A stretch of DNA of 64,000 bases, from the NCBI RefSeq assembly GCF_001548035.1, contig NZ_AP014723.1:1-64000 (forward strand), given 5' to 3'. The notes below the pieces were generated by a model. It had not been told where the DNA came from. It ran no database searches and saw nothing but the letters and a program-made list of their open reading frames with translations. Positions 1 through 64,000 of the stretch are shown piece by piece; position 1 is the stretch's first letter; each line of letters begins with the position of its first letter. Source of the DNA: Sulfurospirillum sp. UCH001. GTDB lineage: Bacteria > Campylobacterota > Campylobacteria > Campylobacterales > Sulfurospirillaceae. Made by a program: the position numbers and the translations under genes.

Positions 1-159
1 TTTTTTATCCTTTATTCACAGGGTTGTTCACGATGTGAATAACTTTTTTCACATTATACACATACCCACTTTAACATATAACTAATAATAGTTTAGATAA
101 AATAAAACAAACTTATTCACATGATATTCACAGGGTGAAGACTTTTTTAAGGAGTATGT
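1..159. other. Putative upstream part of oriC (DnaA-box cluster before dnaA)
   Basis: No gene lies in this AT-rich leader. It holds three exact copies of TTATTCACA: at 12-20 (+), 34-42 (-) and 113-121 (+). Near matches are ATATTCACA at 124-132, TTGTTCACG at 24-32 and TTTTTCACA at 45-53, all with the TTCAC core typical of epsilonproteobacterial DnaA boxes. Clustered boxes directly before dnaA are the usual oriC or dnaA-autoregulation arrangement. That this part acts as an origin is inference. The window may cut the region on its left side. Confidence 0.75.
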
Positions 160-1485
160 TTGTTAGCAGATACTGTCATAGAACTTTTAAAAGAAGAAAT
201 TTCTTCTTTAGAGTATGATCGCTATATTAAACAACTCAAGTTTCATGAAAAAGCCTCTAATTCGGATCAAATGGTCTTTCTTGCTCCCAATATTCTCATT
301 GCAAATTGGGTACGAACAAAATACTCTGATAAAATCGCTCATCTCTTTGAACTGAAAACAGGTAAAAAACCTGAAGTAAAAATTGTTCTCAAAGAGCATC
401 TTAAAACGACTAAAACGAAATCAACTCCTACTGAGATGATTGATGCTATTAAAAGCACAAAAAACACTATTTTAAACCCATCCTACACATTTGACAGCTT
501 TGTTGTAGGAAGTTCAAACCAATACGCTTATACGGCTGCTAAATCTATTGCTGAAAAACCAGGCTTGATGTACAATCCAGTCTTTATTTATGGGCCAACA
601 GGACTTGGTAAAACACACCTTATTCATGCTATTGGTAACTATGTACAAACCAAAGGTAAAATTGTTATTTATGCCACCATTGAACAATTTATGAATGACT
701 TTACGTATAACCTTCGAAACCAATCAATGGATAGATTTAGAGAAAAATACCGTAATTGTGATGTTCTACTGATTGATGATACTCAATTTTTATCCAATAA
801 AATTCAAACACAAGAAGAATTTTTCCATACGTTTAACGAACTTCACTCTGCAGGAAAACAGATTGTTTTAACCTCAGATAAGCCGCCAAAAATGATCAAT
901 GGGCTTGAAGATCGTCTTAAAAGTCGCTTTGAATGGGGTTTGATTGCTGATATCGGCTTACCAGAACTTGAAACTAAAATTGCTATTATTAAAAAGAAAT
1001 GTGAACTTGATGGTATCAATTTAGGCAGCGATATTGTCAATTACATTGCGGCTAATATGGGTGATAATATCCGTGAAATTGAAAGCGCCATCATTAATCT
1101 TAATGCCTATGCATCACTTATGCGTCAAGAAATTACTCTTGATTTTGCTAAAAACGTTATGCGTGAACAGATTAAAGAGCGTCGTGAAAATATTAGCCTT
1201 GAAGATATTATTCAAATCATTGCAAAAGATCTAAATATTAAACCAAGTGAGATTAAATCAACAAAACGTAGCAAAAACATTGTTGAAGCAAGACGTATTG
1301 GTATCTATTTGGCAAGAACACTCACACCAAATTCTATGCCTTCACTTGCAACGTACTTTGGAATGAAAGATCATACAGCCGTTTCACATAATATTAAAAA
1401 AATTAATGAGCTTATTGAAACCAATGAGTCCTTTAAACTCAAAGTTGAAGATTTAAAAAATAAAATTTTAACCAAACAAATGTAA
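160..1485 (+). CDS. dnaA: Chromosomal replication initiator protein DnaA
   Basis: DnaA is the AAA+ initiator that binds DnaA boxes at oriC, melts the origin and loads the replicative helicase. The 441-residue protein has the N-terminal helicase-interaction domain (about 1-80), a short linker, the AAA+ core with Walker A GPTGLGKT at 145-152 and Walker B (LLIDD) near 203-207, and the C-terminal DNA-binding domain with the DHTAVSH signature near 404-410. Length is normal for the family. The start is TTG, chosen because AAGGAG at 149-154 sits 5 bases upstream; the ATG at 156 is in another frame. It heads the dnaA-dnaN-gyrB block and is flanked on both sides by DnaA-box-like sites, so autoregulation is likely. 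Confidence 0.97.
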   Translation: MLADTVIELLKEEISSLEYDRYIKQLKFHEKASNSDQMVFLAPNILIANWVRTKYSDKIAHLFELKTGKKPEVKIVLKEHLKTTKTKSTPTEMIDAIKSTKNTILNPSYTFDSFVVGSSNQYAYTAAKSIAEKPGLMYNPVFIYGPTGLGKTHLIHAIGNYVQTKGKIVIYATIEQFMNDFTYNLRNQSMDRFREKYRNCDVLLIDDTQFLSNKIQTQEEFFHTFNELHSAGKQIVLTSDKPPKMINGLEDRLKSRFEWGLIADIGLPELETKIAIIKKKCELDGINLGSDIVNYIAANMGDNIREIESAIINLNAYASLMRQEITLDFAKNVMREQIKERRENISLEDIIQIIAKDLNIKPSEIKSTKRSKNIVEARRIGIYLARTLTPNSMPSLATYFGMKDHTAVSHNIKKINELIETNESFKLKVEDLKNKILTKQM

Positions 1486-1641
1486 AAAGTTTTGATGATA
1501 AACGTGATGAGATGTGAAAAACTCATATCAAATCTTTCACGCGAATCGTCCCTATTTTGAGGTATAATGTTGATGTTTTCACGAATTCATCTCATTCTAC
1601 TACTTCATCTATTTTAATTAAAATAATAAAAAGGAGACTCT
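1486..1641. other. Putative downstream part of a bipartite oriC (dnaA-dnaN intergenic)
   Basis: This gap has several TTCAC-core, DnaA-box-like motifs: TTTTTCACA on the minus strand at 1513-1521, TCTTTCACG at 1533-1541 and GTTTTCACG at 1575-1583. A strongly AT-rich stretch with TTAATTAAAATAATAA follows near 1615-1630 and could serve as an unwinding element. Bipartite origins, with boxes on both sides of dnaA, are established for Helicobacter pylori and several other Campylobacterota. The origin role here is inferred from that precedent. A dnaN promoter probably also lies here, with a GGTATAATG -10-like motif at 1561-1569. Confidence 0.6.
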
Positions 1642-2709
1642 ATGAAAGTTTCAATTAAAAAAAGCATTTTAGAAAACATGTTACTCAACATTCAACCTTA
1701 TTTAGAAAAAAAAGATTTGAGTCAAATTACATCACATGTTTTACTGATAACAAAAGACGGTCAATTTACGCTTAAAGCAACTGATTATGAAATTGGTCTT
1801 TCTTACCATACTCCTGAAATTAAAATTACCACAGAAGGCGATGCAACAGCTAATGGTAAAAAGCTCTTAGATATTATCAAAAGTTTAAAAGATGATGAAG
1901 TTGTTTTAGAAACAATCAATGATTACCTCTATATCAAACAAAACAGCTCCAAATTTAAGCTTCCAATGCTTAATCCAATGGATTTCCCATTATTTCCAGA
2001 AATTGCAAATAAACCCAAATTTGACATCAATAGCAACACATTAGTTCGTTCTATTAAAAAAATAGCACCTGCTATTGATAGTAACAATCCAAAATTCGAA
2101 CTTAATGGTTCTTTGATCGATATAAAAGATAATAGTATTAATTTGGTTGCAACTGATACTAAACGTCTTGCTATTATGCAAATTGAACAACCAACAGAAC
2201 ATAACTTTACATTGATTATTCCTAAAAAAGCAATCAGTGAAATTCAAAAACTTTTTTTTGATAACATTGAAATTTTTTACGATGAAAATACTCTTATTGC
2301 AAGTTCAGCACATTTTACATTTTATACAAAACTCATTAATGGTAAATTTCCTGATTATGCACGCATTATTCCAAAAAATAAAAATTATCGAATTCTGCTC
2401 AATCGTGAATCTATGGTTGATGCTATTAAACAGATCTCAATTATCTCTCCTGAAATCAAGATCACCTTTAAACCTGAAAAAGTTGTTTTTGAGAGTTTAA
2501 ATGACGATAACATTGAAGCAAAGACAGAGATCGATTTTAAAACAGGTTTAGATAATGACATTTATTTAGCAGTTAATAGTCGGTATATTTTGGATTTTCT
2601 ATCCAATATTGAAAATAGCAATTTTACATTAGGGTTTAATGATAGTGGTCTTCCTTTCACATTAGAAAGCGATAATTTTATGACTATTGTTATGCCTATT
2701 ATGATTTAA
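1642..2709 (+). CDS. dnaN: DNA polymerase III subunit beta (sliding clamp)
   Basis: The beta clamp forms a ring dimer around DNA and tethers polymerase III and other replication and repair enzymes. The 355-residue product is close to the usual length (about 365) and aligns throughout with three repeated clamp domains. It ends in the hydrophobic MPIMI tail, typical of the C-terminus that lines the clamp-binding pocket. The ATG is preceded by AAGGAG at 1632-1637. It sits 156 bases after dnaA and 30 bases before gyrB, so it is probably cotranscribed with gyrB. Nothing looks broken. Confidence 0.97.
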   Translation: MKVSIKKSILENMLLNIQPYLEKKDLSQITSHVLLITKDGQFTLKATDYEIGLSYHTPEIKITTEGDATANGKKLLDIIKSLKDDEVVLETINDYLYIKQNSSKFKLPMLNPMDFPLFPEIANKPKFDINSNTLVRSIKKIAPAIDSNNPKFELNGSLIDIKDNSINLVATDTKRLAIMQIEQPTEHNFTLIIPKKAISEIQKLFFDNIEIFYDENTLIASSAHFTFYTKLINGKFPDYARIIPKNKNYRILLNRESMVDAIKQISIISPEIKITFKPEKVVFESLNDDNIEAKTEIDFKTGLDNDIYLAVNSRYILDFLSNIENSNFTLGFNDSGLPFTLESDNFMTIVMPIMI

Positions 2710-2724
2710 TACAGAAGATAATAA

Positions 2725-5051
<2,327 letters not shown>

Positions 5052-5052
<1 letters not shown>

Positions 5053-6467
5053 TGCTCTATTCTGAGATAAAGGAGAGAGAAAATCGATTTAAAATAGCTC
5101 TTAAAATCGCTTTTCCACTCCTGCTTCTCATAGGCATTTTTTTCTACTCATTTCAGCTTTTTTCACACACTTCGGTTAATTTTTTTCTTCTTATTTTACT
5201 GATTCCTATTTATGTGTACTATACGGTTTATTTGATCTATCATGGTTTTCAAACAACTCTGATTGATCCTATAACAAAAACATTCACAAGAGCCGAAATT
5301 CTTACTAAAATTGAAAAAATAAGCGACCCAGAAAATACAACAATTATTTTTTTACACATCAACAATTTTAGTGATATTAATGAGCGTTATGGCATTAACA
5401 ATGGTGATTTGGTCTTAAATCAATTTATTCAAAAGTTAGAGTTTTTTTTACGTGAACATCGTTTTAAAAATATTCCTATTGGTCGTTATAGCAGTGATAG
5501 TTTTCTTTTATTTATTAAACATCCAAGTCGAGAACTCAAACATCTTTTAACAGTTTTTACAAAAAGTGTCCAAAATGTTGGAATTTCCAATATTGAAGTT
5601 AAAGTTGCTTTTTCTCTTTTAAGTGCTGCCTATGATACTGATGCAAATAACCTTATTGAACGACTTTTAATGATGATTGAAGAGCAAAAAAAGAGTGAAG
5701 AGACAACACCCAATATTAAATTGAATCAGTTTAAAACCATTATCTATGAAGTGATACAACACCATAAACTTTTCTTTAAATATCAACCATCTCTATCACT
5801 TCAAAAAGAAAAAATAACAATATTAGAAGTTTTAACACGTATGGAGTCACAAACCTATGGAACACTCTCAAAACAGCAAATTCAGCGTATTGTGAATCAT
5901 ACAGGGCATGAAAGAGAGTTTGATGAAAAGGTTTTTGAACTTTTACTCAAAGAAATTATACCACTTATGGAAAAAGAGATACTTTTTAGTATTGAAATAT
6001 CTCCAGTGACGCTTCGAAATTTAAATTTCAAACGGTATCTTTTAACGCTTTTTGAACGTCAAAAGATTTCACCTCATCGTTTTATATTGGAAATTACAGA
6101 GAAAAAAAGTTATGAAAATATGCATCGTTTTAGAGAAATCATTGAAAGTTATCAAGAGGTTGGATTTAAGATAGCCTTGGGCAACTTTGGTGGAAATAAT
6201 TGTGGTTTTGAATACCTCAAATATTTACCGATAAATTTAGTAAAATTTGATATTGAATTTACTAAAAAAATTGATGATTCAAGGTATCAGCACCTTCTTG
6301 GTCATTACATCAAACTTATCCAAATGCTTCATATTCAAAGTATGGTAAAATTCGTAGATAAAGAGGCTCTTTTACATAAAATAAAAGAGTTTAAACCTGA
6401 TTTTATACAAGGGTTTTGCATTTCAAAACCTAAAAATTTAGAACAAATACTAGGAGAAATTAAATGA
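5052..6467 (+). CDS. Membrane protein with degenerate GGDEF and EAL domains
   Basis: Two hydrophobic segments (about residues 17-35 and 43-63) anchor the protein in the inner membrane. A GGDEF-like domain (about 70-215) and an EAL-like domain (about 230-471) follow. Both lack catalytic signatures. The GGDEF motif position reads GRYSSDSF (144-151). EAL reads EVL (259-261). The DDFG metal-binding motif reads GNFG (377-380), and the second conserved lysine-acid region reads KFDIEF (398-403). It is therefore probably not a working diguanylate cyclase or phosphodiesterase; it may bind nucleotide or a protein partner. The start overlaps the gyrB stop (TAATG) and its stop overlaps queF (ATGA), so it is embedded in the gyrB operon. 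The fold assignment is firm; the role is unknown. Confidence 0.85.
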
Positions 6468-6859
6468 AATACGGTGAACAAATTATTAAAGAATTTGATG
6501 TTGAAAAAGATTTAGAAATTTGGCCAAATCAGCATAAAAAAAATTATGTGATTAAACTCACATTACCAGAGTTTTGTTGCCTTTGCCCACGAAGTGGTTA
6601 TCCTGATTTTGCAACAATTTATATTGATTATATTCCTGATGAACTTGTTGTAGAACTTAAAGCTATCAAACTTTACATCAATAGCTTTATGAACCGTAAC
6701 ATCAGCCATGAAAACAGTGCCAATGAAATTTATGACCTACTCGATCGTAAACTCAAGCCAAAATGGCTTAAAGTAGTCGCTGATTTTAACCCAAGAGGTA
6801 ATGTGCATACAGTTATTGAAATTGACTCCAAAATGGTTAGAAATGAGAGCTTATGCTAA
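6464..6859 (+). CDS. queF: NADPH-dependent 7-cyano-7-deazaguanine reductase (preQ0 reductase)
   Basis: QueF reduces the nitrile of preQ0 to preQ1, the last free-base step before queuosine is inserted into tRNA. The 131-residue size fits the short (YkvM-type) unimodular subfamily. The catalytic segment PEFCCLCPRSGYPDF (about 31-45) carries the nucleophilic cysteine and the QueF motif region, and the KLYINSFMNRNISHE stretch (about 69-83) is characteristic of the family. The start overlaps the stop of the preceding gene (ATGA), and seven bases overlap the next gene, so translation is coupled through the operon. No other queuosine gene is in the window. Confidence 0.95.
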   Translation: MKYGEQIIKEFDVEKDLEIWPNQHKKNYVIKLTLPEFCCLCPRSGYPDFATIYIDYIPDELVVELKAIKLYINSFMNRNISHENSANEIYDLLDRKLKPKWLKVVADFNPRGNVHTVIEIDSKMVRNESLC

Positions 6860-8064
6860 ATCCAAAACTCATTGAGCAGTTCTTTGGAGCTGCTTCTATT
6901 CAGCGTTGGAATGATTATCCGCGTATGGTGGAACTGGTAGAACTCGACAAACAAGCGCATAAATTCATTATTGCTTATTTTATTGCAAAGATGGAGTCAA
7001 AAGAGAATATTGATATGCGCTCTTTGATTGAAGCAGGTATTTTTGAATTTCTACGTCGTGTTGTTGTCACCGATATTCGCCCTGATGTTTTTCGTAAAGC
7101 ACTTCAAAAAAAAGAGAAAGAGATCAATACATGGGTACTCTCTCAACTCTATGATTCTTTAAGTGATATCGAAAATGGAGCGTTTTATAAGCGTTTCGAA
7201 ATGTACATTAGCGATAGTTCTATGTATAAAAAAGAGCGATTTATTCTCAAAGCAGCTTCATATATGGCAACACGCTGGGAATTTTCGATAGTCTATCAAA
7301 CCAGCCAATTTTTAAACAATATTGATCGTGTCAAAGAGGCAGTGGAAGAAGAAATAGAAGACTATTATGAACTTATAAGCGTTCGTAAAATGGCTATGAA
7401 TAAAAAAATCTCTAAAATTATAGACCTCAGTGGACGACTTCGTTTTCAAAAACGTTGGGCACAAACACCTAGAATTCCAGAAACTTCTGTATTAGGGCAT
7501 ATGCTCATTGTAGCAATTTTGGGCTATTTTTATTCTCTCTCAGCAAAAGCATGCGACCAACGATTGGTCAATAACTTCTTTTGTGCACTTTTTCATGATT
7601 TTCCAGAAGCGCTAACAAGAGACATTATCTCTCCAGTCAAGTATTCTGTAAGTGGGCTTGATGATATTATCAGTGAATTTGAAATTAAGATGATTGAAGA
7701 AGAGATACTTCCTTACCTTCCGGAGGGACTTATAAAAGAGTTTAAATATTTACTTGGATTGTATGGCGATAATCAAAAAAATGAGTTTATGAACCGTATT
7801 TTTGAGCATGAAATTACAGCAGTTGAAGATCTGTCTCACTACAACGAGAATAAATTTAATGCCATTGATGGAAAAGCGCTTAAAAATTGTGATAACTTGG
7901 CTGCATTTATTGAAGCGACACTTTCTATTTCACACGGTGTAAAGTCTAAAGAGCTCACACAAGGTAAAGAGCATATACGTCATAAGCTAAAAGAAAAAGG
8001 GAAAATGGGTAATGCTGATTTTTATGAATTGGCATTGGAAATTGAAAATTATTTTGGAGTATGA
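6853..8064 (+). CDS. HD-domain protein, YfbR-like hydrolase candidate
   Basis: A 403-residue cytosolic protein carrying an HD-type metal-dependent hydrolase domain. The visible ligand set is H216 (VLGHML), H248-D249 (LFHDFPEALTRD) and a late aspartate near D347 (NCDNLAAF). The spacing and the FHDFPEALTRD sequence resemble the YfbR/HD3 group of 5'-deoxynucleotidases, but the protein is about twice the size of YfbR. The first 200 residues look like a separate helical domain that includes H36. It overlaps queF by seven bases and ends the gyrB-started gene run. The substrate is unknown; nucleotide phosphohydrolase activity is an inference from the motif. Confidence 0.8.
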   Translation: MLNPKLIEQFFGAASIQRWNDYPRMVELVELDKQAHKFIIAYFIAKMESKENIDMRSLIEAGIFEFLRRVVVTDIRPDVFRKALQKKEKEINTWVLSQLYDSLSDIENGAFYKRFEMYISDSSMYKKERFILKAASYMATRWEFSIVYQTSQFLNNIDRVKEAVEEEIEDYYELISVRKMAMNKKISKIIDLSGRLRFQKRWAQTPRIPETSVLGHMLIVAILGYFYSLSAKACDQRLVNNFFCALFHDFPEALTRDIISPVKYSVSGLDDIISEFEIKMIEEEILPYLPEGLIKEFKYLLGLYGDNQKNEFMNRIFEHEITAVEDLSHYNENKFNAIDGKALKNCDNLAAFIEATLSISHGVKSKELTQGKEHIRHKLKEKGKMGNADFYELALEIENYFGV

Positions 8065-8071
8065 ACGTAGA

Positions 8072-8200
8072 GGTAAAAAAACCCTCTCCCAGATGACTGC
8101 GGCACACACCTAAAAAAAGTGCTCTGCTGTGTTCCCACCCTGAAGCTTTGCTCTTAAAAGACATTGCACAGGTCTAGAAGAAGGCGAAGCGTATTTTACC
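8072..8200 (-). ncRNA. ffs: Signal recognition particle RNA (4.5S, bacterial small SRP)
   Basis: Read on the minus strand, bases 8142 to 8124 give CAGG-GUG-GGAA-CAC-AGCAG. This is exactly the conserved domain IV of SRP RNA: a GGAA tetraloop on a 3-bp stem bounded by the CAGG/AGCAG symmetric loop that binds Ffh. The ends pair as GGTAAAA (8200-8194) with TTTTACC (8078-8072), closing a hairpin of about 129 nt, and the 3' arm contains GTGTGCCG and CTGGGAG as in other small SRP RNAs. It lies antisense between two plus-strand genes. The exact ends are inferred from the terminal pairing. The RNA has no Alu domain, as expected for this phylum. Confidence 0.85.
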
Positions 8201-8222
8201 CAAAAATTCTTAAACAAAAGAA

Positions 8223-8303
8223 TTATTCTGCCTCTTCGAGGCAAGCTTTAGTGCCCCAGCGGCTAGCGTAGTCTTTTGAGCTTTGCTTGAAAGACGAGAA
8301 TAA
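8223..8303. other. Multi-hairpin structured element between ffs and ung
   Basis: A closing helix TTATTCT (8223-8229) / AGAATAA (8297-8303) encloses two clear hairpins: GCCTCTTCGAGGC (8230-8242) and GTCTTT...AAAGAC (8271-8276 with 8290-8295). A weaker central GCT/AGC arm lies at 8244-8268. The layout is a closed multi-branch junction on either strand. It would fall in the ung 5' leader (plus) or just upstream of the SRP RNA promoter (minus). It does not fit a tRNA (no T-arm signature) or a riboswitch known to me. The function is unknown. Confidence 0.45.
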
Positions 8304-8320
8304 AGATAATGAGGACATTT

Positions 8321-8995
8321 ATGGTTGATCCAAAAATTGAAGAGAGTTGGAAAAGTGTTTTAAAAGAAGAGTTTCAAAAGCCCTATTTTGAGAGTTTAAA
8401 AAGTTTTTTAGTTGAAGAAAAAAAACATCATACAATCTATCCAAGTGGAACAAATATCTTTGCTGCATTTGATAATACACCTTTTGACAAGGTTGAAGTA
8501 GTTATTTTAGGACAAGACCCTTATCATGGAGCAGGACAAGCACATGGACTTTCTTTTTCCGTACAAGATGGCGTGCCTCATCCACCCTCTTTGCAAAATA
8601 TTTTTAAAGAACTACGCGATGATTTAGGGTGTGCTATTCCGCAAAGTGGGAACTTAACAGCATGGGCAAAACAAGGCGTTTTTTTACTCAACACAGTTTT
8701 AACGGTACGCTCTAGCGAAGCAAATTCTCACCGTGGACAAGGATGGGAAAATTTCACAGATGCTGTCATTAAACTTTTAAGTAGCCAAAAAGAGCATTTG
8801 GTATTCATTCTTTGGGGAAGTCCTGCTGGAGCAAAAGCATCATTAATTGATAGCAAAAAACACCTTATTTTACGTGCTCCTCATCCCTCTCCTCTCTCCT
8901 CATATCGTGGATTTTTTGGATCTAAACCTTTTTCAAAAAGCAATCATTATTTAATCAACAATGGTAAAAAACCTATTGAGTGGTGTTTGGCTTGA
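8321..8995 (+). CDS. ung: Uracil-DNA glycosylase (family 1)
   Basis: Ung removes uracil from DNA by cleaving the N-glycosidic bond, starting base-excision repair. The 224-residue protein carries the water-activating motif GQDPYHG near residues 61-67, the uracil-binding SFSV segment, and the C-terminal HPSPLSSYRGFFG motif with the catalytic histidine. Length matches E. coli Ung. The start chosen is ATG 8321 with GAGGA at 8311-8315; the earlier in-frame ATG at 8309 lies before that site and would add four residues (MRTF). The stop overlaps the start of mutY, so two base-excision repair enzymes are translationally coupled. Confidence 0.96.
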   Translation: MVDPKIEESWKSVLKEEFQKPYFESLKSFLVEEKKHHTIYPSGTNIFAAFDNTPFDKVEVVILGQDPYHGAGQAHGLSFSVQDGVPHPPSLQNIFKELRDDLGCAIPQSGNLTAWAKQGVFLLNTVLTVRSSEANSHRGQGWENFTDAVIKLLSSQKEHLVFILWGSPAGAKASLIDSKKHLILRAPHPSPLSSYRGFFGSKPFSKSNHYLINNGKKPIEWCLA

Positions 8996-9957
8996 ATGTA
9001 AAAGAGGCTATTTATGAGTGGTATATAAAAAATGGTCGTCATGATCTTCCATGGCGACAAACTGATGATGCCTATAAAATCTATCTCAGTGAAATCATGC
9101 TACAACAAACACAGGTTAAAACGGTTTTAGAACGCTTTTACTTTCCCTTTTTAGAACGCTTTCCAACGCTTAAAAATGTTGCTGTTGCACCCTTGGATGA
9201 TGTGTTAAAGATGTGGGAAGGATTGGGCTATTACACCCGAGCTAAAAACCTTCATCATACTGCCATAACATGCAATGGCATTTTGCCAAAACGACCAGAG
9301 GAACTAGGTGGACTTAAAGGCATAGGGAAAAGCACCGCACACGCTATTTGTGCATTTGCTTACCATCAGCCGTTGCCGATTCTTGATGCAAATGTAAAGC
9401 GTATTTTATGTCGCTACTATGCGCTTCAGACAAAAGATGAAAAAATTCTTTGGGAAAAAGCGTGGAAACTTCTTAATACACAACATCCTTATGAGCATAA
9501 TCAAGCAATGATGGATATAGGCTCACTTATTTGTACTCCCAAAAACCCTCACTGTTTAGAGTGTCCACTGCATATCTCATGTAAAGGGAAAGAAGAACCT
9601 GAAAGGTATCCACTCAAAGTAAAGAAAGCATCAATTCCTACAAAACAGCGTTTTGCTTTAGTGATTATGCAAGAGGGAAAGTTAGGGCTTATCCAGCGTA
9701 AAGAGAAGTTACTGCATGGACTTTGGGGTTTTGTCCAGGTCGATGTTTGTCCAAGTAATGCCAACTATTTAGGGAGAGTTTCTCATACGTATAGCCATTT
9801 TAAACTGGAGCTAGATGTTCTTATTCTTAATGAATCTACAGAAAAAGTAGATGGTTATTTTACAAATGAAGAAATAACACAACTTGCCCTTTCCACTGTA
9901 GATAAGAAGATTTTAGCTTTGTGTTCCATGATGGGGAATATACCCCCTACTTCCTAA
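8992..9957 (+). CDS. mutY: A/G-specific adenine DNA glycosylase MutY
   Basis: MutY excises adenine mispaired with 8-oxoguanine. Visible features are the catalytic glutamate in SEIMLQQTQ, the helix-hairpin-helix GGLKGIGKSTAHAI followed by the catalytic aspartate in ILDANVKR, the [4Fe-4S] cysteines (C-x6-C-x2-C-x5-C: CTPKNPHCLECPLHISC), and a C-terminal NUDIX-like 8-oxoG recognition domain. The start is uncertain: TTG 8992 overlaps the ung stop (TTGA) and gives 321 residues, while an in-frame GTG at 8980 would add four. Its 3' end overlaps the convergent MFS gene by 45 bases. Confidence 0.94.
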   Translation: MNVKEAIYEWYIKNGRHDLPWRQTDDAYKIYLSEIMLQQTQVKTVLERFYFPFLERFPTLKNVAVAPLDDVLKMWEGLGYYTRAKNLHHTAITCNGILPKRPEELGGLKGIGKSTAHAICAFAYHQPLPILDANVKRILCRYYALQTKDEKILWEKAWKLLNTQHPYEHNQAMMDIGSLICTPKNPHCLECPLHISCKGKEEPERYPLKVKKASIPTKQRFALVIMQEGKLGLIQRKEKLLHGLWGFVQVDVCPSNANYLGRVSHTYSHFKLELDVLILNESTEKVDGYFTNEEITQLALSTVDKKILALCSMMGNIPPTS

Positions 9958-11097
9958 CAATAAAAGAAGTGTTCCACAAAGACTTACAACCATCATAACA
10001 CCCGTAATAGGTAAAAGAGTACTATCATGCATTGAGCTTGCGACAAAGCCCATAAATGCGCCTACACTGTACTGCAAAACTCCAACAATTGCATTGGCAG
10101 AAGCGCTAATAGTTGGAAAAAATTCTAGCGTTAAAGAGATGGCATTTGAAAAGATGAAACCTAGTGTCCCAATATAGAAAGAAATCAGTGGAAAGAGAAG
10201 ATAAAGATTGCCATCTTGAAAGACAAATAATAAAACACCAAGAATAGATTGCGTGGTCATACCAAAACGGAGCAAAACAAGTGGCTCATTTCGTTTTACA
10301 AGCCATGCATTAAGCCGCCCACACGCCATAAGTATCATCACGCTTACGCCAAAAAAGAGTGCAAATTTTCCAGCGCTCAGATGAAAATGCTCCATGTATA
10401 TAAATGATGAAGAGGTGATGTAGGTGTACATTCCTGATGTACATAAAATTTGCGAAATAATAAAAACCATTGCTTGTTTATGAGTAAGAACATTTTTATA
10501 GTTTTGAATAGGCGTAATTTTGCTGCGTTTTTGTTTAACAGGTGGAAATCTAAAAAGGTAAAAACCCAGTGCAAACAGCGTATAAATTCCTAAGAGAATG
10601 AAAATAATTTCCCACTCAAAAAATTTAAGGACTAAAGAACCAAGTGTAGGTGCCAGAAGTGGAGCCATGAGCATAACCATGGCTATCAGTGAAAAGATGC
10701 GAGCACTCTCTTTACCATCAAACATATCACGAACGGTTGCTGAAACATTGACGGTTGCAATGCCTCCACCAAAGGATTGAAGGGCTCTTAATATCCAAAA
10801 TGTTTCAACTTGAGGCGTAATGGAGAGTAAAAAACTACTGAGTCCAAAGACAATAAGACCAATAATAACCATAGGGCGTCTGCCATAAGCATCAGATATA
10901 GGGCCGCCAAAAAGCTGCCCCATTGCCATACCAAAAAAATAGATACTAAGACTAAATTCTATATTAGGAATACTTGTATGTAATTCTGTTGCTATAGCAG
11001 GAAATGCGGGTAAATACATATCAATTGCCAAAGGTGTAATAGCTGAAAGTGCAGCAAGTGTTAAAACGATTTGGCGTTCAGTGAGTGTGTGGGACAT
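9913..11097 (-). CDS. Bcr/CflA-family MFS drug exporter
   Basis: A 394-residue inner-membrane protein of the major facilitator superfamily with about 12 hydrophobic segments. It carries the first-loop motif GGPISDAYGRRP (about residues 65-76), which is typical of proton-driven drug antiporters. The N-terminal sequence (LTERQIVLTLAALSAITPLAIDMYLPAFP) matches the Bcr/CflA subfamily, exporters of bicyclomycin, sulfonamides, chloramphenicol or other small molecules. The gene is transcribed toward mutY and overlaps its end by 45 bases. The substrate cannot be told from the sequence. It is divergent from the DASS transporter gene with a 238-base intergenic gap. Confidence 0.9.
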   Translation of the reverse strand: MSHTLTERQIVLTLAALSAITPLAIDMYLPAFPAIATELHTSIPNIEFSLSIYFFGMAMGQLFGGPISDAYGRRPMVIIGLIVFGLSSFLLSITPQVETFWILRALQSFGGGIATVNVSATVRDMFDGKESARIFSLIAMVMLMAPLLAPTLGSLVLKFFEWEIIFILLGIYTLFALGFYLFRFPPVKQKRSKITPIQNYKNVLTHKQAMVFIISQILCTSGMYTYITSSSFIYMEHFHLSAGKFALFFGVSVMILMACGRLNAWLVKRNEPLVLLRFGMTTQSILGVLLFVFQDGNLYLLFPLISFYIGTLGFIFSNAISLTLEFFPTISASANAIVGVLQYSVGAFMGFVASSMHDSTLLPITGVMMVVSLCGTLLLLLGSRGYIPHHGTQS

Positions 11098-11262
11098 TAA
11101 AAATTCTCGTTAGTTAAAGTAATGTGATTATAGGAAAATAGTTTAAACCCTGTGTTAATAGCAGATAAATGCTGTTTCGAAACAGACTAAAAGTTAGTAT
11201 TTTGAATAAATTCAGTATTAATAGATGTTTAAGTAGATAAAACTTAGAATATTTAATAAGTG

Positions 11263-11278
11263 ATATGTGATAACATAT
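11263..11278. promoter_or_regulatory. Palindrome upstream of the DASS transporter
   Basis: ATATGT-GATA-ACATAT forms a perfect 6+6 inverted repeat about 58 bases before the transporter start. It contains TGTGATA (11266-11272), the half-site that also builds the palindrome upstream of ttdA. This suggests one regulator, most likely the GntR/FCD protein encoded downstream. The binding role is inference. Confidence 0.45.
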
Positions 11279-11335
11279 TAAATATTATATAGAGGTTGTT
11301 AATGTATTGAGTTAAATTATGAAAGGGAGGTTTTG

Positions 11336-12745
11336 ATGTCAAAGCAAACTATTGGGATGATTGTTCCTATTGCTGTGCTTTTTGTGTTGTGGTTTTTGCC
11401 TACTCCTCAAGGACTAAGTCTTGAAGGATGGCATTTTTTAGCTATTTTTTTAGCAGTGATCATTGGGCTTGTGATTGAACCTGTTCCAGCGGCACTGGTT
11501 GGTTTAGTAGGAATTAGTGTTGTTGCTTTGCTTGGTTTAGCGGGTAAAACTCCAGCTGCCAATGTAAAATGGGCACTCTCAGGATTTTCAAACTCCACAA
11601 TTTGGCTTATTTTTGCTGCCTTTATGTTTGCAATGGGGTATCAAAAAACAGGTCTTGGAAAGCGCATCTCTTTAGTGATGATTAAATATATGGGCAAAAG
11701 TTCACTAGGGCTTGGTTATGCAGTTGCTTTTGCAGATCTCGTATTATCGCCTTTCATGCCATCCAATACAGCGCGAGGCGGTGGTACTATCTATCCTATT
11801 GCCATCAACATTCCTATTATTTTTGGCTCTACACCAGAACATGAACCGCGTAAAATGGGAGCATATATCACATGGATTGCTATGACAGCAACCTGTGTCA
11901 CCAGTTCGATGTTTCTAACGGCACTGGCACCCAACCTTTTGGCGATAGACTTAATCGCAAAAGGGGCTAATATAACCATAGAATGGGGAGCTTGGGCAAA
12001 AATCATGATTCCTTTAATGCTACCTCTCTTTTTAGTAACACCCCTTTTGGTTTATTTGATCTATCCACCAACCCAAAAAACCTCTCCAGAAGCACCTGCT
12101 TGGGCAGCAGAAGAACTCAAAAAAATGGGCACCATTAGTTTAAAAGAGATTTTAATGGCATCCTTCGCAGGGCTTGCACTTATTCTTTGGATTTTTGGTA
12201 AAGAGTTTAAAATCGATGCAACGATAGCTGCAGTTTCTATTGTTGCTGCAATGGTTTTAACACGCGTAATCACATGGGATGATGTCATTGGCAATAAACC
12301 AGCATGGAATATCTTTATTTGGTTTGCAACGCTTGTAGCGCTTGCTTCAGGACTCAATGATGTGGGCGTTTTAAAATGGATAGGCAAAGGTACTGAAGTG
12401 TATCTCTCAGGCCTTACTCCTACGATGTTGATGATTTCGATGATAGTCTTTTTCTTTATGTTGCATTACTTTTTTGCAAGCTTGACAGCACATACGACAG
12501 CATTGTTGCCTATTTTCATTGTGATTGCAGCAAAACTGATTGCACCTGAGCAGTTAACAACATTCATGATTTTGCTCACAAGTACAATAGGACTTATGGG
12601 GATTATTACACCTTATGGCACAGGACCTTCGCCGATTTGGTACGGTGCAGGATACATCTCGCAAGGAAAATGGTGGGCACTAGGTGCTATATTTGCTCTC
12701 ATTTTTATGTCAGTATTATTACTAGGAGTATTTATTTTCCTCTAA
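11336..12745 (+). CDS. DASS-family dicarboxylate transporter (CitT/TtdT-like)
   Basis: A 469-residue inner-membrane anion transporter of the divalent anion:sodium symporter family (SLC13/DASS). It has many hydrophobic segments and the two family motifs SPFMPSNTARGGG (about 141-153) and a second, related TPYGTGPSPIWYG motif (about 422-434). The closest E. coli types are CitT and TtdT, exchangers of citrate or tartrate for succinate. It lies directly before ttdAB, so L-tartrate/succinate exchange is the likely role, though fumarate or malate cannot be excluded. The start is ATG 11336 after GGGAGG (11325-11330); an in-frame TTG lies one codon earlier. A strong terminator follows, so ttdAB has its own promoter. 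Confidence 0.88.
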   Translation: MSKQTIGMIVPIAVLFVLWFLPTPQGLSLEGWHFLAIFLAVIIGLVIEPVPAALVGLVGISVVALLGLAGKTPAANVKWALSGFSNSTIWLIFAAFMFAMGYQKTGLGKRISLVMIKYMGKSSLGLGYAVAFADLVLSPFMPSNTARGGGTIYPIAINIPIIFGSTPEHEPRKMGAYITWIAMTATCVTSSMFLTALAPNLLAIDLIAKGANITIEWGAWAKIMIPLMLPLFLVTPLLVYLIYPPTQKTSPEAPAWAAEELKKMGTISLKEILMASFAGLALILWIFGKEFKIDATIAAVSIVAAMVLTRVITWDDVIGNKPAWNIFIWFATLVALASGLNDVGVLKWIGKGTEVYLSGLTPTMLMISMIVFFFMLHYFFASLTAHTTALLPIFIVIAAKLIAPEQLTTFMILLTSTIGLMGIITPYGTGPSPIWYGAGYISQGKWWALGAIFALIFMSVLLLGVFIFL

Positions 12746-12753
12746 ATAGATTT

Positions 12754-12788
12754 ATCCTTACATGGAAAAGCCATGTAAGGATTTTTTA
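12754..12788 (+). terminator. Rho-independent terminator after the DASS transporter
   Basis: ATCCTTACATGG (12754-12765) pairs perfectly with CCATGTAAGGAT (12771-12782) around an AAAAG loop and runs into TTTTT. The 12-bp stem is strong for this AT-rich genome. Confidence 0.85.
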
Positions 12789-12818
12789 TAGGTGAACGAA
12801 AAACGTTTAAATTATAAA

Positions 12819-12835
12819 TGTGATAAAATATCACA
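12819..12835. promoter_or_regulatory. Perfect palindrome upstream of ttdA, probable operator
   Basis: TGTGATA-AAA-TATCACA is a perfect 7+3+7 inverted repeat ending 24 bases before ttdA. The TGTGATA half-site recurs upstream of the transporter. Position and symmetry fit an operator for the neighbouring GntR/FCD regulator, which is an inference. Confidence 0.6.
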
Positions 12836-12859
12836 TATTACGAAAATGAAGGAGAGTAG

Positions 12860-13759
12860 ATGTCAACTCCAAATGAGACCCAAAAAATGGTTGATATTTT
12901 GGGAAAGTTTATCGATGTAGTTTCGAAAGAACTGCCTGATGATGTGATGGCAAAACTGACTGAACTTAGAACACAAGAAGCAAGCCCTTTAGCAAAAACA
13001 ATTTACGATGTCATGTTTGAAAATATGGATAAAGCTAAAAAGCTCAACCGTCCAACATGCCAAGATACAGGTGTGATCCAATTTTTCATAAGAGCAGGTG
13101 CAAAATTCCCCCTTTTAGGAAAGCTTCGAGAGATTTTAAGAGAGGCAACCATACAAGCAACGAAAAGTGCACCATTACGTCTTAATGCGGTAGAGGTATT
13201 TGATGAAGTGAACACAGGAACCAATGTAGGTACGAATGTCCCTTTTATTGAGTGGGAGATTGTGGATGATAGCTCCAATGTGGAAATCGAAGTCTATCAA
13301 GCCGGTGGTGGGTGTTCCTTACCGGGAAGAAGTATTGTATTGCCACCGCTTGCAGGGTATGAAGGAGCGATGAAGTTTGTATTTGACACCATTGTAGATT
13401 GGGGTATCAATGCCTGCCCTCCTCTTGTTGTTGGGGTAGGCATCGGAACGTGTTCAAACTCAGCAGCACTTCTTTCAAAGAAAGCAATGTTACGTCCTGT
13501 AGGCAGTGTTCATCCTCATCCAAAAGCAGCGGAGATGGAGAAAAAAATTGAAGAAGGACTCAATGCCATTGGTCTTGGACCACAAGGTATTTCTGGAAAA
13601 AACAGTGTCATGGCAGTCCATGTTGAAGGAATGGCACATCACCCTTCCGTTTTAGGGGTAGGTGTTACGGTAGGATGCTGGGCAAACAGGCACGGTGTCA
13701 TTCGTTTTGATGAACATATGAACTATGAGATTGTTTCGCATAAGGGAGTAAGACTATGA
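12860..13759 (+). CDS. ttdA: L(+)-tartrate dehydratase subunit alpha
   Basis: TtdA is the iron-sulfur subunit of the class I dehydratase that converts L-tartrate to oxaloacetate. At 299 residues it matches E. coli TtdA (303) and shares long stretches such as LNRPTCQDTG, VEVFDEVNTG, AGGGCSLPGRS, CPPLVVGVGIGT and HPHPKAAE. The likely [4Fe-4S] ligands are the cysteines in CQDTG (about C65), GGGCSLPGR (about C152) and TVGCWANR. The gene overlaps ttdB by four bases (ATGA). Two-subunit class I fumarases share this fold, so fumarase activity cannot be ruled out, but sequence and context favour tartrate. GGAG at 12851-12854 is the ribosome-binding site. Confidence 0.9.
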   Translation: MSTPNETQKMVDILGKFIDVVSKELPDDVMAKLTELRTQEASPLAKTIYDVMFENMDKAKKLNRPTCQDTGVIQFFIRAGAKFPLLGKLREILREATIQATKSAPLRLNAVEVFDEVNTGTNVGTNVPFIEWEIVDDSSNVEIEVYQAGGGCSLPGRSIVLPPLAGYEGAMKFVFDTIVDWGINACPPLVVGVGIGTCSNSAALLSKKAMLRPVGSVHPHPKAAEMEKKIEEGLNAIGLGPQGISGKNSVMAVHVEGMAHHPSVLGVGVTVGCWANRHGVIRFDEHMNYEIVSHKGVRL

Positions 13760-14370
13760 AAAAAATTTTAACAACTCCAATTTCTGATGAAGATATCAAA
13801 TCGCTCAAAGTAGGAGACATCGTTTATTTAACAGGTACGCTTGTAACGTGTCGTGATGAAGGGCATCGTAGAGTTGTTGCAGAGGGAATTATGCCAAAGC
13901 TTCCGATGGATCGCATCGCTATTTTTCATGCAGGTCCCATTGTAAAAGATGTTGAAGGTGGTTGGGAAATGGTTTCCATTGGACCAACAACGAGTATGCG
14001 AATGGAACGCTATGAAAAAGAGTTTTTAGCAAAAACGGGTGTTAAACTGGTAATTGGTAAAGGTGGCATGGGTGCAAAAACAGCAGAAGGTTGCAAAGAA
14101 AGTACGGCTGTTCATGCTGTTTTTCCTGGTGGATGTGGTGTGGTTGCCGCAGAACAAGTCGAAAAAATTGAAGATAAAGAGTGGCCAGAATTTGGTATGC
14201 CAGAGGCTTTTTGGGTTATGAAGGTGAAGGAGTTTGGACCATTGATTATTTCGATTGATACAGAAGGCAATAACCTTTTTGAGGCCAACAAAGTTACGTT
14301 TCATCAGAAAAAAGAAGAAGCATTGAAAAAGACAGCATCACACATTGTTTCGATGATTGCTAAGAGTTAA
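13756..14370 (+). CDS. ttdB: L(+)-tartrate dehydratase subunit beta
   Basis: This is the partner of TtdA and forms the C-terminal half of the class I dehydratase. The 204-residue length matches E. coli TtdB (201), and it begins MKKILTTPI with the conserved blocks GDIVYLTGTLVTCRDEGHRR, FHAGPIV, SIGPTTSMRME and VKEFGPLIVSID-like VKEFGPLIISID. The active site sits at the interface with TtdA. Translation is coupled to ttdA through the ATGA overlap, and a terminator follows after four bases. Product oxaloacetate would feed malate, fumarate and succinate formation, which fits succinate counter-export by the neighbouring DASS transporter. Confidence 0.92.
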   Translation: MKKILTTPISDEDIKSLKVGDIVYLTGTLVTCRDEGHRRVVAEGIMPKLPMDRIAIFHAGPIVKDVEGGWEMVSIGPTTSMRMERYEKEFLAKTGVKLVIGKGGMGAKTAEGCKESTAVHAVFPGGCGVVAAEQVEKIEDKEWPEFGMPEAFWVMKVKEFGPLIISIDTEGNNLFEANKVTFHQKKEEALKKTASHIVSMIAKS

Positions 14371-14374
14371 TACT

Positions 14375-14398
14375 AGAGGCGCTTTTTGCGCCTCTTTT
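14375..14398. terminator. Bidirectional terminator between ttdB and the GntR gene
   Basis: AGAGGCGC (14375-14382) pairs with GCGCCTCT (14388-14395) around TTTTT and is followed by TTT. The two genes converge here, so the hairpin can serve both strands. Confidence 0.8.
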
Positions 14399-14400
14399 AA

Positions 14401-15054
14401 TTAGTTTTTGTAATTTGCTAGTGTACTGTTCATACTGTAGATGATATGTTGACGCATGGTTTCGCATGCACCTTCATAATCTTTTTTCTCTAGCTGTTCA
14501 ACAATTTTATTGTGATCTGCTAAAGAAATTCCTGCATATTCTTGAGCTGTGACCAAATGGTTCATTGATAAACCATTCCATAGTAATGAGAGAAATGATT
14601 TGAGTTTTTCACTATCTGCTGCTTCCCAAATCGTCATATGAAAGGCTTGATTAGCAAGATTGTAGGCTTCGGTATCGCCTGCTTCTTTGGCACGTTGACC
14701 TTGCTTGTTGACAGTCTGAATGGCTTTGAGTGTTTCGTCATTCATATGTTGACACGCACGTCTAAGCGCTTCGGTTTCAAGCAATATACGCATTTCATAG
14801 TGATCTTTAATAGCTTCAATCGAAATACCTTTGACAATAGCACAACGATTTTGGCGAAGTTCGAGTAGACCTTCATTGGCAAGAATTTGAAATGCTTCAC
14901 GTACGGGCGTGCGAGACATACCAACTTGCTCACCAATACTGTCAAGTGTGATGGATTGACCTTTGCTGATACCACCAGAAAGGATTGAAGAGCGCAGTAT
15001 GGAAGCTACCTGTTCACGAGCGGGTAACATTTGTACTTTTTTGAGATTGATCAT
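14401..15054 (-). CDS. GntR/FCD-family transcriptional regulator of the tartrate locus
   Basis: A 217-residue regulator with an N-terminal winged helix-turn-helix (about residues 10-70, including SITLDSIGEQVGMSRTPVREA) and a helical C-terminal FCD effector domain. The FCD metal/ligand residues appear as HYEMR, HMTIWEA and HNKIVEQ-type histidines. FCD regulators usually respond to small organic acids. It converges on ttdAB, and palindromes with a shared TGTGATA half-site precede the transporter and ttdA, so control of tartrate uptake and breakdown is likely. Whether it represses or activates cannot be seen. Confidence 0.88.
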   Translation of the reverse strand: MINLKKVQMLPAREQVASILRSSILSGGISKGQSITLDSIGEQVGMSRTPVREAFQILANEGLLELRQNRCAIVKGISIEAIKDHYEMRILLETEALRRACQHMNDETLKAIQTVNKQGQRAKEAGDTEAYNLANQAFHMTIWEAADSEKLKSFLSLLWNGLSMNHLVTAQEYAGISLADHNKIVEQLEKKDYEGACETMRQHIIYSMNSTLANYKN

Positions 15055-15235
15055 AAAATGCTCTTTATAGTTCTATATTTATTTAAGTATAGCATGACAA
15101 GGCTATCTTTTCAAGAAAAGAGCTATTTTCTTTTTTTATTTTCAAACTTTTATAGTGCTAAACAGCTCACTTTTTATTGCTTTAAGTTGTACCGTTATAC
15201 AATAAAACATGAACGTTCAATTAAGGAGAAATGTG

Positions 15236-15907
15236 ATGCTAAGAGATGTAATAACATGTTTGATTGTTCTATGTTTCCTTAGCGGATGCAACAGTAAAGA
15301 AGAAAAAAATACAGATACAAAAGCAGTTCAAAGTGTTGATGCTACGTATCAAAAGACGATTAAAGAAGAGGTCTTAAAAACCATTAATGATCCCAAGTCG
15401 TATCAAGAACTTTCATGGAAAAAACTCAAAAGTGGTGATGTTGTAAGCTCACGTATTGGCAAAAAAGTTGTCTTTATAGCCCATTCATTTAAGGGTAAAA
15501 ATATCTACGGTGGGGCAATTACACGTGAAAATATTTACTTTATAGGCGAAGATAAGCCTAGTCTTATTATAGATTTTGATGTGAAAGTGGCTTTTGAAGA
15601 GTTCTTAGCGAACAAGAGCATCATAAATCTTTTTGCAACAAGTATATGGGATATAGAAAAATTGCATGCAGAGTATAAAAAGAGTGCAACAGATCTTGAT
15701 GCGAAAGAAACTATCAAAGATTTTATCTATTCGATCAAGCGCTTTAGTAAAGCCGATCAAGACTATTTAGCAGATTCTATTTCGAATGCAAACAATCCGC
15801 TCTCTATCGCAAAAAATGTGGCACTTTTTATGAGCATTAGGCTCTTTCCTGAGTTGATTGAAGAGTTACTGTTTAATGAAATAACCTATAATGGAAAATA
15901 TAAATAA
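15236..15907 (+). CDS. Lipoprotein of unknown function
   Basis: The protein starts MLRDVITCLIVLCFLSGCNSKEEK, a short signal peptide ending in the lipobox LSGC, so it should be acylated on Cys18 and exported. The remaining 205 residues are polar with no domain I recognise. Start ATG 15236 is chosen because AAGGAG at 15223-15228 lies 7 bases upstream; earlier in-frame starts would hide the signal peptide. It is followed after 9 bases by the Sel1-repeat gene, probably in one transcript, so the two exported proteins may work together. Confidence 0.75.
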   Translation: MLRDVITCLIVLCFLSGCNSKEEKNTDTKAVQSVDATYQKTIKEEVLKTINDPKSYQELSWKKLKSGDVVSSRIGKKVVFIAHSFKGKNIYGGAITRENIYFIGEDKPSLIIDFDVKVAFEEFLANKSIINLFATSIWDIEKLHAEYKKSATDLDAKETIKDFIYSIKRFSKADQDYLADSISNANNPLSIAKNVALFMSIRLFPELIEELLFNEITYNGKYK

Positions 15908-15916
15908 GGAGCTATG

Positions 15917-16546
15917 ATGAAAAATGTTGTAAAACTCTTATCTCTTTTAGCGTTTTGTACACAATTATCGTATGCAGATGACCTTATGGATGGACTATCA
16001 GCATATGAACGAAATGACTTTGGCACTGCGGCAGAGTTTTTTCAAAAATCGTGTGACAATGACAATGCTGAGGCATGCTACAATCTTGCAAATATGTACG
16101 ATTCTGGGCTTGGCATTTATAAAGACGATCAAAAAGCGGTTATGTTGTTTACAAAAGCGTGTGATGGTGGATTTATCGACAGTTGCTACAATCTTGGTAT
16201 GATGTACGATTCTGGTGAAGGGGTTACCAAAGATGTAGTAAAAGCCTTTACGCTTTTTTATAAAACATGTGAAAAAGGGCATACCAGAGGGTGTTACAAT
16301 GTCGCATTGATGTACTACAAAGGACAAGGTGTTCAAAAAAATTATCCAAAAGCATTTGAATTATTTCAAAAAACATGTGATGAAGGGTATGAAAAAAGTT
16401 GCTATAACCTAGGAGTAATGTACCGTAACGGACAAGGTGTGACGCAAAACCTAGATAAAGCATTAGCACTTTATAAAAAAGCGTGTGAACAAGGTCTTTC
16501 TATCGCATGCGATAAGTATGGAAAACTAAGAAGCGAGATGCAATAA
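15917..16546 (+). CDS. Exported Cys-rich Sel1-repeat protein (Hcp-like)
   Basis: An N-terminal signal peptide (about 1-20, ending LSYA) precedes a compact array of about five 36-residue Sel1-like repeats. Repeats carry a paired-cysteine pattern (K-S/A-C...CYNLG/A-x-MYxxGxGV), recurring near CDNDNAEACYN, CDGGFIDSCYN, CEKGHTRGCYN, CDEGYEKSCYN and CEQGLSIACDK. Each cysteine pair should make one disulfide, as in the Helicobacter cysteine-rich proteins. The protein is periplasmic or secreted. ATG 15917 is preferred over 15914 because AAGGAG (15906-15911) is better spaced. Its role, perhaps protein binding at the envelope, is unknown. Confidence 0.85.
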   Translation: MKNVVKLLSLLAFCTQLSYADDLMDGLSAYERNDFGTAAEFFQKSCDNDNAEACYNLANMYDSGLGIYKDDQKAVMLFTKACDGGFIDSCYNLGMMYDSGEGVTKDVVKAFTLFYKTCEKGHTRGCYNVALMYYKGQGVQKNYPKAFELFQKTCDEGYEKSCYNLGVMYRNGQGVTQNLDKALALYKKACEQGLSIACDKYGKLRSEMQ

Positions 16547-16598
16547 TGTATTGTGTAGATACGGTTTTTACCAGTATCTTCCATAATATAGAATTCAA

Positions 16599-19253
16599 AT
16601 GAAACGCCATTTTCAAATTCTTGAACGCTTTCGTCGCTCTCTTCTCACAGGGCAGCAGTTACACGAAAGCGTTCCCTCTAGTCACGTCAAAAATTTCCGA
16701 GACATATCAGCTCTTTCCTATTCTGAAGTATTGGAAAAACTCCAAAGTAATCAAGAAGGCTTGACACAAAGCGAAGCGCATCATCGTTTGCATCTTTATG
16801 GTCACAATGTTGTTGCTACACATCAAAAGCAGCACAGTTTGCTTATTCTCTTATCGAAGTTTAAAGAGCCTTTGGTTGTGATGCTTTTGATTTTAGCGCT
16901 CATTAACCTTGTCTATATTCAAGATCTCAAATCGGCAAGCGTGATTGGCGCCATGACATTAATTAGTGTTGTTTTATCATTTACACAAGAGATACGTTCA
17001 GGAAAAGCAGCAGAAAAACTCAATGCAATGGTATCATCCATGGCGACTGTTGGGCGTAATGTTAATGGCAATATATCGTTATTGCAGTTGCCGATTTCTA
17101 TGCTCGTTCCTGGGGATATAGTGCACTTAGGAGCAGGAGATATTATCGCGGCAGATATGAGAATTCTTACTTCAAAAGAGCTTTTTGTTAACCAATCTAC
17201 ATTAACAGGTGAAGCAATGCCTGTTGAAAAAAATGAACAAAGCAATGCGCTCCATAATGAAAGTATTTTCGATCTTTCCAATATGTGTTACAGAGGGAGT
17301 CATGTCGAAAGTGGTTCTGCTGTTGGCATAGTGGTTCAAACAGGTAAAAAGACTTATTTAGGCTCTATTGCTACGATGCTTGAACACCAGCCCTCTTTGA
17401 CAACATTCGATAGAGGCATTAAGAAATTTACATGGATGATGATTACATTTATGCTTATCATGACTCCTGTTGTTATTGTGATCAACGGTTTATTAAAACA
17501 CGATTGGGCAGAAGCTTTTTTATTTGGTCTATCGGTTGCCGTAGGGCTTGCACCTGAAATGTTACCGATGATCGTTACTGTTAATTTGGCCAAAGGTGCG
17601 ATGAGACTTTCTCAAAAAAAAGTAATTGTCAAAAATCTTCAAGCCATTCAAAACTTTGGTGCTATGGATGTATTGTGTACCGATAAAACGGGAACACTCA
17701 CGCAAGATAAAATTATTTTAGAGCGTCATATTGATGTTACTGGAAATGAGAATGCGCATGTTTTGGAGTTAGCGTACATCAACAGCCATTATCAAACGGG
17801 GCTGAAAAATCTTCTCGATATGGCAATTTTGCAATATGTTCAGTACGAAAAATTACAAAAAAGCGATTATGTACGTAAAATCGATGAAATTCCTTTTGAT
17901 TTTAGTCGTAAACGCATGTCTGTTGTTATTGAGAATAATGCTTCAAAAAAACATCTTATGATTACGAAAGGTGCGGTTGAGGAGATTATCGCTTTGTGCC
18001 ATACATTTGAGCATCGAAGTGAAAATTTGGCATTTGATGCTTTTAACCAAGAATGTGCTTTTCAAACAGTGAAACGGCTCAATGAAGAAGGGTTTAGGGT
18101 TATTGCTATTGCTTCTAAAGAGGTAGATGTTTTACAAAGGAACTTTACGCCAGAAGATGAATGTGATTTGACATTAAACGGATTTATCGCTTTTCTTGAT
18201 CCTGCTAAAGAAGGTGTAAAAGAAGCACTTGATGCACTTCATGGCTGCGGTGTTGCAGTTAAAGTTTTAACAGGAGATAATGAAGTTGTAACACGAAAAA
18301 TATGCCATGATGTGGGGTTGATGATTACACGTGTTTATAAAGGTTCAGATATCGATACTATGAGTGATAAAACACTCAAAATTGCTGTGGAAGAAGCGAA
18401 TATTTTTGTCAAACTTTCACCTTCTCATAAAGCACGCATCGTTGAAGCATTGAACCATAATGGTCATACGACAGGCTTTTTAGGGGATGGTATTAATGAT
18501 GCTTCAGCCCTTCAAATGGCTGATGTTGGGCTTTCTGTTGATACGGCAGTGGATATTGCTAAAGAGAGTGCCGATATGATTCTTTTAGAAAAAAGCCTTC
18601 TTGTGCTCCAACAAGGTGTGATCAGTGGAAGAGAGGTCTTTGGAAATATCATCAAATACATAAAGATGAGTGCCAGTTCGAATTTTGGCAATATGTTTAG
18701 TGTTTTAGGCGCTAGCCTCTTTTTACCCTTTTTACCTATGCGTCCTATTCAAATTCTTACGAACAATTTTCTTTACGATTTATCCCAATCAACAACGCCC
18801 ACCGATAATGTTGATCCGGAGTTTATAGCAAAACCTCGTAAATGGGACATTGGAGGATTGCGCAATTTTATGTTGGTAATGGGGCCAGTGAGTTCGTTGT
18901 TTGACTATATATTGTTTGCCGTTATGTTGTATATCTTTCAGTGTTGGGAAAATCCATCGTTATTTCAAACAGGTTGGTTTGTGGAGTCGCTGGTATCGCA
19001 GACGATGATCGTGCATATCTTGCGCACCAATAAACTTCCTTTCATTCAAAGTGTTGCGAGCGTTCCTGTTCTTATTATGACATCATTTGTAATGCTCTTT
19101 GGTATGTTTCTACCCTACTCTCCTTTTGCGCAAACTTTGGGATTTCAAGCATTGCCGATGTTGTATTGGTTTATATTGTTAATGATGATGTTAGCGTATA
19201 TTGTCTTGGCGCAAAGCGTGAAACAATGGTATAGTAATCATTATGAGAGTTAA
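16599..19253 (+). CDS. mgtA: Magnesium-translocating P-type ATPase (MgtA/MgtB type)
   Basis: An 884-residue inner-membrane P-type ATPase that imports Mg2+ using ATP. The phosphorylated aspartate is D362 in CTDKTGTLTQDK. Other signatures are LTGEAMPVEK (actuator), LTGDNE (nucleotide domain), and GDGINDASALQMADVGLSVD (hinge). Length and the N-terminal LSYSEVLEKLQSNQEGLTQSEA fit class IIIB MgtA (about 900). No clear Shine-Dalgarno sequence precedes the ATG, although TAATATAG at 16584-16591 resembles a -10 box, so translation could start on a short or absent leader. No Mg2+-sensing leader structure is evident. The 3' end is only 26 bases from the tRNA-Ser fragment marking the mobile island. Confidence 0.92.
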   Translation: MKRHFQILERFRRSLLTGQQLHESVPSSHVKNFRDISALSYSEVLEKLQSNQEGLTQSEAHHRLHLYGHNVVATHQKQHSLLILLSKFKEPLVVMLLILALINLVYIQDLKSASVIGAMTLISVVLSFTQEIRSGKAAEKLNAMVSSMATVGRNVNGNISLLQLPISMLVPGDIVHLGAGDIIAADMRILTSKELFVNQSTLTGEAMPVEKNEQSNALHNESIFDLSNMCYRGSHVESGSAVGIVVQTGKKTYLGSIATMLEHQPSLTTFDRGIKKFTWMMITFMLIMTPVVIVINGLLKHDWAEAFLFGLSVAVGLAPEMLPMIVTVNLAKGAMRLSQKKVIVKNLQAIQNFGAMDVLCTDKTGTLTQDKIILERHIDVTGNENAHVLELAYINSHYQTGLKNLLDMAILQYVQYEKLQKSDYVRKIDEIPFDFSRKRMSVVIENNASKKHLMITKGAVEEIIALCHTFEHRSENLAFDAFNQECAFQTVKRLNEEGFRVIAIASKEVDVLQRNFTPEDECDLTLNGFIAFLDPAKEGVKEALDALHGCGVAVKVLTGDNEVVTRKICHDVGLMITRVYKGSDIDTMSDKTLKIAVEEANIFVKLSPSHKARIVEALNHNGHTTGFLGDGINDASALQMADVGLSVDTAVDIAKESADMILLEKSLLVLQQGVISGREVFGNIIKYIKMSASSNFGNMFSVLGASLFLPFLPMRPIQILTNNFLYDLSQSTTPTDNVDPEFIAKPRKWDIGGLRNFMLVMGPVSSLFDYILFAVMLYIFQCWENPSLFQTGWFVESLVSQTMIVHILRTNKLPFIQSVASVPVLIMTSFVMLFGMFLPYSPFAQTLGFQALPMLYWFILLMMMLAYIVLAQSVKQWYSNHYES

Positions 19254-19279
19254 GCTTTATCATGAGATAGTGAGTTGTG

Positions 19280-19299
19280 AAGTGGCGGGCAGAGGGGGA
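19280..19299 (-). repeat. tRNA-Ser 3'-end fragment, candidate att site
   Basis: These 20 bases match the reverse complement of 27715-27734, the 3' end of tRNA-Ser(GGA) plus three flanking bases, at 19 of 20 positions. The one difference would turn the G-U pair in the acceptor stem into G-C, so it looks like a true tRNA end. Integrases of mobile islands commonly duplicate tRNA 3' ends. Here the copy is inverted relative to the intact tRNA, so a single simple insertion does not explain it. Confidence 0.6.
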
Positions 19300-19326
19300 G
19301 ACATTCCCAATTCCCATTGTAACCAG

Positions 19327-19349
19327 AAACCCCGTAATTTAGGGGTTTT
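19327..19349 (+). terminator. Probable terminator after mgtA
   Basis: AAACCCC (19327-19333) pairs with GGGGTTT (19342-19348) around an 8-base loop, followed by a short T/A stretch. The rest of the 352-base gap between mgtA and the relaxase gene holds the tRNA fragment and the two repeat features listed next. Confidence 0.6.
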
Positions 19350-19393
19350 AAACGCATTTTATTCCTTTTTTTTGATGATTATAACATAAAAAA

Positions 19394-19423
19394 AGTTGGA
19401 CAAGTTGGACAAAAAGTTGGACA
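19394..19423 (+). repeat. Three direct 9-bp repeats (iteron-like)
   Basis: AGTTGGACA occurs at 19394-19402, 19403-19411 and 19415-19423. Short direct repeats beside a relaxase gene and a large inverted repeat suggest a plasmid-type protein-binding array. No replication initiator gene is visible nearby. Confidence 0.65.
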
Positions 19424-19476
19424 CTTGTATATTTTTCTTTTCTCTCTTTTTGTTCATTAGAACAAAAACACATTAC

Positions 19477-19533
19477 CAATAAACTAACTTTTTACCGAAA
19501 TGAAATGTAGGGTAAAAAAAAGTTAGTTTATTG
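19477..19533. other. oriT-like inverted repeat upstream of the relaxase gene
   Basis: A 20-base arm (19477-19496, CAATAAACTAAC...) pairs with 19511-19533 (...GTTAGTTTATTG), with a few extra A residues in the right arm and a 14-base loop. TCATAAGGTG follows directly and could hold the nick site. An inverted repeat next to a nick site just before the relaxase gene is the usual oriT layout of mobilizable plasmids. The nick position is a guess. Confidence 0.55.
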
Positions 19534-19605
19534 TCATAAGGTGTTATTACCCACGTCTAACTTTTTAATCTATAATTAAGTTTATAAATTAAAAAAGGAG
19601 AAAAA

Positions 19606-21201
19606 ATGGGAAATAATACATTCTTATACAAAGAAATAAATTTTACGAAAAACGGTAAAAAAGTATTTCAAAACACTAAAAATTGTTATTCACAAATGAT
19701 AACAAGTTTAAAACATTCGTTAAGGGTTTTAGAAGAGGAAAAAATACATATAAACACCGAGAAAACACACGAAAATGATTATATTTCTGATTTCAATTTT
19801 GACACAAATGAAGAATTATTATTAAAAATTGAACAAGATATAAAAGACAATATAAAAAAATTTGAAAACATTAACAACGAAGAAGAAAGAAAAAAGATTT
19901 TAAAAGACTTCCAAAATTCAAAATCATCAATTTCCAAAAAAATTCCACTGGAATTACTAGAATTAGAGTTGGAACAAAGTAAAAATGCTGGAACTGTTTT
20001 ACATAATATAGTCTATAAACACAAAATTAAAAACGTTAAAGTAAAAGACAAAAGAACAATAAAAACATTGGAAAATTACATTTTTTTAAAAAATGAAATG
20101 ATTAAATTAAAACAAAAAACACGTAAATATAATAATCAAATTATAGTTAAAGAGGTTCTTTTAAAAATTCCAGAAGGGCAGGAATTAGACTTAAAAAAGG
20201 AAGAGTGGAACGTAATAATTAAGAATTTTAAAAATGAATATTTCAAAAATTATGATCTTTATTGTTCTTGTATTCATCTTGACGAAGGAACAGAAAATAA
20301 AAGTCATGTTCATTTATTTTTAAGCTCATATAACAACGAAAAAAATGATTTTGATATTAATAAAAATACTTTTCAATACATAGATACTAAATATAATTTA
20401 GATTTAGATTTTAACAAACAAGAAGATCATAAAAAATTTATGAAACAATTTCAAGAAGATTTTTACATTTTTTTCAATAGACAATTGAAAGAATTAAACA
20501 AAAAAGAACGTATAAAATTTAACGATTATTTGACAACAGAAGAAATTGAAAAACGTTTAAAAATCAATCACGAAGATAATTTAACAATCGATCAAAAACA
20601 TACAAAATTAATCAATCAAAAATTGAAAGAAAAAATACAAGAAGGTCAAAGTCCAATCAAAATTTTAAACATCAAAACACAAGAAAATTCACATTTTTTA
20701 AGTAGTAAAACAACCCAAAAAATCGAAATTGAAACAGAATCAAAAGAAGATATAAAAAACATTATAAAGTCTGTTAGAAACTATTCAAATTTAAAATTTT
20801 TCATTGAAGATTTAGAACAAAAAAACAAAGACAAAGATATAAAAATCTTTTCTTTAAATCAAAAACTAAACGATGATTATTTCTTTTTTAACAAAAAAGA
20901 AAATGTATTATTATCAAAAATTGACGAACTAAAAAATGACCAAAATGAAGATAAAAACAAATTAAAAAATGAACATGAAACAAATAAAATTTTAAAAAAT
21001 ATTCTTGAAAACATAATAAATGAAGAAATAAAAAATGATGAAATTGATAAAAAATTAGAAAAAAATGTTTTTGAAAAATTAGAAAAAATTAGAAAACAAG
21101 AAGAAGAAAATTTCAGAAAATTTGAAAAAGAAAGACTAGAAAGTTTACGTTTCAAAAATAAAAAAAGTATTGAAGATATTGGACAAATCGAAAAAAAATA
21201 A
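19606..21201 (+). CDS. Mobilization relaxase (MobA or Pre/Mob-like)
   Basis: The 531-residue protein has the relaxase metal-binding motif H224-L-D226-E227 with H234-V-H236, matching the HxDE...HxH pattern of Pre/Mob (MOBV) and some MobA relaxases. These enzymes nick oriT and stay bound to the 5' end during conjugal transfer. The C-terminal half (about 380-531) is a highly charged Lys/Glu/Asn-rich coiled coil. Codon use is extremely AT-rich, unlike mgtA upstream, which indicates horizontal acquisition. GGAG at 19594-19597 precedes the ATG. No coupling protein or type IV secretion gene is present, so transfer would need a helper. The catalytic residue replacing Tyr at the N-terminus was not identified with certainty. 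Confidence 0.72.
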   Translation: MGNNTFLYKEINFTKNGKKVFQNTKNCYSQMITSLKHSLRVLEEEKIHINTEKTHENDYISDFNFDTNEELLLKIEQDIKDNIKKFENINNEEERKKILKDFQNSKSSISKKIPLELLELELEQSKNAGTVLHNIVYKHKIKNVKVKDKRTIKTLENYIFLKNEMIKLKQKTRKYNNQIIVKEVLLKIPEGQELDLKKEEWNVIIKNFKNEYFKNYDLYCSCIHLDEGTENKSHVHLFLSSYNNEKNDFDINKNTFQYIDTKYNLDLDFNKQEDHKKFMKQFQEDFYIFFNRQLKELNKKERIKFNDYLTTEEIEKRLKINHEDNLTIDQKHTKLINQKLKEKIQEGQSPIKILNIKTQENSHFLSSKTTQKIEIETESKEDIKNIIKSVRNYSNLKFFIEDLEQKNKDKDIKIFSLNQKLNDDYFFFNKKENVLLSKIDELKNDQNEDKNKLKNEHETNKILKNILENIINEEIKNDEIDKKLEKNVFEKLEKIRKQEEENFRKFEKERLESLRFKNKKSIEDIGQIEKK

Positions 21202-21222
21202 TTTAAAATTTTATCCCCCCAA

Positions 21223-21242
21223 CCCCCTGAAGGGGGCTTTTT
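21223..21242 (+). terminator. Terminator after the relaxase gene
   Basis: CCCCC (21223-21227) pairs with GGGGG (21232-21236) around TGAA, followed by C and five T residues. Confidence 0.75.
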
Positions 21243-21330
21243 GACTTGAATGGGATGTTTTTATAGAAAAAAATTGGTTAAATATTTCGTGTCAAAGTAA
21301 TTCTAATAGGAGAAATCCTATCACACCTAT

Positions 21331-21591
21331 TTAGCTACTACAACAGCAACTACAATTTTCATTACTATTTTTACCTGAGTAGAGCTTAATTAAATTTTTA
21401 ATATCCTTTGAGCAACACTCACCAGATGGATTTAATTCTTTACAACTACTTCCAGTACAAGCTTTTGTTGATTCTTTGATTTTAGAAAGAGTGTTATTTC
21501 CTTTTTTAATGGCATCAACAATAGTTTTTTTATCAATTTCTATACAATAACACACTAATTCTGAATCATTAGCTTCCAACCAGTTTGTCAT
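21331..21591 (-). CDS. BFD-like [2Fe-2S] protein with Cys-rich tail
   Basis: An 86-residue protein with the BFD (bacterioferritin-associated ferredoxin) pattern: CYC near residues 14-16, then CTGSSC near 45-50, the four cysteines expected to hold a [2Fe-2S] cluster. Further cysteines occur in GECCSKD (about 58-59), and the C-terminus ends in CSCCCSS, an unusual tail that could bind extra metal. A good AAAGGA site precedes the ATG. It sits between the relaxase gene and an IS remnant, on the opposite strand, with no partner gene in sight. A role in iron handling or electron transfer is family-level inference. Confidence 0.75.
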   Translation of the reverse strand: MTNWLEANDSELVCYCIEIDKKTIVDAIKKGNNTLSKIKESTKACTGSSCKELNPSGECCSKDIKNLIKLYSGKNSNENCSCCCSS

Positions 21592-21633
21592 ATCAAAAGT
21601 CCTTTAAATGCTTTTGTCACATTATATCATCAC

Positions 21634-21919
21634 TTAAATTTTAAGCTCATTATTAAGCCTCCCTTCAAAGAATATTGCAAGTTGAGAAAGTGTCAAGCTC
21701 CAATTCCAAACAGGCATAGTCCATTTTTTTTCAGCATCTTTTATGCCCATATAAAGCAATTTGAGTAGTGAATTCTCATTTGGAAAAGCACCTTTTGGTT
21801 TTTGTTAGCTTACGAAACTGACGATGCACTGATTCAATAATATTGGTGGTGTAAATAACTTTTCTTATTTCTGGTGGATATTTGAAATAAACAGAGAGAT
21901 TTTCCCATTTATTCTGGGG
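21634..21919 (-). pseudogene. IS256-family (Mutator-type) transposase, 3' remnant with frameshift
   Basis: Translated on the minus strand, the segment gives ENLSVYFKYPPEIRKVIYTTN, then IIESVHRQFRKLTKTK, continued in a second frame by GAFPNENSLLKLLYMGIKD and MPVWNWSLTLSQLAIFFEGRL with a TAA stop at 21636-21634. This is the C-terminal end of an IS256-family transposase. One extra A in the AAAA run near 21793-21796 shifts the frame. The N-terminal two thirds, with the first catalytic aspartates, are missing. The break lies by base 21920, next to the 22-bp inverted repeat. Confidence 0.85.
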
Positions 21920-21927
21920 ACTGTTAG

Positions 21928-22211
21928 AAATATTTACTTATACTCTTTTCGTTATATCAACATTGTAGTATTTATAAAACAAGTCAAAAAAGATTTTAAC
22001 ATAGAATATAAAACCTCATTAAACACTCAAAAACAATGAAAAAACACTAAAAGAAATGTTTGACAATACAAAACATCAAAAAACAAAAAGTTGTCATAGA
22101 AAACGCTTTATTTTATTCTTTTTCTTTTTAGCGCGTAATTTTTTCTTTTTCTTTCGTGTGTGTTTGTATTCTACAAGTTTTAGATAACAAAAAGAGTATA
22201 AGTAAATATTT
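21928..22211. repeat. 284-bp segment bounded by perfect 22-bp inverted repeats
   Basis: Bases 21928-21949 (AAATATTTACTTATACTC + TTTT) are the exact reverse complement of 22190-22211. The enclosed 240 bases are very AT-rich and hold no credible gene. The layout resembles a MITE-like non-autonomous element or a recombination/replication site of the parent plasmid. Flanking bases (GTTAG left, TTTTC right) show no obvious target duplication. Confidence 0.7.
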
Positions 22212-22389
22212 TTTCAAAAATTTATAATCTAAAAACATTTTTACTTCAATAACTTTTAAAACTAAATTTTTTAAGCAAAAAAAAGATTTTTCTAAAGCTA
22301 AATTTTCATTAAAGCAAATTCAAAAAATCAACCAAAAGAAACAGTTTCAAGAAAAAAAATTTCGTACAACTAGTGAGTATAAATATTAT

Positions 22390-22525
22390 TTATTATATTC
22401 ACGAAGTGAATGTAATAAATTATAATTATAGTGATAGTTTACCTCTCTCGGATGTAGTTTATATATGAGTATTTACTAGTATATAAACTACATAGTTAAT
22501 AAAATATATTATTATTTTATTAACT
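22390..22525. repeat. Array of three successive 13-bp hairpins
   Basis: Hairpin 1 at 22390-22418 pairs TTATTATATTCAC with GTGAATGTAATAA around GAA (one T-G pair). Hairpin 2 pairs 22452-22464 with 22481-22493 (ATGTAGTTTATAT / ATATAAACTACAT) around 16 bases. Hairpin 3 directly abuts it and pairs 22494-22506 with 22513-22525 (AGTTAATAAAATA / TATTTTATTAACT) around 6 bases. The array ends 18 bases from the stop of the truncated recombinase. No gene is seen in the rest of 22212-22543. Confidence 0.7.
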
Positions 22526-22543
22526 ATTGTGACAGACTAAGTT

Positions 22544-22858
22544 TTACAATGTAAAGGTTATTTGACTTATACAATCTACTAGTTTTTGTATATTGATTTT
22601 ATTTTTGTTATAAATGGTATGTGTTATATCTCCTTTAAAACTGTGTCCCATCAAATATTTTTTGGTTTTCTCGTCTCCATTTGTATTTAATTCAATTTCT
22701 TGACTGAAATTTTTTCTAAAAGAGTGAAAACTTTTATTTTCTTCATTAATAATTTTTTTTAGTCTATTATTTGTTCTTTTACCAGCATTTTTGACTTCGT
22801 TTTCTTTCTCATAATCAAAAAATAAGTATTTGTATTTACTGTGTTTCGTTTGATATTT
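22544..22858 (-). pseudogene. Tyrosine recombinase (integrase), C-terminal fragment cut by an IS element
   Basis: The reading frame (open to 22885, where the first nine codons come from the IS end) encodes the C-terminal catalytic part of a tyrosine recombinase. It has the HxxR pair in FHSFRKNF, a second histidine in YLMGHSF and the nucleophilic tyrosine in HTIYNKNK, in the expected order. The N-terminal arm-binding and core-binding domains and the first catalytic arginine are absent; the IS3-family element begins at the break. No matching N-terminal part is found on the far side of the IS, which implies a deletion. The protein should be inactive, so the island is probably locked in place. 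Confidence 0.8.
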
Positions 22859-22886
22859 GGAATGACCCCACATTTGTAGACACACT

Positions 22887-23729
22887 CTAATTCTGCGAAG
22901 CCATATTTAATTTCTCATTATATCTTTTTTCAAATTCATTGGGCGAAATATAACCAAGATAGCTATGCCTTCTGGTTGAATTATAAAACATTTCAATGTA
23001 ATAAAATATGTCTGATTGTGCTTCCTCTCGTGTAATATAAATCTGTTTTTTGACACATTCACGCTTAAATGTTTTAAAAAAGCTTTCAGCCACTGCATTA
23101 TCATAACAGTTGCCTCGCCTGCTCATGCTAGGAATCAGGTTGTATTTTTTTAGGAGTGCTTGCCACTCGTAAGAGCTATACTGTGATCCTTGATCAGAGT
23201 GTACAATAACTTCATGATGTGGTTTTTGTCTAAAGGTTGCCATTTCCAGAGCTTTTAGAGCTAACTGTGTTGTCATGCGATGACTTGTTGCCCATCCAGC
23301 AACTTTTCTACTGAAAAGGTCTAATACAACCGCTAAATAAAACCATCCTTCATGTGTTTTGATATAGGTTATATCTGTTACCCATGTGTGATTTGGCTCT
23401 TGAACATTGAAACACTGCCCAAGATGGTTAGGAGGTGCCAAATGTCTCTGCCCTTTTTTATAACGAGGTTTTTTCTGTTTGACACCTGCACCAAAGAGTT
23501 TGGCTATGTTCATAAGTCTTGCGACTCTTTTTTTATTCACACTGATACCTGATGCTATAAGATCTTTGGTAACAGTTCGATATCCATAGATACGACCACT
23601 GTGTTCATAAGCCTCTTTAATGTGTTGCAAGACCACTTTATTATCTCTATCACGTTTTGATTCTGGTTGTTTATTCCATGCATAATAACCACTAAAATGG
23701 ACTTGCAAAGCTTTGCACATTCTTCGCAC
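22887..23729 (-). CDS. IS3-family transposase OrfB (DDE catalytic subunit)
   Basis: The 280-residue product carries the HTH_21 region (IKEAYEHSGRIYGYRTV), then the rve integrase core with the DDE triad: D in WVTDITYIKT, D in VIVHSDQGSQYSS and E in DNAVAESFFKTFK. It is probably made as an OrfAB fusion by -1 frameshifting at AAAAAAG on the minus strand (23807-23801), since the frame is open upstream of its first ATG to that site. Length and motifs are complete, so the element could still be active. Confidence 0.93.
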   Translation of the reverse strand: MRRMCKALQVHFSGYYAWNKQPESKRDRDNKVVLQHIKEAYEHSGRIYGYRTVTKDLIASGISVNKKRVARLMNIAKLFGAGVKQKKPRYKKGQRHLAPPNHLGQCFNVQEPNHTWVTDITYIKTHEGWFYLAVVLDLFSRKVAGWATSHRMTTQLALKALEMATFRQKPHHEVIVHSDQGSQYSSYEWQALLKKYNLIPSMSRRGNCYDNAVAESFFKTFKRECVKKQIYITREEAQSDIFYYIEMFYNSTRRHSYLGYISPNEFEKRYNEKLNMASQN

Positions 23730-23767
23730 GGGATAAAATGGCTTATACTCTTTAATGAAGGCGTACT

Positions 23768-24052
23768 TTACTTTTGATTCTTGGCAAAGTACGCTGCGGC
23801 CTTTTTTAGAATGTCACGCTCCTCGGTGACTCTTTTTAATTCTGCTTTGAGCTTCCTATTCTCGGATGATAAATCTTTGGAAGCTTGGTGTTGTGAGGTA
23901 CTTTGAGGATTACTATAGATTTTTATCCATGCTTTGAGTGAATCAGGATGCACTCCTAATCTTTGTGCGGTATCTTTAATGGGATAGCCATTTTTTACAA
24001 TTTGATTGACTGCCTCTTGTTTGAACTCGTCTGTGTATAGTTTATTTGCCAT
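23768..24052 (-). CDS. IS3-family transposase OrfA (helix-turn-helix subunit)
   Basis: A 94-residue DNA-binding protein with a helix-turn-helix (KQEAVNQIVKNGYPIKDTAQRLGVHPDSLKAW) and a C-terminal leucine-zipper helix (ENRKLKAELKRVTEERDILKKA). It recognises the IS ends and dimerises. AGGAG precedes its ATG. The codons CTA-AAA-AAG near its 3' end contain the A-AAA-AAG slippery site that gives the OrfAB transposase. Confidence 0.93.
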   Translation of the reverse strand: MANKLYTDEFKQEAVNQIVKNGYPIKDTAQRLGVHPDSLKAWIKIYSNPQSTSQHQASKDLSSENRKLKAELKRVTEERDILKKAAAYFAKNQK

Positions 24053-24207
24053 GGAATTACTTTCTCCTCTTGATGTTTCATGTGGTCATTATCGACCGTA
24101 TTAACAGTTTCAAGAGTGTCTAGTGTTGTGGGGTCATTCCACATATATATGTGATTAAACTTAAGTTGCAGAATGTTATCATCGTCCAAAAAAGGATGGT
24201 GATAATT

Positions 24208-25059
24208 ATGAAAGTTATAGGTATCGACCCTGCTCCTTCTAAAAAAACTGTTATTTATAATGATATTGATGGATTCACTGAAATAGAAGCTGATAAGTTA
24301 AAAAAGTATCTTGATGATGAATTTAAAAATTCAGAAGAAGATATATTAATATGCTGGGATGCGCCTTTAACAGGAGGAAAGCCAATTAATTTTAATCAGA
24401 AAATAGAAAAATATAACCCGTTCTATCAAAGAAAAATAGAACAGTTGATTAATGCCACCGTTCAAGTTAAAGGGATATCCACTATGGGCTATGCTGGGTG
24501 TCCTCATTGGTCAATTACTCAATATTGCTTAGGGCTTCCACAAATATTTCAGCCAGAGGTTCCTCAATCTAATTTGCCATTTCAGCTTATCACCGAACAG
24601 CTTACGATAAAGCAGAAAAAATCTCTAAAAGGCAAATATGTTATTGAAGTTCACCCTGCCCTTGCTTTATGGCTTTGGTTAAAAGAAAACAATAAAGCTA
24701 AAACGGAATTTGACTGGGATTATAAAGAAAATAAAGAAACATTCAATATATTGGTTAGACAATTACTTGACAAGTTCGAAAAACCACAAGCTGTAACGGA
24801 ATCCACAAATCAGGCAAATGCAAAATATAAAGTTGAAGTTACTGTAATTAAAGATGAAAACGAATCTGTAAAAGAAAAAACGATGACTGATGACCATCTT
24901 GATGCTTATATCGCATGGTTATTAGGAACTTTATGGTTAAAAATAGAAAATGAAGTATTGTTAGTAGGCAATAAAAATACGGGCGCAATGCTACTACCTA
25001 CCGACAAGAAAGAAGAAGTTAGTAAAAAATGGCAATCCGAGTTAGAAGAATATAAATAA
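24208..25059 (+). CDS. DUF429-like protein (predicted RNase H-like fold)
   Basis: A 283-residue soluble protein resembling the DUF429 family. It begins VIGIDPAPSKKT, continues with ICWDAPLTGG (about residue 48) and VIEVHPALALW, and closes with TDDHLDAYIAWLLG near 230; the acidic residues in these blocks are conserved in the family and sit where RNase H-like folds bind metal. Biochemical activity is not established. ATG 24208 follows AAAGGA (24191-24196). A longer frame opens upstream but starts next to the IS end. It is 36 bases before a HAD-type phosphatase gene, probably in one operon, inside an accessory region. Confidence 0.6.
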   Translation: MKVIGIDPAPSKKTVIYNDIDGFTEIEADKLKKYLDDEFKNSEEDILICWDAPLTGGKPINFNQKIEKYNPFYQRKIEQLINATVQVKGISTMGYAGCPHWSITQYCLGLPQIFQPEVPQSNLPFQLITEQLTIKQKKSLKGKYVIEVHPALALWLWLKENNKAKTEFDWDYKENKETFNILVRQLLDKFEKPQAVTESTNQANAKYKVEVTVIKDENESVKEKTMTDDHLDAYIAWLLGTLWLKIENEVLLVGNKNTGAMLLPTDKKEEVSKKWQSELEEYK

Positions 25060-25095
25060 AAATTAACACTAACTTTAAATATACATGAGGTCAAA

Positions 25096-25983
25096 ATGTC
25101 CAACATTATAGCTATCATATTTGATTTTGATATTACGCTGTCCCCAAAGTTCCAGCAAGAAGTTATCTTTGATGATTGGGGTGTCGAGGCAAAAATATTT
25201 TGGGAAGAAAGTGCCCAAAAGATTGCTCAAGGGTATGATATGGAGCATGCTTATTTAAAAACTTTCATTGATTATGGGAAACGAGACCCAAAGTATGCAC
25301 TTAATAATCAAACGCTATACAAATACGGTAAAAAAGTCAATCTTTACGATGGCTTGAGCCGAAGAAATGGCAGTCATTCTATCTTTGATGATTTGCAGAT
25401 GATTGTTGAGCAAGAAGAGCACAAAGAAAAGAACATCAAGTTAGAGTATTACTGCATTAGTGGTGGCATTACCGAGATGATTCAAGGTGCTTTTGATGAA
25501 CACAATTTGAGTGACCACTTTAAAGAGATATTTGCATGTTCCCTTGATGAAGATGAGCATGGAAAGTTGGCATATATCAAAGAGACTGTTGGTCATACCA
25601 TCAAGACACAAAAGCTTTACATGATCGCAAAGGGTGTTTCACCTAAAAGAGGGGATAACCCATCTAAGGTTAATGAAGTGAGCAAAAATCTTCGTATTCC
25701 TTTTGAAAATATGATCTTCCTTGGAGATGGACAAACCGATATACCTGCTTTTTCCCTTATCAATAAAAGTGGTGGAACATCTATAGCGGTTTACCGTGAA
25801 ATCAAACGCGCTGATGGCACGATAGATGAACAAGCAACCATGAAACCATACAACGAAGGGTATCATTTGGCGATAGAATCTAAAAGAGCAGAACAACTTC
25901 TTCCAGCGGATTACTCAGCAGGGAAACCACTCAAAATGGCTCTCTTGAGCTATGTAGAGAAAATGGCTAAAAGGATAAATTGA
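25096..25983 (+). CDS. HAD-superfamily phosphatase
   Basis: The 295-residue protein shows HAD motif I as FDFDITLS (about 9-16, nucleophile D10 and D12), motif II as CISGG (about 117), and motif IV as FLGDGQTDIPAFS (about 212-224), with a lysine between them for motif III. The motif IV wording resembles phosphoserine phosphatase-like haloacid dehalogenases. The long cap insert includes TFIDYGKRDPK. GAGGT precedes the ATG. It is cotranscribed with the DUF429-like gene. The substrate is unknown. Confidence 0.82.
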   Translation: MSNIIAIIFDFDITLSPKFQQEVIFDDWGVEAKIFWEESAQKIAQGYDMEHAYLKTFIDYGKRDPKYALNNQTLYKYGKKVNLYDGLSRRNGSHSIFDDLQMIVEQEEHKEKNIKLEYYCISGGITEMIQGAFDEHNLSDHFKEIFACSLDEDEHGKLAYIKETVGHTIKTQKLYMIAKGVSPKRGDNPSKVNEVSKNLRIPFENMIFLGDGQTDIPAFSLINKSGGTSIAVYREIKRADGTIDEQATMKPYNEGYHLAIESKRAEQLLPADYSAGKPLKMALLSYVEKMAKRIN

Positions 25984-26041
25984 AGACAAAAGTCATCTTT
26001 CTCTCGTAAAATAATTAATCTCAAATTCCTTCATAATAGGA

Positions 26042-26069
26042 AAAGCTACTCAAAATAATGGGTAGCTTT
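26042..26069 (+). terminator. Weak terminator hairpin after the HAD gene
   Basis: AAAGCTACT (26042-26050) pairs with GGTAGCTTT (26061-26069, one T-G pair) around 10 bases; a loose T-rich stretch follows. The rest of the gap to 26193 is AT-rich leader. Confidence 0.5.
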
Positions 26070-26193
26070 GTTACATTTTTCATTAAAAAATCAAAAAATC
26101 ACCTTTTACTATTAACAAAATCACATCTTGGCTTTTTATATATATGTATAGAAATCAATTTCTATGCCCAGAATCTAAATGAAGGACAATACT

Positions 26194-26520
26194 ATGCCGT
26201 TTAAAATTTTAGAGCAAGAGTTAATCAAAGAAATCAAACATATTCAACAGCTCTTTAGAAAAGAAGCAATGGGTGAAATTTCAATTGATACGCTAGCTAA
26301 AAATGAACTTGTAGAAATCGAAGCAACTTTACAGAATCGACTAGAAGAATTAAAAAGATCCTCTTCAAATGCATGCATCGTTGGAGATTTTACATTAGAA
26401 GAAATTGCTAAAACGATGGGTATAACACGTGAAAGAGTACGCCAGATTGAAACATCTGCTATTAAAAAGATTAAAAATCCAAAAATAGGTAGAAAACTCA
26501 AAACTTATTTAGAGATATAG
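26194..26520 (+). CDS. Small protein with sigma-70 region 4-like helix-turn-helix
   Basis: The 108-residue protein has a helical N-terminal half and a C-terminal helix-turn-helix that reads like sigma factor region 4: FTLEEIAKTMGITRERVRQIETSAIKKIKNP (about 72-102), with the ERVRQIE signature. It lacks sigma region 2, so it is more likely a DNA-binding regulator or a sigma mimic than a full sigma factor. AAGGA at 26182-26186 fits ATG 26194 (MPFKILEQ); the ATG at 26179 is too early. A divergent paralogue follows 35 bases downstream. Confidence 0.75.
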   Translation: MPFKILEQELIKEIKHIQQLFRKEAMGEISIDTLAKNELVEIEATLQNRLEELKRSSSNACIVGDFTLEEIAKTMGITRERVRQIETSAIKKIKNPKIGRKLKTYLEI

Positions 26521-26555
26521 CAATTTTTCATAAAACAGAAATCACGGAGAGCACC

Positions 26556-26936
26556 ATGCCATTGCAAATTTTTGAGCAGGCGTTATTCAAAGAAATTATG
26601 CATATTAACGGTCTTATAGGGAAAAGACTAATAGGTGAAATTTCAATTGAGGATAAAGCTAGAAATGAGCTTTTAGAGATAAGAATAACTTTGCAAAAGC
26701 AAATGAAAAAATCAAAAAGATATTCAGAAAATATGCGATCAGAAGGTGATTTTACACGAGAGGAAATGGTTAAAATACTGAAAATCATGAGAGAAATAAT
26801 ATGCACAATTGAAATATCGTCAATCAAACAAATCATAGAGGGGACAACACGCTACACAGATTACTCTAAAGCTAGCGGTAAAACTATGAAACACCTAAAA
26901 AGAAATAAGGTATGGATACCATACTCAGAAGATTAA
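26556..26936 (+). CDS. Paralogue of the sigma-region-4-like protein, with decayed HTH
   Basis: This 126-residue protein shares the N-terminal pattern of its neighbour (MPLQIFEQALFKEIMHI against MPFKILEQELIKEIKHI, then GEISIE...ARNELLEI), so the two arose by tandem duplication. The helix-turn-helix has diverged: FTREEMVKILKIMREIICTIEISSIKQI replaces the ERVRQIE signature, so DNA binding by that motif may be lost. The C-terminal 30 residues are basic and unrelated. GGAG precedes the ATG. The function is unknown. Confidence 0.65.
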   Translation: MPLQIFEQALFKEIMHINGLIGKRLIGEISIEDKARNELLEIRITLQKQMKKSKRYSENMRSEGDFTREEMVKILKIMREIICTIEISSIKQIIEGTTRYTDYSKASGKTMKHLKRNKVWIPYSED

Positions 26937-26967
26937 AAATTTTTGATTAAAGCTTGGGAGAAAAAGT

Positions 26968-27579
26968 ATGCACGAACTAATAGAACAAATTAATTTCAAG
27001 CTTGAACAGCATGCAGTTTCAACGGTGCTAAAACAACTCGGTTATCATGTGATTTCAAAAGGAATATCCAAGTTGAATTCGTTGTTGAGATGTAGCACAC
27101 TGCAAACCTGGCTCGCCTCAGCACATTATGATTATGTACATACAAACAGAACATTTCTTGTGGTACTATGTGAGATTTTATCGATTGAAAAGCACTATTA
27201 TGAGCCTTTATTAAATGCCATACAACAGTTAGAAGCTATGAAAACACCCTATCTCTTCATGGAGACGTACTTTAAAAGGGTGAATGAACCACTCTTTGTA
27301 TTGGCATTAATGGATGCAAAGCGTCGTATGATGTTGCCCAAAGAAGCTTTTCTCAATCAATCGAAAGAAAGTATTGAAGCCTATGTGGCACACCATATCA
27401 AAGAGCATTATGCGATGACACAAGGCTATCTTGCAATGTGGGGGAAAATTCATCTTTATATCCTTTTCCATCCCGATGGGAAAAAGCATATTTTCAATAT
27501 CCATGGAAACTTATTGGCAGTGGAAACATACAGTGAAGAAAGCGAAGCATTTTTGAGACTTCATAACTACACTTTCTAA
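26968..27579 (+). CDS. Conserved-looking protein of unknown function
   Basis: A 203-residue soluble protein with no domain I recognise. It is rich in His, Tyr and Leu, and most of it looks helical (for example FLVVLCEILSIEKHYYEPLLNAIQQLEAM). No signal peptide or long membrane segment is seen. GGGAG at 26954-26958 lies 9 bases before the ATG. It is 31 bases after the sigma-like paralogue and 64 bases before tRNA-Ser, so it may be the last gene of the accessory block or the first chromosomal gene. Confidence 0.6.
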   Translation: MHELIEQINFKLEQHAVSTVLKQLGYHVISKGISKLNSLLRCSTLQTWLASAHYDYVHTNRTFLVVLCEILSIEKHYYEPLLNAIQQLEAMKTPYLFMETYFKRVNEPLFVLALMDAKRRMMLPKEAFLNQSKESIEAYVAHHIKEHYAMTQGYLAMWGKIHLYILFHPDGKKHIFNIHGNLLAVETYSEESEAFLRLHNYTF

Positions 27580-27643
27580 CTATTTTAGTGTAGTACAATC
27601 ACACTTTAAGCCATTTTTGACTAAAATCGCCTTCTACAAAAGT

Positions 27644-27731
27644 GGGCAGATGTCCGAGCGGTTGAAGGAGCACGCCTGGAACGCGTGTAAGGTGCAAGCC
27701 TTCGGGGGTTCGAATCCCCCTCTGTCCGCCA
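27644..27731 (+). tRNA. tRNA-Ser (anticodon GGA)
   Basis: An 88-nt class II tRNA: acceptor GGGCAGA (27644-27650) pairs with TCTGTCC (27721-27727) with one G-U pair, then discriminator G and encoded CCA. The anticodon stem CACGC/GCGTG encloses CTGGAAC with anticodon GGA (27678-27680), reading UCC and UCU. A long variable arm and the T-arm GGGGGTTCGAATCCCCC are present. The 3' end is duplicated in inverted orientation at 19280-19299. Confidence 0.96.
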
Positions 27732-27792
27732 CTTTTTCTTCACTAAAACTTACAAGGCAATAGCTACATAGAGTTACATTGTGTCTATTGCA

Positions 27793-29436
27793 CTACTTTA
27801 ATATTTGTTTGATGTAATCAGCAACACGGAATGCATTCGCATAAATAGTCCATGTGTAAGGAACACTTCCTCCTGTTGGCATAAAACTACCATCTGTTAC
27901 AAAAAGGTTAGAAATATCATGGCTTTGGCAATAACGATTAAGCACATGTTTTTTAGGGTTATCTCCAAAGCGGCATCCTCCTGCTTGAAGATTTTGAGAT
28001 GGTAACGGAGAGATTGTGTATGATATATTTTTGGCACCCATCTGCTCAAGTAGTCTTACAGCTTTTGTCGCTAAAAATTCTCCTACTCTGACATCTTCTG
28101 GATGAGCCCCTATTCGTATATTTGCAACTGGGATTCCATATTTATCTTTATATTTCTCATCAACGGATACAAAACAGTTATCATTAGGCATCCAATCATT
28201 AAATATTTCAAAATTAAGAACTCTTTTTGTTGTAAATGTTTGATAGATTTTATCTTGAAGCTTTTGTCCAAAGATTAATTTATCATTTTCCCATTTCAAG
28301 CTATTGGCACGTCGAATTGGATTAGAATGCTCAAATAAAAAATCAATCAATCCGCCTTTAAATTTTGGCGTGAAATACCAATCTTTTAAAGCACGATTCA
28401 CGAAAAGCCCTGATTGTAAAAGAACTTCTTGACTAAAATGGCTCAAATCAAATTCCCCAGACCCCATGCCTCCGCCTGAAAAGAGAAGATTTTTCCCAAC
28501 AGCTCCTGAAGAATTGGCTAACCCGTTCGGAAATGCTGCATTTTTGGAATTTAACAGCAAACGTGAACTCTCGACCGCTTGTGCTGCAAGGATAAAGAGC
28601 TTTGCTTTTATCTCTTTTTGAGTACCTTCTTTTGTAAGATAGAGTGCTTTCTTTACCTTTTGCGTATGATCTGTTTCCAATTTTACGACAAATGCATTTG
28701 CTATAATATGTAAATTCCCTGTGGCTAAAGCAGGCTGAATTAAAGCAGCTCTTGAGCTTCCTTTTGCACCACTTGAACATGCATAAGAACCGCAATAGTT
28801 AGAATAGTAACAGGGATTTCGATTCTCTTTAGATTCTGACAGAATAGCTCTTGGTGTCATGAAAGGGGTAAAATTTAAAGCTTTACATGCCGTGTCAAAT
28901 TTTTCAACAATTGGGTGTTCTGCCAAAGGAGGATATGGATATGTGTTAGTGCTTCTTGGTTCTTGATGAACATGTTCGGTAACATGCCCTGAAACACCAA
29001 CAATTTTTTCTACTAAATCATAGTAAGGTTCAATCTCTTCATAACTTATAGGCCAATCTTCAATGTTAGCTCCATCATACATGCCATAAATAGATTTCAA
29101 CTTAAAGTCATTTGGTTTCAAACGATGAAAAAAGCCACTCATAAAGTTGGAGGATCCTCCCAAAAGACTACCATTCCAAAAATTCCAATTATTTTCATAA
29201 GTAGGTGTTTTTATCCATTTTCCCTCTTCCAACGTTTCAATCGTATGGTATTCATCGCTTAGTTGTGGCGTAAAAATATTTCGTTTCGTATAAGCGATTT
29301 CATCCTTTGAAAAATCTTGTTCGCTATAAATATCGCCCTTTTCAAGAATAACCACTTTTTTTCCAGCATGCGAAAGTTCATAAGCAAGTGGCCCAGCTCC
29401 AGCTCCACTACCTATAATACAAATATCATAATTCAT
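27793..29436 (-). CDS. GMC-family FAD-dependent oxidoreductase (gluconate 2-dehydrogenase flavoprotein-like)
   Basis: A 547-residue flavoprotein with the FAD-binding dinucleotide fold at its N-terminus (IIGSGAGAGPLAYELSHAG, about 6-24, then ILEKGD) and the GMC C-terminal block (LFVTDGSFMPTGGSVPYTWTI, about 509-529). This matches the large subunit of membrane-bound sugar/polyol dehydrogenases. The upstream gene encodes the subunit-3-like partner and overlaps by four bases (ATGA), as in gluconate 2-dehydrogenase operons. No cytochrome c subunit is present, so the electron acceptor is unclear. No own signal peptide is seen; it could be exported together with the Tat-type partner. The substrate is unknown. 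Confidence 0.85.
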   Translation of the reverse strand: MNYDICIIGSGAGAGPLAYELSHAGKKVVILEKGDIYSEQDFSKDEIAYTKRNIFTPQLSDEYHTIETLEEGKWIKTPTYENNWNFWNGSLLGGSSNFMSGFFHRLKPNDFKLKSIYGMYDGANIEDWPISYEEIEPYYDLVEKIVGVSGHVTEHVHQEPRSTNTYPYPPLAEHPIVEKFDTACKALNFTPFMTPRAILSESKENRNPCYYSNYCGSYACSSGAKGSSRAALIQPALATGNLHIIANAFVVKLETDHTQKVKKALYLTKEGTQKEIKAKLFILAAQAVESSRLLLNSKNAAFPNGLANSSGAVGKNLLFSGGGMGSGEFDLSHFSQEVLLQSGLFVNRALKDWYFTPKFKGGLIDFLFEHSNPIRRANSLKWENDKLIFGQKLQDKIYQTFTTKRVLNFEIFNDWMPNDNCFVSVDEKYKDKYGIPVANIRIGAHPEDVRVGEFLATKAVRLLEQMGAKNISYTISPLPSQNLQAGGCRFGDNPKKHVLNRYCQSHDISNLFVTDGSFMPTGGSVPYTWTIYANAFRVADYIKQILK

Positions 29437-29930
29437 ATTTTTCTTCCATATTTATTTATGGGACGAGGATTTCCCGTGGTATGCAAGGTTGAAGTCCACC
29501 CTAACTCATGAGTATTTCCTCCATATATAGGGTCACTAAACATAGCTTCAATCGTATAATAAATAAGTTTTGATAACCATTTTTCTAAGAAATCACTTTC
29601 AGTTGCTATTTCTAAAATTTTATTTTTAGATTCAGTGTCTTTATGCGAGAAATCTGGAAAATTTTGATGAAACATAGAAGCTCCTTTTATTAGGAAGTCT
29701 AAATCATTTGCATCAAAATACTCAGATGAACAGTTCGATACCAAATAAAAAAGTGCGTTGATATCTTGTGCAGATGGCATGTGTTCAGTTTTGGGTAATA
29801 AAGTGTCTTGAACACTTGCAATAGTTTTCCATGCATGCGTAGGAATTTCTTTAGCTTGCATATTGATTCTCAAAAATACAGGTGATGTAGCAATAAGTGC
29901 TATAAAGGTTCGTCTCTTCATACCGAACAT
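29433..29930 (-). CDS. Gluconate 2-dehydrogenase subunit 3-like protein with Tat-type signal
   Basis: The 165-residue protein begins MFGMKRRTFIALIATSPVFL, a twin-arginine signal-like sequence (KRRTFIA) followed by a hydrophobic stretch. The rest matches the small third subunit of gluconate 2-dehydrogenase-type enzymes (for example WKTIASVQDTLLPKTEHMPSA and FSDPIYGGNTHELGW). In these enzymes it carries or guides the flavoprotein across the membrane. It overlaps the GMC gene start by four bases. The start could be the first Met or Met4. It is divergent from the HvfA-like gene. Confidence 0.82.
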   Translation of the reverse strand: MFGMKRRTFIALIATSPVFLRINMQAKEIPTHAWKTIASVQDTLLPKTEHMPSAQDINALFYLVSNCSSEYFDANDLDFLIKGASMFHQNFPDFSHKDTESKNKILEIATESDFLEKWLSKLIYYTIEAMFSDPIYGGNTHELGWTSTLHTTGNPRPINKYGRKI

Positions 29931-30033
29931 TCTAACACACTCTTGTAAAACGTTTGTGTAATAAAACTACATAATCACTACACAAAAAATCATTATACTT
30001 TCACTATCCAAAACCCAATAAAAGGAGATTTTC

Positions 30034-30270
30034 ATGAAAGTATTTTCTGGAGTTAAGCCTCTTGTAGCATTATTAGTAGCTACAATGTTTGTAAGTGGTG
30101 CTATGGCAGCTGATGGTAAATGTGGAGGTGACATGAACTCTACTAAAGACTCAAAAGAGATGAAAAAACCTGCTGATGCAAAGTGTGGTGGTGATAAGAT
30201 GTCTGCTGATGCGAAAAAACCTGCTGATGCAAAATGTGGTGCTGCTAAGTGCGGTGGAGAAAAAAAATAA
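30034..30270 (+). CDS. HvfA-like exported Cys-rich peptide
   Basis: A 78-residue low-complexity protein: a signal peptide (1-25, ending AMA) and a mature part built from KCGG-type units. The four cysteines are C30, C51, C68 and C73, and KKPADAKCG occurs twice (44-52, 61-69). This resembles HvfA/bufferin precursors, whose KCG cysteines are converted by MNIO enzymes into copper-binding oxazolone/thioamide groups. No MNIO (HvfB) or HvfC gene is in the window, so modification is unproven; the peptide might bind metal unmodified. AAAGGAG precedes the ATG. A DoxX gene follows after 6 bases, as in hvf operons. Confidence 0.7.
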   Translation: MKVFSGVKPLVALLVATMFVSGAMAADGKCGGDMNSTKDSKEMKKPADAKCGGDKMSADAKKPADAKCGAAKCGGEKK

Positions 30271-30276
30271 TTTAAA

Positions 30277-30687
30277 ATGAATATGGTTAATATTCAACAA
30301 TCGAGTATTTTGCTAGGTGTACGATTCGCATTGGCATATGGATTTTATGAACCAGCAATACGAAAACTAGAAGATATTCAATCAGTTGCCGATTGGTTTA
30401 GTACACTTGGTATACCATTATCTTCACCCATGGCTTATATCACGGTAGGTACTGAAACCTTAGGTATTATTTTGTTAACTTTGGGATTATTTACAAGGTG
30501 GATTTCATTACCCCTAAGTGTTATTATGATTGTTGCAATCATTACTGTACACCTGCCTAATGGTTTTAGTGCAGCAGATGGAGGTTATGAAATTCCTCTT
30601 TACTATCTAATTTTTCTTGGCATACTCAGTTCCTTTGGTGCGGGAAAAATCAGCTTAGATTACTTCTTTGCCGAAAGAAGGAAATAA
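30277..30687 (+). CDS. DoxX-family membrane protein (HvfD-like position)
   Basis: The 136-residue protein has about four hydrophobic segments and the DoxX fold pattern: LLGVRFALAYGFYEPAIRKL at the N-terminus, VGTETLGIILLTLGLFTRW, then HLPNGFSAADGGYEIPLYYL. DoxX proteins recur next to HvfA-type or DUF2282-type peptides and in oxidative stress loci. It is 6 bases after the HvfA-like gene, so one transcript is likely. The 11-bp inverted repeat after it could terminate that transcript or control the next operon. Confidence 0.82.
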   Translation: MNMVNIQQSSILLGVRFALAYGFYEPAIRKLEDIQSVADWFSTLGIPLSSPMAYITVGTETLGIILLTLGLFTRWISLPLSVIMIVAIITVHLPNGFSAADGGYEIPLYYLIFLGILSSFGAGKISLDYFFAERRK

Positions 30688-30695
30688 ACTTCATC

Positions 30696-30725
30696 TATAC
30701 CATAGCTTCTTGAGGCTATGGTATA
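30696..30725. promoter_or_regulatory. Perfect 11-bp inverted repeat overlapping the -10 of the two-component operon
   Basis: TATACCATAGC (30696-30706) is the exact reverse complement of GCTATGGTATA (30715-30725), with an 8-base spacer. The right arm runs into TATAAT at 30722-30727, a strong -10 box 26 bases before the response regulator start. It could be an operator for autoregulation or a weak terminator of the doxX transcript. Confidence 0.6.
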
Positions 30726-30752
30726 ATTGGTACAATAACCAAAGGGTATTTG

Positions 30753-31409
30753 ATGAAAATTTTATTACTAGAAGATGATCCTATTTTATCTGATATTCTG
30801 CTTTGTCATTTGAATAAACATATGCATCAAACAACTCATTTCAATGATGGACAACTTGCTTGTAATACACTAAACGATCAAAAATTTGACCTTTTGATTC
30901 TTGACATTAATGTTCCAAAATTAAGTGGTATCGACCTTCTTAAAGAAATTCGTACCTATCAAAACAATACTCCTGCCATTGTTATAACTGCATTTCAAGA
31001 TACCGCTCATTTAAAAAAAAGTTTTGAAAATGGGTGTGATGACTATATTAAAAAACCATTTGATCTTGAAGAGCTTGATTTAAGAATTAAAAATATTCAA
31101 AAACGGTTTCATATTGTCAATGAAGAAGCTATAAAATTAGACGATAATATTTTGCTAATCGTTTCTAAAAATCGCTTGTTTGTAGATGAAATATCCTACA
31201 CACTCACGCGTAAAGAGTGTAAAATTTTACTTTATCTGTGTAATCAAAAAGGGAAAGTCATTTCTTCAGAAGAACTCATCCAAAATTTATGGGATTACCA
31301 TGAAATGCCCAGTGAAGCTACCATTAGAGTCTATATTAAAAATTTACGCAATATTTTAGGCAAAGAAAAAATTCAAACCGTTAGAGGGAATGGATATATT
31401 TTTGAATAG
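30753..31409 (+). CDS. OmpR-family response regulator
   Basis: The 218-residue protein has a receiver domain (acidic pocket EDD near 7-9, phospho-acceptor D51 in LDINVPKLSG, K101 in IKKPFD) and a C-terminal winged helix ending [12 protein letters not shown], typical of OmpR/PhoB regulators. ATG 30753 follows AAAGGG (30741-30746); an in-frame TTG lies one codon earlier. The kinase gene overlaps its 3' end by 20 bases. The pair sits between the HvfA/DoxX genes and msrP, so it may sense periplasmic oxidant or copper, as E. coli HprRS does next to msrPQ. That role is inference. Confidence 0.92.
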   Translation: MKILLLEDDPILSDILLCHLNKHMHQTTHFNDGQLACNTLNDQKFDLLILDINVPKLSGIDLLKEIRTYQNNTPAIVITAFQDTAHLKKSFENGCDDYIKKPFDLEELDLRIKNIQKRFHIVNEEAIKLDDNILLIVSKNRLFVDEISYTLTRKECKILLYLCNQKGKVISSEELIQNLWDYHEMPSEATIRVYIKNLRNILGKEKIQTVRGNGYIFE

Positions 31410-32538
31410 AGAAGAACTTAAAGCATTATTGGGATTTTTAATCATTTATACATCTTCAGCACTTATTCTCATGATTATTATTGCCATTTTATATCACAAT
31501 AATGAAACAAATAAAATTCACGAAAAACGTACGATGGAAATTAAAACTGTCATCATGAGCTACGAGAAAGAGCTTATGCAAGCAGAAATGGATAAAGTAC
31601 CTTATGAATTTCATCCACCAAAAGACTTTTTTAATGTCGTATTGCTAGATAAGGGGAAAAAACCTCTTTTTTCAAATGTAAATAGTCAAATTTCTGATTT
31701 GGATACTGCGCGTTACACTTTTCACGAGCTATCAAGTCCTATCAATGAAGTCGCCTATATTGTTGTCGATGAAAAAAAGAGTGAACAAGAAATATTCAAA
31801 TTAAATTTTATTATTGCCTTAAGTATTTTGATATCTTCTATTTTTGTTGGTATTGAGGGTTATTTTTTAAGTCGATTTTTGCTTAAGCCTGTTCATTCGC
31901 GTATTGACAAACTCAATAAATTCATCAAAGATAGTTCACATGAACTCAATACTCCTATAGCTGCTTTGATGATGAGCGTCTCAAATCTCAAACAAAGTTC
32001 TTTTCCAGATAGGCGCGTTATTAATCATATTTCTATTAGTACGAAACTCATTTCGCAGATTTACAATAGCTTAAGTTATATTGCTTTTAACGATATTGAC
32101 GAAGTATTTGAAGAATCATTTGATCTTGCTCTTTTAATTCAAGAAAGCGTTAGCTACTTCAACGAGATAGCCGCAACAAAAGAAAATACGATTACTGCGC
32201 AACTTCAAACAACATTTATTCATATAGATAAGTCTCGTATTCAAAAAGTCATTCATAATCTTTTATCAAATGCTATCAAATACAGTTATCCTAAAACAAC
32301 CATTTCCGTTAAACTTTCTGAGCATCTTTTAACGGTTACCAATAAGGGTATAGGCATTAGCGAAGAAAATAAAAAAAACATTTTCAAGCGTTTTGAACGA
32401 AGGAGTACTACTGTTGGAGGTTTCGGAATAGGATTGGACATTGTTAATTCTGTGTGTGAAATGTATCACATTAAAGTTTGGATTGAATCTATTCCAAATA
32501 AGGAAACGACCTTTTATTTGCAGTTTCCTAACGTATAA
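31390..32538 (+). CDS. Sensor histidine kinase
   Basis: A 382-residue membrane kinase with two membrane segments (about 12-34 and 137-159) around a periplasmic domain of about 100 residues. A HisKA dimerisation domain (H-box [12 protein letters not shown], about 178) follows, then the ATPase domain with N-box [18 protein letters not shown] and GFGIGLDI. The ATG overlaps the regulator gene by 20 bases; an in-frame TTG at 31402 is an alternative start. It precedes msrP by 20 bases, so regulator, kinase and msrP appear to form one operon. The periplasmic domain has no cysteine, so sensing by thiol oxidation is unlikely; methionines are present. Confidence 0.9.
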
Positions 32539-32558
32539 ATACTTATATAGGTACTATT

Positions 32559-33494
32559 ATGAAGATTTCACGTATTGCTAATATCACCCCTGAAGCTCTT
32601 TTTGAAGCACGTCGCTATTTTTTAAAATTAGGTGCGGGCGCACTGGTGAGCAGTAGTGCCATTTCCAACCTTTTAGCAGACCTACCACAAGAAGCGAATC
32701 TAAACTATACCCCTGATGCAAACCCGCAGAAACTCACCCTTAACACGTTTGAGCAAGCCAGTAACTATGTCAACTTTTACGAGTTTTCTACGGACAAAGG
32801 TGCCCCCGTCAAACTCTCCCAAAAGATGAAGACTAACCCTTGGAATGTTCGCTTAGGCGGTGAGATAAAAACCGCACAATCTCTTGATGTGGAAGAGTTC
32901 ATCGCCAAGTTTGGACTTGAAGAGCGCATCTATCGTTTTCGCTGTGTCGAGGGTTGGTCGATGGTTGTACCTTGGATAGGCTTTCCTCTTTATAAACTCT
33001 TAGATTATCTTGAGCCAAACAGCAACGCCAAGTACGTGAAGTTTACCACACGCTACGACCCTGCGATGTTTCCAGACCAAGCCAAAGGCATCTTCTCAGC
33101 CATCAAATACCCCTATGTTGAAGGCTTACGCATGGATGAAGCACGCCATCCTCTTACGTTCATCGCTGTTGGCATGTATGGCAAGCGACTACTTCCTCAA
33201 AATGGCGCACCCATTCGTCTTGTTGTACCGTGGAAATATGGCTTTAAGTCTATCAAGTCGCTCGAGCTCATTGAGTGCGTTGAAAAAGAGCCACTCAACA
33301 CATGGCAAGAACAAAACCCCAAAGAATACGGCTTTTATGCTAATGTCAATCCGCAAGTTGACCACCCAAGATGGACACAAGCCAAAGAGCGCTTACTCGG
33401 CAAACTCACGAAACAAGATACCTTGATGTTCAATGGGTACGAAAAAGAGGTCGCCTCACTGTATGCAGGCATGGACTTAAGGAAATTCTTTTGA
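32559..33494 (+). CDS. msrP: Protein-methionine-sulfoxide reductase catalytic subunit MsrP
   Basis: MsrP is a periplasmic molybdopterin enzyme that repairs oxidised methionine in envelope proteins after damage by HOCl and other oxidants. The 311-residue protein has a Tat signal ([19 protein letters not shown] at 18-19), the Mo-binding cysteine C129 in [15 protein letters not shown], and long identity with E. coli MsrP, including [27 protein letters not shown] and [16 protein letters not shown]. The membrane cytochrome partner MsrQ is not encoded next to it. Codon use is richer in G and C than the neighbours, which may reflect separate origin or high expression. Confidence 0.95.
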
Positions 33495-33805
33495 AATTCT
33501 TGCTTCATCATGATAAATTTATTGATTACTATAGATACTTTCACAACAGCGCTAATTGATGAGATTATTAATCATCACCTCCAATAATTTTTCTATGCTA
33601 ACCTTGTGCTAATAAAATTTTCCATATATAGCTTGTTATGTAGAGTATTGGATGATAATTCAGTTAAATGAAGAAGGTATATGGCGAGATATGTGAAGAT
33701 GTGTCGTGATGGCACATCGCCTGTTCCAGGCGACTGGATTAAACCACTCTCCCATCTGCCCATTTTGGATAGGACTGGAAGTATAACGATTTTGTGCTTA
33801 TTGGA
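33495..33805. other. Intergenic stretch after msrP
   Basis: About 310 bases with no convincing gene apart from the small open frame listed separately. The first half is AT-rich and featureless. The second half is richer in G and C (the segment around 33705-33775), unlike the surrounding spacer, and may be remnant coding DNA. Confidence 0.5.
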
Positions 33806-33812
33806 GGATTAA
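33681..33812 (+). CDS. Possible 43-residue small protein or gene remnant
   Basis: The frame encodes MARYVKMCRDGTSPVPGDWI followed by KPLSHLPILDRTGSITILCLLED. AAGAAGG lies just upstream (33671-33677) but only 3 bases before the ATG. Composition differs from the adjacent spacer, with GC-rich codons. It overlaps the hairpin at 33806-33837. It could be a short gene or the debris of a larger one. I recognise no family. Confidence 0.25.
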   Translation: MARYVKMCRDGTSPVPGDWIKPLSHLPILDRTGSITILCLLED

Positions 33813-33837
33813 TGGCTTTTGCTAGAGCCACTAATCC
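33806..33837. terminator. Hairpin between msrP region and the chemoreceptor gene
   Basis: GGATTAATGGCT (33806-33817) pairs with AGCCACTAATCC (33826-33837) with one mismatch and an 8-base loop. It lies 8 bases past the chemoreceptor stop and could terminate both convergent transcripts, although the T-runs are weak. Confidence 0.5.
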
Positions 33838-33844
33838 TTTCCTC

Positions 33845-34921
33845 TTAAGATTTTCGTATCGCTTTGAAGCCTTCTATCAGTTTTTCAAAGCCTACTTTAC
33901 TGGAATGTTCTACATTTCTAAAGGTTTGGACACCATCGTGTGGATTTCCATTATTGGCAAAAATATCAATGGCTTTTTTGAGACCTTCATGCACTTTCAC
34001 ATGATGTTCACTTACTTCATTGACAACACTTGGGTTTAGTCTTTGGCTAACGTTCGAGAACCATTTTCCAAAGCGGCAAGCGGTGTGCCCTAAAATGTCG
34101 GACTGTTTGCGTGCTAAAGCAGCGTTATAGCCTCTGAGTTTGAGTAAGATATGGTCGATTTTTCCATTGCTTACAGAGATTTCATTGGTGACATTGTCAC
34201 ACTTGTTGGTGATGCTGGTTGAGTTAGCAAGCATTGCCTGGATTTCATTTGAAAAAGTGCCAAGTGTTGACATAGAGTTTTGTGACTCTTTTTGGAATGT
34301 CTCACTGGTGTCTGCCATCGAATTGGTATTTTGTTTTAGAATGCTGATGTTAGATTCCACTTCTAGGGTTGCTTTTTGTGTGCGTTCAGCAAGCTTTCGC
34401 ACTTCATCCGCAACAACGGCAAAACCTCGTCCATGTTCTCCTGCACGTGCTGCTTCGATAGCCGCATTGAGTGCTAAAAGATTGGTTTGGTCAGAAATGT
34501 CTTTAATCAGATTGATGATGTCACTAATAGCTGAAACACTGCTGGAGAGATTTTCAACATCGTGTGTAAACTTTTGAGTGAGTTCTTGGATTTTTTCCAA
34601 AGAAGTGATGATCTCTTTTGTCTGATTTTCAACATTTTGACCTCTTTGCATAGAGCTACTGTTAAGTGTATTGATCTCGTTGAGCATGGTTAATCCCTCT
34701 TCGACAGTATATTGCAAAAAGTTCATTCCATCTTCGTAGCTGTTTAGAAGAATACTGAGTAATTCTTCTTTGGTTTGATCTATAGACGTTTCTTGAGACT
34801 CTTGTGTTATGCGTAGGTTTGTATTTTGAAGTTCTTCATTGTAGTCTTTGAGCTTTTGTAATTCATGTTTAAGTGCTTGATTTTCACTTTCTAGCTCTGC
34901 TATACGTTTTCCGCCAAACAT
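33845..34921 (-). CDS. Cytoplasmic chemoreceptor with C-terminal CZB domain (TlpD-like)
   Basis: A 358-residue methyl-accepting protein without membrane segments. The N-terminus is a coiled coil (1-50), the signalling tip is [20 protein letters not shown] with [16 protein letters not shown] (about 144-180), and the C-terminus carries a CZB zinc-binding domain: HTACRFGKW (H279, C282) with further candidate ligands H257, H306/H307 and H311. This is the architecture of Helicobacter pylori TlpD, which responds to reactive oxygen species and HOCl through the zinc-bound cysteine. Its position beside msrP, which repairs HOCl damage, fits an oxidant-taxis role. That role is inferred. Confidence 0.88.
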
Positions 34922-35002
34922 AGTTTCTCCTCGGGATTAAGTATGTAAAATTATAACAAACGAAGCGTGACATTTACGTTGTAATTTTTTAGAATTTTAA
35001 GA

Positions 35003-35479
35003 TTAGTAGTACCCTACGCAAATGCCATTTGAGAGGTTGATTTTCTTCTCAAAGGGAGAAGGTCCAAAATATTTACATTTTTCGATGTAGATATGGTATT
35101 TGTACTCGAGTTTTAAATCATCGTAAAATTTTTTGAGATTAACCAGTTTTACATCGCATACATCGATGATTTCAAGCATTTTATAAATGCAGGAGTTGTT
35201 GTGTTCTATAAGGTGTGAGGGAGCAAGACCTGTGTATTTGCAAAAGGCTTGAGATTGGACCATGCCTGTAAGATCGGTACACTCTTTGATGACCTCTTTG
35301 TACTTAGGGATGATGCTCTCTTTACGTAAAAAAACGACACGAGCATCATCAAATTTTGCGGCTTCGACATTTTTCCAATAACGGTATGCATTGGAAGAAA
35401 TCCCCGCAAGAAGGCTAAACTCTTTGTTTAAAACATAGTTGTTTAGCCAATGATTATGCGTCAGGATTTCCATCTGCAT
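35003..35479 (-). CDS. Protein of unknown function downstream of the AAE transporter
   Basis: A 158-residue soluble protein with no family I recognise. The N-terminal part (LLAGISSNAYRYWKNVEAAKFD) could be a helix-turn-helix-like segment, since it resembles regulator-type recognition of start sites, but this is weak. Cysteines are scattered (C86-type, ECTD, AFCKY, SCIYK, DVCDV, KCKYF). It begins one base after the transporter stop on the same strand, so the two genes are cotranscribed. The gene product might regulate or assist the transporter. The start could be Met1 or Met3. Confidence 0.65.
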   Translation of the reverse strand: MQMEILTHNHWLNNYVLNKEFSLLAGISSNAYRYWKNVEAAKFDDARVVFLRKESIIPKYKEVIKECTDLTGMVQSQAFCKYTGLAPSHLIEHNNSCIYKMLEIIDVCDVKLVNLKKFYDDLKLEYKYHIYIEKCKYFGPSPFEKKINLSNGICVGYY

Positions 35480-35480
35480 A

Positions 35481-37064
35481 TTACATTATCTTCATGCCTA
35501 GTTGTGCTAAAACAATGACCAATACTAAGCCAAGAGGATAGACCGCTGCATAAGCGATAGATGGATAATCTGTTTTGGTCATATTGTTTGCCATAGTTAG
35601 AGAAGGCGTTGATGTCATTGCACCAGAAAGCAGACCTAAAATATCTAAGAAGTTCATCTTTAAAATGGTTCGGCATGTAAAAGTGATGATACCTAAAGAG
35701 ACAATAAGTGCACCAAGCGCAAGGACGATAGGCAAGATGCCATTGTTTTCTAGTGATTCTACAAGGTACTTTCCTGCATTCGTTCCAAGTGTTGCGATGA
35801 AGATAAGCTGTCCTAGTGTTTTCAAAAGCGTGGTTGAATGTGGAGAAAGGTTCCATACAATAGGTCCAACACGCCCTAACCTGCCAAGTACCAACGCCGT
35901 AATCAAAATGCCACCCACAAAACTAAGTTTGATAGCACCTACCCCTGGGATGTAAAAAGGGATACTTCCAAGTAAAATACCAAAAACAACACCTAAAGAG
36001 ATAGGCAAGAAGTCTGCTGCAGGATATTTTAGAAGGTCATTACCAATAAGTTTTGTCACTTTTTCAGTATAAGTTTCAGGTGCAACGACATAAAGTTTAT
36101 CACCAAGGCGCAATGTAAGGTCGGGGTATGCAGGAATATCAATACCTGCACGTCTTACTTTGGTAATGACTGCACGTAAAGATTTCAGCTCTTTAATCAT
36201 GCCAATTTTTTTACCTACGATCTCTTTGTTTGTTGTAAGAAGTCTTAAAACCGCCATATTGTCTTGGAACTCATGTTCTTCACCGATTTCTTGTCCTAGA
36301 ACAATACTAAGGTTTGCCAGTTGTTCATCCGTTCCTGCAACCCTGATAACATCACCATAGCTTAGTGAAACATCGTCTGTAGTGTGGTCAACATGCCCAT
36401 CAGACGTCATACGCTCAATGACAGTAGACGTCATGCTCTCGATTTTAGATTTTTTAATCTCTGTATTTTTAAAATTTTCATTTGTAATACGAAAATTTCG
36501 AGTATGAATGTCAGGGAAACGTACTTTCTGACTTGATTCATACGCTTCAACTTCTTTTTGCAAATCAACACGAAAGAGTACAGGAAGCACACGGATAAAT
36601 AATACTGTTGCTACGATACCAAAAGGATAGACAAGACCAAAGATAACTGAAGTGGTCGCCGTGTGTTTAATCTCTAATGCTGCTGCAAGCGCTGGAACAG
36701 AAGTGAGCGCACCTGTAAAGATACCGTCAACAATCGTTTTTGGCATATCAAAAAAGTATCCAAATCCAAAAATGATGACAAAAAGCAACACTAAAAGGGC
36801 GGTTGCAATAAGGTTGAGTTTAAGTCCTTCATGTTTGATCGTATCAAAAAAACCAGGACCAGACTGAAGTCCAACGGCATAAATAAAAATAGCAAGTCCA
36901 AAGTATTGAAATGCATCAGAAATAACCATGCCATAATGCCCTGCGATGAGCGCAACAATAAGCATTGCAGTTACATCAAGCGAGAAGCCTCTGACTTTGA
37001 TATTGCCTAAAATATAGCCAACAGAGATGATGGCAAAGAGGTAGAAAATTTCATTATTAATCAT
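35481..37064 (-). CDS. AAE-family transporter (AspT/YidE/YbjL type) with TrkA-C domains
   Basis: The 527-residue inner-membrane protein has two membrane domains of about five segments each (about 1-160 and 350-527), the duplicated AspT/YidE/YbjL architecture. Two cytoplasmic RCK_C (TrkA-C) domains lie between them (about 185-340, with DVIRVAGTDEQLANL and DKLYVVAPE). The GALTSVPALAAALE and SGAMTSTPSLTMA repeats are the family transport motifs. The family includes the aspartate:alanine exchanger; the substrate here is unknown. The start chosen is ATG 37064 (MINNEIF) with AAGGCAC upstream, rather than TTG 37094. It is divergent from the porin gene. Confidence 0.87.
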   Translation of the reverse strand: MINNEIFYLFAIISVGYILGNIKVRGFSLDVTAMLIVALIAGHYGMVISDAFQYFGLAIFIYAVGLQSGPGFFDTIKHEGLKLNLIATALLVLLFVIIFGFGYFFDMPKTIVDGIFTGALTSVPALAAALEIKHTATTSVIFGLVYPFGIVATVLFIRVLPVLFRVDLQKEVEAYESSQKVRFPDIHTRNFRITNENFKNTEIKKSKIESMTSTVIERMTSDGHVDHTTDDVSLSYGDVIRVAGTDEQLANLSIVLGQEIGEEHEFQDNMAVLRLLTTNKEIVGKKIGMIKELKSLRAVITKVRRAGIDIPAYPDLTLRLGDKLYVVAPETYTEKVTKLIGNDLLKYPAADFLPISLGVVFGILLGSIPFYIPGVGAIKLSFVGGILITALVLGRLGRVGPIVWNLSPHSTTLLKTLGQLIFIATLGTNAGKYLVESLENNGILPIVLALGALIVSLGIITFTCRTILKMNFLDILGLLSGAMTSTPSLTMANNMTKTDYPSIAYAAVYPLGLVLVIVLAQLGMKIM

Positions 37065-37270
37065 AAAAAATAGTGCCTTAAAAGAATTAAGCAATTATAC
37101 CTAATTTTTTAGTTTGGCTTTTGAATTATCGCCTTTAGCTGTTCAATTTATATTAAGTTTAGGGTAAGAAGATGGTTAGAATGCATCCTTATAATTGAAA
37201 CTATAAGTTTAAATTTATTCTTTAAACTAAATATAAACTTGCCAATGTGCAGGTAACACAAGGAGAAGGG

Positions 37271-38620
37271 ATGCAAATCGCTAAACTCAGCGTAGCGGCA
37301 GCTATTGTTTTGGGGCTTTCAGGAAGTGTTTATGCGGCGGATACACTCGCAGATGCGTTTAAAAATGGTAAAGTGAGTGGTGAACTAAAAGCTTGGTATT
37401 GGGATCAAACAGCAGATTTTAGAGCTGGTGACAAACCTGGAAATGTTAATATCTTTAATACAGCCATTGAATTAGGCTATGTAACGGATTCATTCTATGG
37501 GCTAAGAATGGGTGTTACATTCCAAGGCAATGCAACCCCTTTTGCAGATGCAGATGCAAAAACAGCTTATAAGTATGAAGAGTGGGCATCAGGTTCAACA
37601 CTTTCAGAAGCGTATTTAGGTTATAAGATCGGTAAAACAGATATTAAAATTGGTCGTCAATATATCAATACTCCTCTCATAGCAGGTAACTACGCGCGTA
37701 TCTTTAAAGAGTCATTCCAAGGTGTTTCCATTGTCAATAATGACCTACCTGATACAACCGTTTTTGCAAACTATATCAATAAAACCCAGGGTAGAACCAG
37801 TGCAGTTATGGGAAATGAAGCTGGTGATGCGCCAACTTTTGAGAAAAGAGCACTGTTCGCAGGTGTTGTAAATGCGACAGGTGTTGCATTTGATGGTGCA
37901 TATGGTTTAGGTGCGATCAACAAGTCAATCACCAATCTAACATTGACAGGTCAGTATGTAAGAGCGATGGATGCTGCACTTAAAACTAGTATTATTAATC
38001 CTTTAGCATCTGATGATGTTGATTTGTATTACACTGAAATGAATTATACTTATCCTATGAATGGGTTCAAGTTAGGTTTTGATGCAAACTTTAGAGGATC
38101 AAAAACCGGTAGCAATTTAGATGTTTTAAATGCTGAAGGACATATGCTTGGTGGTCGCATTAGAGTTTCTGAACTCAATGGTTTCGGTGCTTCGTTTTCA
38201 GCGACTACAAACAGTAAAAAAGATGATGTGATAGAAAGTATCGGACTTGGCGGCGATGCTTATACGAGTGTTATGATTCGTGGGCCATTTAATACGACAC
38301 CATTAGCCAATAGTGATGCGTACAAATTAGAAGTATCGTATGATTTTTCTAAAATGAATATTCCTGGACTTACGTTCATCGGTCAATACCAATGGACAGA
38401 CCAAGGTAAAATGGCAGTCACTACTGGTACATCAGCTATTGGAACCAGTGCTGACTTTACAACCTATGCAGCGAACCTAACGTATGCCGTTCCTTATGTG
38501 AAAGGTTTGACAACACAATTACTGTATGTGACACAAGAAAAAGAGGCAACCAATGCTGCCAATGTTGTGACCAAAACCGATACGGATGAGTTATGGTTTA
38601 AGGCAAATTACAAATTTTAG
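37271..38620 (+). CDS. OprD-like outer-membrane porin
   Basis: A 449-residue outer-membrane protein: signal peptide (1-22, ending VYA) and a beta-barrel rich in alternating aromatic/polar strands, ending in the C-terminal WFKANYKF with terminal Phe, the BAM recognition signal. The N-terminal DTLADAFKNGKVSGELKAWY matches OprD-family porins common in Campylobacterota, where they serve as substrate-specific or major porins. ATG 37271 follows AAGGAG (37260-37265). A terminator follows closely, so it is a single-gene transcript. The substrate is unknown; it may supply aryl sulfates or carboxylates. Confidence 0.88.
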   Translation: MQIAKLSVAAAIVLGLSGSVYAADTLADAFKNGKVSGELKAWYWDQTADFRAGDKPGNVNIFNTAIELGYVTDSFYGLRMGVTFQGNATPFADADAKTAYKYEEWASGSTLSEAYLGYKIGKTDIKIGRQYINTPLIAGNYARIFKESFQGVSIVNNDLPDTTVFANYINKTQGRTSAVMGNEAGDAPTFEKRALFAGVVNATGVAFDGAYGLGAINKSITNLTLTGQYVRAMDAALKTSIINPLASDDVDLYYTEMNYTYPMNGFKLGFDANFRGSKTGSNLDVLNAEGHMLGGRIRVSELNGFGASFSATTNSKKDDVIESIGLGGDAYTSVMIRGPFNTTPLANSDAYKLEVSYDFSKMNIPGLTFIGQYQWTDQGKMAVTTGTSAIGTSADFTTYAANLTYAVPYVKGLTTQLLYVTQEKEATNAANVVTKTDTDELWFKANYKF

Positions 38621-38630
38621 TTCTTAGTGT

Positions 38631-38664
38631 GTATTCCGCCGACATAGGCGGGATACATTTTCTT
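38631..38664 (+). terminator. Terminator after the porin gene
   Basis: GTATTCCGCC (38631-38640) pairs with GGCGGGATAC (38647-38656) around GACATA, followed by ATTTTCTT. One G-T pair. Confidence 0.8.
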
Positions 38665-38735
38665 CTTATATCAATTTTTGAGATAGATTTAGTGTGTAAC
38701 GCTATATAATGAGGTGATTGAGGTAAAGGAAGACA

Positions 38736-40451
38736 ATGAAGAAAGTGTTTATTCATTTCATTCAAAATATTGAAAACTATAAAGTCTATCATATCATCAT
38801 TATTTTCACACTAGCCTTTGTATTTATGCTCTTTAATGGATTTTATCATATACAAAATGAGCTCAAAAGTTTTGCCAATCAAAACCGTGTTTTAATTGCC
38901 AAAGATATTGACTATACGATATCCTCTTGGATATCTGAGCGCATTAATAACTTAGAATCAAGTGTGAAATACCTCAGTCAAGATCTAAGATTTCAAGATG
39001 AAAACAAACTAAAAGCGTTTGCGGATACCTTTTTACAAGACAATCGTTACTTTGATGCCATTCAAATTCTCATTCCAGATCGATACTTTTATGTCAATAC
39101 AATGAAATTTAATGATTATCGTGAAAATCCTACGTATATTGATGAGAGAACAGGGATTGAGCCTTTAAAAACACAATGGTTTTTAGATACCAAGCAACAA
39201 AAAAAGACAACGATTTATGGAATGTCTGTACATGGGTATCTGTTAGAAAAAACACTCAACATTTGTACTCCTATTTTGTATAAAGAGAATTTTGAGGGTG
39301 TTTTTTGTGGTATTTTAAAAGCGAAATCGCTGTTTGATAAAATTGAAAAACTGAGCTTTCCTCAAAACGCCTCTTATTTTATTAGTAACGATGAGGGAAG
39401 TATCTTAACCCCTTTTAAACAAAGTCATTTTCAAGAGGAGTTAGAAAAATTTTTCTTGAATAAAATCGATTTGAATACCAATGAACCCCAAAAAATCATT
39501 ATTGAAAATGCCGTCATTACGCTATCTAAATTTCAACGTTTCAATTGGTATATCGGTGTTGTAACGGATAAAGAAGATATTTTACAAGAGAGTAGGCAAA
39601 GAGTGACAAGTCATGCGATTTGGTTATTGCTTTGTTTTATTTTACTTCTTATCATTGTCAATAGCGCACATGAATTTTTGCGCCGCAGGGTTGAACGTAA
39701 ACAAAAAGAGTATGAATTTATGCTGGCGCATCGTTCTCGCATCTCGGAGATTGGTGAGCTGATTTCAGGAATTAATCATCAATTGCGTCAGCCCATCAAT
39801 GCAACCGCACTCGTGGTCAGTAGCACCCTAGATCTCTCAGAACGGGATCTTTTAGATAAATCAACGTTAGAGAACAATCTTAAATTGTGTCAAAAATCCA
39901 TTAGTTTGATGGACAAAACCATTGGAATTTTTCGTAATTTTTATCGTTGTAGTGAAACGGCTACGGAATTTTCTCTGTTAGATTGCATCAAAAGCGTTTT
40001 ACATGTGAATTATATTGAATTGACAAAAAGCAACATTAACATTGAAATGGATGAAAAAAGTTTTGAAGATATTCGCGTCATTTCGATAGAAAACTTTGTT
40101 CAGCAAATTCTTTTAGTCTTAATTCAAAATGCTAAAGAGTCGTTAAATGCACTCGATTTGCAAGGTAAAGAGGCATTTCATAAAAAGATGATTCATATTG
40201 TCGTTACATTTGAATATGGCAAGGTTATTATCGATATTTCTGATTGGGGTGGAGGCATTAGTAAAGAGGTGCAAGAAACCCTCTTCTCAGAATTCAAAAT
40301 TTCCAAAAAATACCAAGGTTCGGGCATTGGGCTTTATTTTGCTAAAAAATTGGCAAAAGAGAAACTCTTAGGAGATTTAGTCTTGTACAACGCTTCTTCT
40401 CCGACAACATTTCGTCTTATTTTCCCTCAATATATTTCAAAGAAAGAGTAA
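38736..40451 (+). CDS. Sensor histidine kinase, first copy of a paralogous pair
   Basis: A 571-residue membrane kinase. Membrane segments lie at about 20-38 and 287-308, around a large periplasmic domain of about 250 residues with a Cache-like layout (WFLDTKQQKKTTIYGMSVHGY). The kinase core has H348 in NHQLRQPIN, where HELRTP-type boxes lie in other kinases, then an ATPase domain with QNAKESL (N-box), DWGGGIS and GSGIGLYFAKKL. It is 3 bases before its regulator. It is strongly related to the kinase at 52049-53761, with H348 at the same residue number. Ligand sensing, perhaps of an aryl sulfate or related compound, is inference from the assT neighbours. Confidence 0.9.
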   Translation: MKKVFIHFIQNIENYKVYHIIIIFTLAFVFMLFNGFYHIQNELKSFANQNRVLIAKDIDYTISSWISERINNLESSVKYLSQDLRFQDENKLKAFADTFLQDNRYFDAIQILIPDRYFYVNTMKFNDYRENPTYIDERTGIEPLKTQWFLDTKQQKKTTIYGMSVHGYLLEKTLNICTPILYKENFEGVFCGILKAKSLFDKIEKLSFPQNASYFISNDEGSILTPFKQSHFQEELEKFFLNKIDLNTNEPQKIIIENAVITLSKFQRFNWYIGVVTDKEDILQESRQRVTSHAIWLLLCFILLLIIVNSAHEFLRRRVERKQKEYEFMLAHRSRISEIGELISGINHQLRQPINATALVVSSTLDLSERDLLDKSTLENNLKLCQKSISLMDKTIGIFRNFYRCSETATEFSLLDCIKSVLHVNYIELTKSNINIEMDEKSFEDIRVISIENFVQQILLVLIQNAKESLNALDLQGKEAFHKKMIHIVVTFEYGKVIIDISDWGGGISKEVQETLFSEFKISKKYQGSGIGLYFAKKLAKEKLLGDLVLYNASSPTTFRLIFPQYISKKE

Positions 40452-40454
40452 ATA

Positions 40455-41147
40455 ATGCATATCACCACACTGAACTTATTAAAACATCTCTCTATCTTAG
40501 TTGTTGAAGATGATGAGATTGCACGTATGATGATCGCTCAAGGTATAAAACCGTATTGCGAGGCGTATTATGAAGCAAAAGATGGTCTTGAAGGGTTAGA
40601 AGTTTTTAAAGAGCATCGTGTGGATATTATCGTCACAGATATTCATATGCCAGGAATTAATGGCTTTGAGATGATGAAAGAAATTTTAACACTCAAACCT
40701 TCTCAGCTCTTCATTGTCATGACGTCATTTGATACGGACAAAAATCTTATTTCAAGTATTCATGAAGGTGCGTGTAGTTTTTTACGAAAACCCATCGATA
40801 TTAAAGAGTTACAAACGGCTCTTTTGATGACATCGGGCCGTATTGAACAAACATTGAAACAATTAAGCCCTGATATTACGATTGATAGTCGAAAAGAGGT
40901 GATTTATAAAGACAAAGAGCCTATTTTCCTCACGCATAAGAACCATAAAATCTTTTGGTTATTGTGTTATAACTTTGGACGGCTCGTGACGTATGAAATG
41001 TTTGAAGATTATGTTTATGATGGTGAAGCGATCAATAAAAGTGTTTTACATGTTGCAATCTTGCGTATCAAACAACAGCTTGGTAAAATCAATATTGAGA
41101 ATGTGACGAATTCAGGATATGTTTTAAAACCTTATAGTGGCGAATAA
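40455..41147 (+). CDS. Response regulator, first copy of a paralogous pair
   Basis: The 230-residue protein has a receiver domain (EDD at 18-20, D62 in TDIHMPGING, T90 in VMTSFD, K107 in LRKPID) and a C-terminal OmpR-like winged helix (LTHKNHKIFWLLCYN... ending VTNSGYVLKP). The linker between them is short. It is cotranscribed with the kinase gene before it and followed by a hairpin. The paralogue at 53765-54466 has the same phospho-aspartate position. Targets are unknown; the neighbouring Bat and assT genes are candidates. Confidence 0.9.
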   Translation: MHITTLNLLKHLSILVVEDDEIARMMIAQGIKPYCEAYYEAKDGLEGLEVFKEHRVDIIVTDIHMPGINGFEMMKEILTLKPSQLFIVMTSFDTDKNLISSIHEGACSFLRKPIDIKELQTALLMTSGRIEQTLKQLSPDITIDSRKEVIYKDKEPIFLTHKNHKIFWLLCYNFGRLVTYEMFEDYVYDGEAINKSVLHVAILRIKQQLGKINIENVTNSGYVLKPYSGE

Positions 41148-41152
41148 CACTC

Positions 41153-41176
41153 ACCCAAGAGAATTTTCTCTTGGGT
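41153..41176 (+). terminator. Hairpin after the first two-component pair
   Basis: ACCCAAGAGAA (41153-41163) and TTCTCTTGGGT (41166-41176) are perfect inverted copies. No T-run follows. The 184-base rest of the gap to the MoxR gene is AT-rich and holds its promoter. Confidence 0.55.
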
Positions 41177-41360
41177 TAAAATAGACTTCTTTTATCAGAT
41201 AGCTCTCTTACTCATTTTCCCTTACATTTTTTCTCTCAAGCGTTTGAGTAATAAATACATTTCAATGGCATTTTTATTTCATTCTAAGTTTTATGCAATA
41301 AGAAAGAGAGAACTCTACTATATTATTTGTGCTTGATATAGATAGAAGTAGGATACAAAA

Positions 41361-42308
41361 ATGCTGTCTAAAATTGAAGCGTTAAAGCATGAGATATCAA
41401 AAGTCATTGTGGGGCATTCTGAGCTTATTAATTCTCTCATTATAGGATTAATGTGTAAAGGACATATTTTAATTGAAGGCGTACCGGGTGTCGCTAAAAC
41501 AACAACGATTAATACGTTAGCCAAAACATTGGGACTTACGTTTGGACGGATTCAATTTACCCCTGATTTATTACCAAGCGACATTATTGGAATGGAAATA
41601 TTCAACCCAAAACTTCAAGAGTTTTCTACAAAAAAAGGACCTATTTTTAAAAATATTGTTCTTGCGGATGAAATTAATCGAGCCCCAGCAAAAGTCCAAT
41701 CAGCACTTTTAGAAGCTATGCAAGAGAAACAAATAACTATTGGCGAGCATTCGTATCTCCTCTCTTCTCCATTTTTTGTTCTTGCTACTCAAAACCCGAT
41801 TGAATCAGGAGGTACGTATTCTTTGCCTGAAGCACAGTTAGATCGTTTTATGATGAAATTAATTCTCTCCTACAACACAAAAGAAGAAGAAAAAGAGATC
41901 ATACGTCGCGCATCTACCTCGTTAATGCACTCTGTTGCAACGATATTTACACACGAGGATTTGGAAGAACTTTTTGAGGTTATTCAGCATATACATATTG
42001 ATCCTGAGGTCGAAGAGTATTTAGTCGATATCGTCTTTGCAACAAGAGAGCCACTCTCCTATAATCTCACCTCTATCGCACCATTGATTCGTTTTGGTGT
42101 AAGTCCGCGCTCGAGTATGGACTTGCATAGGGCATCAAAAGCCTATGCGTTTTTACAAGGACGAGACTATGTCACGCCTGTAGATATTGCTTCTGTGTGC
42201 AAAAATGTTATGCGCCATCGACTGATTTTAACCTATGAAGCAGAAGCACAAGGCGTTATAGCAGATGATATTATTAATACGATTTTAGCAACCTTGCCAC
42301 TACCGTAA
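41361..42308 (+). CDS. MoxR-family AAA+ ATPase
   Basis: A 315-residue cytosolic AAA+ protein that heads the Bat operon. Motifs are Walker A GVPGVAKTT (about 39-47), Walker B VLADEINRAPAKVQSALLEAMQE (about 102-124), sensor 1 VLATQNPIESGGTYSLPEAQLDRF and the C-terminal lid VSPRSSMDL. MoxR ATPases act as chaperones that assemble or activate partner complexes containing VWA proteins, here encoded downstream. The operon layout MoxR-DUF58-TM protein-BatA-BatB-BatD is conserved in many bacteria and linked to aerotolerance or envelope stress. Confidence 0.93.
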   Translation: MLSKIEALKHEISKVIVGHSELINSLIIGLMCKGHILIEGVPGVAKTTTINTLAKTLGLTFGRIQFTPDLLPSDIIGMEIFNPKLQEFSTKKGPIFKNIVLADEINRAPAKVQSALLEAMQEKQITIGEHSYLLSSPFFVLATQNPIESGGTYSLPEAQLDRFMMKLILSYNTKEEEKEIIRRASTSLMHSVATIFTHEDLEELFEVIQHIHIDPEVEEYLVDIVFATREPLSYNLTSIAPLIRFGVSPRSSMDLHRASKAYAFLQGRDYVTPVDIASVCKNVMRHRLILTYEAEAQGVIADDIINTILATLPLP

Positions 42309-42313
42309 AACAA

Positions 42314-43150
42314 ATGCATACGCTAACGTTTGAAAAGATTGTAGCCCGTACGAAAAAGCATATATTTACAGATATGTCTGGGAATTATAGCTCCCTCTCT
42401 AAGGGTGAGGGATATGATTTTGCTACATTGAGAGAATATCAATATGGCGATAGTGTCAAGCATATTGATTGGAAAAAAAGTGCTCAAAAAATGGCTCTAC
42501 AACAACGTATTTTTTTTGCAGAACGTGAAATTGACATCAATCTCATGGCTCTTATGAATGGCTCATTGCATTTTGGGATATCTCGTATGAAGCAAGAAGT
42601 TGTTGGCGAAGTTGCTTCTTTATTGGGCTATTATGCATTAAAAAACAATGACCCGTTTACGCTTACACTCTTTAACGAAGCTTTAGTTGCAACAACATAT
42701 TCAACCAAACAAGAATCAAGACTGCAAAATGTACTTAAAACATTACTGACCATGAATGTTATAGGTCATCATATAGATTGGAAAGAGGTAGAAAAGTACG
42801 CAGTACATGTTCTTAAAAAATCTTCATTGATGTTCATTATAGGTGATTTTTTTGAAGTTCCTATGCTGGAAATCCTTTGTAGAAAACACCATGTTGTTGT
42901 GATTATTGTGAGAGATTTATTTGAAGAAAATCTCGATAATATAGGGACTTTACACATCAAAGACCCTATTGGTTTAGAAGAAAGACGTATCAGTGTTGAT
43001 CATGCATTTGCGAAACAGTACAGTCAGCATCAACAGATACACGATAGAAATTTAGATGCCTATTTAAAATCTTCTGGAATTGCATATACAAAAATATACA
43101 CATATGAAGATCCTTTTTTAAAGCTTTTGACACTGCTAAGGTCACTATGA
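42314..43150 (+). CDS. DUF58-domain protein of the MoxR-Bat operon
   Basis: The 278-residue protein contains the DUF58 block (KGEGYDFATLREYQYGDSVKHIDWKKSAQ, about 28-56), a VWA-related fold common in MoxR operons. No membrane segment is evident. It follows the MoxR gene by 5 bases and overlaps the next gene by four bases (ATGA), so the operon is translationally coupled. It presumably links MoxR to the membrane BatA/BatB complex. Confidence 0.9.
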   Translation: MHTLTFEKIVARTKKHIFTDMSGNYSSLSKGEGYDFATLREYQYGDSVKHIDWKKSAQKMALQQRIFFAEREIDINLMALMNGSLHFGISRMKQEVVGEVASLLGYYALKNNDPFTLTLFNEALVATTYSTKQESRLQNVLKTLLTMNVIGHHIDWKEVEKYAVHVLKKSSLMFIIGDFFEVPMLEILCRKHHVVVIIVRDLFEENLDNIGTLHIKDPIGLEERRISVDHAFAKQYSQHQQIHDRNLDAYLKSSGIAYTKIYTYEDPFLKLLTLLRSL

Positions 43151-43608
43151 TGGAATATGCATTAATCAACTATTTTAAAACGCTATTGCATTTGCATCCA
43201 CAAAAAAAAGAGTATATCTATTTTAATCCAGAAGGTGATTTTCAAGATATTAGGGGATTTGCTCCCATTGAAGATTACTCATTTGTAGTTTTTTCTTTTT
43301 ACTGCTTGATTGTGGGTGCATTACTCTTTATGGTTATTCGTTGGTTTTATCATCGCTCACAATGGTATAAAACCAAGCAAACAAAACGTTTAGCAAAAGA
43401 GTATCTTTTAGGCTTTAATGAGATGGATGCCAAGTCGTATGCGTATCTGTTTTCAAAATGGAGTCCGTATCTTGTAACGCCTCAGACACAAGAGTTTTGC
43501 CAGTTTATCTCTATGCATTTAAAACGCTATAAATATGTCAAAGAATCAGGCGTATTGAGTGAGAATGAAAAGAATGCCATTAGGCATTTTTTAGGATGTT
43601 CACAATGA
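43147..43608 (+). CDS. Single-pass membrane protein of the Bat operon (DUF4381-like)
   Basis: The 153-residue protein has one membrane segment (about 46-66, FVVFSFYCLIVGALLFMVIRW) and a basic cytosolic C-terminal half. Position between the DUF58 and BatA genes and the TM-plus-helical layout match the DUF4381 proteins of other MoxR operons, though the sequence match is loose. It overlaps both neighbours by four bases (ATGA on each side). A structural role in the Bat complex is likely. Confidence 0.7.
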   Translation: MMEYALINYFKTLLHLHPQKKEYIYFNPEGDFQDIRGFAPIEDYSFVVFSFYCLIVGALLFMVIRWFYHRSQWYKTKQTKRLAKEYLLGFNEMDAKSYAYLFSKWSPYLVTPQTQEFCQFISMHLKRYKYVKESGVLSENEKNAIRHFLGCSQ

Positions 43609-44525
43609 GTTCTCTTTTCTTTGAATACCCTTTTTTTTCTCTCATTTTCGTGCTGTTTATCATCAGCCATTTACTTCTTAAAAGCCGTAATCACGCCTAT
43701 TATATTCCGCATATTGTTCATTTTTCACATGTAAAAAAAAGAGGTTTTTTTCTAACAGTTATCAAATGGCTTAGTATTGCTCTTTTATGTTTTGCTTTGA
43801 TGTCTCCGTATATAGAGCGGCGTCAAGAGCCACTGAATTTATCGCATACTGTAATGATGTTGATTGATGTAAGTGATTCGATGAATGGAACACTCTCGGA
43901 TAGTAATGTTACGCAACAAAGCCAGAGTAAATTTTTTCTGGCAAAACAGCTGGGTATGGACTATGTGAACAAGCAAGAGAATAGTGCTATTGGGCTCATC
44001 GTATTTGGAGATTTTGCCTACATTGCATCACCATTGACGTATGATAAGGAGACGGTTAAAACGGTTTTATCTAGCCTTACTGAGGGCATTGCAGGTCAGA
44101 TGACAGCAATGTACGATGCTCTGTTCTTGGGTGCTCGATTATTGCAGAAAAACAGTGCAAAAGAAAAAGCAATCATTTTGCTGACAGATGGGTATAACAC
44201 AGCTGGAAAAATTAGTTTGGATGTTGCTTTCAAACAACTCTTGGAGCAAAAAATACGTGTCTATACAATTGGGGTTGGCAACACAACAGAAGAATACGAT
44301 AAAGCGTTATTAGAAGAGATAGCAACAAAAAGCCAAGGTGCTTTTTTTGAGGCATCCAATGAACAAACATTGCAGAATGTTTTTGCTCATATTGACGCTC
44401 TTGAAAAAAGCTTTCAAAAATCTCCTGCAGAACAACTCAAAGATCAGTGGTTTATGTATCCGTTAAGTGTAGGATTTTTACTGCTGTTATGGTACTTTTG
44501 GATTGTGCAAAGAGAGGAAATATGA
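43605..44525 (+). CDS. batA: BatA-type membrane protein with von Willebrand A domain
   Basis: The 306-residue protein has N-terminal membrane segments (about 7-22 and 49-68), a VWA domain with the MIDAS motif DVSDS (about 87-91), a later T in QMTAMYDAL and D in LLTDGYNT, and a C-terminal membrane segment (about 280-300). This is the BatA layout, with the VWA domain in the periplasm. The start is ATG 43605, which overlaps the stop of the preceding gene; an earlier in-frame ATG at 43596 adds three residues. The stop overlaps the batB start as ATGA. Confidence 0.88.
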   Translation: MSSLFFEYPFFSLIFVLFIISHLLLKSRNHAYYIPHIVHFSHVKKRGFFLTVIKWLSIALLCFALMSPYIERRQEPLNLSHTVMMLIDVSDSMNGTLSDSNVTQQSQSKFFLAKQLGMDYVNKQENSAIGLIVFGDFAYIASPLTYDKETVKTVLSSLTEGIAGQMTAMYDALFLGARLLQKNSAKEKAIILLTDGYNTAGKISLDVAFKQLLEQKIRVYTIGVGNTTEEYDKALLEEIATKSQGAFFEASNEQTLQNVFAHIDALEKSFQKSPAEQLKDQWFMYPLSVGFLLLLWYFWIVQREEI

Positions 44526-46180
44526 CCTTTTTATACCCTTACAATGCGTCTCTTTTCGCCATCATTTTAGGTATTTTTTTCATAGGACTGCTATCTAAAA
44601 AGCGTTCTGGTTTATCACGTGAAATCAAAGAAAAATTGAAAGTTAATCGTTCTGGAACGATCACGTTAAAGTCGCTCAAACGTATCTGGTTTCTCTTGTT
44701 TTCATTGCTTGTTGTTGCACTTTGTAGACCTGTTATTGTTGAACAAGATAATTCAGACGGGTATAAAATGCAAACAGGAACACTTGCAATTAGTCTTGAT
44801 ATTTCCAAATCAATGTTAGCCAAAGATGTCTATCCCAATCGATTGGAGTTTGCGAAGGTATCTCTTTTAGAGATGTTTAAACACTTAGAGGATTTTAAAG
44901 TTGCATTGAGTGCTTTTTCAAAAGATGTTTTTATTGTTTCTCCTTTTACGCACGATAAAGAAACAGTTTCATTTTTGCTGACAAATCTCGATACCACCTC
45001 TATGAGCAGTGAAGGTAGCTCTATTCGGGCATCTTTAATGGGCGCAGACAAATTATTTGCTCCTTTTCAAAAAACAATCAAAGATGTCTTAATTGTCACT
45101 GATGGTGCTGATGGATTGGAGTTGCAAGAGTCCATCACGGAGGCGAAAAAAAATCAAATGAGAGTGCATCTTTTCATCATTGGAAGCAAAGAAGGAAGCA
45201 CGATTGTGGATTATGATAACCATGTCATTAAAGATAGAAATGGCAATAACGTCATTACAAAACGCGATGACACATTGGCAAAGCTTTCAGAAGAGACAGG
45301 CGGTTTTTTTGTCATGACCAATGGTTCTTCATCGGATCTAAATTGGTTGGTAGATCGTATTAAAGAAAAAGCAGCTAAAGAAGAGTCGTATATTGCAAAG
45401 AAGCGTTATACGCATGAGTTATTTTATATTCCACTCTTTTTAGCACTGACTCTTTTATGGTATGTTTTATTTCAGCCTAGAATGTTTCATTTTTCAAAAG
45501 TGCTAGTACTATTATGTTTTGTAGCAATGCCTTACAAAGGGCATGCTGACATTTTTGATTTTTGGAATATCATAAGAGCGGAGCAATTAACGATTGCACA
45601 TCAACATGAAAAAGCGCTCGAGTTTTATCAAAAGATTTATGCGTCTAAAAAAAATGATGTCTCCCAATATAACCTGGCAAACAGTTACTATCGTAATCGT
45701 GACTATGAAAAAGCAGCACAGTATTATCAAGAAATAACAACAACCAATAAGACCTTAGAGTACGAACGCCTCCATAATCTCGGCAATGCCTTTTATAAAT
45801 TAGGACGTTTTGATGAGGCAGTGAAAGCCTATCAAGATGCACTATTGTTGAGAGAAGAGCCTGCGACACGGTTTAATTTAGACTATATTTTAGAGCGACT
45901 TGACAATAAAATGGCTTCAGAATTTGATAGTCAACAGCAGCAGAATGAGAAAAGCAAGAAGGATGATAAAAAACCTAAAAATTCCGCTGCTTCTGAAGCT
46001 GAACAAGAAGATGAAGAAGAGAAAGACCATGATGCCAATAACACCCCAAGCAATCAACCACCAGAAGATAAAGATGGGGAGAAATGGGAGCGCACATTGC
46101 GTAGTCAAAAGCCAAGAACACAACCACAGCCACTCATAAAAAATGAAAGATTGGAAAAAGACAATGATGTTTTTTGGTAA
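44522..46180 (+). CDS. BatB/BatC fusion: VWA domain plus TPR repeats
   Basis: The 552-residue protein joins a BatB-like half, with membrane segments (about 10-26, 60-76 and 307-325) and a VWA domain with MIDAS DISKSM (about 98-103) and VTDGADG, to a BatC-like half of TPR repeats (about 350-455; YNLANSYYRNRDYEKAAQYYQE, HNLGNAFYKLGRFDEAVKAYQD) and a charged C-terminal tail rich in Glu, Lys and Gln. BatB and BatC are separate proteins in Bacteroides; the fusion is common elsewhere. The start is ATG 44522 (ATGA overlap); a longer frame opens upstream inside batA. Confidence 0.88.
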   Translation: MTFLYPYNASLFAIILGIFFIGLLSKKRSGLSREIKEKLKVNRSGTITLKSLKRIWFLLFSLLVVALCRPVIVEQDNSDGYKMQTGTLAISLDISKSMLAKDVYPNRLEFAKVSLLEMFKHLEDFKVALSAFSKDVFIVSPFTHDKETVSFLLTNLDTTSMSSEGSSIRASLMGADKLFAPFQKTIKDVLIVTDGADGLELQESITEAKKNQMRVHLFIIGSKEGSTIVDYDNHVIKDRNGNNVITKRDDTLAKLSEETGGFFVMTNGSSSDLNWLVDRIKEKAAKEESYIAKKRYTHELFYIPLFLALTLLWYVLFQPRMFHFSKVLVLLCFVAMPYKGHADIFDFWNIIRAEQLTIAHQHEKALEFYQKIYASKKNDVSQYNLANSYYRNRDYEKAAQYYQEITTTNKTLEYERLHNLGNAFYKLGRFDEAVKAYQDALLLREEPATRFNLDYILERLDNKMASEFDSQQQQNEKSKKDDKKPKNSAASEAEQEDEEEKDHDANNTPSNQPPEDKDGEKWERTLRSQKPRTQPQPLIKNERLEKDNDVFW

Positions 46181-47660
46181 AAGTATTTTTTGGGTCCTAC
46201 TCTGTTTCAGTTCGTTGTATGGAGAAGCATTGGTTCAAACCACCTTGAAAAGTGACTCTGTTTTTGAAGGAGAAAGTGCAACACTCACGATTCGTGTCAA
46301 AGGCGAAAAAGTTGTTTTACCAAAGATCAACAGTATCAATGGCAATGAAGTCGTGGAACGTGGTGGAAAGATTCGTTCGCTAGTAGAGGAAGGAAAAGAG
46401 GTTAAGGAGTACGAGTACACTATCATCTTTTTTCCAAAAGAATCTACAACACTTGAAACATTTCATATTCTCATCAATGGCGAAACCTATACAACAGAGC
46501 CTCTCAAACTAAATGTCGTACCTCATCCAAAACCTCCTTATTCGATTGAATATCATCTTGAAAAATCAACTGTGGTTCAAAATGAGCTTTTTAAGATGAC
46601 GATGAAGTTTTGCTACGATGAAGGTCTAGGGTTAAGCGATATCAAAATAGAACATCCTTCCTTTGAAGGGTTGTGGGTGCAGTCCATTGAGTACAGACCT
46701 ACTTCTATCTCTTCCGCAAATCAAGTGGTGTATGAAATAGAGTATTATCTGTATGCCACAAAGCCAGGTGAAGTGAAAATTGGGGCTACAACGATTAGCG
46801 CAAATCAATTACTAAGAGAAGATCTTTCGCAAACACAGCCTACAACGAATAATTCTTATAGTAGAACTTATAAACGAACGTTTAGCTCAAAAGCGACCAG
46901 TTTGCAGGTACTAGATGTATCAAAAAGCCCTTATGTGGGCACATTTTCATTGAATGCTCTGAGCGATAAAAAACAGCTCGATGGGAATGAAACAATGCTT
47001 TTAGCAGTTCAAATCAAAGGGTATGGCAATTTTGATGACTTAAAGCCTTTTTCGTTATCACTTCCCAATGCAACGGTCATTGCTCAAGAGCCTAGTGTGC
47101 GCTCCTCTCGTAGAGTGAATGATCTGAAAGAGTGGGAATGGATACAGCGCTTTAGCATTGGAAATGCAAAAAGCGACATTGTCATCCCTCGCTTTGAATT
47201 GCGCTATTTTGATCCTGCAACAAAGCGTTTAGAACTCACATCAAGCCAAGAGATCATCATTCCGGTGGAACATCCAATACTTGATGAGTCTATCAAAGGT
47301 GGTGGACATGAGGCACGTGTCTTACCATGGTACGAAATAGAAATTTTTGAGGGGTTGTCAATGCATTATTTATTATTTATCTTAGGCTGTATTGTAGGGC
47401 TCATAGCTTATAACTATACGCAAAAAATATATAGAATGTGGGCGTATTATCGTTTGTTTATGCCTTTAAGTTATGAAGAGCTTTTACGTTGTTTCTTACC
47501 GTATAAACATCAGAATAACAAGATTGATAAGAGCATTGTTTTGTTAGAAAAACGCCTTTACATTGATAAAACAACTGCCTTGACACTGCGTGATAAATAC
47601 GATTTATTTATGACTTATCAGATGATTCGTTCACAATTTTTAAAGAGTATTCATCCCTAA
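46143..47660 (+). CDS. batD: BatD-like protein
   Basis: A 505-residue exported protein with a signal peptide (to about residue 26, ending LYGEA), a large periplasmic beta-rich region with repeated Ig-like blocks (SVFEGESATLTIRVKG, then a second ENELFKMTMKFCYDEG-type block), and a membrane segment near 406-424 (HYLLFILGCIVGLIAYN). This is the BatD layout. The first ATG overlaps batB by 38 bases; a later Met at residue 8 or 9 is an alternative start. It ends the MoxR-Bat operon. One cysteine (KFCYDE) is present in the periplasmic part. Confidence 0.82.
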   Translation: MKDWKKTMMFFGKSIFWVLLCFSSLYGEALVQTTLKSDSVFEGESATLTIRVKGEKVVLPKINSINGNEVVERGGKIRSLVEEGKEVKEYEYTIIFFPKESTTLETFHILINGETYTTEPLKLNVVPHPKPPYSIEYHLEKSTVVQNELFKMTMKFCYDEGLGLSDIKIEHPSFEGLWVQSIEYRPTSISSANQVVYEIEYYLYATKPGEVKIGATTISANQLLREDLSQTQPTTNNSYSRTYKRTFSSKATSLQVLDVSKSPYVGTFSLNALSDKKQLDGNETMLLAVQIKGYGNFDDLKPFSLSLPNATVIAQEPSVRSSRRVNDLKEWEWIQRFSIGNAKSDIVIPRFELRYFDPATKRLELTSSQEIIIPVEHPILDESIKGGGHEARVLPWYEIEIFEGLSMHYLLFILGCIVGLIAYNYTQKIYRMWAYYRLFMPLSYEELLRCFLPYKHQNNKIDKSIVLLEKRLYIDKTTALTLRDKYDLFMTYQMIRSQFLKSIHP

Positions 47661-47681
47661 AGTGTTATACCGCTTCTAAAA

Positions 47682-47722
47682 AGTAGCTCTCTATGTGATG
47701 ACGTGTTCATCAAAGAGCTACT
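47682..47722 (+). terminator. Two-step hairpin after the Bat operon
   Basis: AGTAGCTCT (47682-47690) pairs with AGAGCTACT (47714-47722), and inside it TGATGA (47696-47701) pairs with TCATCA (47707-47712). No T-run follows. Confidence 0.55.
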
Positions 47723-47909
47723 CTCTTAACACACTCCAATGCTCTTATAAATGGTCTTTGAGTGTTGAAATTAACCACCTCTACACTCAATCTTTTGATA
47801 ATGCAAATGCTTCATAACGAATTTAGAAGAAAGTGTTTGACTCTTTAAAAAGAATGATGATGAATGTGTGGTTGTGCTATCAATGGAGATGTAGTTTGTA
47901 GATAAGGAG

Positions 47910-47935
47910 AGTCCAAGAGAAAACTCTCTTGGACT
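47910..47935 (-). terminator. Hairpin downstream of the first assT stop
   Basis: AGTCCAAGAG (47910-47919) pairs with CTCTTGGACT (47926-47935), 13 bases past the assT stop on the minus strand. Its arms resemble those of the hairpin at 41153-41176 (CAAGAG/CTCTTG core). Confidence 0.6.
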
Positions 47936-47948
47936 TAGAATGAGTAAA

Positions 47949-49805
47949 TTATTTGGAGAATGCTTTTTCGACACTAAATGGCATTGCTTGATAGCCGGTT
48001 GTATCTTTGAGTTGGATTTCAACAGATGGTTGTTTTGCACCGTATTTGAATTCCATAATGAATGGATTTGGATCAGATTTGAATCCACCTGTTGCGATAT
48101 CAAAATCAGCACCTGCTGTTGCAGAGTAAGTAAAGACAGAGTCTTTATCGGTTTGATACTCAGTGATAGATGTAACAGGGCTGTACCATTTGTTACCTCT
48201 TTCTTTACCAAATTCCCATACTTGCTCAACAGTCATTTTCTTTTGATCAATTTTATAAATAACCGCACGAGAGTATTTCATACTTGGCATTGCAGGTTGT
48301 TCCATACCACGGCTATCACCATTGTCAAATGCGCTTAGATAAAGGATGTCACCTTTTGATTTTGAATCGATTTTAAATGCTGTATGTTGTGTCCATGTCC
48401 AGTCAAAGCCACCTTTGTCACTCTCGTAACCAGGACATTTTGAACCGCTTGGTCCACAATCAATTTTATTGCCTTTTGAATCAACTGGTGTTAATAGTTT
48501 ATCTTTATATTTAGCGTTCCAGCCTTCTGGGCTACCTAAGATCCATTTAACTTGTTTATCACGACCAACTTTGATCATTGCAGATTGGTGGCGTGAGCTG
48601 ATGATGATAGAATCGTCTTCCGCATCGTGGTCAACACTGTTAACGTGTGCCCAGTTACGTCCAGGACCAGAACCTACAACATCACCAAATTTATCAGAAG
48701 CATCTTGTTTTGCTAACTCTTCAGCAGAAAGAGTATGTCCTGCTTTAGATGCATCGATATTTAAACATACAGCACCTTGGTCAAGAACTTTCATGTTAAC
48801 ATCTCTGTATGGATCAAGAATAGAGTAAAGTTTCCACTCGTCAAGTACTTTTCCGCTTTGTGGATCAACTTCGATGATCACGTCTCTTACAGTTCTAACG
48901 TTTTTACCATCTAAACGTTTTTGGTTAGCACTACCAACACGCATAAAGTAGTGTCCGTTTGGAGAAACGTCAAGTGAGTGTGAAAAGTCATTATAACCTG
49001 CTGGGAGTTGGCGATTGAAAATCTCTTTACCCATGATGTCATACTTCACATAACGTTGACCATAACCCCATGTCATAGCACCGTCAACATTTTGTTTGAA
49101 GCCCATCATAACACCCGCTTTGTAAATTGAGTTGATGTCATAAATTGGCTGTGCGTTCATAAACCAGCGTACTTCACCTTTGGTATCAACGATGAAGTTT
49201 TGTGGATAGTAGTTCCACTCTAAAGCACCACCCATAGGGTTGTTCCAAACTGCACGTGTTCCTTTTCCTGCTTTTGGAAGGAAGTTGTTTACAAAGTAAA
49301 GTCTGTCTGAAAACTCTTTATCAACTTTTACAACATCAGCTGATGAGAAAAGTGATGCTTTGGTTGTTGCTAAACCATTTGGATCAGAATAAACACCGGT
49401 TGTATAGATTTTGTAAGTTTCTTTAACTTGTTCTGGTTTGCCGTTATTGACGCTTTTTGAATACTCTACTTCAACAGTATTTTGATAATCTGCATAGAGA
49501 CCAAATACAGGAATACCGCCATGTGTCATAACGTTTTGATCAGTAACCTTGTACTTAATTTCTTGACCACCTGGTTTTGGGACAATGCGTACAGAAACAT
49601 CTTTAAGATCGTAACCACCACTACGAATAACCGCAGTAAGTGGAGCAATTTCATAAGGGTTAACAACCACTTCACCAATTTTTCCCGGAACCGCGTAATC
49701 TACTTTTGGACCACTAGCTCCACCGATTGCAAAGGACATCGTTGGAACGACGCTCAAGACAAGACCTGCAACAATGGCAGATGACAACATTTTACGGACT
49801 CTCAT
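47949..49805 (-). CDS. assT: Arylsulfate sulfotransferase (PAPS-independent), copy 1
   Basis: AssT transfers sulfate from one aryl sulfate to another phenol in the periplasm. The 618-residue protein has a signal peptide (about 1-27, ending SFAIG) and the AssT beta-propeller sequence, with blocks such as NPMGGALEWNYYP, FSHSLDVSPNGHY, GPGRNWAHVNSVDHD and DWTWTQHTAF. The cysteine pair C450/C457 (DCGPSGSKCPG) fits the disulfide that DsbL makes in uropathogenic E. coli AssT, and H474 in WTQHT is a candidate for the catalytic histidine. It is tandem with a 618-residue paralogue upstream on the same strand. AAAAGGAGATTTT precedes the ATG. The substrate range is unknown. Confidence 0.93.
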   Translation of the reverse strand: MRVRKMLSSAIVAGLVLSVVPTMSFAIGGASGPKVDYAVPGKIGEVVVNPYEIAPLTAVIRSGGYDLKDVSVRIVPKPGGQEIKYKVTDQNVMTHGGIPVFGLYADYQNTVEVEYSKSVNNGKPEQVKETYKIYTTGVYSDPNGLATTKASLFSSADVVKVDKEFSDRLYFVNNFLPKAGKGTRAVWNNPMGGALEWNYYPQNFIVDTKGEVRWFMNAQPIYDINSIYKAGVMMGFKQNVDGAMTWGYGQRYVKYDIMGKEIFNRQLPAGYNDFSHSLDVSPNGHYFMRVGSANQKRLDGKNVRTVRDVIIEVDPQSGKVLDEWKLYSILDPYRDVNMKVLDQGAVCLNIDASKAGHTLSAEELAKQDASDKFGDVVGSGPGRNWAHVNSVDHDAEDDSIIISSRHQSAMIKVGRDKQVKWILGSPEGWNAKYKDKLLTPVDSKGNKIDCGPSGSKCPGYESDKGGFDWTWTQHTAFKIDSKSKGDILYLSAFDNGDSRGMEQPAMPSMKYSRAVIYKIDQKKMTVEQVWEFGKERGNKWYSPVTSITEYQTDKDSVFTYSATAGADFDIATGGFKSDPNPFIMEFKYGAKQPSVEIQLKDTTGYQAMPFSVEKAFSK

Positions 49806-49987
49806 AAAATCTCCTTTTTAAATTTTTCTTTAAGTTATTATTTAATCTAATTTAAAGAACTTAGCGTAAGTATAAAGCGGGTGACTAACGGGAGAGTTTC
49901 GTTAAAATTAATTTTTGCTGAAAGAAGAGAAGAAAGAAAATTATGATTTTTAGAAAAAAGAGAAGGTGGCAAAAATGCCACCTTGGA

Positions 49988-51844
49988 TTATTTAAAAGCA
50001 GATTGCAAATCAACAGAGAGAGCACGATATCCGATCGTATGATTGCCATTAATAAATTTCATTTCAAGTAAGGAATCGGTTGTTCCATACTTAAATTCAT
50101 GCAAAAATGGTGTTAATTCTTGCTCACCTTTACGGAATTTTTTAACATCACCTAAGCCAGCAACAGCAGAGTAGACCATCATTGAATCTGTTTTTGGTTG
50201 GTACTCAACAACAGAGGTAATTGGACTATACCACTCAAAGCCTCTCTCTTTACCAAACTCCCAAACTTGTTGTACTGTCATGTTTTTTTCATCAACAACG
50301 TATTCAACGGCACGAGAATATTTCATACTCATCATTGCAGGTTGTTCCATACCACGGCTATCACCATTATCGAAGACGCTTACATGGACTTTACCAGGTT
50401 TTGACTTTTCATTGATTTTGTAAGACGTATGTTGTGTCCATGTCCAGTCAAAGCCACCTTTTGGATTTTCATACCCTGGGCATTTTGAACCGGTAGGTCC
50501 ACAATCAATCTTATTACCTTTTGCATCAATTGGTGTCAACAGCTTGCTTGCGAGTTCTTTATTCCAACCTTCTGGACTTGCGATAATCCATTTTACTTTT
50601 TTATCTCTACCGATTTTAACAGTAGCACTTTGGTTTCTGACTGACAAAATAATTGAATCATCAGTTGCATCATAATTTACAGAGTTAACATGTGCCCAGT
50701 TACGTCCTGGCCCAACGCCTGTAACATCACCAAATGGAGAGTTAGGTCCTTCCATTTCTTCTTTTGATTTTGTGTGTCCTGCCTGTGAAGCATCGATATT
50801 CAGACAAACGGCACCTTGATCCATTGCAAGTAGGTTATTGTCTCTGTATGGGTCAAGAATGGTATTAATATTCCATTCATCCATTACATTACCATCTTTA
50901 TCGACCTCAACAATCACGTCCCTTACAGTACGAATATTTTTGCCATCTTTACGTTTAAAATCAGCAGAAGCTACACGTAATAAATAGGTACCTTTTTCTG
51001 TCTCTTCCATGTGATGGCTAAAGTCAACGTAGTTGGCAGGGAGTTCTCTGTTGAAAATTTCTCTACCAAGAAGGTCATATTTCATATATGATTGACTCAT
51101 ACCCCAGACCAATGAACCATCTTTTGTTTGATCAAAGCCCATCATATTACCTTTTTTGCGAAGGTCTTTAGGGTCTCTAAATTTATCAACATTCAAATAC
51201 CATCTTATATCACCATTGGTATCAATGATCCAAACATAAGACGAGTTATCCCATTCGAGTGCTCCACCAGATGGATTATTCCAAACAACTTGTGAGGAAT
51301 TAGGTAAAACACCTGATAGATGGTCCATAAGATAGAGTTTATCTTTCACGCTTTTATCTGCAGGCTTAACAACAACAGCTGTTGGGAGAGCAGAAGTTTG
51401 TCGTGTTCCTGATCCATATGTAATTACAGGTGGTGCATAAATTTTATAGGTTTCTTTGACATCATCAATTTTTCCATCTTTACCAGGATTGTGTTTTTTG
51501 TAGCTGACTTCAACGGTGTTGACAAAATCTGGATATAAACCAAATACAGGGATACCACCATGCTGTAAAATCTTAGTATCGCCAACTTTATAAGAAATAG
51601 GTAATCCTTTTTCTCCTTTGCCTTTTACTGTTACTGAAGCATCTGTTAAAGTATAGCCGGCTGATTTAATTACCGCTGTTAATGGAGCAACTCCATATGG
51701 ATCCATAAAGACAGCACCTATTTGTCCTTCACCTTTGAAAGTTACTGGACCGCTTGCACCTTGTGCTGCTATCATACTTGAAGGTATAACAGCTATCAAT
51801 AGTCCTGCCACTAGCGCGGAGGATACCATTTTACTCACTCTCAT
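49988..51844 (-). CDS. assT: Arylsulfate sulfotransferase (PAPS-independent), copy 2
   Basis: The second AssT is again 618 residues, with a signal peptide (about 1-28), the same propeller blocks (NPSGGALEWDNSSYVW, GPGRNWAHVNSVNYD, DWTWTQHTSY) and the cysteine pair C448/C455 (DCGPTGSKCPG). It is a clear tandem duplicate of copy 1, with 182 bases between them and the same upstream AAAAGGAGATTTTATGAG context. Differences are concentrated in the first 200 residues, where substrate or export specificity may differ. It is divergent from the second two-component pair, whose kinase begins 204 bases upstream. AssT enzymes need no PAPS and act on phenolic sulfates. Confidence 0.93.
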   Translation of the reverse strand: MRVSKMVSSALVAGLLIAVIPSSMIAAQGASGPVTFKGEGQIGAVFMDPYGVAPLTAVIKSAGYTLTDASVTVKGKGEKGLPISYKVGDTKILQHGGIPVFGLYPDFVNTVEVSYKKHNPGKDGKIDDVKETYKIYAPPVITYGSGTRQTSALPTAVVVKPADKSVKDKLYLMDHLSGVLPNSSQVVWNNPSGGALEWDNSSYVWIIDTNGDIRWYLNVDKFRDPKDLRKKGNMMGFDQTKDGSLVWGMSQSYMKYDLLGREIFNRELPANYVDFSHHMEETEKGTYLLRVASADFKRKDGKNIRTVRDVIVEVDKDGNVMDEWNINTILDPYRDNNLLAMDQGAVCLNIDASQAGHTKSKEEMEGPNSPFGDVTGVGPGRNWAHVNSVNYDATDDSIILSVRNQSATVKIGRDKKVKWIIASPEGWNKELASKLLTPIDAKGNKIDCGPTGSKCPGYENPKGGFDWTWTQHTSYKINEKSKPGKVHVSVFDNGDSRGMEQPAMMSMKYSRAVEYVVDEKNMTVQQVWEFGKERGFEWYSPITSVVEYQPKTDSMMVYSAVAGLGDVKKFRKGEQELTPFLHEFKYGTTDSLLEMKFINGNHTIGYRALSVDLQSAFK

Positions 51845-51987
51845 AAAATCTCCTTTTATGTAATAATTGAATACGTAAGATGACGATTTTTTGTTTCACC
51901 TGTGACTATTTTAATCCCATTTTCTGACAGATGTGTCACATTAAACTTAAATAAAAATAAATTTATTAAAATAAAAAGTTAATGATA

Positions 51988-51993
51988 TAATTT
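51988..51993 (+). promoter_or_regulatory. Candidate -10 box of the second two-component operon
   Basis: TATAAT lies 55 bases before the kinase start, preceded by a very AT-rich tract (TAAATAAAAATAAATTTATT), which is the usual upstream context of sigma-70 promoters in this phylum that lack a conserved -35. The minus-strand promoter of assT copy 2 must also lie in this 204-base gap. Confidence 0.5.
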
Positions 51994-52048
51994 AAAAAAA
52001 AGTGGAAAAATTTGAAGATTAATACACACTATTTTTGATAGGAATGAA

Positions 52049-53761
52049 ATGAAATTTTCACTTAAACAATCACTTCAAAGCATTGAAAATTACAAGGTCT
52101 ATCACATCATCATTCTATCTGTAGTTGTGTTGTTTGCCATTATGTTTAATGGCTTTTATCAGTTACAAGAAGAGATTCAGAATCTTGTTGAAAAAAATAG
52201 AATTACGGTGTCTAAAGATATAGAATATACCATTCATACTTGGTTGGAAGAGCGTATTAATAACTTAGAGAATGGTATTAAATACATTGCTAAGGATATG
52301 ATATTTGACAATGAAATGCAGTTTAAGCGTTTTATTGAAACTTTTTTAGATCAAAATCCCTATTTTGATACCGTCCAAGTAGTCATACCTGATCTTTACT
52401 TTTATATGAATAGTAAAAAATCGAATGATTTTAGAGAAAATCCAGCGTATGTTCATCCAATTTTAAAAATAAGTCCATTGGAATCACGCTGGTATCTTGA
52501 TACAAAAAAATCTCTACAGACTACCATTACAATTGTAGATTATCATGCTTTTTTGCAAGGTAAAACGATGAATATTTGCTCTCCCATCATCCAAAAAGAT
52601 GAATTTAAGGGTGTTATGTGTGGTGTTTTAAAAGCTGATTCTATTTTTCAAAAAATTCAAAAATTACAATTGCCTCATGAGGCGTATTATTTTATTGTCA
52701 ACGCTGAAGGGAAATTACTCTCCTCTTCAGAAGGAAGTTTAGCTAAAGAGGTCATTGAAGAGCATTTTTCAAAGATAGCTACTCTTGATCATAATGATTT
52801 AGAAAATATTGCATTTAAAAATCACATCATTAATATCTCCAAAATGAAGCAATTTGACTGGTATGTTGGTATTGGAATGGATAAAGATAAAGTTTTTGGT
52901 GCCAGCTTGCATAAAATTATTTATCATGGGCTTGCTCTTTTAATTGGTTTTGTCTGTGTCGCTATCATTGTGAGTAGTGCCTTTGAATTTATGAGGCGTA
53001 GGGTTGAGCGCAAACAAAAAGAATATGAATTTCTTTTAGAACATCGGTCGAGGCTCGCTGAAATAGGAGAGTTGATTTCAGGGTTTAACCACCAATTACG
53101 TCAACCTATCAATTCACTATCGCTCATGTTAAGTAACATTTTACAGCTTTCTGAAAATCGTGCTCTTAAACAGGATATGCTTGAAGAGAGCGTACAAGCA
53201 TGTCAAAAATCGGTTCAGCTGATTGATAAAACGATGACGATTTTTCGAAATTTTTATCGCTGCAATCAAGAAATTACGACATTTGATTTGAACGATTGTA
53301 TCAAATCTGTTTTGCATATCGTCTTTACTGATTTTGTACGCTATAACATTAATTTTTCTGTTAACGAAAATAAAGACATTCCCATTACAATGACGTCTGT
53401 TGAGAATTTTGTACAACAGATTATTTTAGTGTTAATCCAAAATGCCAAAGATGCTCTTTTAGAAGAGGAAATCAAACAAGGCAATACAATTAATAAAAAA
53501 ATTTTGATTACAACAAAAGCAGAATATGGTCAAGTGATTATTGATGTGATTGATTGGGGTGGTGGTATTGATGAAAGTGCTAGCGAAACTCTTTTCTCAA
53601 TGACAAAAAATTCACAAAAGAGACAAGGTTCAGGACTTGGACTCTTTTTTGCCAAAAAACTAGCACAAGAAAAACTCTTAGGTGATCTTGTTCTAGAGAA
53701 TTCAAATAATCCAACGATTTTCCGTTTGAGCATAGCTCAATATCTTACATGTAAAGAGTAA
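52049..53761 (+). CDS. Sensor histidine kinase, second copy of a paralogous pair
   Basis: A 570-residue kinase with the same layout as the one at 38736-40451: membrane segments (about 20-38 and 288-309), a periplasmic Cache-like domain of about 250 residues, H348 in NHQLRQPINS, N-box QNAKDAL, DWGGGIDE and GSGLGLFFAKKL. Both begin near IENYKVYHIII. Differences are largest in the periplasmic half, which suggests different or shifted ligands. It is divergent from assT copy 2, and its regulator gene begins 3 bases after its stop. Control of the assT genes is likely but inferred. Confidence 0.9.
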   Translation: MKFSLKQSLQSIENYKVYHIIILSVVVLFAIMFNGFYQLQEEIQNLVEKNRITVSKDIEYTIHTWLEERINNLENGIKYIAKDMIFDNEMQFKRFIETFLDQNPYFDTVQVVIPDLYFYMNSKKSNDFRENPAYVHPILKISPLESRWYLDTKKSLQTTITIVDYHAFLQGKTMNICSPIIQKDEFKGVMCGVLKADSIFQKIQKLQLPHEAYYFIVNAEGKLLSSSEGSLAKEVIEEHFSKIATLDHNDLENIAFKNHIINISKMKQFDWYVGIGMDKDKVFGASLHKIIYHGLALLIGFVCVAIIVSSAFEFMRRRVERKQKEYEFLLEHRSRLAEIGELISGFNHQLRQPINSLSLMLSNILQLSENRALKQDMLEESVQACQKSVQLIDKTMTIFRNFYRCNQEITTFDLNDCIKSVLHIVFTDFVRYNINFSVNENKDIPITMTSVENFVQQIILVLIQNAKDALLEEEIKQGNTINKKILITTKAEYGQVIIDVIDWGGGIDESASETLFSMTKNSQKRQGSGLGLFFAKKLAQEKLLGDLVLENSNNPTIFRLSIAQYLTCKE

Positions 53762-53764
53762 TGT

Positions 53765-54466
53765 ATGCATCTAAATACCCTAAAACTTCTTAGTACGATT
53801 TCGGTTCTGGTCGTTGAAGATGACGCGATGACGTTAATGGCAATCAAACAAGGACTTAAACCTTATTGTGAAGCCTTTTATGAAGCCAAGGATGGTTATG
53901 AGGGATTAGAGCTTTTCAAGCAGCACCGTGTTGATATCATCTTAACCGATATCCACCTTCCTGAAATGAACGGATTTGAGATGATTACAGAAATTCTCTC
54001 TCTTAAACCAGATCAACTGTTTATTGTCATGACCTCTTACGATACAGATAAAAATATTCTAAGCAGTATTCAAGAAGGTGCATGCAGCTTTTTACGCAAG
54101 CCATTAGAAATTAAAGATATCCAAACTTCATTGTTGCTTTGTTGTGGAAAAATCAAATCAACGACAAAACAGATCACTCCTGAAGTTACGATTGATTATC
54201 GTAAAGAGTCCATCTATAAAAATAATGAATTGATTTTTCTATCGCAAAAAAGCCATAAAATCTTTTGGTTGTTATGCTATAACATTGAAAAATTGGTCAG
54301 TTATGATATGTTTGAAGATTATGTGTATAGCGGAGAATCTATCAATAAAGGGGCATTGCACACAGCAATTTTACGTATTAAACAGCAATTGGGTAAAGAT
54401 TTAGTTATTGATAATATCCAAAATCAAGGGTATATGTTAAAAATCACGTACCGACCGGACAAATAA
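53765..54466 (+). CDS. Response regulator, second copy of a paralogous pair
   Basis: A 233-residue regulator with D62 in TDIHLPEMNG, K107 in LRKPLE, and an OmpR-like winged helix (LSQKSHKIFWLLCYN, ending NIQNQGYMLKITYRPDK). It matches the regulator at 40455-41147 along its whole length, starting with MH-x-TL-LLS/K and sharing IKPYCEA(F/Y)YEAKDG-type sequence. It converges on the rhodanese gene with a 12-base gap. Together with its kinase it is the best candidate regulator of the divergent assT copy 2. Confidence 0.9.
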   Translation: MHLNTLKLLSTISVLVVEDDAMTLMAIKQGLKPYCEAFYEAKDGYEGLELFKQHRVDIILTDIHLPEMNGFEMITEILSLKPDQLFIVMTSYDTDKNILSSIQEGACSFLRKPLEIKDIQTSLLLCCGKIKSTTKQITPEVTIDYRKESIYKNNELIFLSQKSHKIFWLLCYNIEKLVSYDMFEDYVYSGESINKGALHTAILRIKQQLGKDLVIDNIQNQGYMLKITYRPDK

Positions 54467-54478
54467 ACGATGCGTGAC

Positions 54479-54922
54479 TTACGGATGTTGATACGGAATG
54501 GTATTCACTCCATTCTTCATCGCTTCTTTAATGCCACCGCTTAAATTGATGACATGTGAATACCCTTTTGAGAAAAGAAAATTAGTCACTTTCAAGGAAC
54601 GGTTTCCAGAACGACATAAAATAACAAAGGTATCATCTTTCTTAACAACTGCAGCAAGGGCTTCTAAAAACTCTTTTTCGTTATAGCTTTGATCTTCTTT
54701 ATAAAATGTTATGAGGTGGCTCTGAGGTATAACGCCTGTTTCACGCCATTCTGATTCTGTTCGAATGTCAATAATAGGAATATTTTGTGATAAAAAAGCA
54801 TTGGTTAGAGGTTTGCTTTTGATGATAGGTACTGTTTTTTGTTCACTGCTATACGATTGTATGGCAATCATTCCAGCAAAACAAAATATCGCGATACAGA
54901 TAAAGATCAAAAACTTTTTCAT
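54479..54922 (-). CDS. Membrane-anchored periplasmic rhodanese-like protein
   Basis: The 147-residue protein has an N-terminal membrane anchor or signal (about 2-22, FLIFICIAIFCFAGMIAI) and a rhodanese domain with the catalytic-loop motif CRSGNRS and VINLSGG. Rhodaneses transfer sulfane sulfur; the active-site cysteine is intact. The start chosen is Met 54922 (MKKFLIF), with four more residues possible from 54934. It lies 77 bases after the Dsb genes on the same strand, so it probably acts in periplasmic thiol or sulfur chemistry linked to the AssT/Dsb region. It converges on the response regulator gene. Confidence 0.85.
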   Translation of the reverse strand: MKKFLIFICIAIFCFAGMIAIQSYSSEQKTVPIIKSKPLTNAFLSQNIPIIDIRTESEWRETGVIPQSHLITFYKEDQSYNEKEFLEALAAVVKKDDTFVILCRSGNRSLKVTNFLFSKGYSHVINLSGGIKEAMKNGVNTIPYQHP

Positions 54923-54999
54923 AATGTGTTCCAAAAGAGTTTATAAAGAAGAAACAAGCTTGCAAGGATCAAAAGCAAGCTTGTTTGATAGAAAAATGA

Positions 55000-55668
55000 C
55001 TACGCTTTTTTAGACTGGATCATTTTAAGAATCCAGCTTGCAAACATTGCTCCAAGGAGGAGGAAACAGAGAATGTATGCAAATAAACACGCTTGTGCCA
55101 TGTTGACTAAATGCTGTGATGGGATAAGATACCACCCTTCAGAATAAAAATCAACTAGCCATTGTTGTAAAGAACTCAACTCTACACCATCTGGAACGAT
55201 AGGCGCATCAAAACCACAGTCACCTGTTGGTTTAAACCAATCTGGAGCCCATTTATCAAGTGGGAGTCCAAGAGGAAAACTTGGTTCTGCTGAACAGCCT
55301 TGCACACCAAATGGGTTATCACTGTGGGCCGCATGGTGAATTTTATTGAGTTTAATACTGTACATAATACCTTGAATAATGCCCCAAAAACCAAAAATAT
55401 AACCAATGATTTTTAATGCAATATTTTGCGGATTGATCGACGCAACCAACCCACCAATAACCATACATAAAAAGGCAAAACGGATATAAACACATTGCTC
55501 ACAAGGTTTCATATAAACATAATTCTGAAACAGTGAGTGCGCTACAAGGATCAAGAAGATACTCGCAGCTGCCATTACCAACCATAAAAAGCGTTGGTCT
55601 TGCCATTTGGCAACTGTACCGACAGGGCAGGATTTAAACTCCTGCCACAAGTTTTTGAAAAAGTCCAT
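55000..55668 (-). CDS. DsbI/DsbB-like disulfide oxidoreductase
   Basis: An inner-membrane protein of 222 residues that reoxidises a periplasmic DsbA-type partner and passes electrons to quinone. The first periplasmic pair is C56-E-Q-C59 and the second C125/C151; four membrane segments lie at about 28-48, 62-78, 86-104 and 188-212. The long second loop with the C125/C151 pair and a size above that of DsbB (176) fit the DsbI type, the partner of DsbL in the AssT-DsbL-DsbI system. The gene starts 9 bases after the DsbL-like gene. Confidence 0.88.
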
Positions 55669-55677
55669 AGGAGATCC

Positions 55678-56331
55678 TTATTTTGTTGAAAGTTCTTTAA
55701 TAAGTTCTACCATGCCATCTGGAGATGTGATACTTTTTGTATAAATGAGGTATTTACCATTAACAACAAACCCTGGAACACCTTGAACTTTTGCTACATC
55801 ATAGCTTTGTTCCCACTCAGCAATCATCGCTTTTACTCTTGGGTCTTCTTTCGCTTTTTCAAAATCAGCTTTGCTAAGACCACTTGCTTGTAAACCTGTC
55901 TCTAAGAAACTCTCAGCACCAGCGTCCCATCTCTCTTTTTTATCATGGTATGCGTTATAGTATGCCATTTTTGCTTTTTTGAATTGTGATTTTTCATCAA
56001 ACAATGATTTAACACCATTGTCTTGATCTTTGATAATCAATGTTGCAAAAAGCTCACTTGCTTGAACACCATACTTACCTTTTGTTTTAAGGTGGAATGG
56101 TCTAAAAGTTAAACCTTCTGGTAATTTTGGAACAATAACAGGTGTGACAGCTTTGTCATACTTGTAACAGAATGGACAATCATAACTAAACACTTTAATC
56201 AGTGTTTTATCAGCGTTTGCAATTGGTTTCTCAAGTTTTACATAGTCAGTTCCCTCTGTAAAACCAAAACTTGCTGTCGCAACTAACATACTCAATGCCA
56301 AACCTTTTGCTAATAGCGTAGGTAATTTCAT
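55678..56331 (-). CDS. DsbL/DsbA-like thiol:disulfide oxidoreductase
   Basis: A 217-residue periplasmic thioredoxin-fold oxidase with a signal peptide (about 1-22, ending ASFGF) and the redox motif C52-P-F-C55 in FSYDCPFCYKYD. The cis-proline loop reads VQGVPGFVVNGKY (about 174-186). CPFC differs from the CPHC of E. coli DsbA and is closer to DsbL-type motifs. With DsbI it probably oxidises AssT, whose conserved cysteine pair needs a dedicated DsbL in uropathogenic E. coli. The start is ATG 56331 after AAAGGAG; a longer frame opens upstream but lacks a ribosome-binding site. The link to AssT is inferred from context. Confidence 0.9.
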   Translation of the reverse strand: MKLPTLLAKGLALSMLVATASFGFTEGTDYVKLEKPIANADKTLIKVFSYDCPFCYKYDKAVTPVIVPKLPEGLTFRPFHLKTKGKYGVQASELFATLIIKDQDNGVKSLFDEKSQFKKAKMAYYNAYHDKKERWDAGAESFLETGLQASGLSKADFEKAKEDPRVKAMIAEWEQSYDVAKVQGVPGFVVNGKYLIYTKSITSPDGMVELIKELSTK

Positions 56332-56501
56332 GGTAGCTCCTTTTATTAAGTTAACAGAATTATAAAAGGTACAACTAACATACAAATCACGTATAAATTA
56401 AATTTTACTTAAATGAAAAGATTTATTTTATTTTTGAGAAATGATGGATGAAGAGATAAAAATGAGTGTTTTTTAGACGTAATCCAAAAAACACTCACCC
56501 A

Positions 56502-57038
56502 TTAAAAGTCTTTTTCTATTTTAAAGGCATCGAAGATAATGTCTATAGCTGACATACGCGCACCGTGGTTGGTTACATCGAGTATCTCACCATCGTTGTA
56601 GCCAAAGTCGCGCAAGGCTTGAACATCCGAAGCGTTGACATCATGAGGGGTACGAACCGCTTTAAGTACAAAAAGAAGCATTGCCTTTTCTTTGGCATCT
56701 AGCTTTGCATCGTTGGGGTTAGCGCGCATCGCTTCAACATCTTTAGGCGTCCAACCCAGCATATTGATGAGGATAGAAGCATTAAAGTCAACGCAGTAGC
56801 TACAATGATTTTTATCAGAGATAAGCATACGAATAGAAGCCAGTAAAGGCATTGAAAGGCTTTTTTGCTTTACCATGTAGTATTCGATGAAACTCATTTG
56901 TTGTTTGATGAGCTCAGGGCTTGCACTAAAAATTTGAGCAGAGTTACTGATACGTCCTCTCATGGCTTCTATTTTTCCATAGAGTTCTGCGAGTTCACCT
57001 GTGGCGTCTTCTGGTTTAATCGTTTTAATAAGTGGCAT
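56502..57038 (-). CDS. CMD/AhpD-family protein with CxxC site
   Basis: A 178-residue carboxymuconolactone decarboxylase-like protein. The redox pair lies in NHCSYCVDFNAS (about 77-88), the AhpD core motif, which suggests alkylhydroperoxidase-type thiol chemistry. It has no signal peptide. It follows the 2-hydroxyacid dehydrogenase and isochorismatase genes by 8 and more bases on the same strand, so it is the last gene of a three-gene operon. AGGAGA precedes the ATG. The actual substrate is unknown. Confidence 0.85.
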   Translation of the reverse strand: MPLIKTIKPEDATGELAELYGKIEAMRGRISNSAQIFSASPELIKQQMSFIEYYMVKQKSLSMPLLASIRMLISDKNHCSYCVDFNASILINMLGWTPKDVEAMRANPNDAKLDAKEKAMLLFVLKAVRTPHDVNASDVQALRDFGYNDGEILDVTNHGARMSAIDIIFDAFKIEKDF

Positions 57039-57046
57039 AGTTTCTC

Positions 57047-57979
57047 CTAATGGTTTAGAAATGTTTGAATGTTTTGTGCAACGAGGCGCATAAGTGCTGT
57101 GCGTGCTTCAACACTTGCCCATGCTACATGGGGTGTTATGATAAGTCTTTCGTGGTGCTTCACTGTTAAGAGCGGATGTCCTTTTTGCATAGGTTCTGCT
57201 TCTAAAACATCAAGTCCTATATAAAGCTCTTTTTCATCGATGATCTTTGCTAGGGCTACCTCATCAATGATACCACCACGTCCAACATTGATAAGTACAG
57301 AACCCTCTTTCATGCTTTGTAAGGCTTTTGCATCGATAAGTCCTTTGGTTTGGGCATTGAGTGGTGCATGAATAGTGATGATAGAACAGGTTTGAAGCAT
57401 CTCTTCTAAAGAAACACGTTGATAAAGTGCATCGTTGTTTGCACCACTGGTTGAGAAGTAAACGACTTCGGCACCAAATGCTGTAGCAATCTTCGCAACC
57501 TCTTTACCAATCGTTCCAAGTCCTATAATGCCCCAGCGTTTTCCTTTGATTTCCCAAAAAGAACGTTCAATATGCGTAAATGTTGAGGCACTTACCCAGC
57601 CGCCCTTTTTAACAAAATCATCATAATAGGAAGCATGACCAATAAGATTAAGGGCCAACATGATGGTGGTTTGCGCAACAGATGCGGTTGAGTAGCCTGC
57701 CACGTTTTTTACAGCGATGCCCTTTTGGCTCGCATAGGCTAAATCAACATTGTTTGTTCCTGTCGCGGTGACACAGATGAGCTGTAGGTTTGGGCAAGCG
57801 TCCATTGTTTCAGCATTGATAACAACTTTATTGGTCAGTACGATATTCGCATCTGCGATGTGTGCAATACACTCTGATGGTGCTGTTGTTTGGTATGTGT
57901 GAAACTCTCCAAAAGATTTAAAGAGACTTAAGTCTATATCGTCTCCCATGGTTTGTGCGTCTAAAAAAACGATCTTCAT
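57047..57979 (-). CDS. D-2-hydroxyacid dehydrogenase (NAD-dependent)
   Basis: The 310-residue enzyme has the Rossmann NAD motif GIIGLGTIGKEVA (about 149-161), the substrate loop NVAGYSTASVAQ, the catalytic Arg/Glu/His set (INVGRGGIIDE, ELYIGLDVLEAEP, TPHVAW), all in D-isomer-specific dehydrogenase order. Members reduce 2-ketoacids such as hydroxypyruvate, pyruvate or phenylpyruvate. It lies between the isochorismatase-like gene (3-base gap) and the CMD gene (8-base gap) on one transcript. The substrate cannot be told. Confidence 0.9.
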   Translation of the reverse strand: MKIVFLDAQTMGDDIDLSLFKSFGEFHTYQTTAPSECIAHIADANIVLTNKVVINAETMDACPNLQLICVTATGTNNVDLAYASQKGIAVKNVAGYSTASVAQTTIMLALNLIGHASYYDDFVKKGGWVSASTFTHIERSFWEIKGKRWGIIGLGTIGKEVAKIATAFGAEVVYFSTSGANNDALYQRVSLEEMLQTCSIITIHAPLNAQTKGLIDAKALQSMKEGSVLINVGRGGIIDEVALAKIIDEKELYIGLDVLEAEPMQKGHPLLTVKHHERLIITPHVAWASVEARTALMRLVAQNIQTFLNH

Positions 57980-57982
57980 GCA

Positions 57983-58540
57983 TTAATCCTTTTTAAGTAA
58001 TGGTATCCATTCATCAAGTGTTAAAACACGACTAAAGCCAAAGGCTTGAGCAACCAAAAAAGAGCGGTGTAACTCTTCTGCGCTCACCTCGCCTGCACTA
58101 TTGGAGAAAGCAAGAGTTCCGTTGGCGTCGCTTAAAAATTCCACATTATATCCTAGTTGCGATGCATCCCTCGCAGTAGCGTCACAGCAGTTTTGTGTCA
58201 TGTATCCTATGATAGTAACGGTGTCAATACCGAGCGTTCTTAACCTATAGTTTAAGTCTGTTCCTACGAATGAACTGGCATGATTTTTTTCGATGTAAAG
58301 ATCAGGTTTTATTTTTTTGATCTCATCGTGAAATTCCCACAAGTGGCTCCCTTTCACAAATGCGCCTGCATTTTCTTTGAGGCTGGTATGTTGCACTAAA
58401 ACAGCAAAAATGCCCTCTTCTTGAGCTTTTGCAATAGCTGTTTTGATCTTCTCAAAACTATGAGGTGGATAGGAAATTGGCAAAGCACCCCCATCAAAAT
58501 ACTCATTTTGGACATCAACAACAATAAGAGCACGTTTCAT
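57983..58540 (-). CDS. Isochorismatase-like cysteine hydrolase
   Basis: A 185-residue alpha/beta hydrolase of the nicotinamidase/isochorismatase-like group. Visible elements are the catalytic aspartate in VDVQNEYFDGG (about 8-12), K in IEKNHASSF and the nucleophilic cysteine in YMTQNCCDATARDA (about 112-125). Family members hydrolyse nicotinamide, isochorismate or ureido acids; no metal-binding histidine cluster is obvious. It is the first gene of the operon, and AAGGAG just upstream overlaps the TetR-type operator at 58550-58565, so repressor binding would also hide the ribosome-binding region on DNA. Confidence 0.85.
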   Translation of the reverse strand: MKRALIVVDVQNEYFDGGALPISYPPHSFEKIKTAIAKAQEEGIFAVLVQHTSLKENAGAFVKGSHLWEFHDEIKKIKPDLYIEKNHASSFVGTDLNYRLRTLGIDTVTIIGYMTQNCCDATARDASQLGYNVEFLSDANGTLAFSNSAGEVSAEELHRSFLVAQAFGFSRVLTLDEWIPLLKKD

Positions 58541-58549
58541 AAAATCTCC

Positions 58550-58565
58550 TTGACTGTTTGGTCAA
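58550..58565. promoter_or_regulatory. TetR-type operator 1
   Basis: TTGACT-GTTT-GGTCAA is a 16-base palindrome with one mismatch, 10 bases before the hydrolase gene. A near-identical copy lies 34 bases to the right. The spacing suggests two repressor dimers. Confidence 0.7.
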
Positions 58566-58583
58566 GAGGCATTGTAGCAGTTC

Positions 58584-58599
58584 TTGACTGATTAGTCAA
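58584..58599. promoter_or_regulatory. TetR-type operator 2
   Basis: TTGACT-GATT-AGTCAA has perfect 6+6 inverted arms and shares 13 of 16 positions with operator 1. It lies 47 bases before the TetR gene in the divergent spacer. Confidence 0.7.
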
Positions 58600-58646
58600 G
58601 TGGACGAAAAATATGCTATAATCAACCCAATTATAAAGGAACTATA

Positions 58647-59213
58647 ATGGAAACGACACGTGACAAGCTGATAAATGCAACATTTGACGAGGTTTTTTCG
58701 CATGGCTATCAAGGTGCGTCACTCTCTGACATCTTAGCCAAAGCAGGCGTACACAAAGGCTCGATGTATCATTTTTTTGCCAATAAAAAAGAGATGGCTT
58801 TAGCTGCGATAGAAGAAAGCATACTCAAGCGAAATATGGAAAAATACCGCTATGTTGAAACCTATAAAAGCGGATTTTTAGAAGAATTTTATACACGTTT
58901 GCGCGACACATCGGTGAGAGACTTCAAACGAGGATGTCCTATTGCTAACATAGTGCAAGAGATGTCCAATATCGATGAAGATTTTAATGTGTTGATGAAG
59001 TCCATTTATGGGGCGTTTCGTGCAAACATTAAAGCTATTTTAGACAAAGCCATCGAAGTGGGAGAAATGAAGCCATGCGATACAACAAAACTAGCTCTTT
59101 TCATCACCTCAATCATTGAAGGTGCCATACTTGCAGCAAAAGCCAGCGGCAATGCACAGGATTATGTCGATGTAATTGAGGAGTTGATCGTGCATATTGA
59201 GAGTAAAAGGTAG
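58647..59213 (+). CDS. TetR-family transcriptional regulator
   Basis: A 188-residue repressor-type protein. The N-terminal helix-turn-helix (LINATFDEVFSHGYQGASLSDILAKAGVHKGSMYHFFANKKEMALAAIE, about 8-56) is typical TetR; the C-terminal half binds an effector. It is divergent from the hydrolase-dehydrogenase-CMD operon, and the two matching palindromes in the 106-base spacer are its likely sites, controlling both directions. AAAGGA precedes the ATG. The ligand is unknown, perhaps a reactive small organic compound in view of the controlled genes. Confidence 0.92.
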   Translation: METTRDKLINATFDEVFSHGYQGASLSDILAKAGVHKGSMYHFFANKKEMALAAIEESILKRNMEKYRYVETYKSGFLEEFYTRLRDTSVRDFKRGCPIANIVQEMSNIDEDFNVLMKSIYGAFRANIKAILDKAIEVGEMKPCDTTKLALFITSIIEGAILAAKASGNAQDYVDVIEELIVHIESKR

Positions 59214-59291
59214 TTTAAAAATATTGCAACCGTGACTCTAGGCGTGAAGTCTAAGAGTTTATACACTGAGATTTATGTACCCATTGTTTGA

Positions 59292-60086
59292 TTAACCAAG
59301 AACAAACGAAGTATAACCCACAACTCTGCTATCATCACCTGTGCGTGCAAAACTGGTACGGTAATCTAAAAAGTGTGCTTTTAGGTGATGCGAAAGTGCA
59401 CTTTGTACCATTGCTTTAACGCCTGTCAGTCCACAGGCTTCACACCCATGTGAAAGAGCGTGTAGGTCGAGATGTGAAATAGCATTGATGCAGAGTGTAT
59501 CGAGTTTGTTGGCTTCTTCTTCTGTGTAAAAATGGCTAAGATCCGTACTGATGACGACAAGTGTTTTTTCATCAAGTAGGAGTGTGTCAACAAGCGTTGA
59601 AAGCTCCCCATGGGTGATGTCTCCGTACACAATTTCAACAACGCTTGCATGTTTAAAATAGTGCCTAATAAAGGGCATTTGTACCTCTGTGGAGTGCTCT
59701 TCATGTGCCATAGGGTGAAAGTCTAAAAAGGCAAATTTCTTCTGTAAAGCATGGCTATACTCTAGGTCGATTTTGATTTCACCACAAGGTGTGTGGTACG
59801 CCTCAAACAGGGCGATGGAAGCACCGGCAATGTAGATGCGATGACTTGGACCCAGAACAACGACACGCTCTATATCGGGACGTTTTGAAGCGGTATAGTG
59901 GTAGGCAAGATTGGCAGTGTACCCACTGTAAATGTAACCCGCATGAGGCACAATAAGTGCGCGAGGTCGGACATCGAGTTTTAATGCTGGCATCTCTTTA
60001 TCAAAATGGGCAATATAATGTTTTATGTCATTGCAACTATCGGGGTAGAACATGCCTGCTACGGCAGATTTTCTATATTTATTCAT
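59292..60086 (-). CDS. amrB: AmmeMemoRadiSam system protein B (MEMO1-like)
   Basis: A 264-residue protein of the MEMO family, structurally related to extradiol dioxygenases. Conserved blocks are AGMFYP, VPHAGYIYSG (about 46-55), GPSHRIYI (about 79-86), EEHSTEVQMPF (about 125-135), STDLSHF and ACGLTGVKAM; histidines in these match the metal site of human MEMO1. It is the last gene of the three-gene amrA-amrS-amrB operon and overlaps amrS by eight bases. The start is ATG 60086; a TTG one codon earlier is less likely. The molecular function of the system is not settled in the literature known to me. Confidence 0.92.
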   Translation of the reverse strand: MNKYRKSAVAGMFYPDSCNDIKHYIAHFDKEMPALKLDVRPRALIVPHAGYIYSGYTANLAYHYTASKRPDIERVVVLGPSHRIYIAGASIALFEAYHTPCGEIKIDLEYSHALQKKFAFLDFHPMAHEEHSTEVQMPFIRHYFKHASVVEIVYGDITHGELSTLVDTLLLDEKTLVVISTDLSHFYTEEEANKLDTLCINAISHLDLHALSHGCEACGLTGVKAMVQSALSHHLKAHFLDYRTSFARTGDDSRVVGYTSFVLG

Positions 60087-61068
60087 CAAAAACTCCTACG
60101 AGTTTGGTCTTGCAGCTGGGACAACATCCCTCAACAAGGTAGTTTTCAGTGACTTCAAAACGGTGACGCTTGATCAAAACTGTATGACACTTGGCACATT
60201 TTGTTGGGTTTTCAAGTCCTACATTGCCGATGTAGATGTGCTTAAGCCCTGCTTTTTGGCCGATAGCTTCAGCCCTCTTGAGTGTTTCTAAAGAGGTCGC
60301 AGGAAGTCCTTGTTCGTGGTAATCAGGATGAAACGCACTGATATGCCATGGCGTCTCTTCTCCTAACTCTTTAGCGATAAACGAAGCGATGGAGGTTAGC
60401 TCCGCATCTGAGTCATTTTTCGTTGGAACGATCAGTGTAGTCACTTCTACCCAGATGCCATTGCGTTTGAAATGTTTGAGGTTTTCCAAAATGGCTTCTA
60501 GTCCACCACCGAGTTCTTTTTTGTAATAGTCATAGTTGAACGATTTGAGGTCAACATTAGCAGCATCAATGATGCCCACCATATCATCTATCACTTCAGA
60601 GGATTCAAATCCATTGGTTACAAAGATATTTTTAATGCCTTTTTCATGAGCTAAAATGGCTATGTCTTTTGCATAAGGGTAAAAGATGGTTGGTTCGTTG
60701 TAAGTGTAAGCGATGGAGGCACATTCGTATTTGAGTGCCATCTCTACGATGTGTTGAGGCGCAAAGTACTCTTTAGACTGTACCGTTTTTTCTTGAGAAA
60801 TACTCCAGTTTTGACAGAAAGGACACTTGAAATTACAGCCAATGGTGCCGAGTGAAAAAGCTCTGGTATCGGGTAAAAAATGATACAGTGGTTTTTTTTC
60901 CACAGGGTCAACGTGCATAGCGACAGGGTAGCCATAAACAAGGTTTTTGATGACACCATTTACATGTTTGTTGACACCACAAATCCCTACTTGTCCCTCT
61001 TTAAGATGGCAATAATGCGCACATAGCAAACACACAAGACGTGTACCTTCAGCTTTAAAATAGTCCAT
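60079..61068 (-). CDS. amrS: AmmeMemoRadiSam system radical SAM enzyme
   Basis: A 329-residue radical SAM protein with the cluster motif C78-x3-C82-x2-C85 (GCNFKCPFCQNWS) and a preceding Cys-rich block (CLLCAHYC...GICGVN). The C-terminus has a further zinc-finger-like set (CAKCHTV...GCCPSCKTK). This is the AmrS/PflA-like enzyme that lies between the AMMECR1 and MEMO genes in many bacteria and archaea. Its start overlaps the amrA stop as TAATG, and it overlaps amrB by eight bases. The substrate is unknown. Confidence 0.93.
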   Translation of the reverse strand: MDYFKAEGTRLVCLLCAHYCHLKEGQVGICGVNKHVNGVIKNLVYGYPVAMHVDPVEKKPLYHFLPDTRAFSLGTIGCNFKCPFCQNWSISQEKTVQSKEYFAPQHIVEMALKYECASIAYTYNEPTIFYPYAKDIAILAHEKGIKNIFVTNGFESSEVIDDMVGIIDAANVDLKSFNYDYYKKELGGGLEAILENLKHFKRNGIWVEVTTLIVPTKNDSDAELTSIASFIAKELGEETPWHISAFHPDYHEQGLPATSLETLKRAEAIGQKAGLKHIYIGNVGLENPTKCAKCHTVLIKRHRFEVTENYLVEGCCPSCKTKLVGVFDE

Positions 61069-61610
61069 TATTTCACCTTTTCGACCTTGTATCGCCAAAT
61101 ATCAGGATGGCTCTCTAAACAGCTAGATTCTAACCCCGCTTTTTGACACAGATGTGAAAAGAAAAGCTCAAAAGAAGGAAGTTGTTCCCATACTTGAGGT
61201 AAAAAAGTTGCTTTTCGACTCCCTTTTTGAAGAATGATGCCATCCACATTCACATGAATTTTAGATTTTAAATCCGCAAGATCACGATACTCAACCACCT
61301 CAGGTACACTGAGCAGCGAGACTTCAATGTGAACGCGTGAAAATTCTGCAAGGCTGAGCGGATAAAATCTAGGGTCTTCAAATGCAGCAGCTTGAGCATT
61401 GTGAATAAGATCATCTAAAAATGCTCTATGTGCAATCAAAGATCCAATGCAGCCTCGAAGCTGGTTATCGAGTGTGAGCGTTACAAAGGTCGCCTTGGGT
61501 TTAGTAAATTCGGGGTAAAGCTCCAATAGAGCTTTTCTATCAATAGTAGAAGTATGGTTAAAGCCATCTTGGATGGCATGTTTAGCAATATCTAGGATCA
61601 CGTTTTGCAT
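61068..61610 (-). CDS. amrA: AmmeMemoRadiSam system protein A (AMMECR1-like)
   Basis: The 180-residue protein is an AMMECR1-domain protein with the signature LRGCIGSL (about 62-69), plus AFEDPRFYPLSLAEF and KATFLPQVWEQLP. AMMECR1 proteins have unknown activity. It is first in the operon, with AAAGGAGG before ATG 61610; an earlier in-frame ATG at 61631 adds seven residues without a good ribosome-binding site. Translation of amrS is coupled through TAATG. Confidence 0.92.
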   Translation of the reverse strand: MQNVILDIAKHAIQDGFNHTSTIDRKALLELYPEFTKPKATFVTLTLDNQLRGCIGSLIAHRAFLDDLIHNAQAAAFEDPRFYPLSLAEFSRVHIEVSLLSVPEVVEYRDLADLKSKIHVNVDGIILQKGSRKATFLPQVWEQLPSFELFFSHLCQKAGLESSCLESHPDIWRYKVEKVK

Positions 61611-61678
61611 GGCGCCTCCTTTGCAGAACATTATTATATGATAAAATGGCTAATAGGTTATACAAAAAAGGAGTTTAG

Positions 61679-62176
61679 ATGCTGATGGCGATTTTGCAGC
61701 ACACCCCTGTATGGGTTTATGTGCTGTTTGTAGCACTGTTGGGATTAGGATGGATGCAGAGTCGTGATCGTGTTGTGCCCTATTTTAGGGCATTTGTATT
61801 GCCATGTATGATGATGCTTTTTTCTATGTATGGTGTTGCATCTGCTTTTGGTATGGGTATTGGTGTGATTGCATGGAGTATCGGTATGATGATCGTAATG
61901 GCACTGGGTATTCGTATAAAAACGTTTTACAATGCAATTTATATAGAAGAGCGCAATGCCTTTGCGATAAAAGGAAGTTGGCTTTGGCTAGCTCTTATGA
62001 TGGTTATTTTTTGGTTAAAATTTTCGGTAGGTGTAGTGCTTGCAAGAGAGTTAAAAATCGTTTCTGAGCCTTGGTTTATTCTAGGGATTAGTCTGTGTTA
62101 TGGTTTGCTTAGTGGTATTTTTTTAGTACGTGTGATTATTTTATGGAAAATCAAAAGCATACAGGTAAAACATTAA
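61679..62176 (+). CDS. Multi-pass membrane protein of unknown function (DUF6622-like)
   Basis: A 165-residue integral membrane protein with about five hydrophobic segments (around 8-23, 36-56, 60-77, 99-118 and 132-152). The N-terminus LQHTPVWVYVLFVALLGLGWMQSRDR resembles a family of small bacterial membrane proteins annotated DUF6622. AAAGGAG precedes the ATG. It is divergent from the Amr operon and 43 bases before a lipoprotein gene. No function can be inferred. Confidence 0.7.
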   Translation: MLMAILQHTPVWVYVLFVALLGLGWMQSRDRVVPYFRAFVLPCMMMLFSMYGVASAFGMGIGVIAWSIGMMIVMALGIRIKTFYNAIYIEERNAFAIKGSWLWLALMMVIFWLKFSVGVVLARELKIVSEPWFILGISLCYGLLSGIFLVRVIILWKIKSIQVKH

Positions 62177-62219
62177 CACTGTTTTGCTAGACTAACGTAT
62201 GATTTTTAAGGAGTAGTGG

Positions 62220-62621
62220 ATGAAACAATGGATAGTGGCAATTCTAAGTATAGGGCTTTTTTCAGGCTGTAGCATGAGTTTTAATTATAATTTTTGGAGC
62301 CAGAAAGCACCCGAAACGCCATCTCCTGCTGCGGTAAAAGAAGTCAAAATAGCGCTTCCTAGTACAGTTTTGATGTATGATTTAGATATTACCGATCGTC
62401 CTTATACTAGCCTTGGTGAAGTAAGTGCAAGTCTGACAAAGCTCAATCCATGGGGTGAAGAGCCAACACAAGCTCAAGTAGAAGCTAAACTCAAAGAAGA
62501 AGCGGTGAAAAAAGGAGCGGATGCACTGATCTTTGTGCGTTACACCAAACTGGGTGCTTCATGGAACCGCCTCAGTGGCATCGAAGGCAAAGCTCAAGCC
62601 GTTAAATTCACACGATATTAA
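62220..62621 (+). CDS. Small lipoprotein
   Basis: The 133-residue protein begins MKQWIVAILSIGLFSGCSMS, with lipobox FSGC (Cys17), so it is lipid-anchored in the envelope. The mature part contains ITDRPYTSLGEVSASL and AVKKGADALIFVRYTKLG, a pattern also seen in small YbjQ-like or heavy-metal-binding-like domains, but I do not assign it. AAGGAG precedes the ATG. The stop is 2 bases before the EamA gene, so they are cotranscribed. Confidence 0.75.
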   Translation: MKQWIVAILSIGLFSGCSMSFNYNFWSQKAPETPSPAAVKEVKIALPSTVLMYDLDITDRPYTSLGEVSASLTKLNPWGEEPTQAQVEAKLKEEAVKKGADALIFVRYTKLGASWNRLSGIEGKAQAVKFTRY

Positions 62622-62623
62622 TC

Positions 62624-63520
62624 ATGACCAATAAAAATCTTTTTTTCTTTTTACTCTTTTTAGCGATGGTTGCATGGGGTGGTTCATGGGTCAATGTGAA
62701 AGTTTTAGGGCATTATGTCAGTGCTTTTGAGATGATCTTTTTGCGTTTTGGCATTACTGCTATTACGATGGTGCCGATTATCATATGGTTGAAGCATTCA
62801 TTTAAAATTGACCTGAAAAGCTTTGGCTTAGTGATCTTAGTAGCGCTTGCATTGATTTTTTACAACAAATACTACTACCTCGGCACAAAATTTGGTACAG
62901 CCTCTTTAGGCGGAGCGATGGTAACAACGATGATTCCGATCTTAACCTTCATTTTACTTGCATTGATGGGAGTAAAGAAGGTGAGTTCTAAAGACCTGTT
63001 TGCCCTTGGTTTAGGCGCTGTGGGCGTTTTGACGATGTTGCACATCTGGACGTTTGATTTAGCGCACATCTTGGTTATTCAAAATCTTTACTTTTTTCTA
63101 GCGGCTATTTTATGGGCTATTTTGACGATTATCAGCTCAAAATCAACGAAAATTTCACCCATAGTTTTTACGTTTTATATGTATATTGTTACCGTTGTGC
63201 TGGATTGGGCATTGTTTGTAGATGTGAGTGCCATCCCTTTTGCATCGTTTGATAGTATCTTTTGGATTAACACGATTTTGATCTCCCTCGCTGCTTCCAC
63301 CTTTTCCAATACGATCTATTTCTTAGGGATTGAAAAATTAGGTGCAGCAGAGGTAAGTTCATTTGTCTTTTTAGTCCCATTTTCAGCCATAGGACTAAGT
63401 GCTATCTTCTTAAATGAAAAAGTTGATTTTTTTATTATTATTGGAACAGTTTTAACGCTTTATGCGGTCAAACTGCTCAATAACATTACAATTTTAAAGC
63501 GACGCCAAAAAAGCGTTTGA
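62624..63520 (+). CDS. EamA-family (DMT superfamily) transporter
   Basis: A 298-residue inner-membrane protein with ten hydrophobic segments arranged as two EamA repeats (about 1-140 and 150-290), the drug/metabolite transporter layout. Signature stretches are AMVAWGGSWVNVKVLG at the N-terminus and FVFLVPFSAIGLSAIFLNEK near 245-265. Family members export amino acids or other metabolites; the substrate is unknown. It follows the lipoprotein by 2 bases. Its 3' end overlaps the convergent esterase gene by 35 bases. Confidence 0.9.
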   Translation: MTNKNLFFFLLFLAMVAWGGSWVNVKVLGHYVSAFEMIFLRFGITAITMVPIIIWLKHSFKIDLKSFGLVILVALALIFYNKYYYLGTKFGTASLGGAMVTTMIPILTFILLALMGVKKVSSKDLFALGLGAVGVLTMLHIWTFDLAHILVIQNLYFFLAAILWAILTIISSKSTKISPIVFTFYMYIVTVVLDWALFVDVSAIPFASFDSIFWINTILISLAASTFSNTIYFLGIEKLGAAEVSSFVFLVPFSAIGLSAIFLNEKVDFFIIIGTVLTLYAVKLLNNITILKRRQKSV

Positions 63521-64000
63521 TACTCTCTAAATGGCGATCCAGCCCTTCAAAGCTGTGGTTGCCACCCTCTTCTACGACCATCTTGGCACCTTCTAAAACA
63601 TCTTGTGCTTCTTCATAGTCTAAGACTTCATCCCCTTTTTGAAGTAGTACAAGCAGGTTATCAAGGTTTGGCTCTTCAATTTCATAGCTTTCTAACATAT
63701 CAAGATGGGATTCATTCCATTCATAGGTTGAGTTGTCATAATAACTCACACCATGCCCAATGGCTCTCTTAAGTGTTTCAGGAGCATTGATGGCTGGGTT
63801 GATAAGGACAGCTTTGAGGTTGTATTTATCGCTCAGGTAGAGTGAATAATATCCACCAAGGGATGAGCCCATAAGATAAACAGGTTCATTGTCTTGATAC
63901 GATTCGATGAGCTCACTGAGTGTTTTAATCGCAAGATCAGGAATAGTAGGGAGTGAAGGTGCAATAAAACGAATCTTATTTTCTTGACAATACGCACGAA
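63486..64000 (-). CDS. YqiA-like alpha/beta hydrolase (esterase), 5' end outside the window
   Basis: The frame stays open to the window edge, so the start lies beyond 64000. The visible 171 residues include the nucleophile elbow GSSLGGYY, the acid in KGDEVLDYEEA and the histidine in GGNHSFEGLD, a complete catalytic triad in the YqiA/YcfP order. Upstream residues (RAYCQENKIRFIAPSLPTIPD) also fit. Members hydrolyse short acyl esters in vitro; the natural substrate is unknown. It converges on the EamA gene with 35 bases of overlap. Confidence 0.85.
   Translation of the reverse strand, partial: RAYCQENKIRFIAPSLPTIPDLAIKTLSELIESYQDNEPVYLMGSSLGGYYSLYLSDKYNLKAVLINPAINAPETLKRAIGHGVSYYDNSTYEWNESHLDMLESYEIEEPNLDNLLVLLQKGDEVLDYEEAQDVLEGAKMVVEEGGNHSFEGLDRHLESIKRFFGVALKL

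What the first reader, a model, noticed from the sequence alone, without database searches (positions are those of the whole stretch)
30034..34921. HvfA-like peptide, DoxX, two-component system, MsrP and CZB receptor in one locus
A KCG-repeat exported peptide (metal-binding RiPP type) with DoxX is followed by a regulator/kinase pair, periplasmic methionine sulfoxide repair and, convergently, a TlpD-like receptor of the HOCl-sensing class. E. coli HprRS next to msrPQ senses HOCl and copper. Together these suggest a joined sensing, metal-buffering, repair and avoidance system for envelope oxidants, without the usual MNIO enzyme or MsrQ.
Basis: partly seen in the sequence, partly recalled or inferred. 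Interest (0 to 1): 0.75.

Follow-up and report, generated by a model that had tools for sequence, protein, structure and literature searches.

The report
HvfA-like peptide with flavoprotein replacing MNIO
This bacterium carries a stress-controlled gene block in which a small exported cysteine-rich peptide, usually chemically modified by an iron enzyme (MNIO), is paired instead with an unusual flavoprotein and a methionine-repair enzyme, a pairing that recurs across the Campylobacterota and that I did not find described.

Summary
In the window (a complete Sulfurospirillum-type genome without any MNIO) the KCG peptide, HvfX-family DoxX, response regulator/kinase and MsrP form one tight + strand array. 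Relatives with MNIO lack it (13 versus 10 genomes, none with both). Across the order, KCG-GMC cassettes recur in at least five families. The GMC subfamily keeps three Fe-S-type cysteines but has lost the His/Asn of solved FAD-glucose/fructose dehydrogenases. A tandem box, CTACACA-N4-CTACACA, precedes KCG in MNIO and GMC versions, and in single relatives precedes msrP and a chlorite dismutase. In the own genome it is unique to the KCG promoter. The CZB receptor is a genus core gene beside the insertion site, not part of the unit; MsrQ exists elsewhere in the genome. Best reading: a two-component-controlled envelope system against reactive chlorine or other oxidants (perhaps copper) with an exported thiol peptide, in which the GMC pair replaced the MNIO pair. 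Its chemistry is untested.

The parts
27793..29436 (-). GMC flavoprotein (alpha-subunit-like), no signal peptide; keeps C209/C215/C220, lacks the dehydrogenase His/Asn
   Evidence: PF00732/PF05199; closest solved: FAD-GDH 6A2U and FDH; motifs across 26 loci; model pLDDT 83.5, TM about 0.8 to 6A2U_B/FDH
29433..29930 (-). Gluconate_2-dh3 (gamma-subunit-like) partner with Tat-like KRRTFI signal; probably carries the GMC protein out
   Evidence: PF13618 31.3 bits over cut-off; RR motifs in homologues
29967..29984 (+). tandem direct-repeat box CTACATA-N4-CTACACA (11-bp period), proposed response-regulator site; -10 TATACT at 29994-29999
   Evidence: only exact match in the 2.6 Mb genome; one-mismatch hits no more than the reversed-pattern control; 52 boxes in 616 kb of loci versus 1-4 expected, 36 upstream of cassette genes; fixed 27-nt spacing to -10
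30034..30270 (+). exported KCG peptide (HvfA-like), about 4 Cys and 4 Met in the mature part, one KCGxxKCG pair
   Evidence: NF050137 over cut-off; alignment A1; dN/dS; counts
30277..30687 (+). DoxX, HvfX family membrane protein
   Evidence: NF050144 109.8 bits over cut-off 80; PF07681
30696..30725 (+). conserved hairpin ATACCATAGC...GCTATGGTAT between peptide/DoxX and regulator; possible attenuator or processing site
   Evidence: folds in all six genus loci tested, with or without DoxX
30750..31409 (+). OmpR/PhoB-type response regulator
   Evidence: PF00072 + PF00486; 93-94% identical in G007/G010
31390..32538 (+). sensor histidine kinase, about 100-aa periplasmic loop
   Evidence: PF00512 + PF02518; orthologues in KCG loci with and without MNIO
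32559..33494 (+). MsrP, Tat signal ARRYFLK, 20 nt after the kinase; second copy of the genome
   Evidence: NF003767 428.6 bits over cut-off 207; paralogue at 1683539-1684453
27644..27731 (+). tRNA-Ser(GGA) at the left edge: insertion hotspot, not a functional part
   Evidence: ARAGORN; same tRNA abuts the CZB gene in most relatives
33680..33762 (-). degenerate tRNA-Ser-like sequence at the right edge of the block
   Evidence: local alignment to the intact tRNA; relatives have intact tRNA-Ser here
33845..34921 (-). CZB chemoreceptor: core neighbour, judged NOT part of the system
   Evidence: conserved beside tRNA-Ser in relatives without the block

Best explanation
A mobile, two-component-controlled envelope stress block. 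The kinase senses an envelope oxidant, most likely reactive chlorine or a similar oxidant (copper not excluded). The regulator binds the tandem CTACACA box and turns on an exported cysteine/methionine peptide, with DoxX, its own TCS and MsrP read from the same array and the divergent flavoprotein pair from the shared intergenic region. The peptide acts as a periplasmic thiol/thioether sink (oxidant scavenger and/or metal binder). MsrP reduces oxidised methionines; the Tat-exported GMC/Gluconate_2-dh3 flavoprotein handles the redox state of the peptide in place of the cytoplasmic MNIO/DUF2063 maturation pair, feeding or drawing electrons with DoxX. Shown by sequence: gene content, absence of MNIO, the swap of partner pairs with TCS and box retained, purifying selection, box conservation, loss of the GMC dehydrogenase residues. 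Inferred: the signal, regulator binding to the box, the peptide's chemistry, and the substrate of the GMC protein.
For: GMC/G2DH3 adjoin the peptide in 11 of 11 MNIO-less genus loci and GMC is absent from the 13 other genus genomes. KCG-positive genomes: 13 GMC+/MNIO-, 10 GMC-/MNIO+, none both. Order-wide: 41 GMC+, 40 KCG+, 26 both, 8.2 expected of 199. KCG-GMC cassettes without MNIO in families f6, f7, f9, f17. Shared box, including ahead of msrP in G100 and ahead of chlorite dismutase beside a type II DMSO-reductase-family enzyme in G001. msrPQ beside the hvf-type operon in another genus, G026. Precedents: MrpX/YedYZ hypochlorite cycling in perchlorate islands (described in PMC4623255); MsrP maintaining copper-protein methionines (PMC9302797). 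GMC residue loss in 26 sequences.
Against: No expression, binding or chemical data. The genus loci descend from one or few assemblies of the block, so counts are not independent; no phylogenetic correction was made. MsrP is adjacent in only 7 of 11 genus loci and DoxX in 4. Nine of the 20 fetched GMC loci of other genera have no KCG-type peptide nearby. No box precedes the genome's second msrP. A proposed mirror half-site for the GMC promoter is weak. Genome-wide MNIO absence was tested only in the 61-genome set.
Confidence: 0.5

Rival explanations
1. MNIO-independent maturation: the exported GMC/G2DH3 flavoprotein oxidises cysteine (or lysine) of the KCG motifs after export, making a modified metal-binding peptide by a different enzyme and in a different compartment.
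For: Partner swap with MNIO/DUF2063 while peptide, TCS and box stay; recurrent KCG-DoxX-G2DH3-GMC operons that keep paired KCG motifs; GMC lacks the sugar-dehydrogenase residues.
Against: Most genus peptides have lost paired motifs yet keep GMC, so the substrate motif is not held fixed; flavin chemistry of this kind on peptides is not established here; no mass data.
Confidence: 0.22
2. Unmodified copper buffer: a bufferin-like system in which plain thiolates bind Cu(I), the TCS senses copper, and GMC/DoxX/MsrP keep ligands reduced.
For: Family ties to HvfA/HvfX, whose MNIO-modified products bind copper (PMC13097082, PMC13419390); MsrP under copper control in E. coli.
Against: The known copper ligands are the 5-thiooxazoles, which need MNIO (absent); chlorite dismutase under the box points to chlorine oxidants; no invariant Cys stands out in the kinase loop.
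Confidence: 0.2
3. The flavoprotein pair is an ordinary periplasmic alcohol/sugar dehydrogenase that merely sits next to the peptide, as in the C. jejuni gluconate dehydrogenase reports.
For: Fold and subunit plan match FAD-GDH/FDH; a gluconate dehydrogenase Cj0414/Cj0415 is named in C. jejuni literature (one search lists papers; not read).
Against: Dehydrogenase His and Asn lost in all 26 sequences; recurrent linkage to KCG/DoxX in five families and box ahead of G2DH3 in some.
Confidence: 0.06
4. A decaying remnant of an MNIO cluster, modified in trans or no longer used.
For: MNIO and DUF2063 lost; DoxX lost in several loci; fewer KCG pairs.
Against: No MNIO anywhere in the genome; strong purifying selection on the peptide and GMC; conserved box; the block moves as a unit.
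Confidence: 0.02

Closest known systems
HvfABCX / Buf_EGKCG (oxazolin, fontiphorin) clusters
   Same: Sec-exported KCG peptide and HvfX-family DoxX; relatives carry the full KCG-MNIO-DUF2063-DoxX order with the same TCS; PF00174 and ferric-reductase genes were noted in a few such clusters (PMC12452194).
   Different: No MNIO in the genome and no DUF2063 partner in the locus; GMC/G2DH3 instead; peptide has mostly single KCG units, whereas FonBC modified only a two-repeat peptide (PMC13097082).
MrpX-YedYZ hypochlorite scavenging of perchlorate-reduction islands
   Same: Exported sulfur-rich peptide with MsrP-type reductase; one relative has chlorite dismutase under the shared box.
   Different: Cysteine-rich KCG peptide, TCS instead of sigF/nrsF, added DoxX and GMC pair; original MrpX paper not readable here, known only through PMC4623255.
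E. coli HprSR / CusSR with MsrPQ
   Same: OmpR-type TCS linked to msrP; envelope oxidant or copper response.
   Different: Regulator and kinase pass no curated family cut-off among the matches shown; no MsrQ at the locus; different box; extra peptide and flavoprotein.
FAD-glucose dehydrogenase / fructose dehydrogenase gamma-alpha complexes
   Same: GMC alpha-like fold with three Fe-S-type cysteines and a Tat-type gamma-like partner.
   Different: Dehydrogenase His/Asn replaced (NLxAGGCRFG, GGSVPYTWT); no cytochrome subunit seen; tied to KCG peptides.

Membership tests
HvfA / KCG (Buf_EGKCG) peptide family | KCG repeat model NF050137 over its cut-off | tested here: met
   21.2 bits, cut-off 19.5
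HvfA / KCG (Buf_EGKCG) peptide family | equivalog HvfA model NF050188 over its cut-off | tested here: not met
   25.6 bits, cut-off 95
HvfABCX cluster | MNIO (HvfB) in genome | tested here: not met
   PF05114 absent, found in 11 relatives
HvfABCX cluster | DUF2063 partner (HvfC) in the locus | tested here: not met
   no such ORF among locus genes; genome-wide search not run
HvfABCX cluster | HvfX-type DoxX | tested here: met
   NF050144 109.8 bits, cut-off 80
HvfABCX cluster | 5-thiooxazole on cysteines | not testable with these tools
   needs mass spectrometry
MsrP | NF003767 over cut-off, Tat signal | tested here: met
   428.6 bits, cut-off 207; ARRYFLK
MsrPQ pair | adjacent msrQ | tested here: not met
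   none in window; MsrQ follows the second msrP
HprSR | curated or orthologous match to HprR/HprS | tested here: inconclusive
   best curated matches (PmrA, PorY) far below cut-offs; no orthology test made
MrpX-YedYZ scavenging system | Met-rich exported peptide regenerated by MsrP under sigF/nrsF | tested here: not met
   window peptide has about 4 Cys and 4 Met and the locus has a TCS, no sigF/nrsF; regeneration by MsrP not testable
FAD-GDH/FDH dehydrogenases | catalytic His and Asn | tested here: not met
   replaced in all 26 sequences; residues 520-524 near the Asn site are low-confidence in the model
FAD-GDH/FDH dehydrogenases | gamma-alpha plan, fold, Fe-S cysteines | tested here: met
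   PF13618 partner; TM about 0.8; three Cys conserved
CZB chemoreceptor (TlpD class) | soluble MCP with CZB domain | tested here: met
   PF13682 and PF00015; HOCl sensing not testable

The most novel reading that the evidence does not exclude
The Tat-exported GMC/Gluconate_2-dh3 complex is a second, MNIO-independent and periplasmic maturation (or redox-cycling) enzyme for KCG peptides across Campylobacterota, replacing the cytoplasmic MNIO/DUF2063 pair within the same regulon.
Probability: 0.3. Interest if true: 0.85.

Novelty: new variant of a known kind. Interest (0 to 1): 0.7.

Why it matters
PMC12452194 reports that few Buf_EGKCG genomes (67 of 2583) lack MNIO and leaves open whether such peptides are modified elsewhere or not at all. 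Here is a genome without any MNIO in which the peptide is under selection and has a specific, recurrent replacement partner and a shared promoter box. This makes the question directly testable, suggests a role for DoxX-linked KCG peptides that does not depend on thiooxazoles, links them to reactive chlorine defence through MsrP and chlorite dismutase, and names a GMC flavoprotein subfamily that probably is not a sugar dehydrogenase.

Tried and rejected
CZB receptor as a part: rejected by conserved position without the block. MNIO in trans: rejected. MsrQ-free system: rejected, MsrQ elsewhere. Block msrP as a recent duplicate of the core copy: not supported, but the tree is weak; a first tree had wrongly oriented sequences and was discarded. 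Loss of paired KCG motifs as proof of MNIO loss: dropped, because GMC-type peptides of other families keep pairs. First GMC model with 7 sequences failed, redone with 28. Literature searches for KCG/GMC or Sulfurospirillum/MNIO together found nothing relevant; the copper study of Nitratiruptor does not mention these genes in its main text. Sigma-70 scan of the region gave fewer sites than shuffles.
Full report
OBSERVATION. Gaps along the + strand array are 6, 62, -20 and 20 nt, so a single transcript from the peptide promoter through msrP is plausible (sequence). PF05114 finds no MNIO in the 2.6 Mb single-contig genome, while the same search finds one in 11 of 60 relatives.

WHAT BELONGS TO THE UNIT. 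Comparing the loci of relatives, the peptide, regulator and kinase travel together. In the window's genus, all 11 MNIO-less KCG loci have, divergently, a Gluconate_2-dh3 gene and a GMC flavoprotein gene; the GMC gene is absent from the other 13 genus genomes searched. DoxX is next to the peptide in 4 of the 11. MsrP follows the kinase in the window, G003, G007, G010 and G022, and follows GMC (with MsrQ) in G002 and G021. In another genus (G026) the operon KCG-MNIO-DUF2063-DoxX-RR-HK lies tail to tail with msrPQ. The CZB gene, with its two further neighbours, sits next to tRNA-Ser(GGA) in most genus members examined, including those that lack the block. It is therefore a core neighbour of the insertion site. 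The window has an intact tRNA-Ser at the left edge and a degenerate tRNA-like sequence at the right edge, and remnants of mobile DNA to the left. Block genes are about 90% identical to G010 while core neighbours are 74-77% identical; G020 is 91-98% identical in the core and has no block. The block has moved horizontally as a unit (inference).

THE PARTNER SWAP. Six same-family genomes in other genera and one genus member (G009) carry KCG-MNIO-DUF2063 with the same TCS, mostly with DoxX. Among KCG-positive genomes in the 61-genome set, 13 have GMC and no MNIO and 10 have MNIO and no GMC; none has both (Fisher p about 9e-7, not corrected for relatedness). In 199 genomes of the order, GMC occurs in 41 and KCG in 40, with 26 shared against 8.2 expected. 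Of 20 fetched GMC loci outside the genus, 10 hold a clear KCG peptide and one a Cys/Met-rich peptide; five of the shorter loci add more; a 254-kb control held only the window's own. Operons such as KCG-DoxX-G2DH3-GMC (L224, L231) occur in families f17 and f9, and divergent KCG|G2DH3-GMC in f6 and f7. No MNIO or DUF2063 was detected in those loci; their whole genomes were not tested.

THE FLAVOPROTEIN. The closest solved relatives are FAD-glucose and fructose dehydrogenase large subunits, and the model (pLDDT 83.5, pTM 0.88) matches them at TM about 0.8. In all 26 aligned sequences the three Fe-S-type cysteines are kept, but the His and Asn of the dehydrogenases are replaced (NLxAGGCRFG with small variations; GGSVPYTWT, with single variants). 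The small partner has a Tat-like RR motif and the GMC protein has no signal, which fits piggyback export as in FAD-glucose dehydrogenase (established plan of that family). What it acts on is unknown.

THE REGULATION. A tandem repeat CTACACA-N4-CTACACA with 11-bp period lies ahead of the peptide in MNIO-type and GMC-type loci; where the tandem adjoins the promoter the -10 hexamer lies 27 nt from its first base, and in G026, G027 and G031 a single repeat holds the same place relative to the -10. In 616 kb of loci there are 52 such boxes with up to two mismatches against 1-4 in Markov-shuffled sequence; 36 lie upstream of KCG, DoxX, G2DH3 or MsrP. The loci were chosen for these genes and many are related, so the excess overstates independence. 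In the own genome the only exact match is the KCG promoter, and one-mismatch matches do not exceed the control. In G100 a box precedes msrP next to GMC; in G001 an exact box precedes a chlorite dismutase (PF06778) beside a type II DMSO-reductase-family enzyme of the kind that includeschlorate reductases (the family content is my own knowledge). Direct repeats with 11-bp period are typical of OmpR/PhoB-type regulators (established knowledge); binding is inferred. A hairpin between peptide/DoxX and regulator folds in all six genus loci tested and may set the peptide-to-TCS ratio.

THE PEPTIDE. It is under purifying selection in the MNIO-less loci (dN/dS about 0.03-0.17, higher only among three close copies). 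In most genus members it has single KCG units instead of KCGxxKCG pairs; in vitro, FonBC modified a two-repeat but not a one-repeat peptide (PMC13097082). The mature peptide has about 4 Cys and 4 Met; one GMC-linked homologue in f19 has 8 Cys and 32 Met, which recalls the Met-rich MrpX that with YedYZ detoxifies hypochlorite (PMC4623255).

MECHANISM. The best reading is an envelope oxidant system, probably for reactive chlorine, with an exported thiol/thioether peptide as sink, MsrP as methionine repair, and the GMC pair as its redox partner in place of MNIO maturation (0.5). Rivals are MNIO-independent maturation by GMC (0.22), a plain copper buffer (0.2), a bystander dehydrogenase (0.06) and decay (0.02). 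These are not fully exclusive.

KNOWN OR NEW. MNIO-less EGKCG genomes are known but rare (67 of 2583) and PF00174 and ferric-reductase genes in such clusters have been noted (PMC12452194). That paper's main text does not mention GMC proteins, and my other literature searches did not find the KCG-GMC link; absence from this library is not proof of novelty. I rate it a new variant of a known kind.

Noticed in passing
window 19606-27731 and 33680-33762: tRNA-Ser(GGA) insertion hotspot with a mob-like protein, truncated tyrosine integrase (83% to a longer one beside tRNA-Ser in G019) and an IS3-type pair.
   Followed up: partly
L102 3701-10168 (G001): Chlorite dismutase with an exact box and KCG-like signal peptide, followed by type II DMSO-reductase-family alpha, beta and chaperone genes, next to the KCG/GMC block: looks like a (per)chlorate-reduction island.
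   Followed up: partly
L110, L104, L222, L223, L226, L227: A glutamate-synthase-domain (PF01645) protein of about 583 aa follows DoxX in several families, in both MNIO and GMC contexts.
   Followed up: no
L226, L227, L229: Two tandem KCG peptides, one with a Sec signal and one lipoprotein-like.
   Followed up: no
L239 4921-7421: Peptide with 32 Met and 8 Cys in its mature part, directly upstream of Gluconate_2-dh3 and GMC.
   Followed up: partly
L112-L116: Orthologues of the TCS without a KCG peptide or MNIO beside them; a weak box occurs near the regulator in L113.
   Followed up: no
L096 4942-5420: DUF302 protein with a two-mismatch box immediately upstream, near the G026 hvf-type operon.
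   Followed up: no
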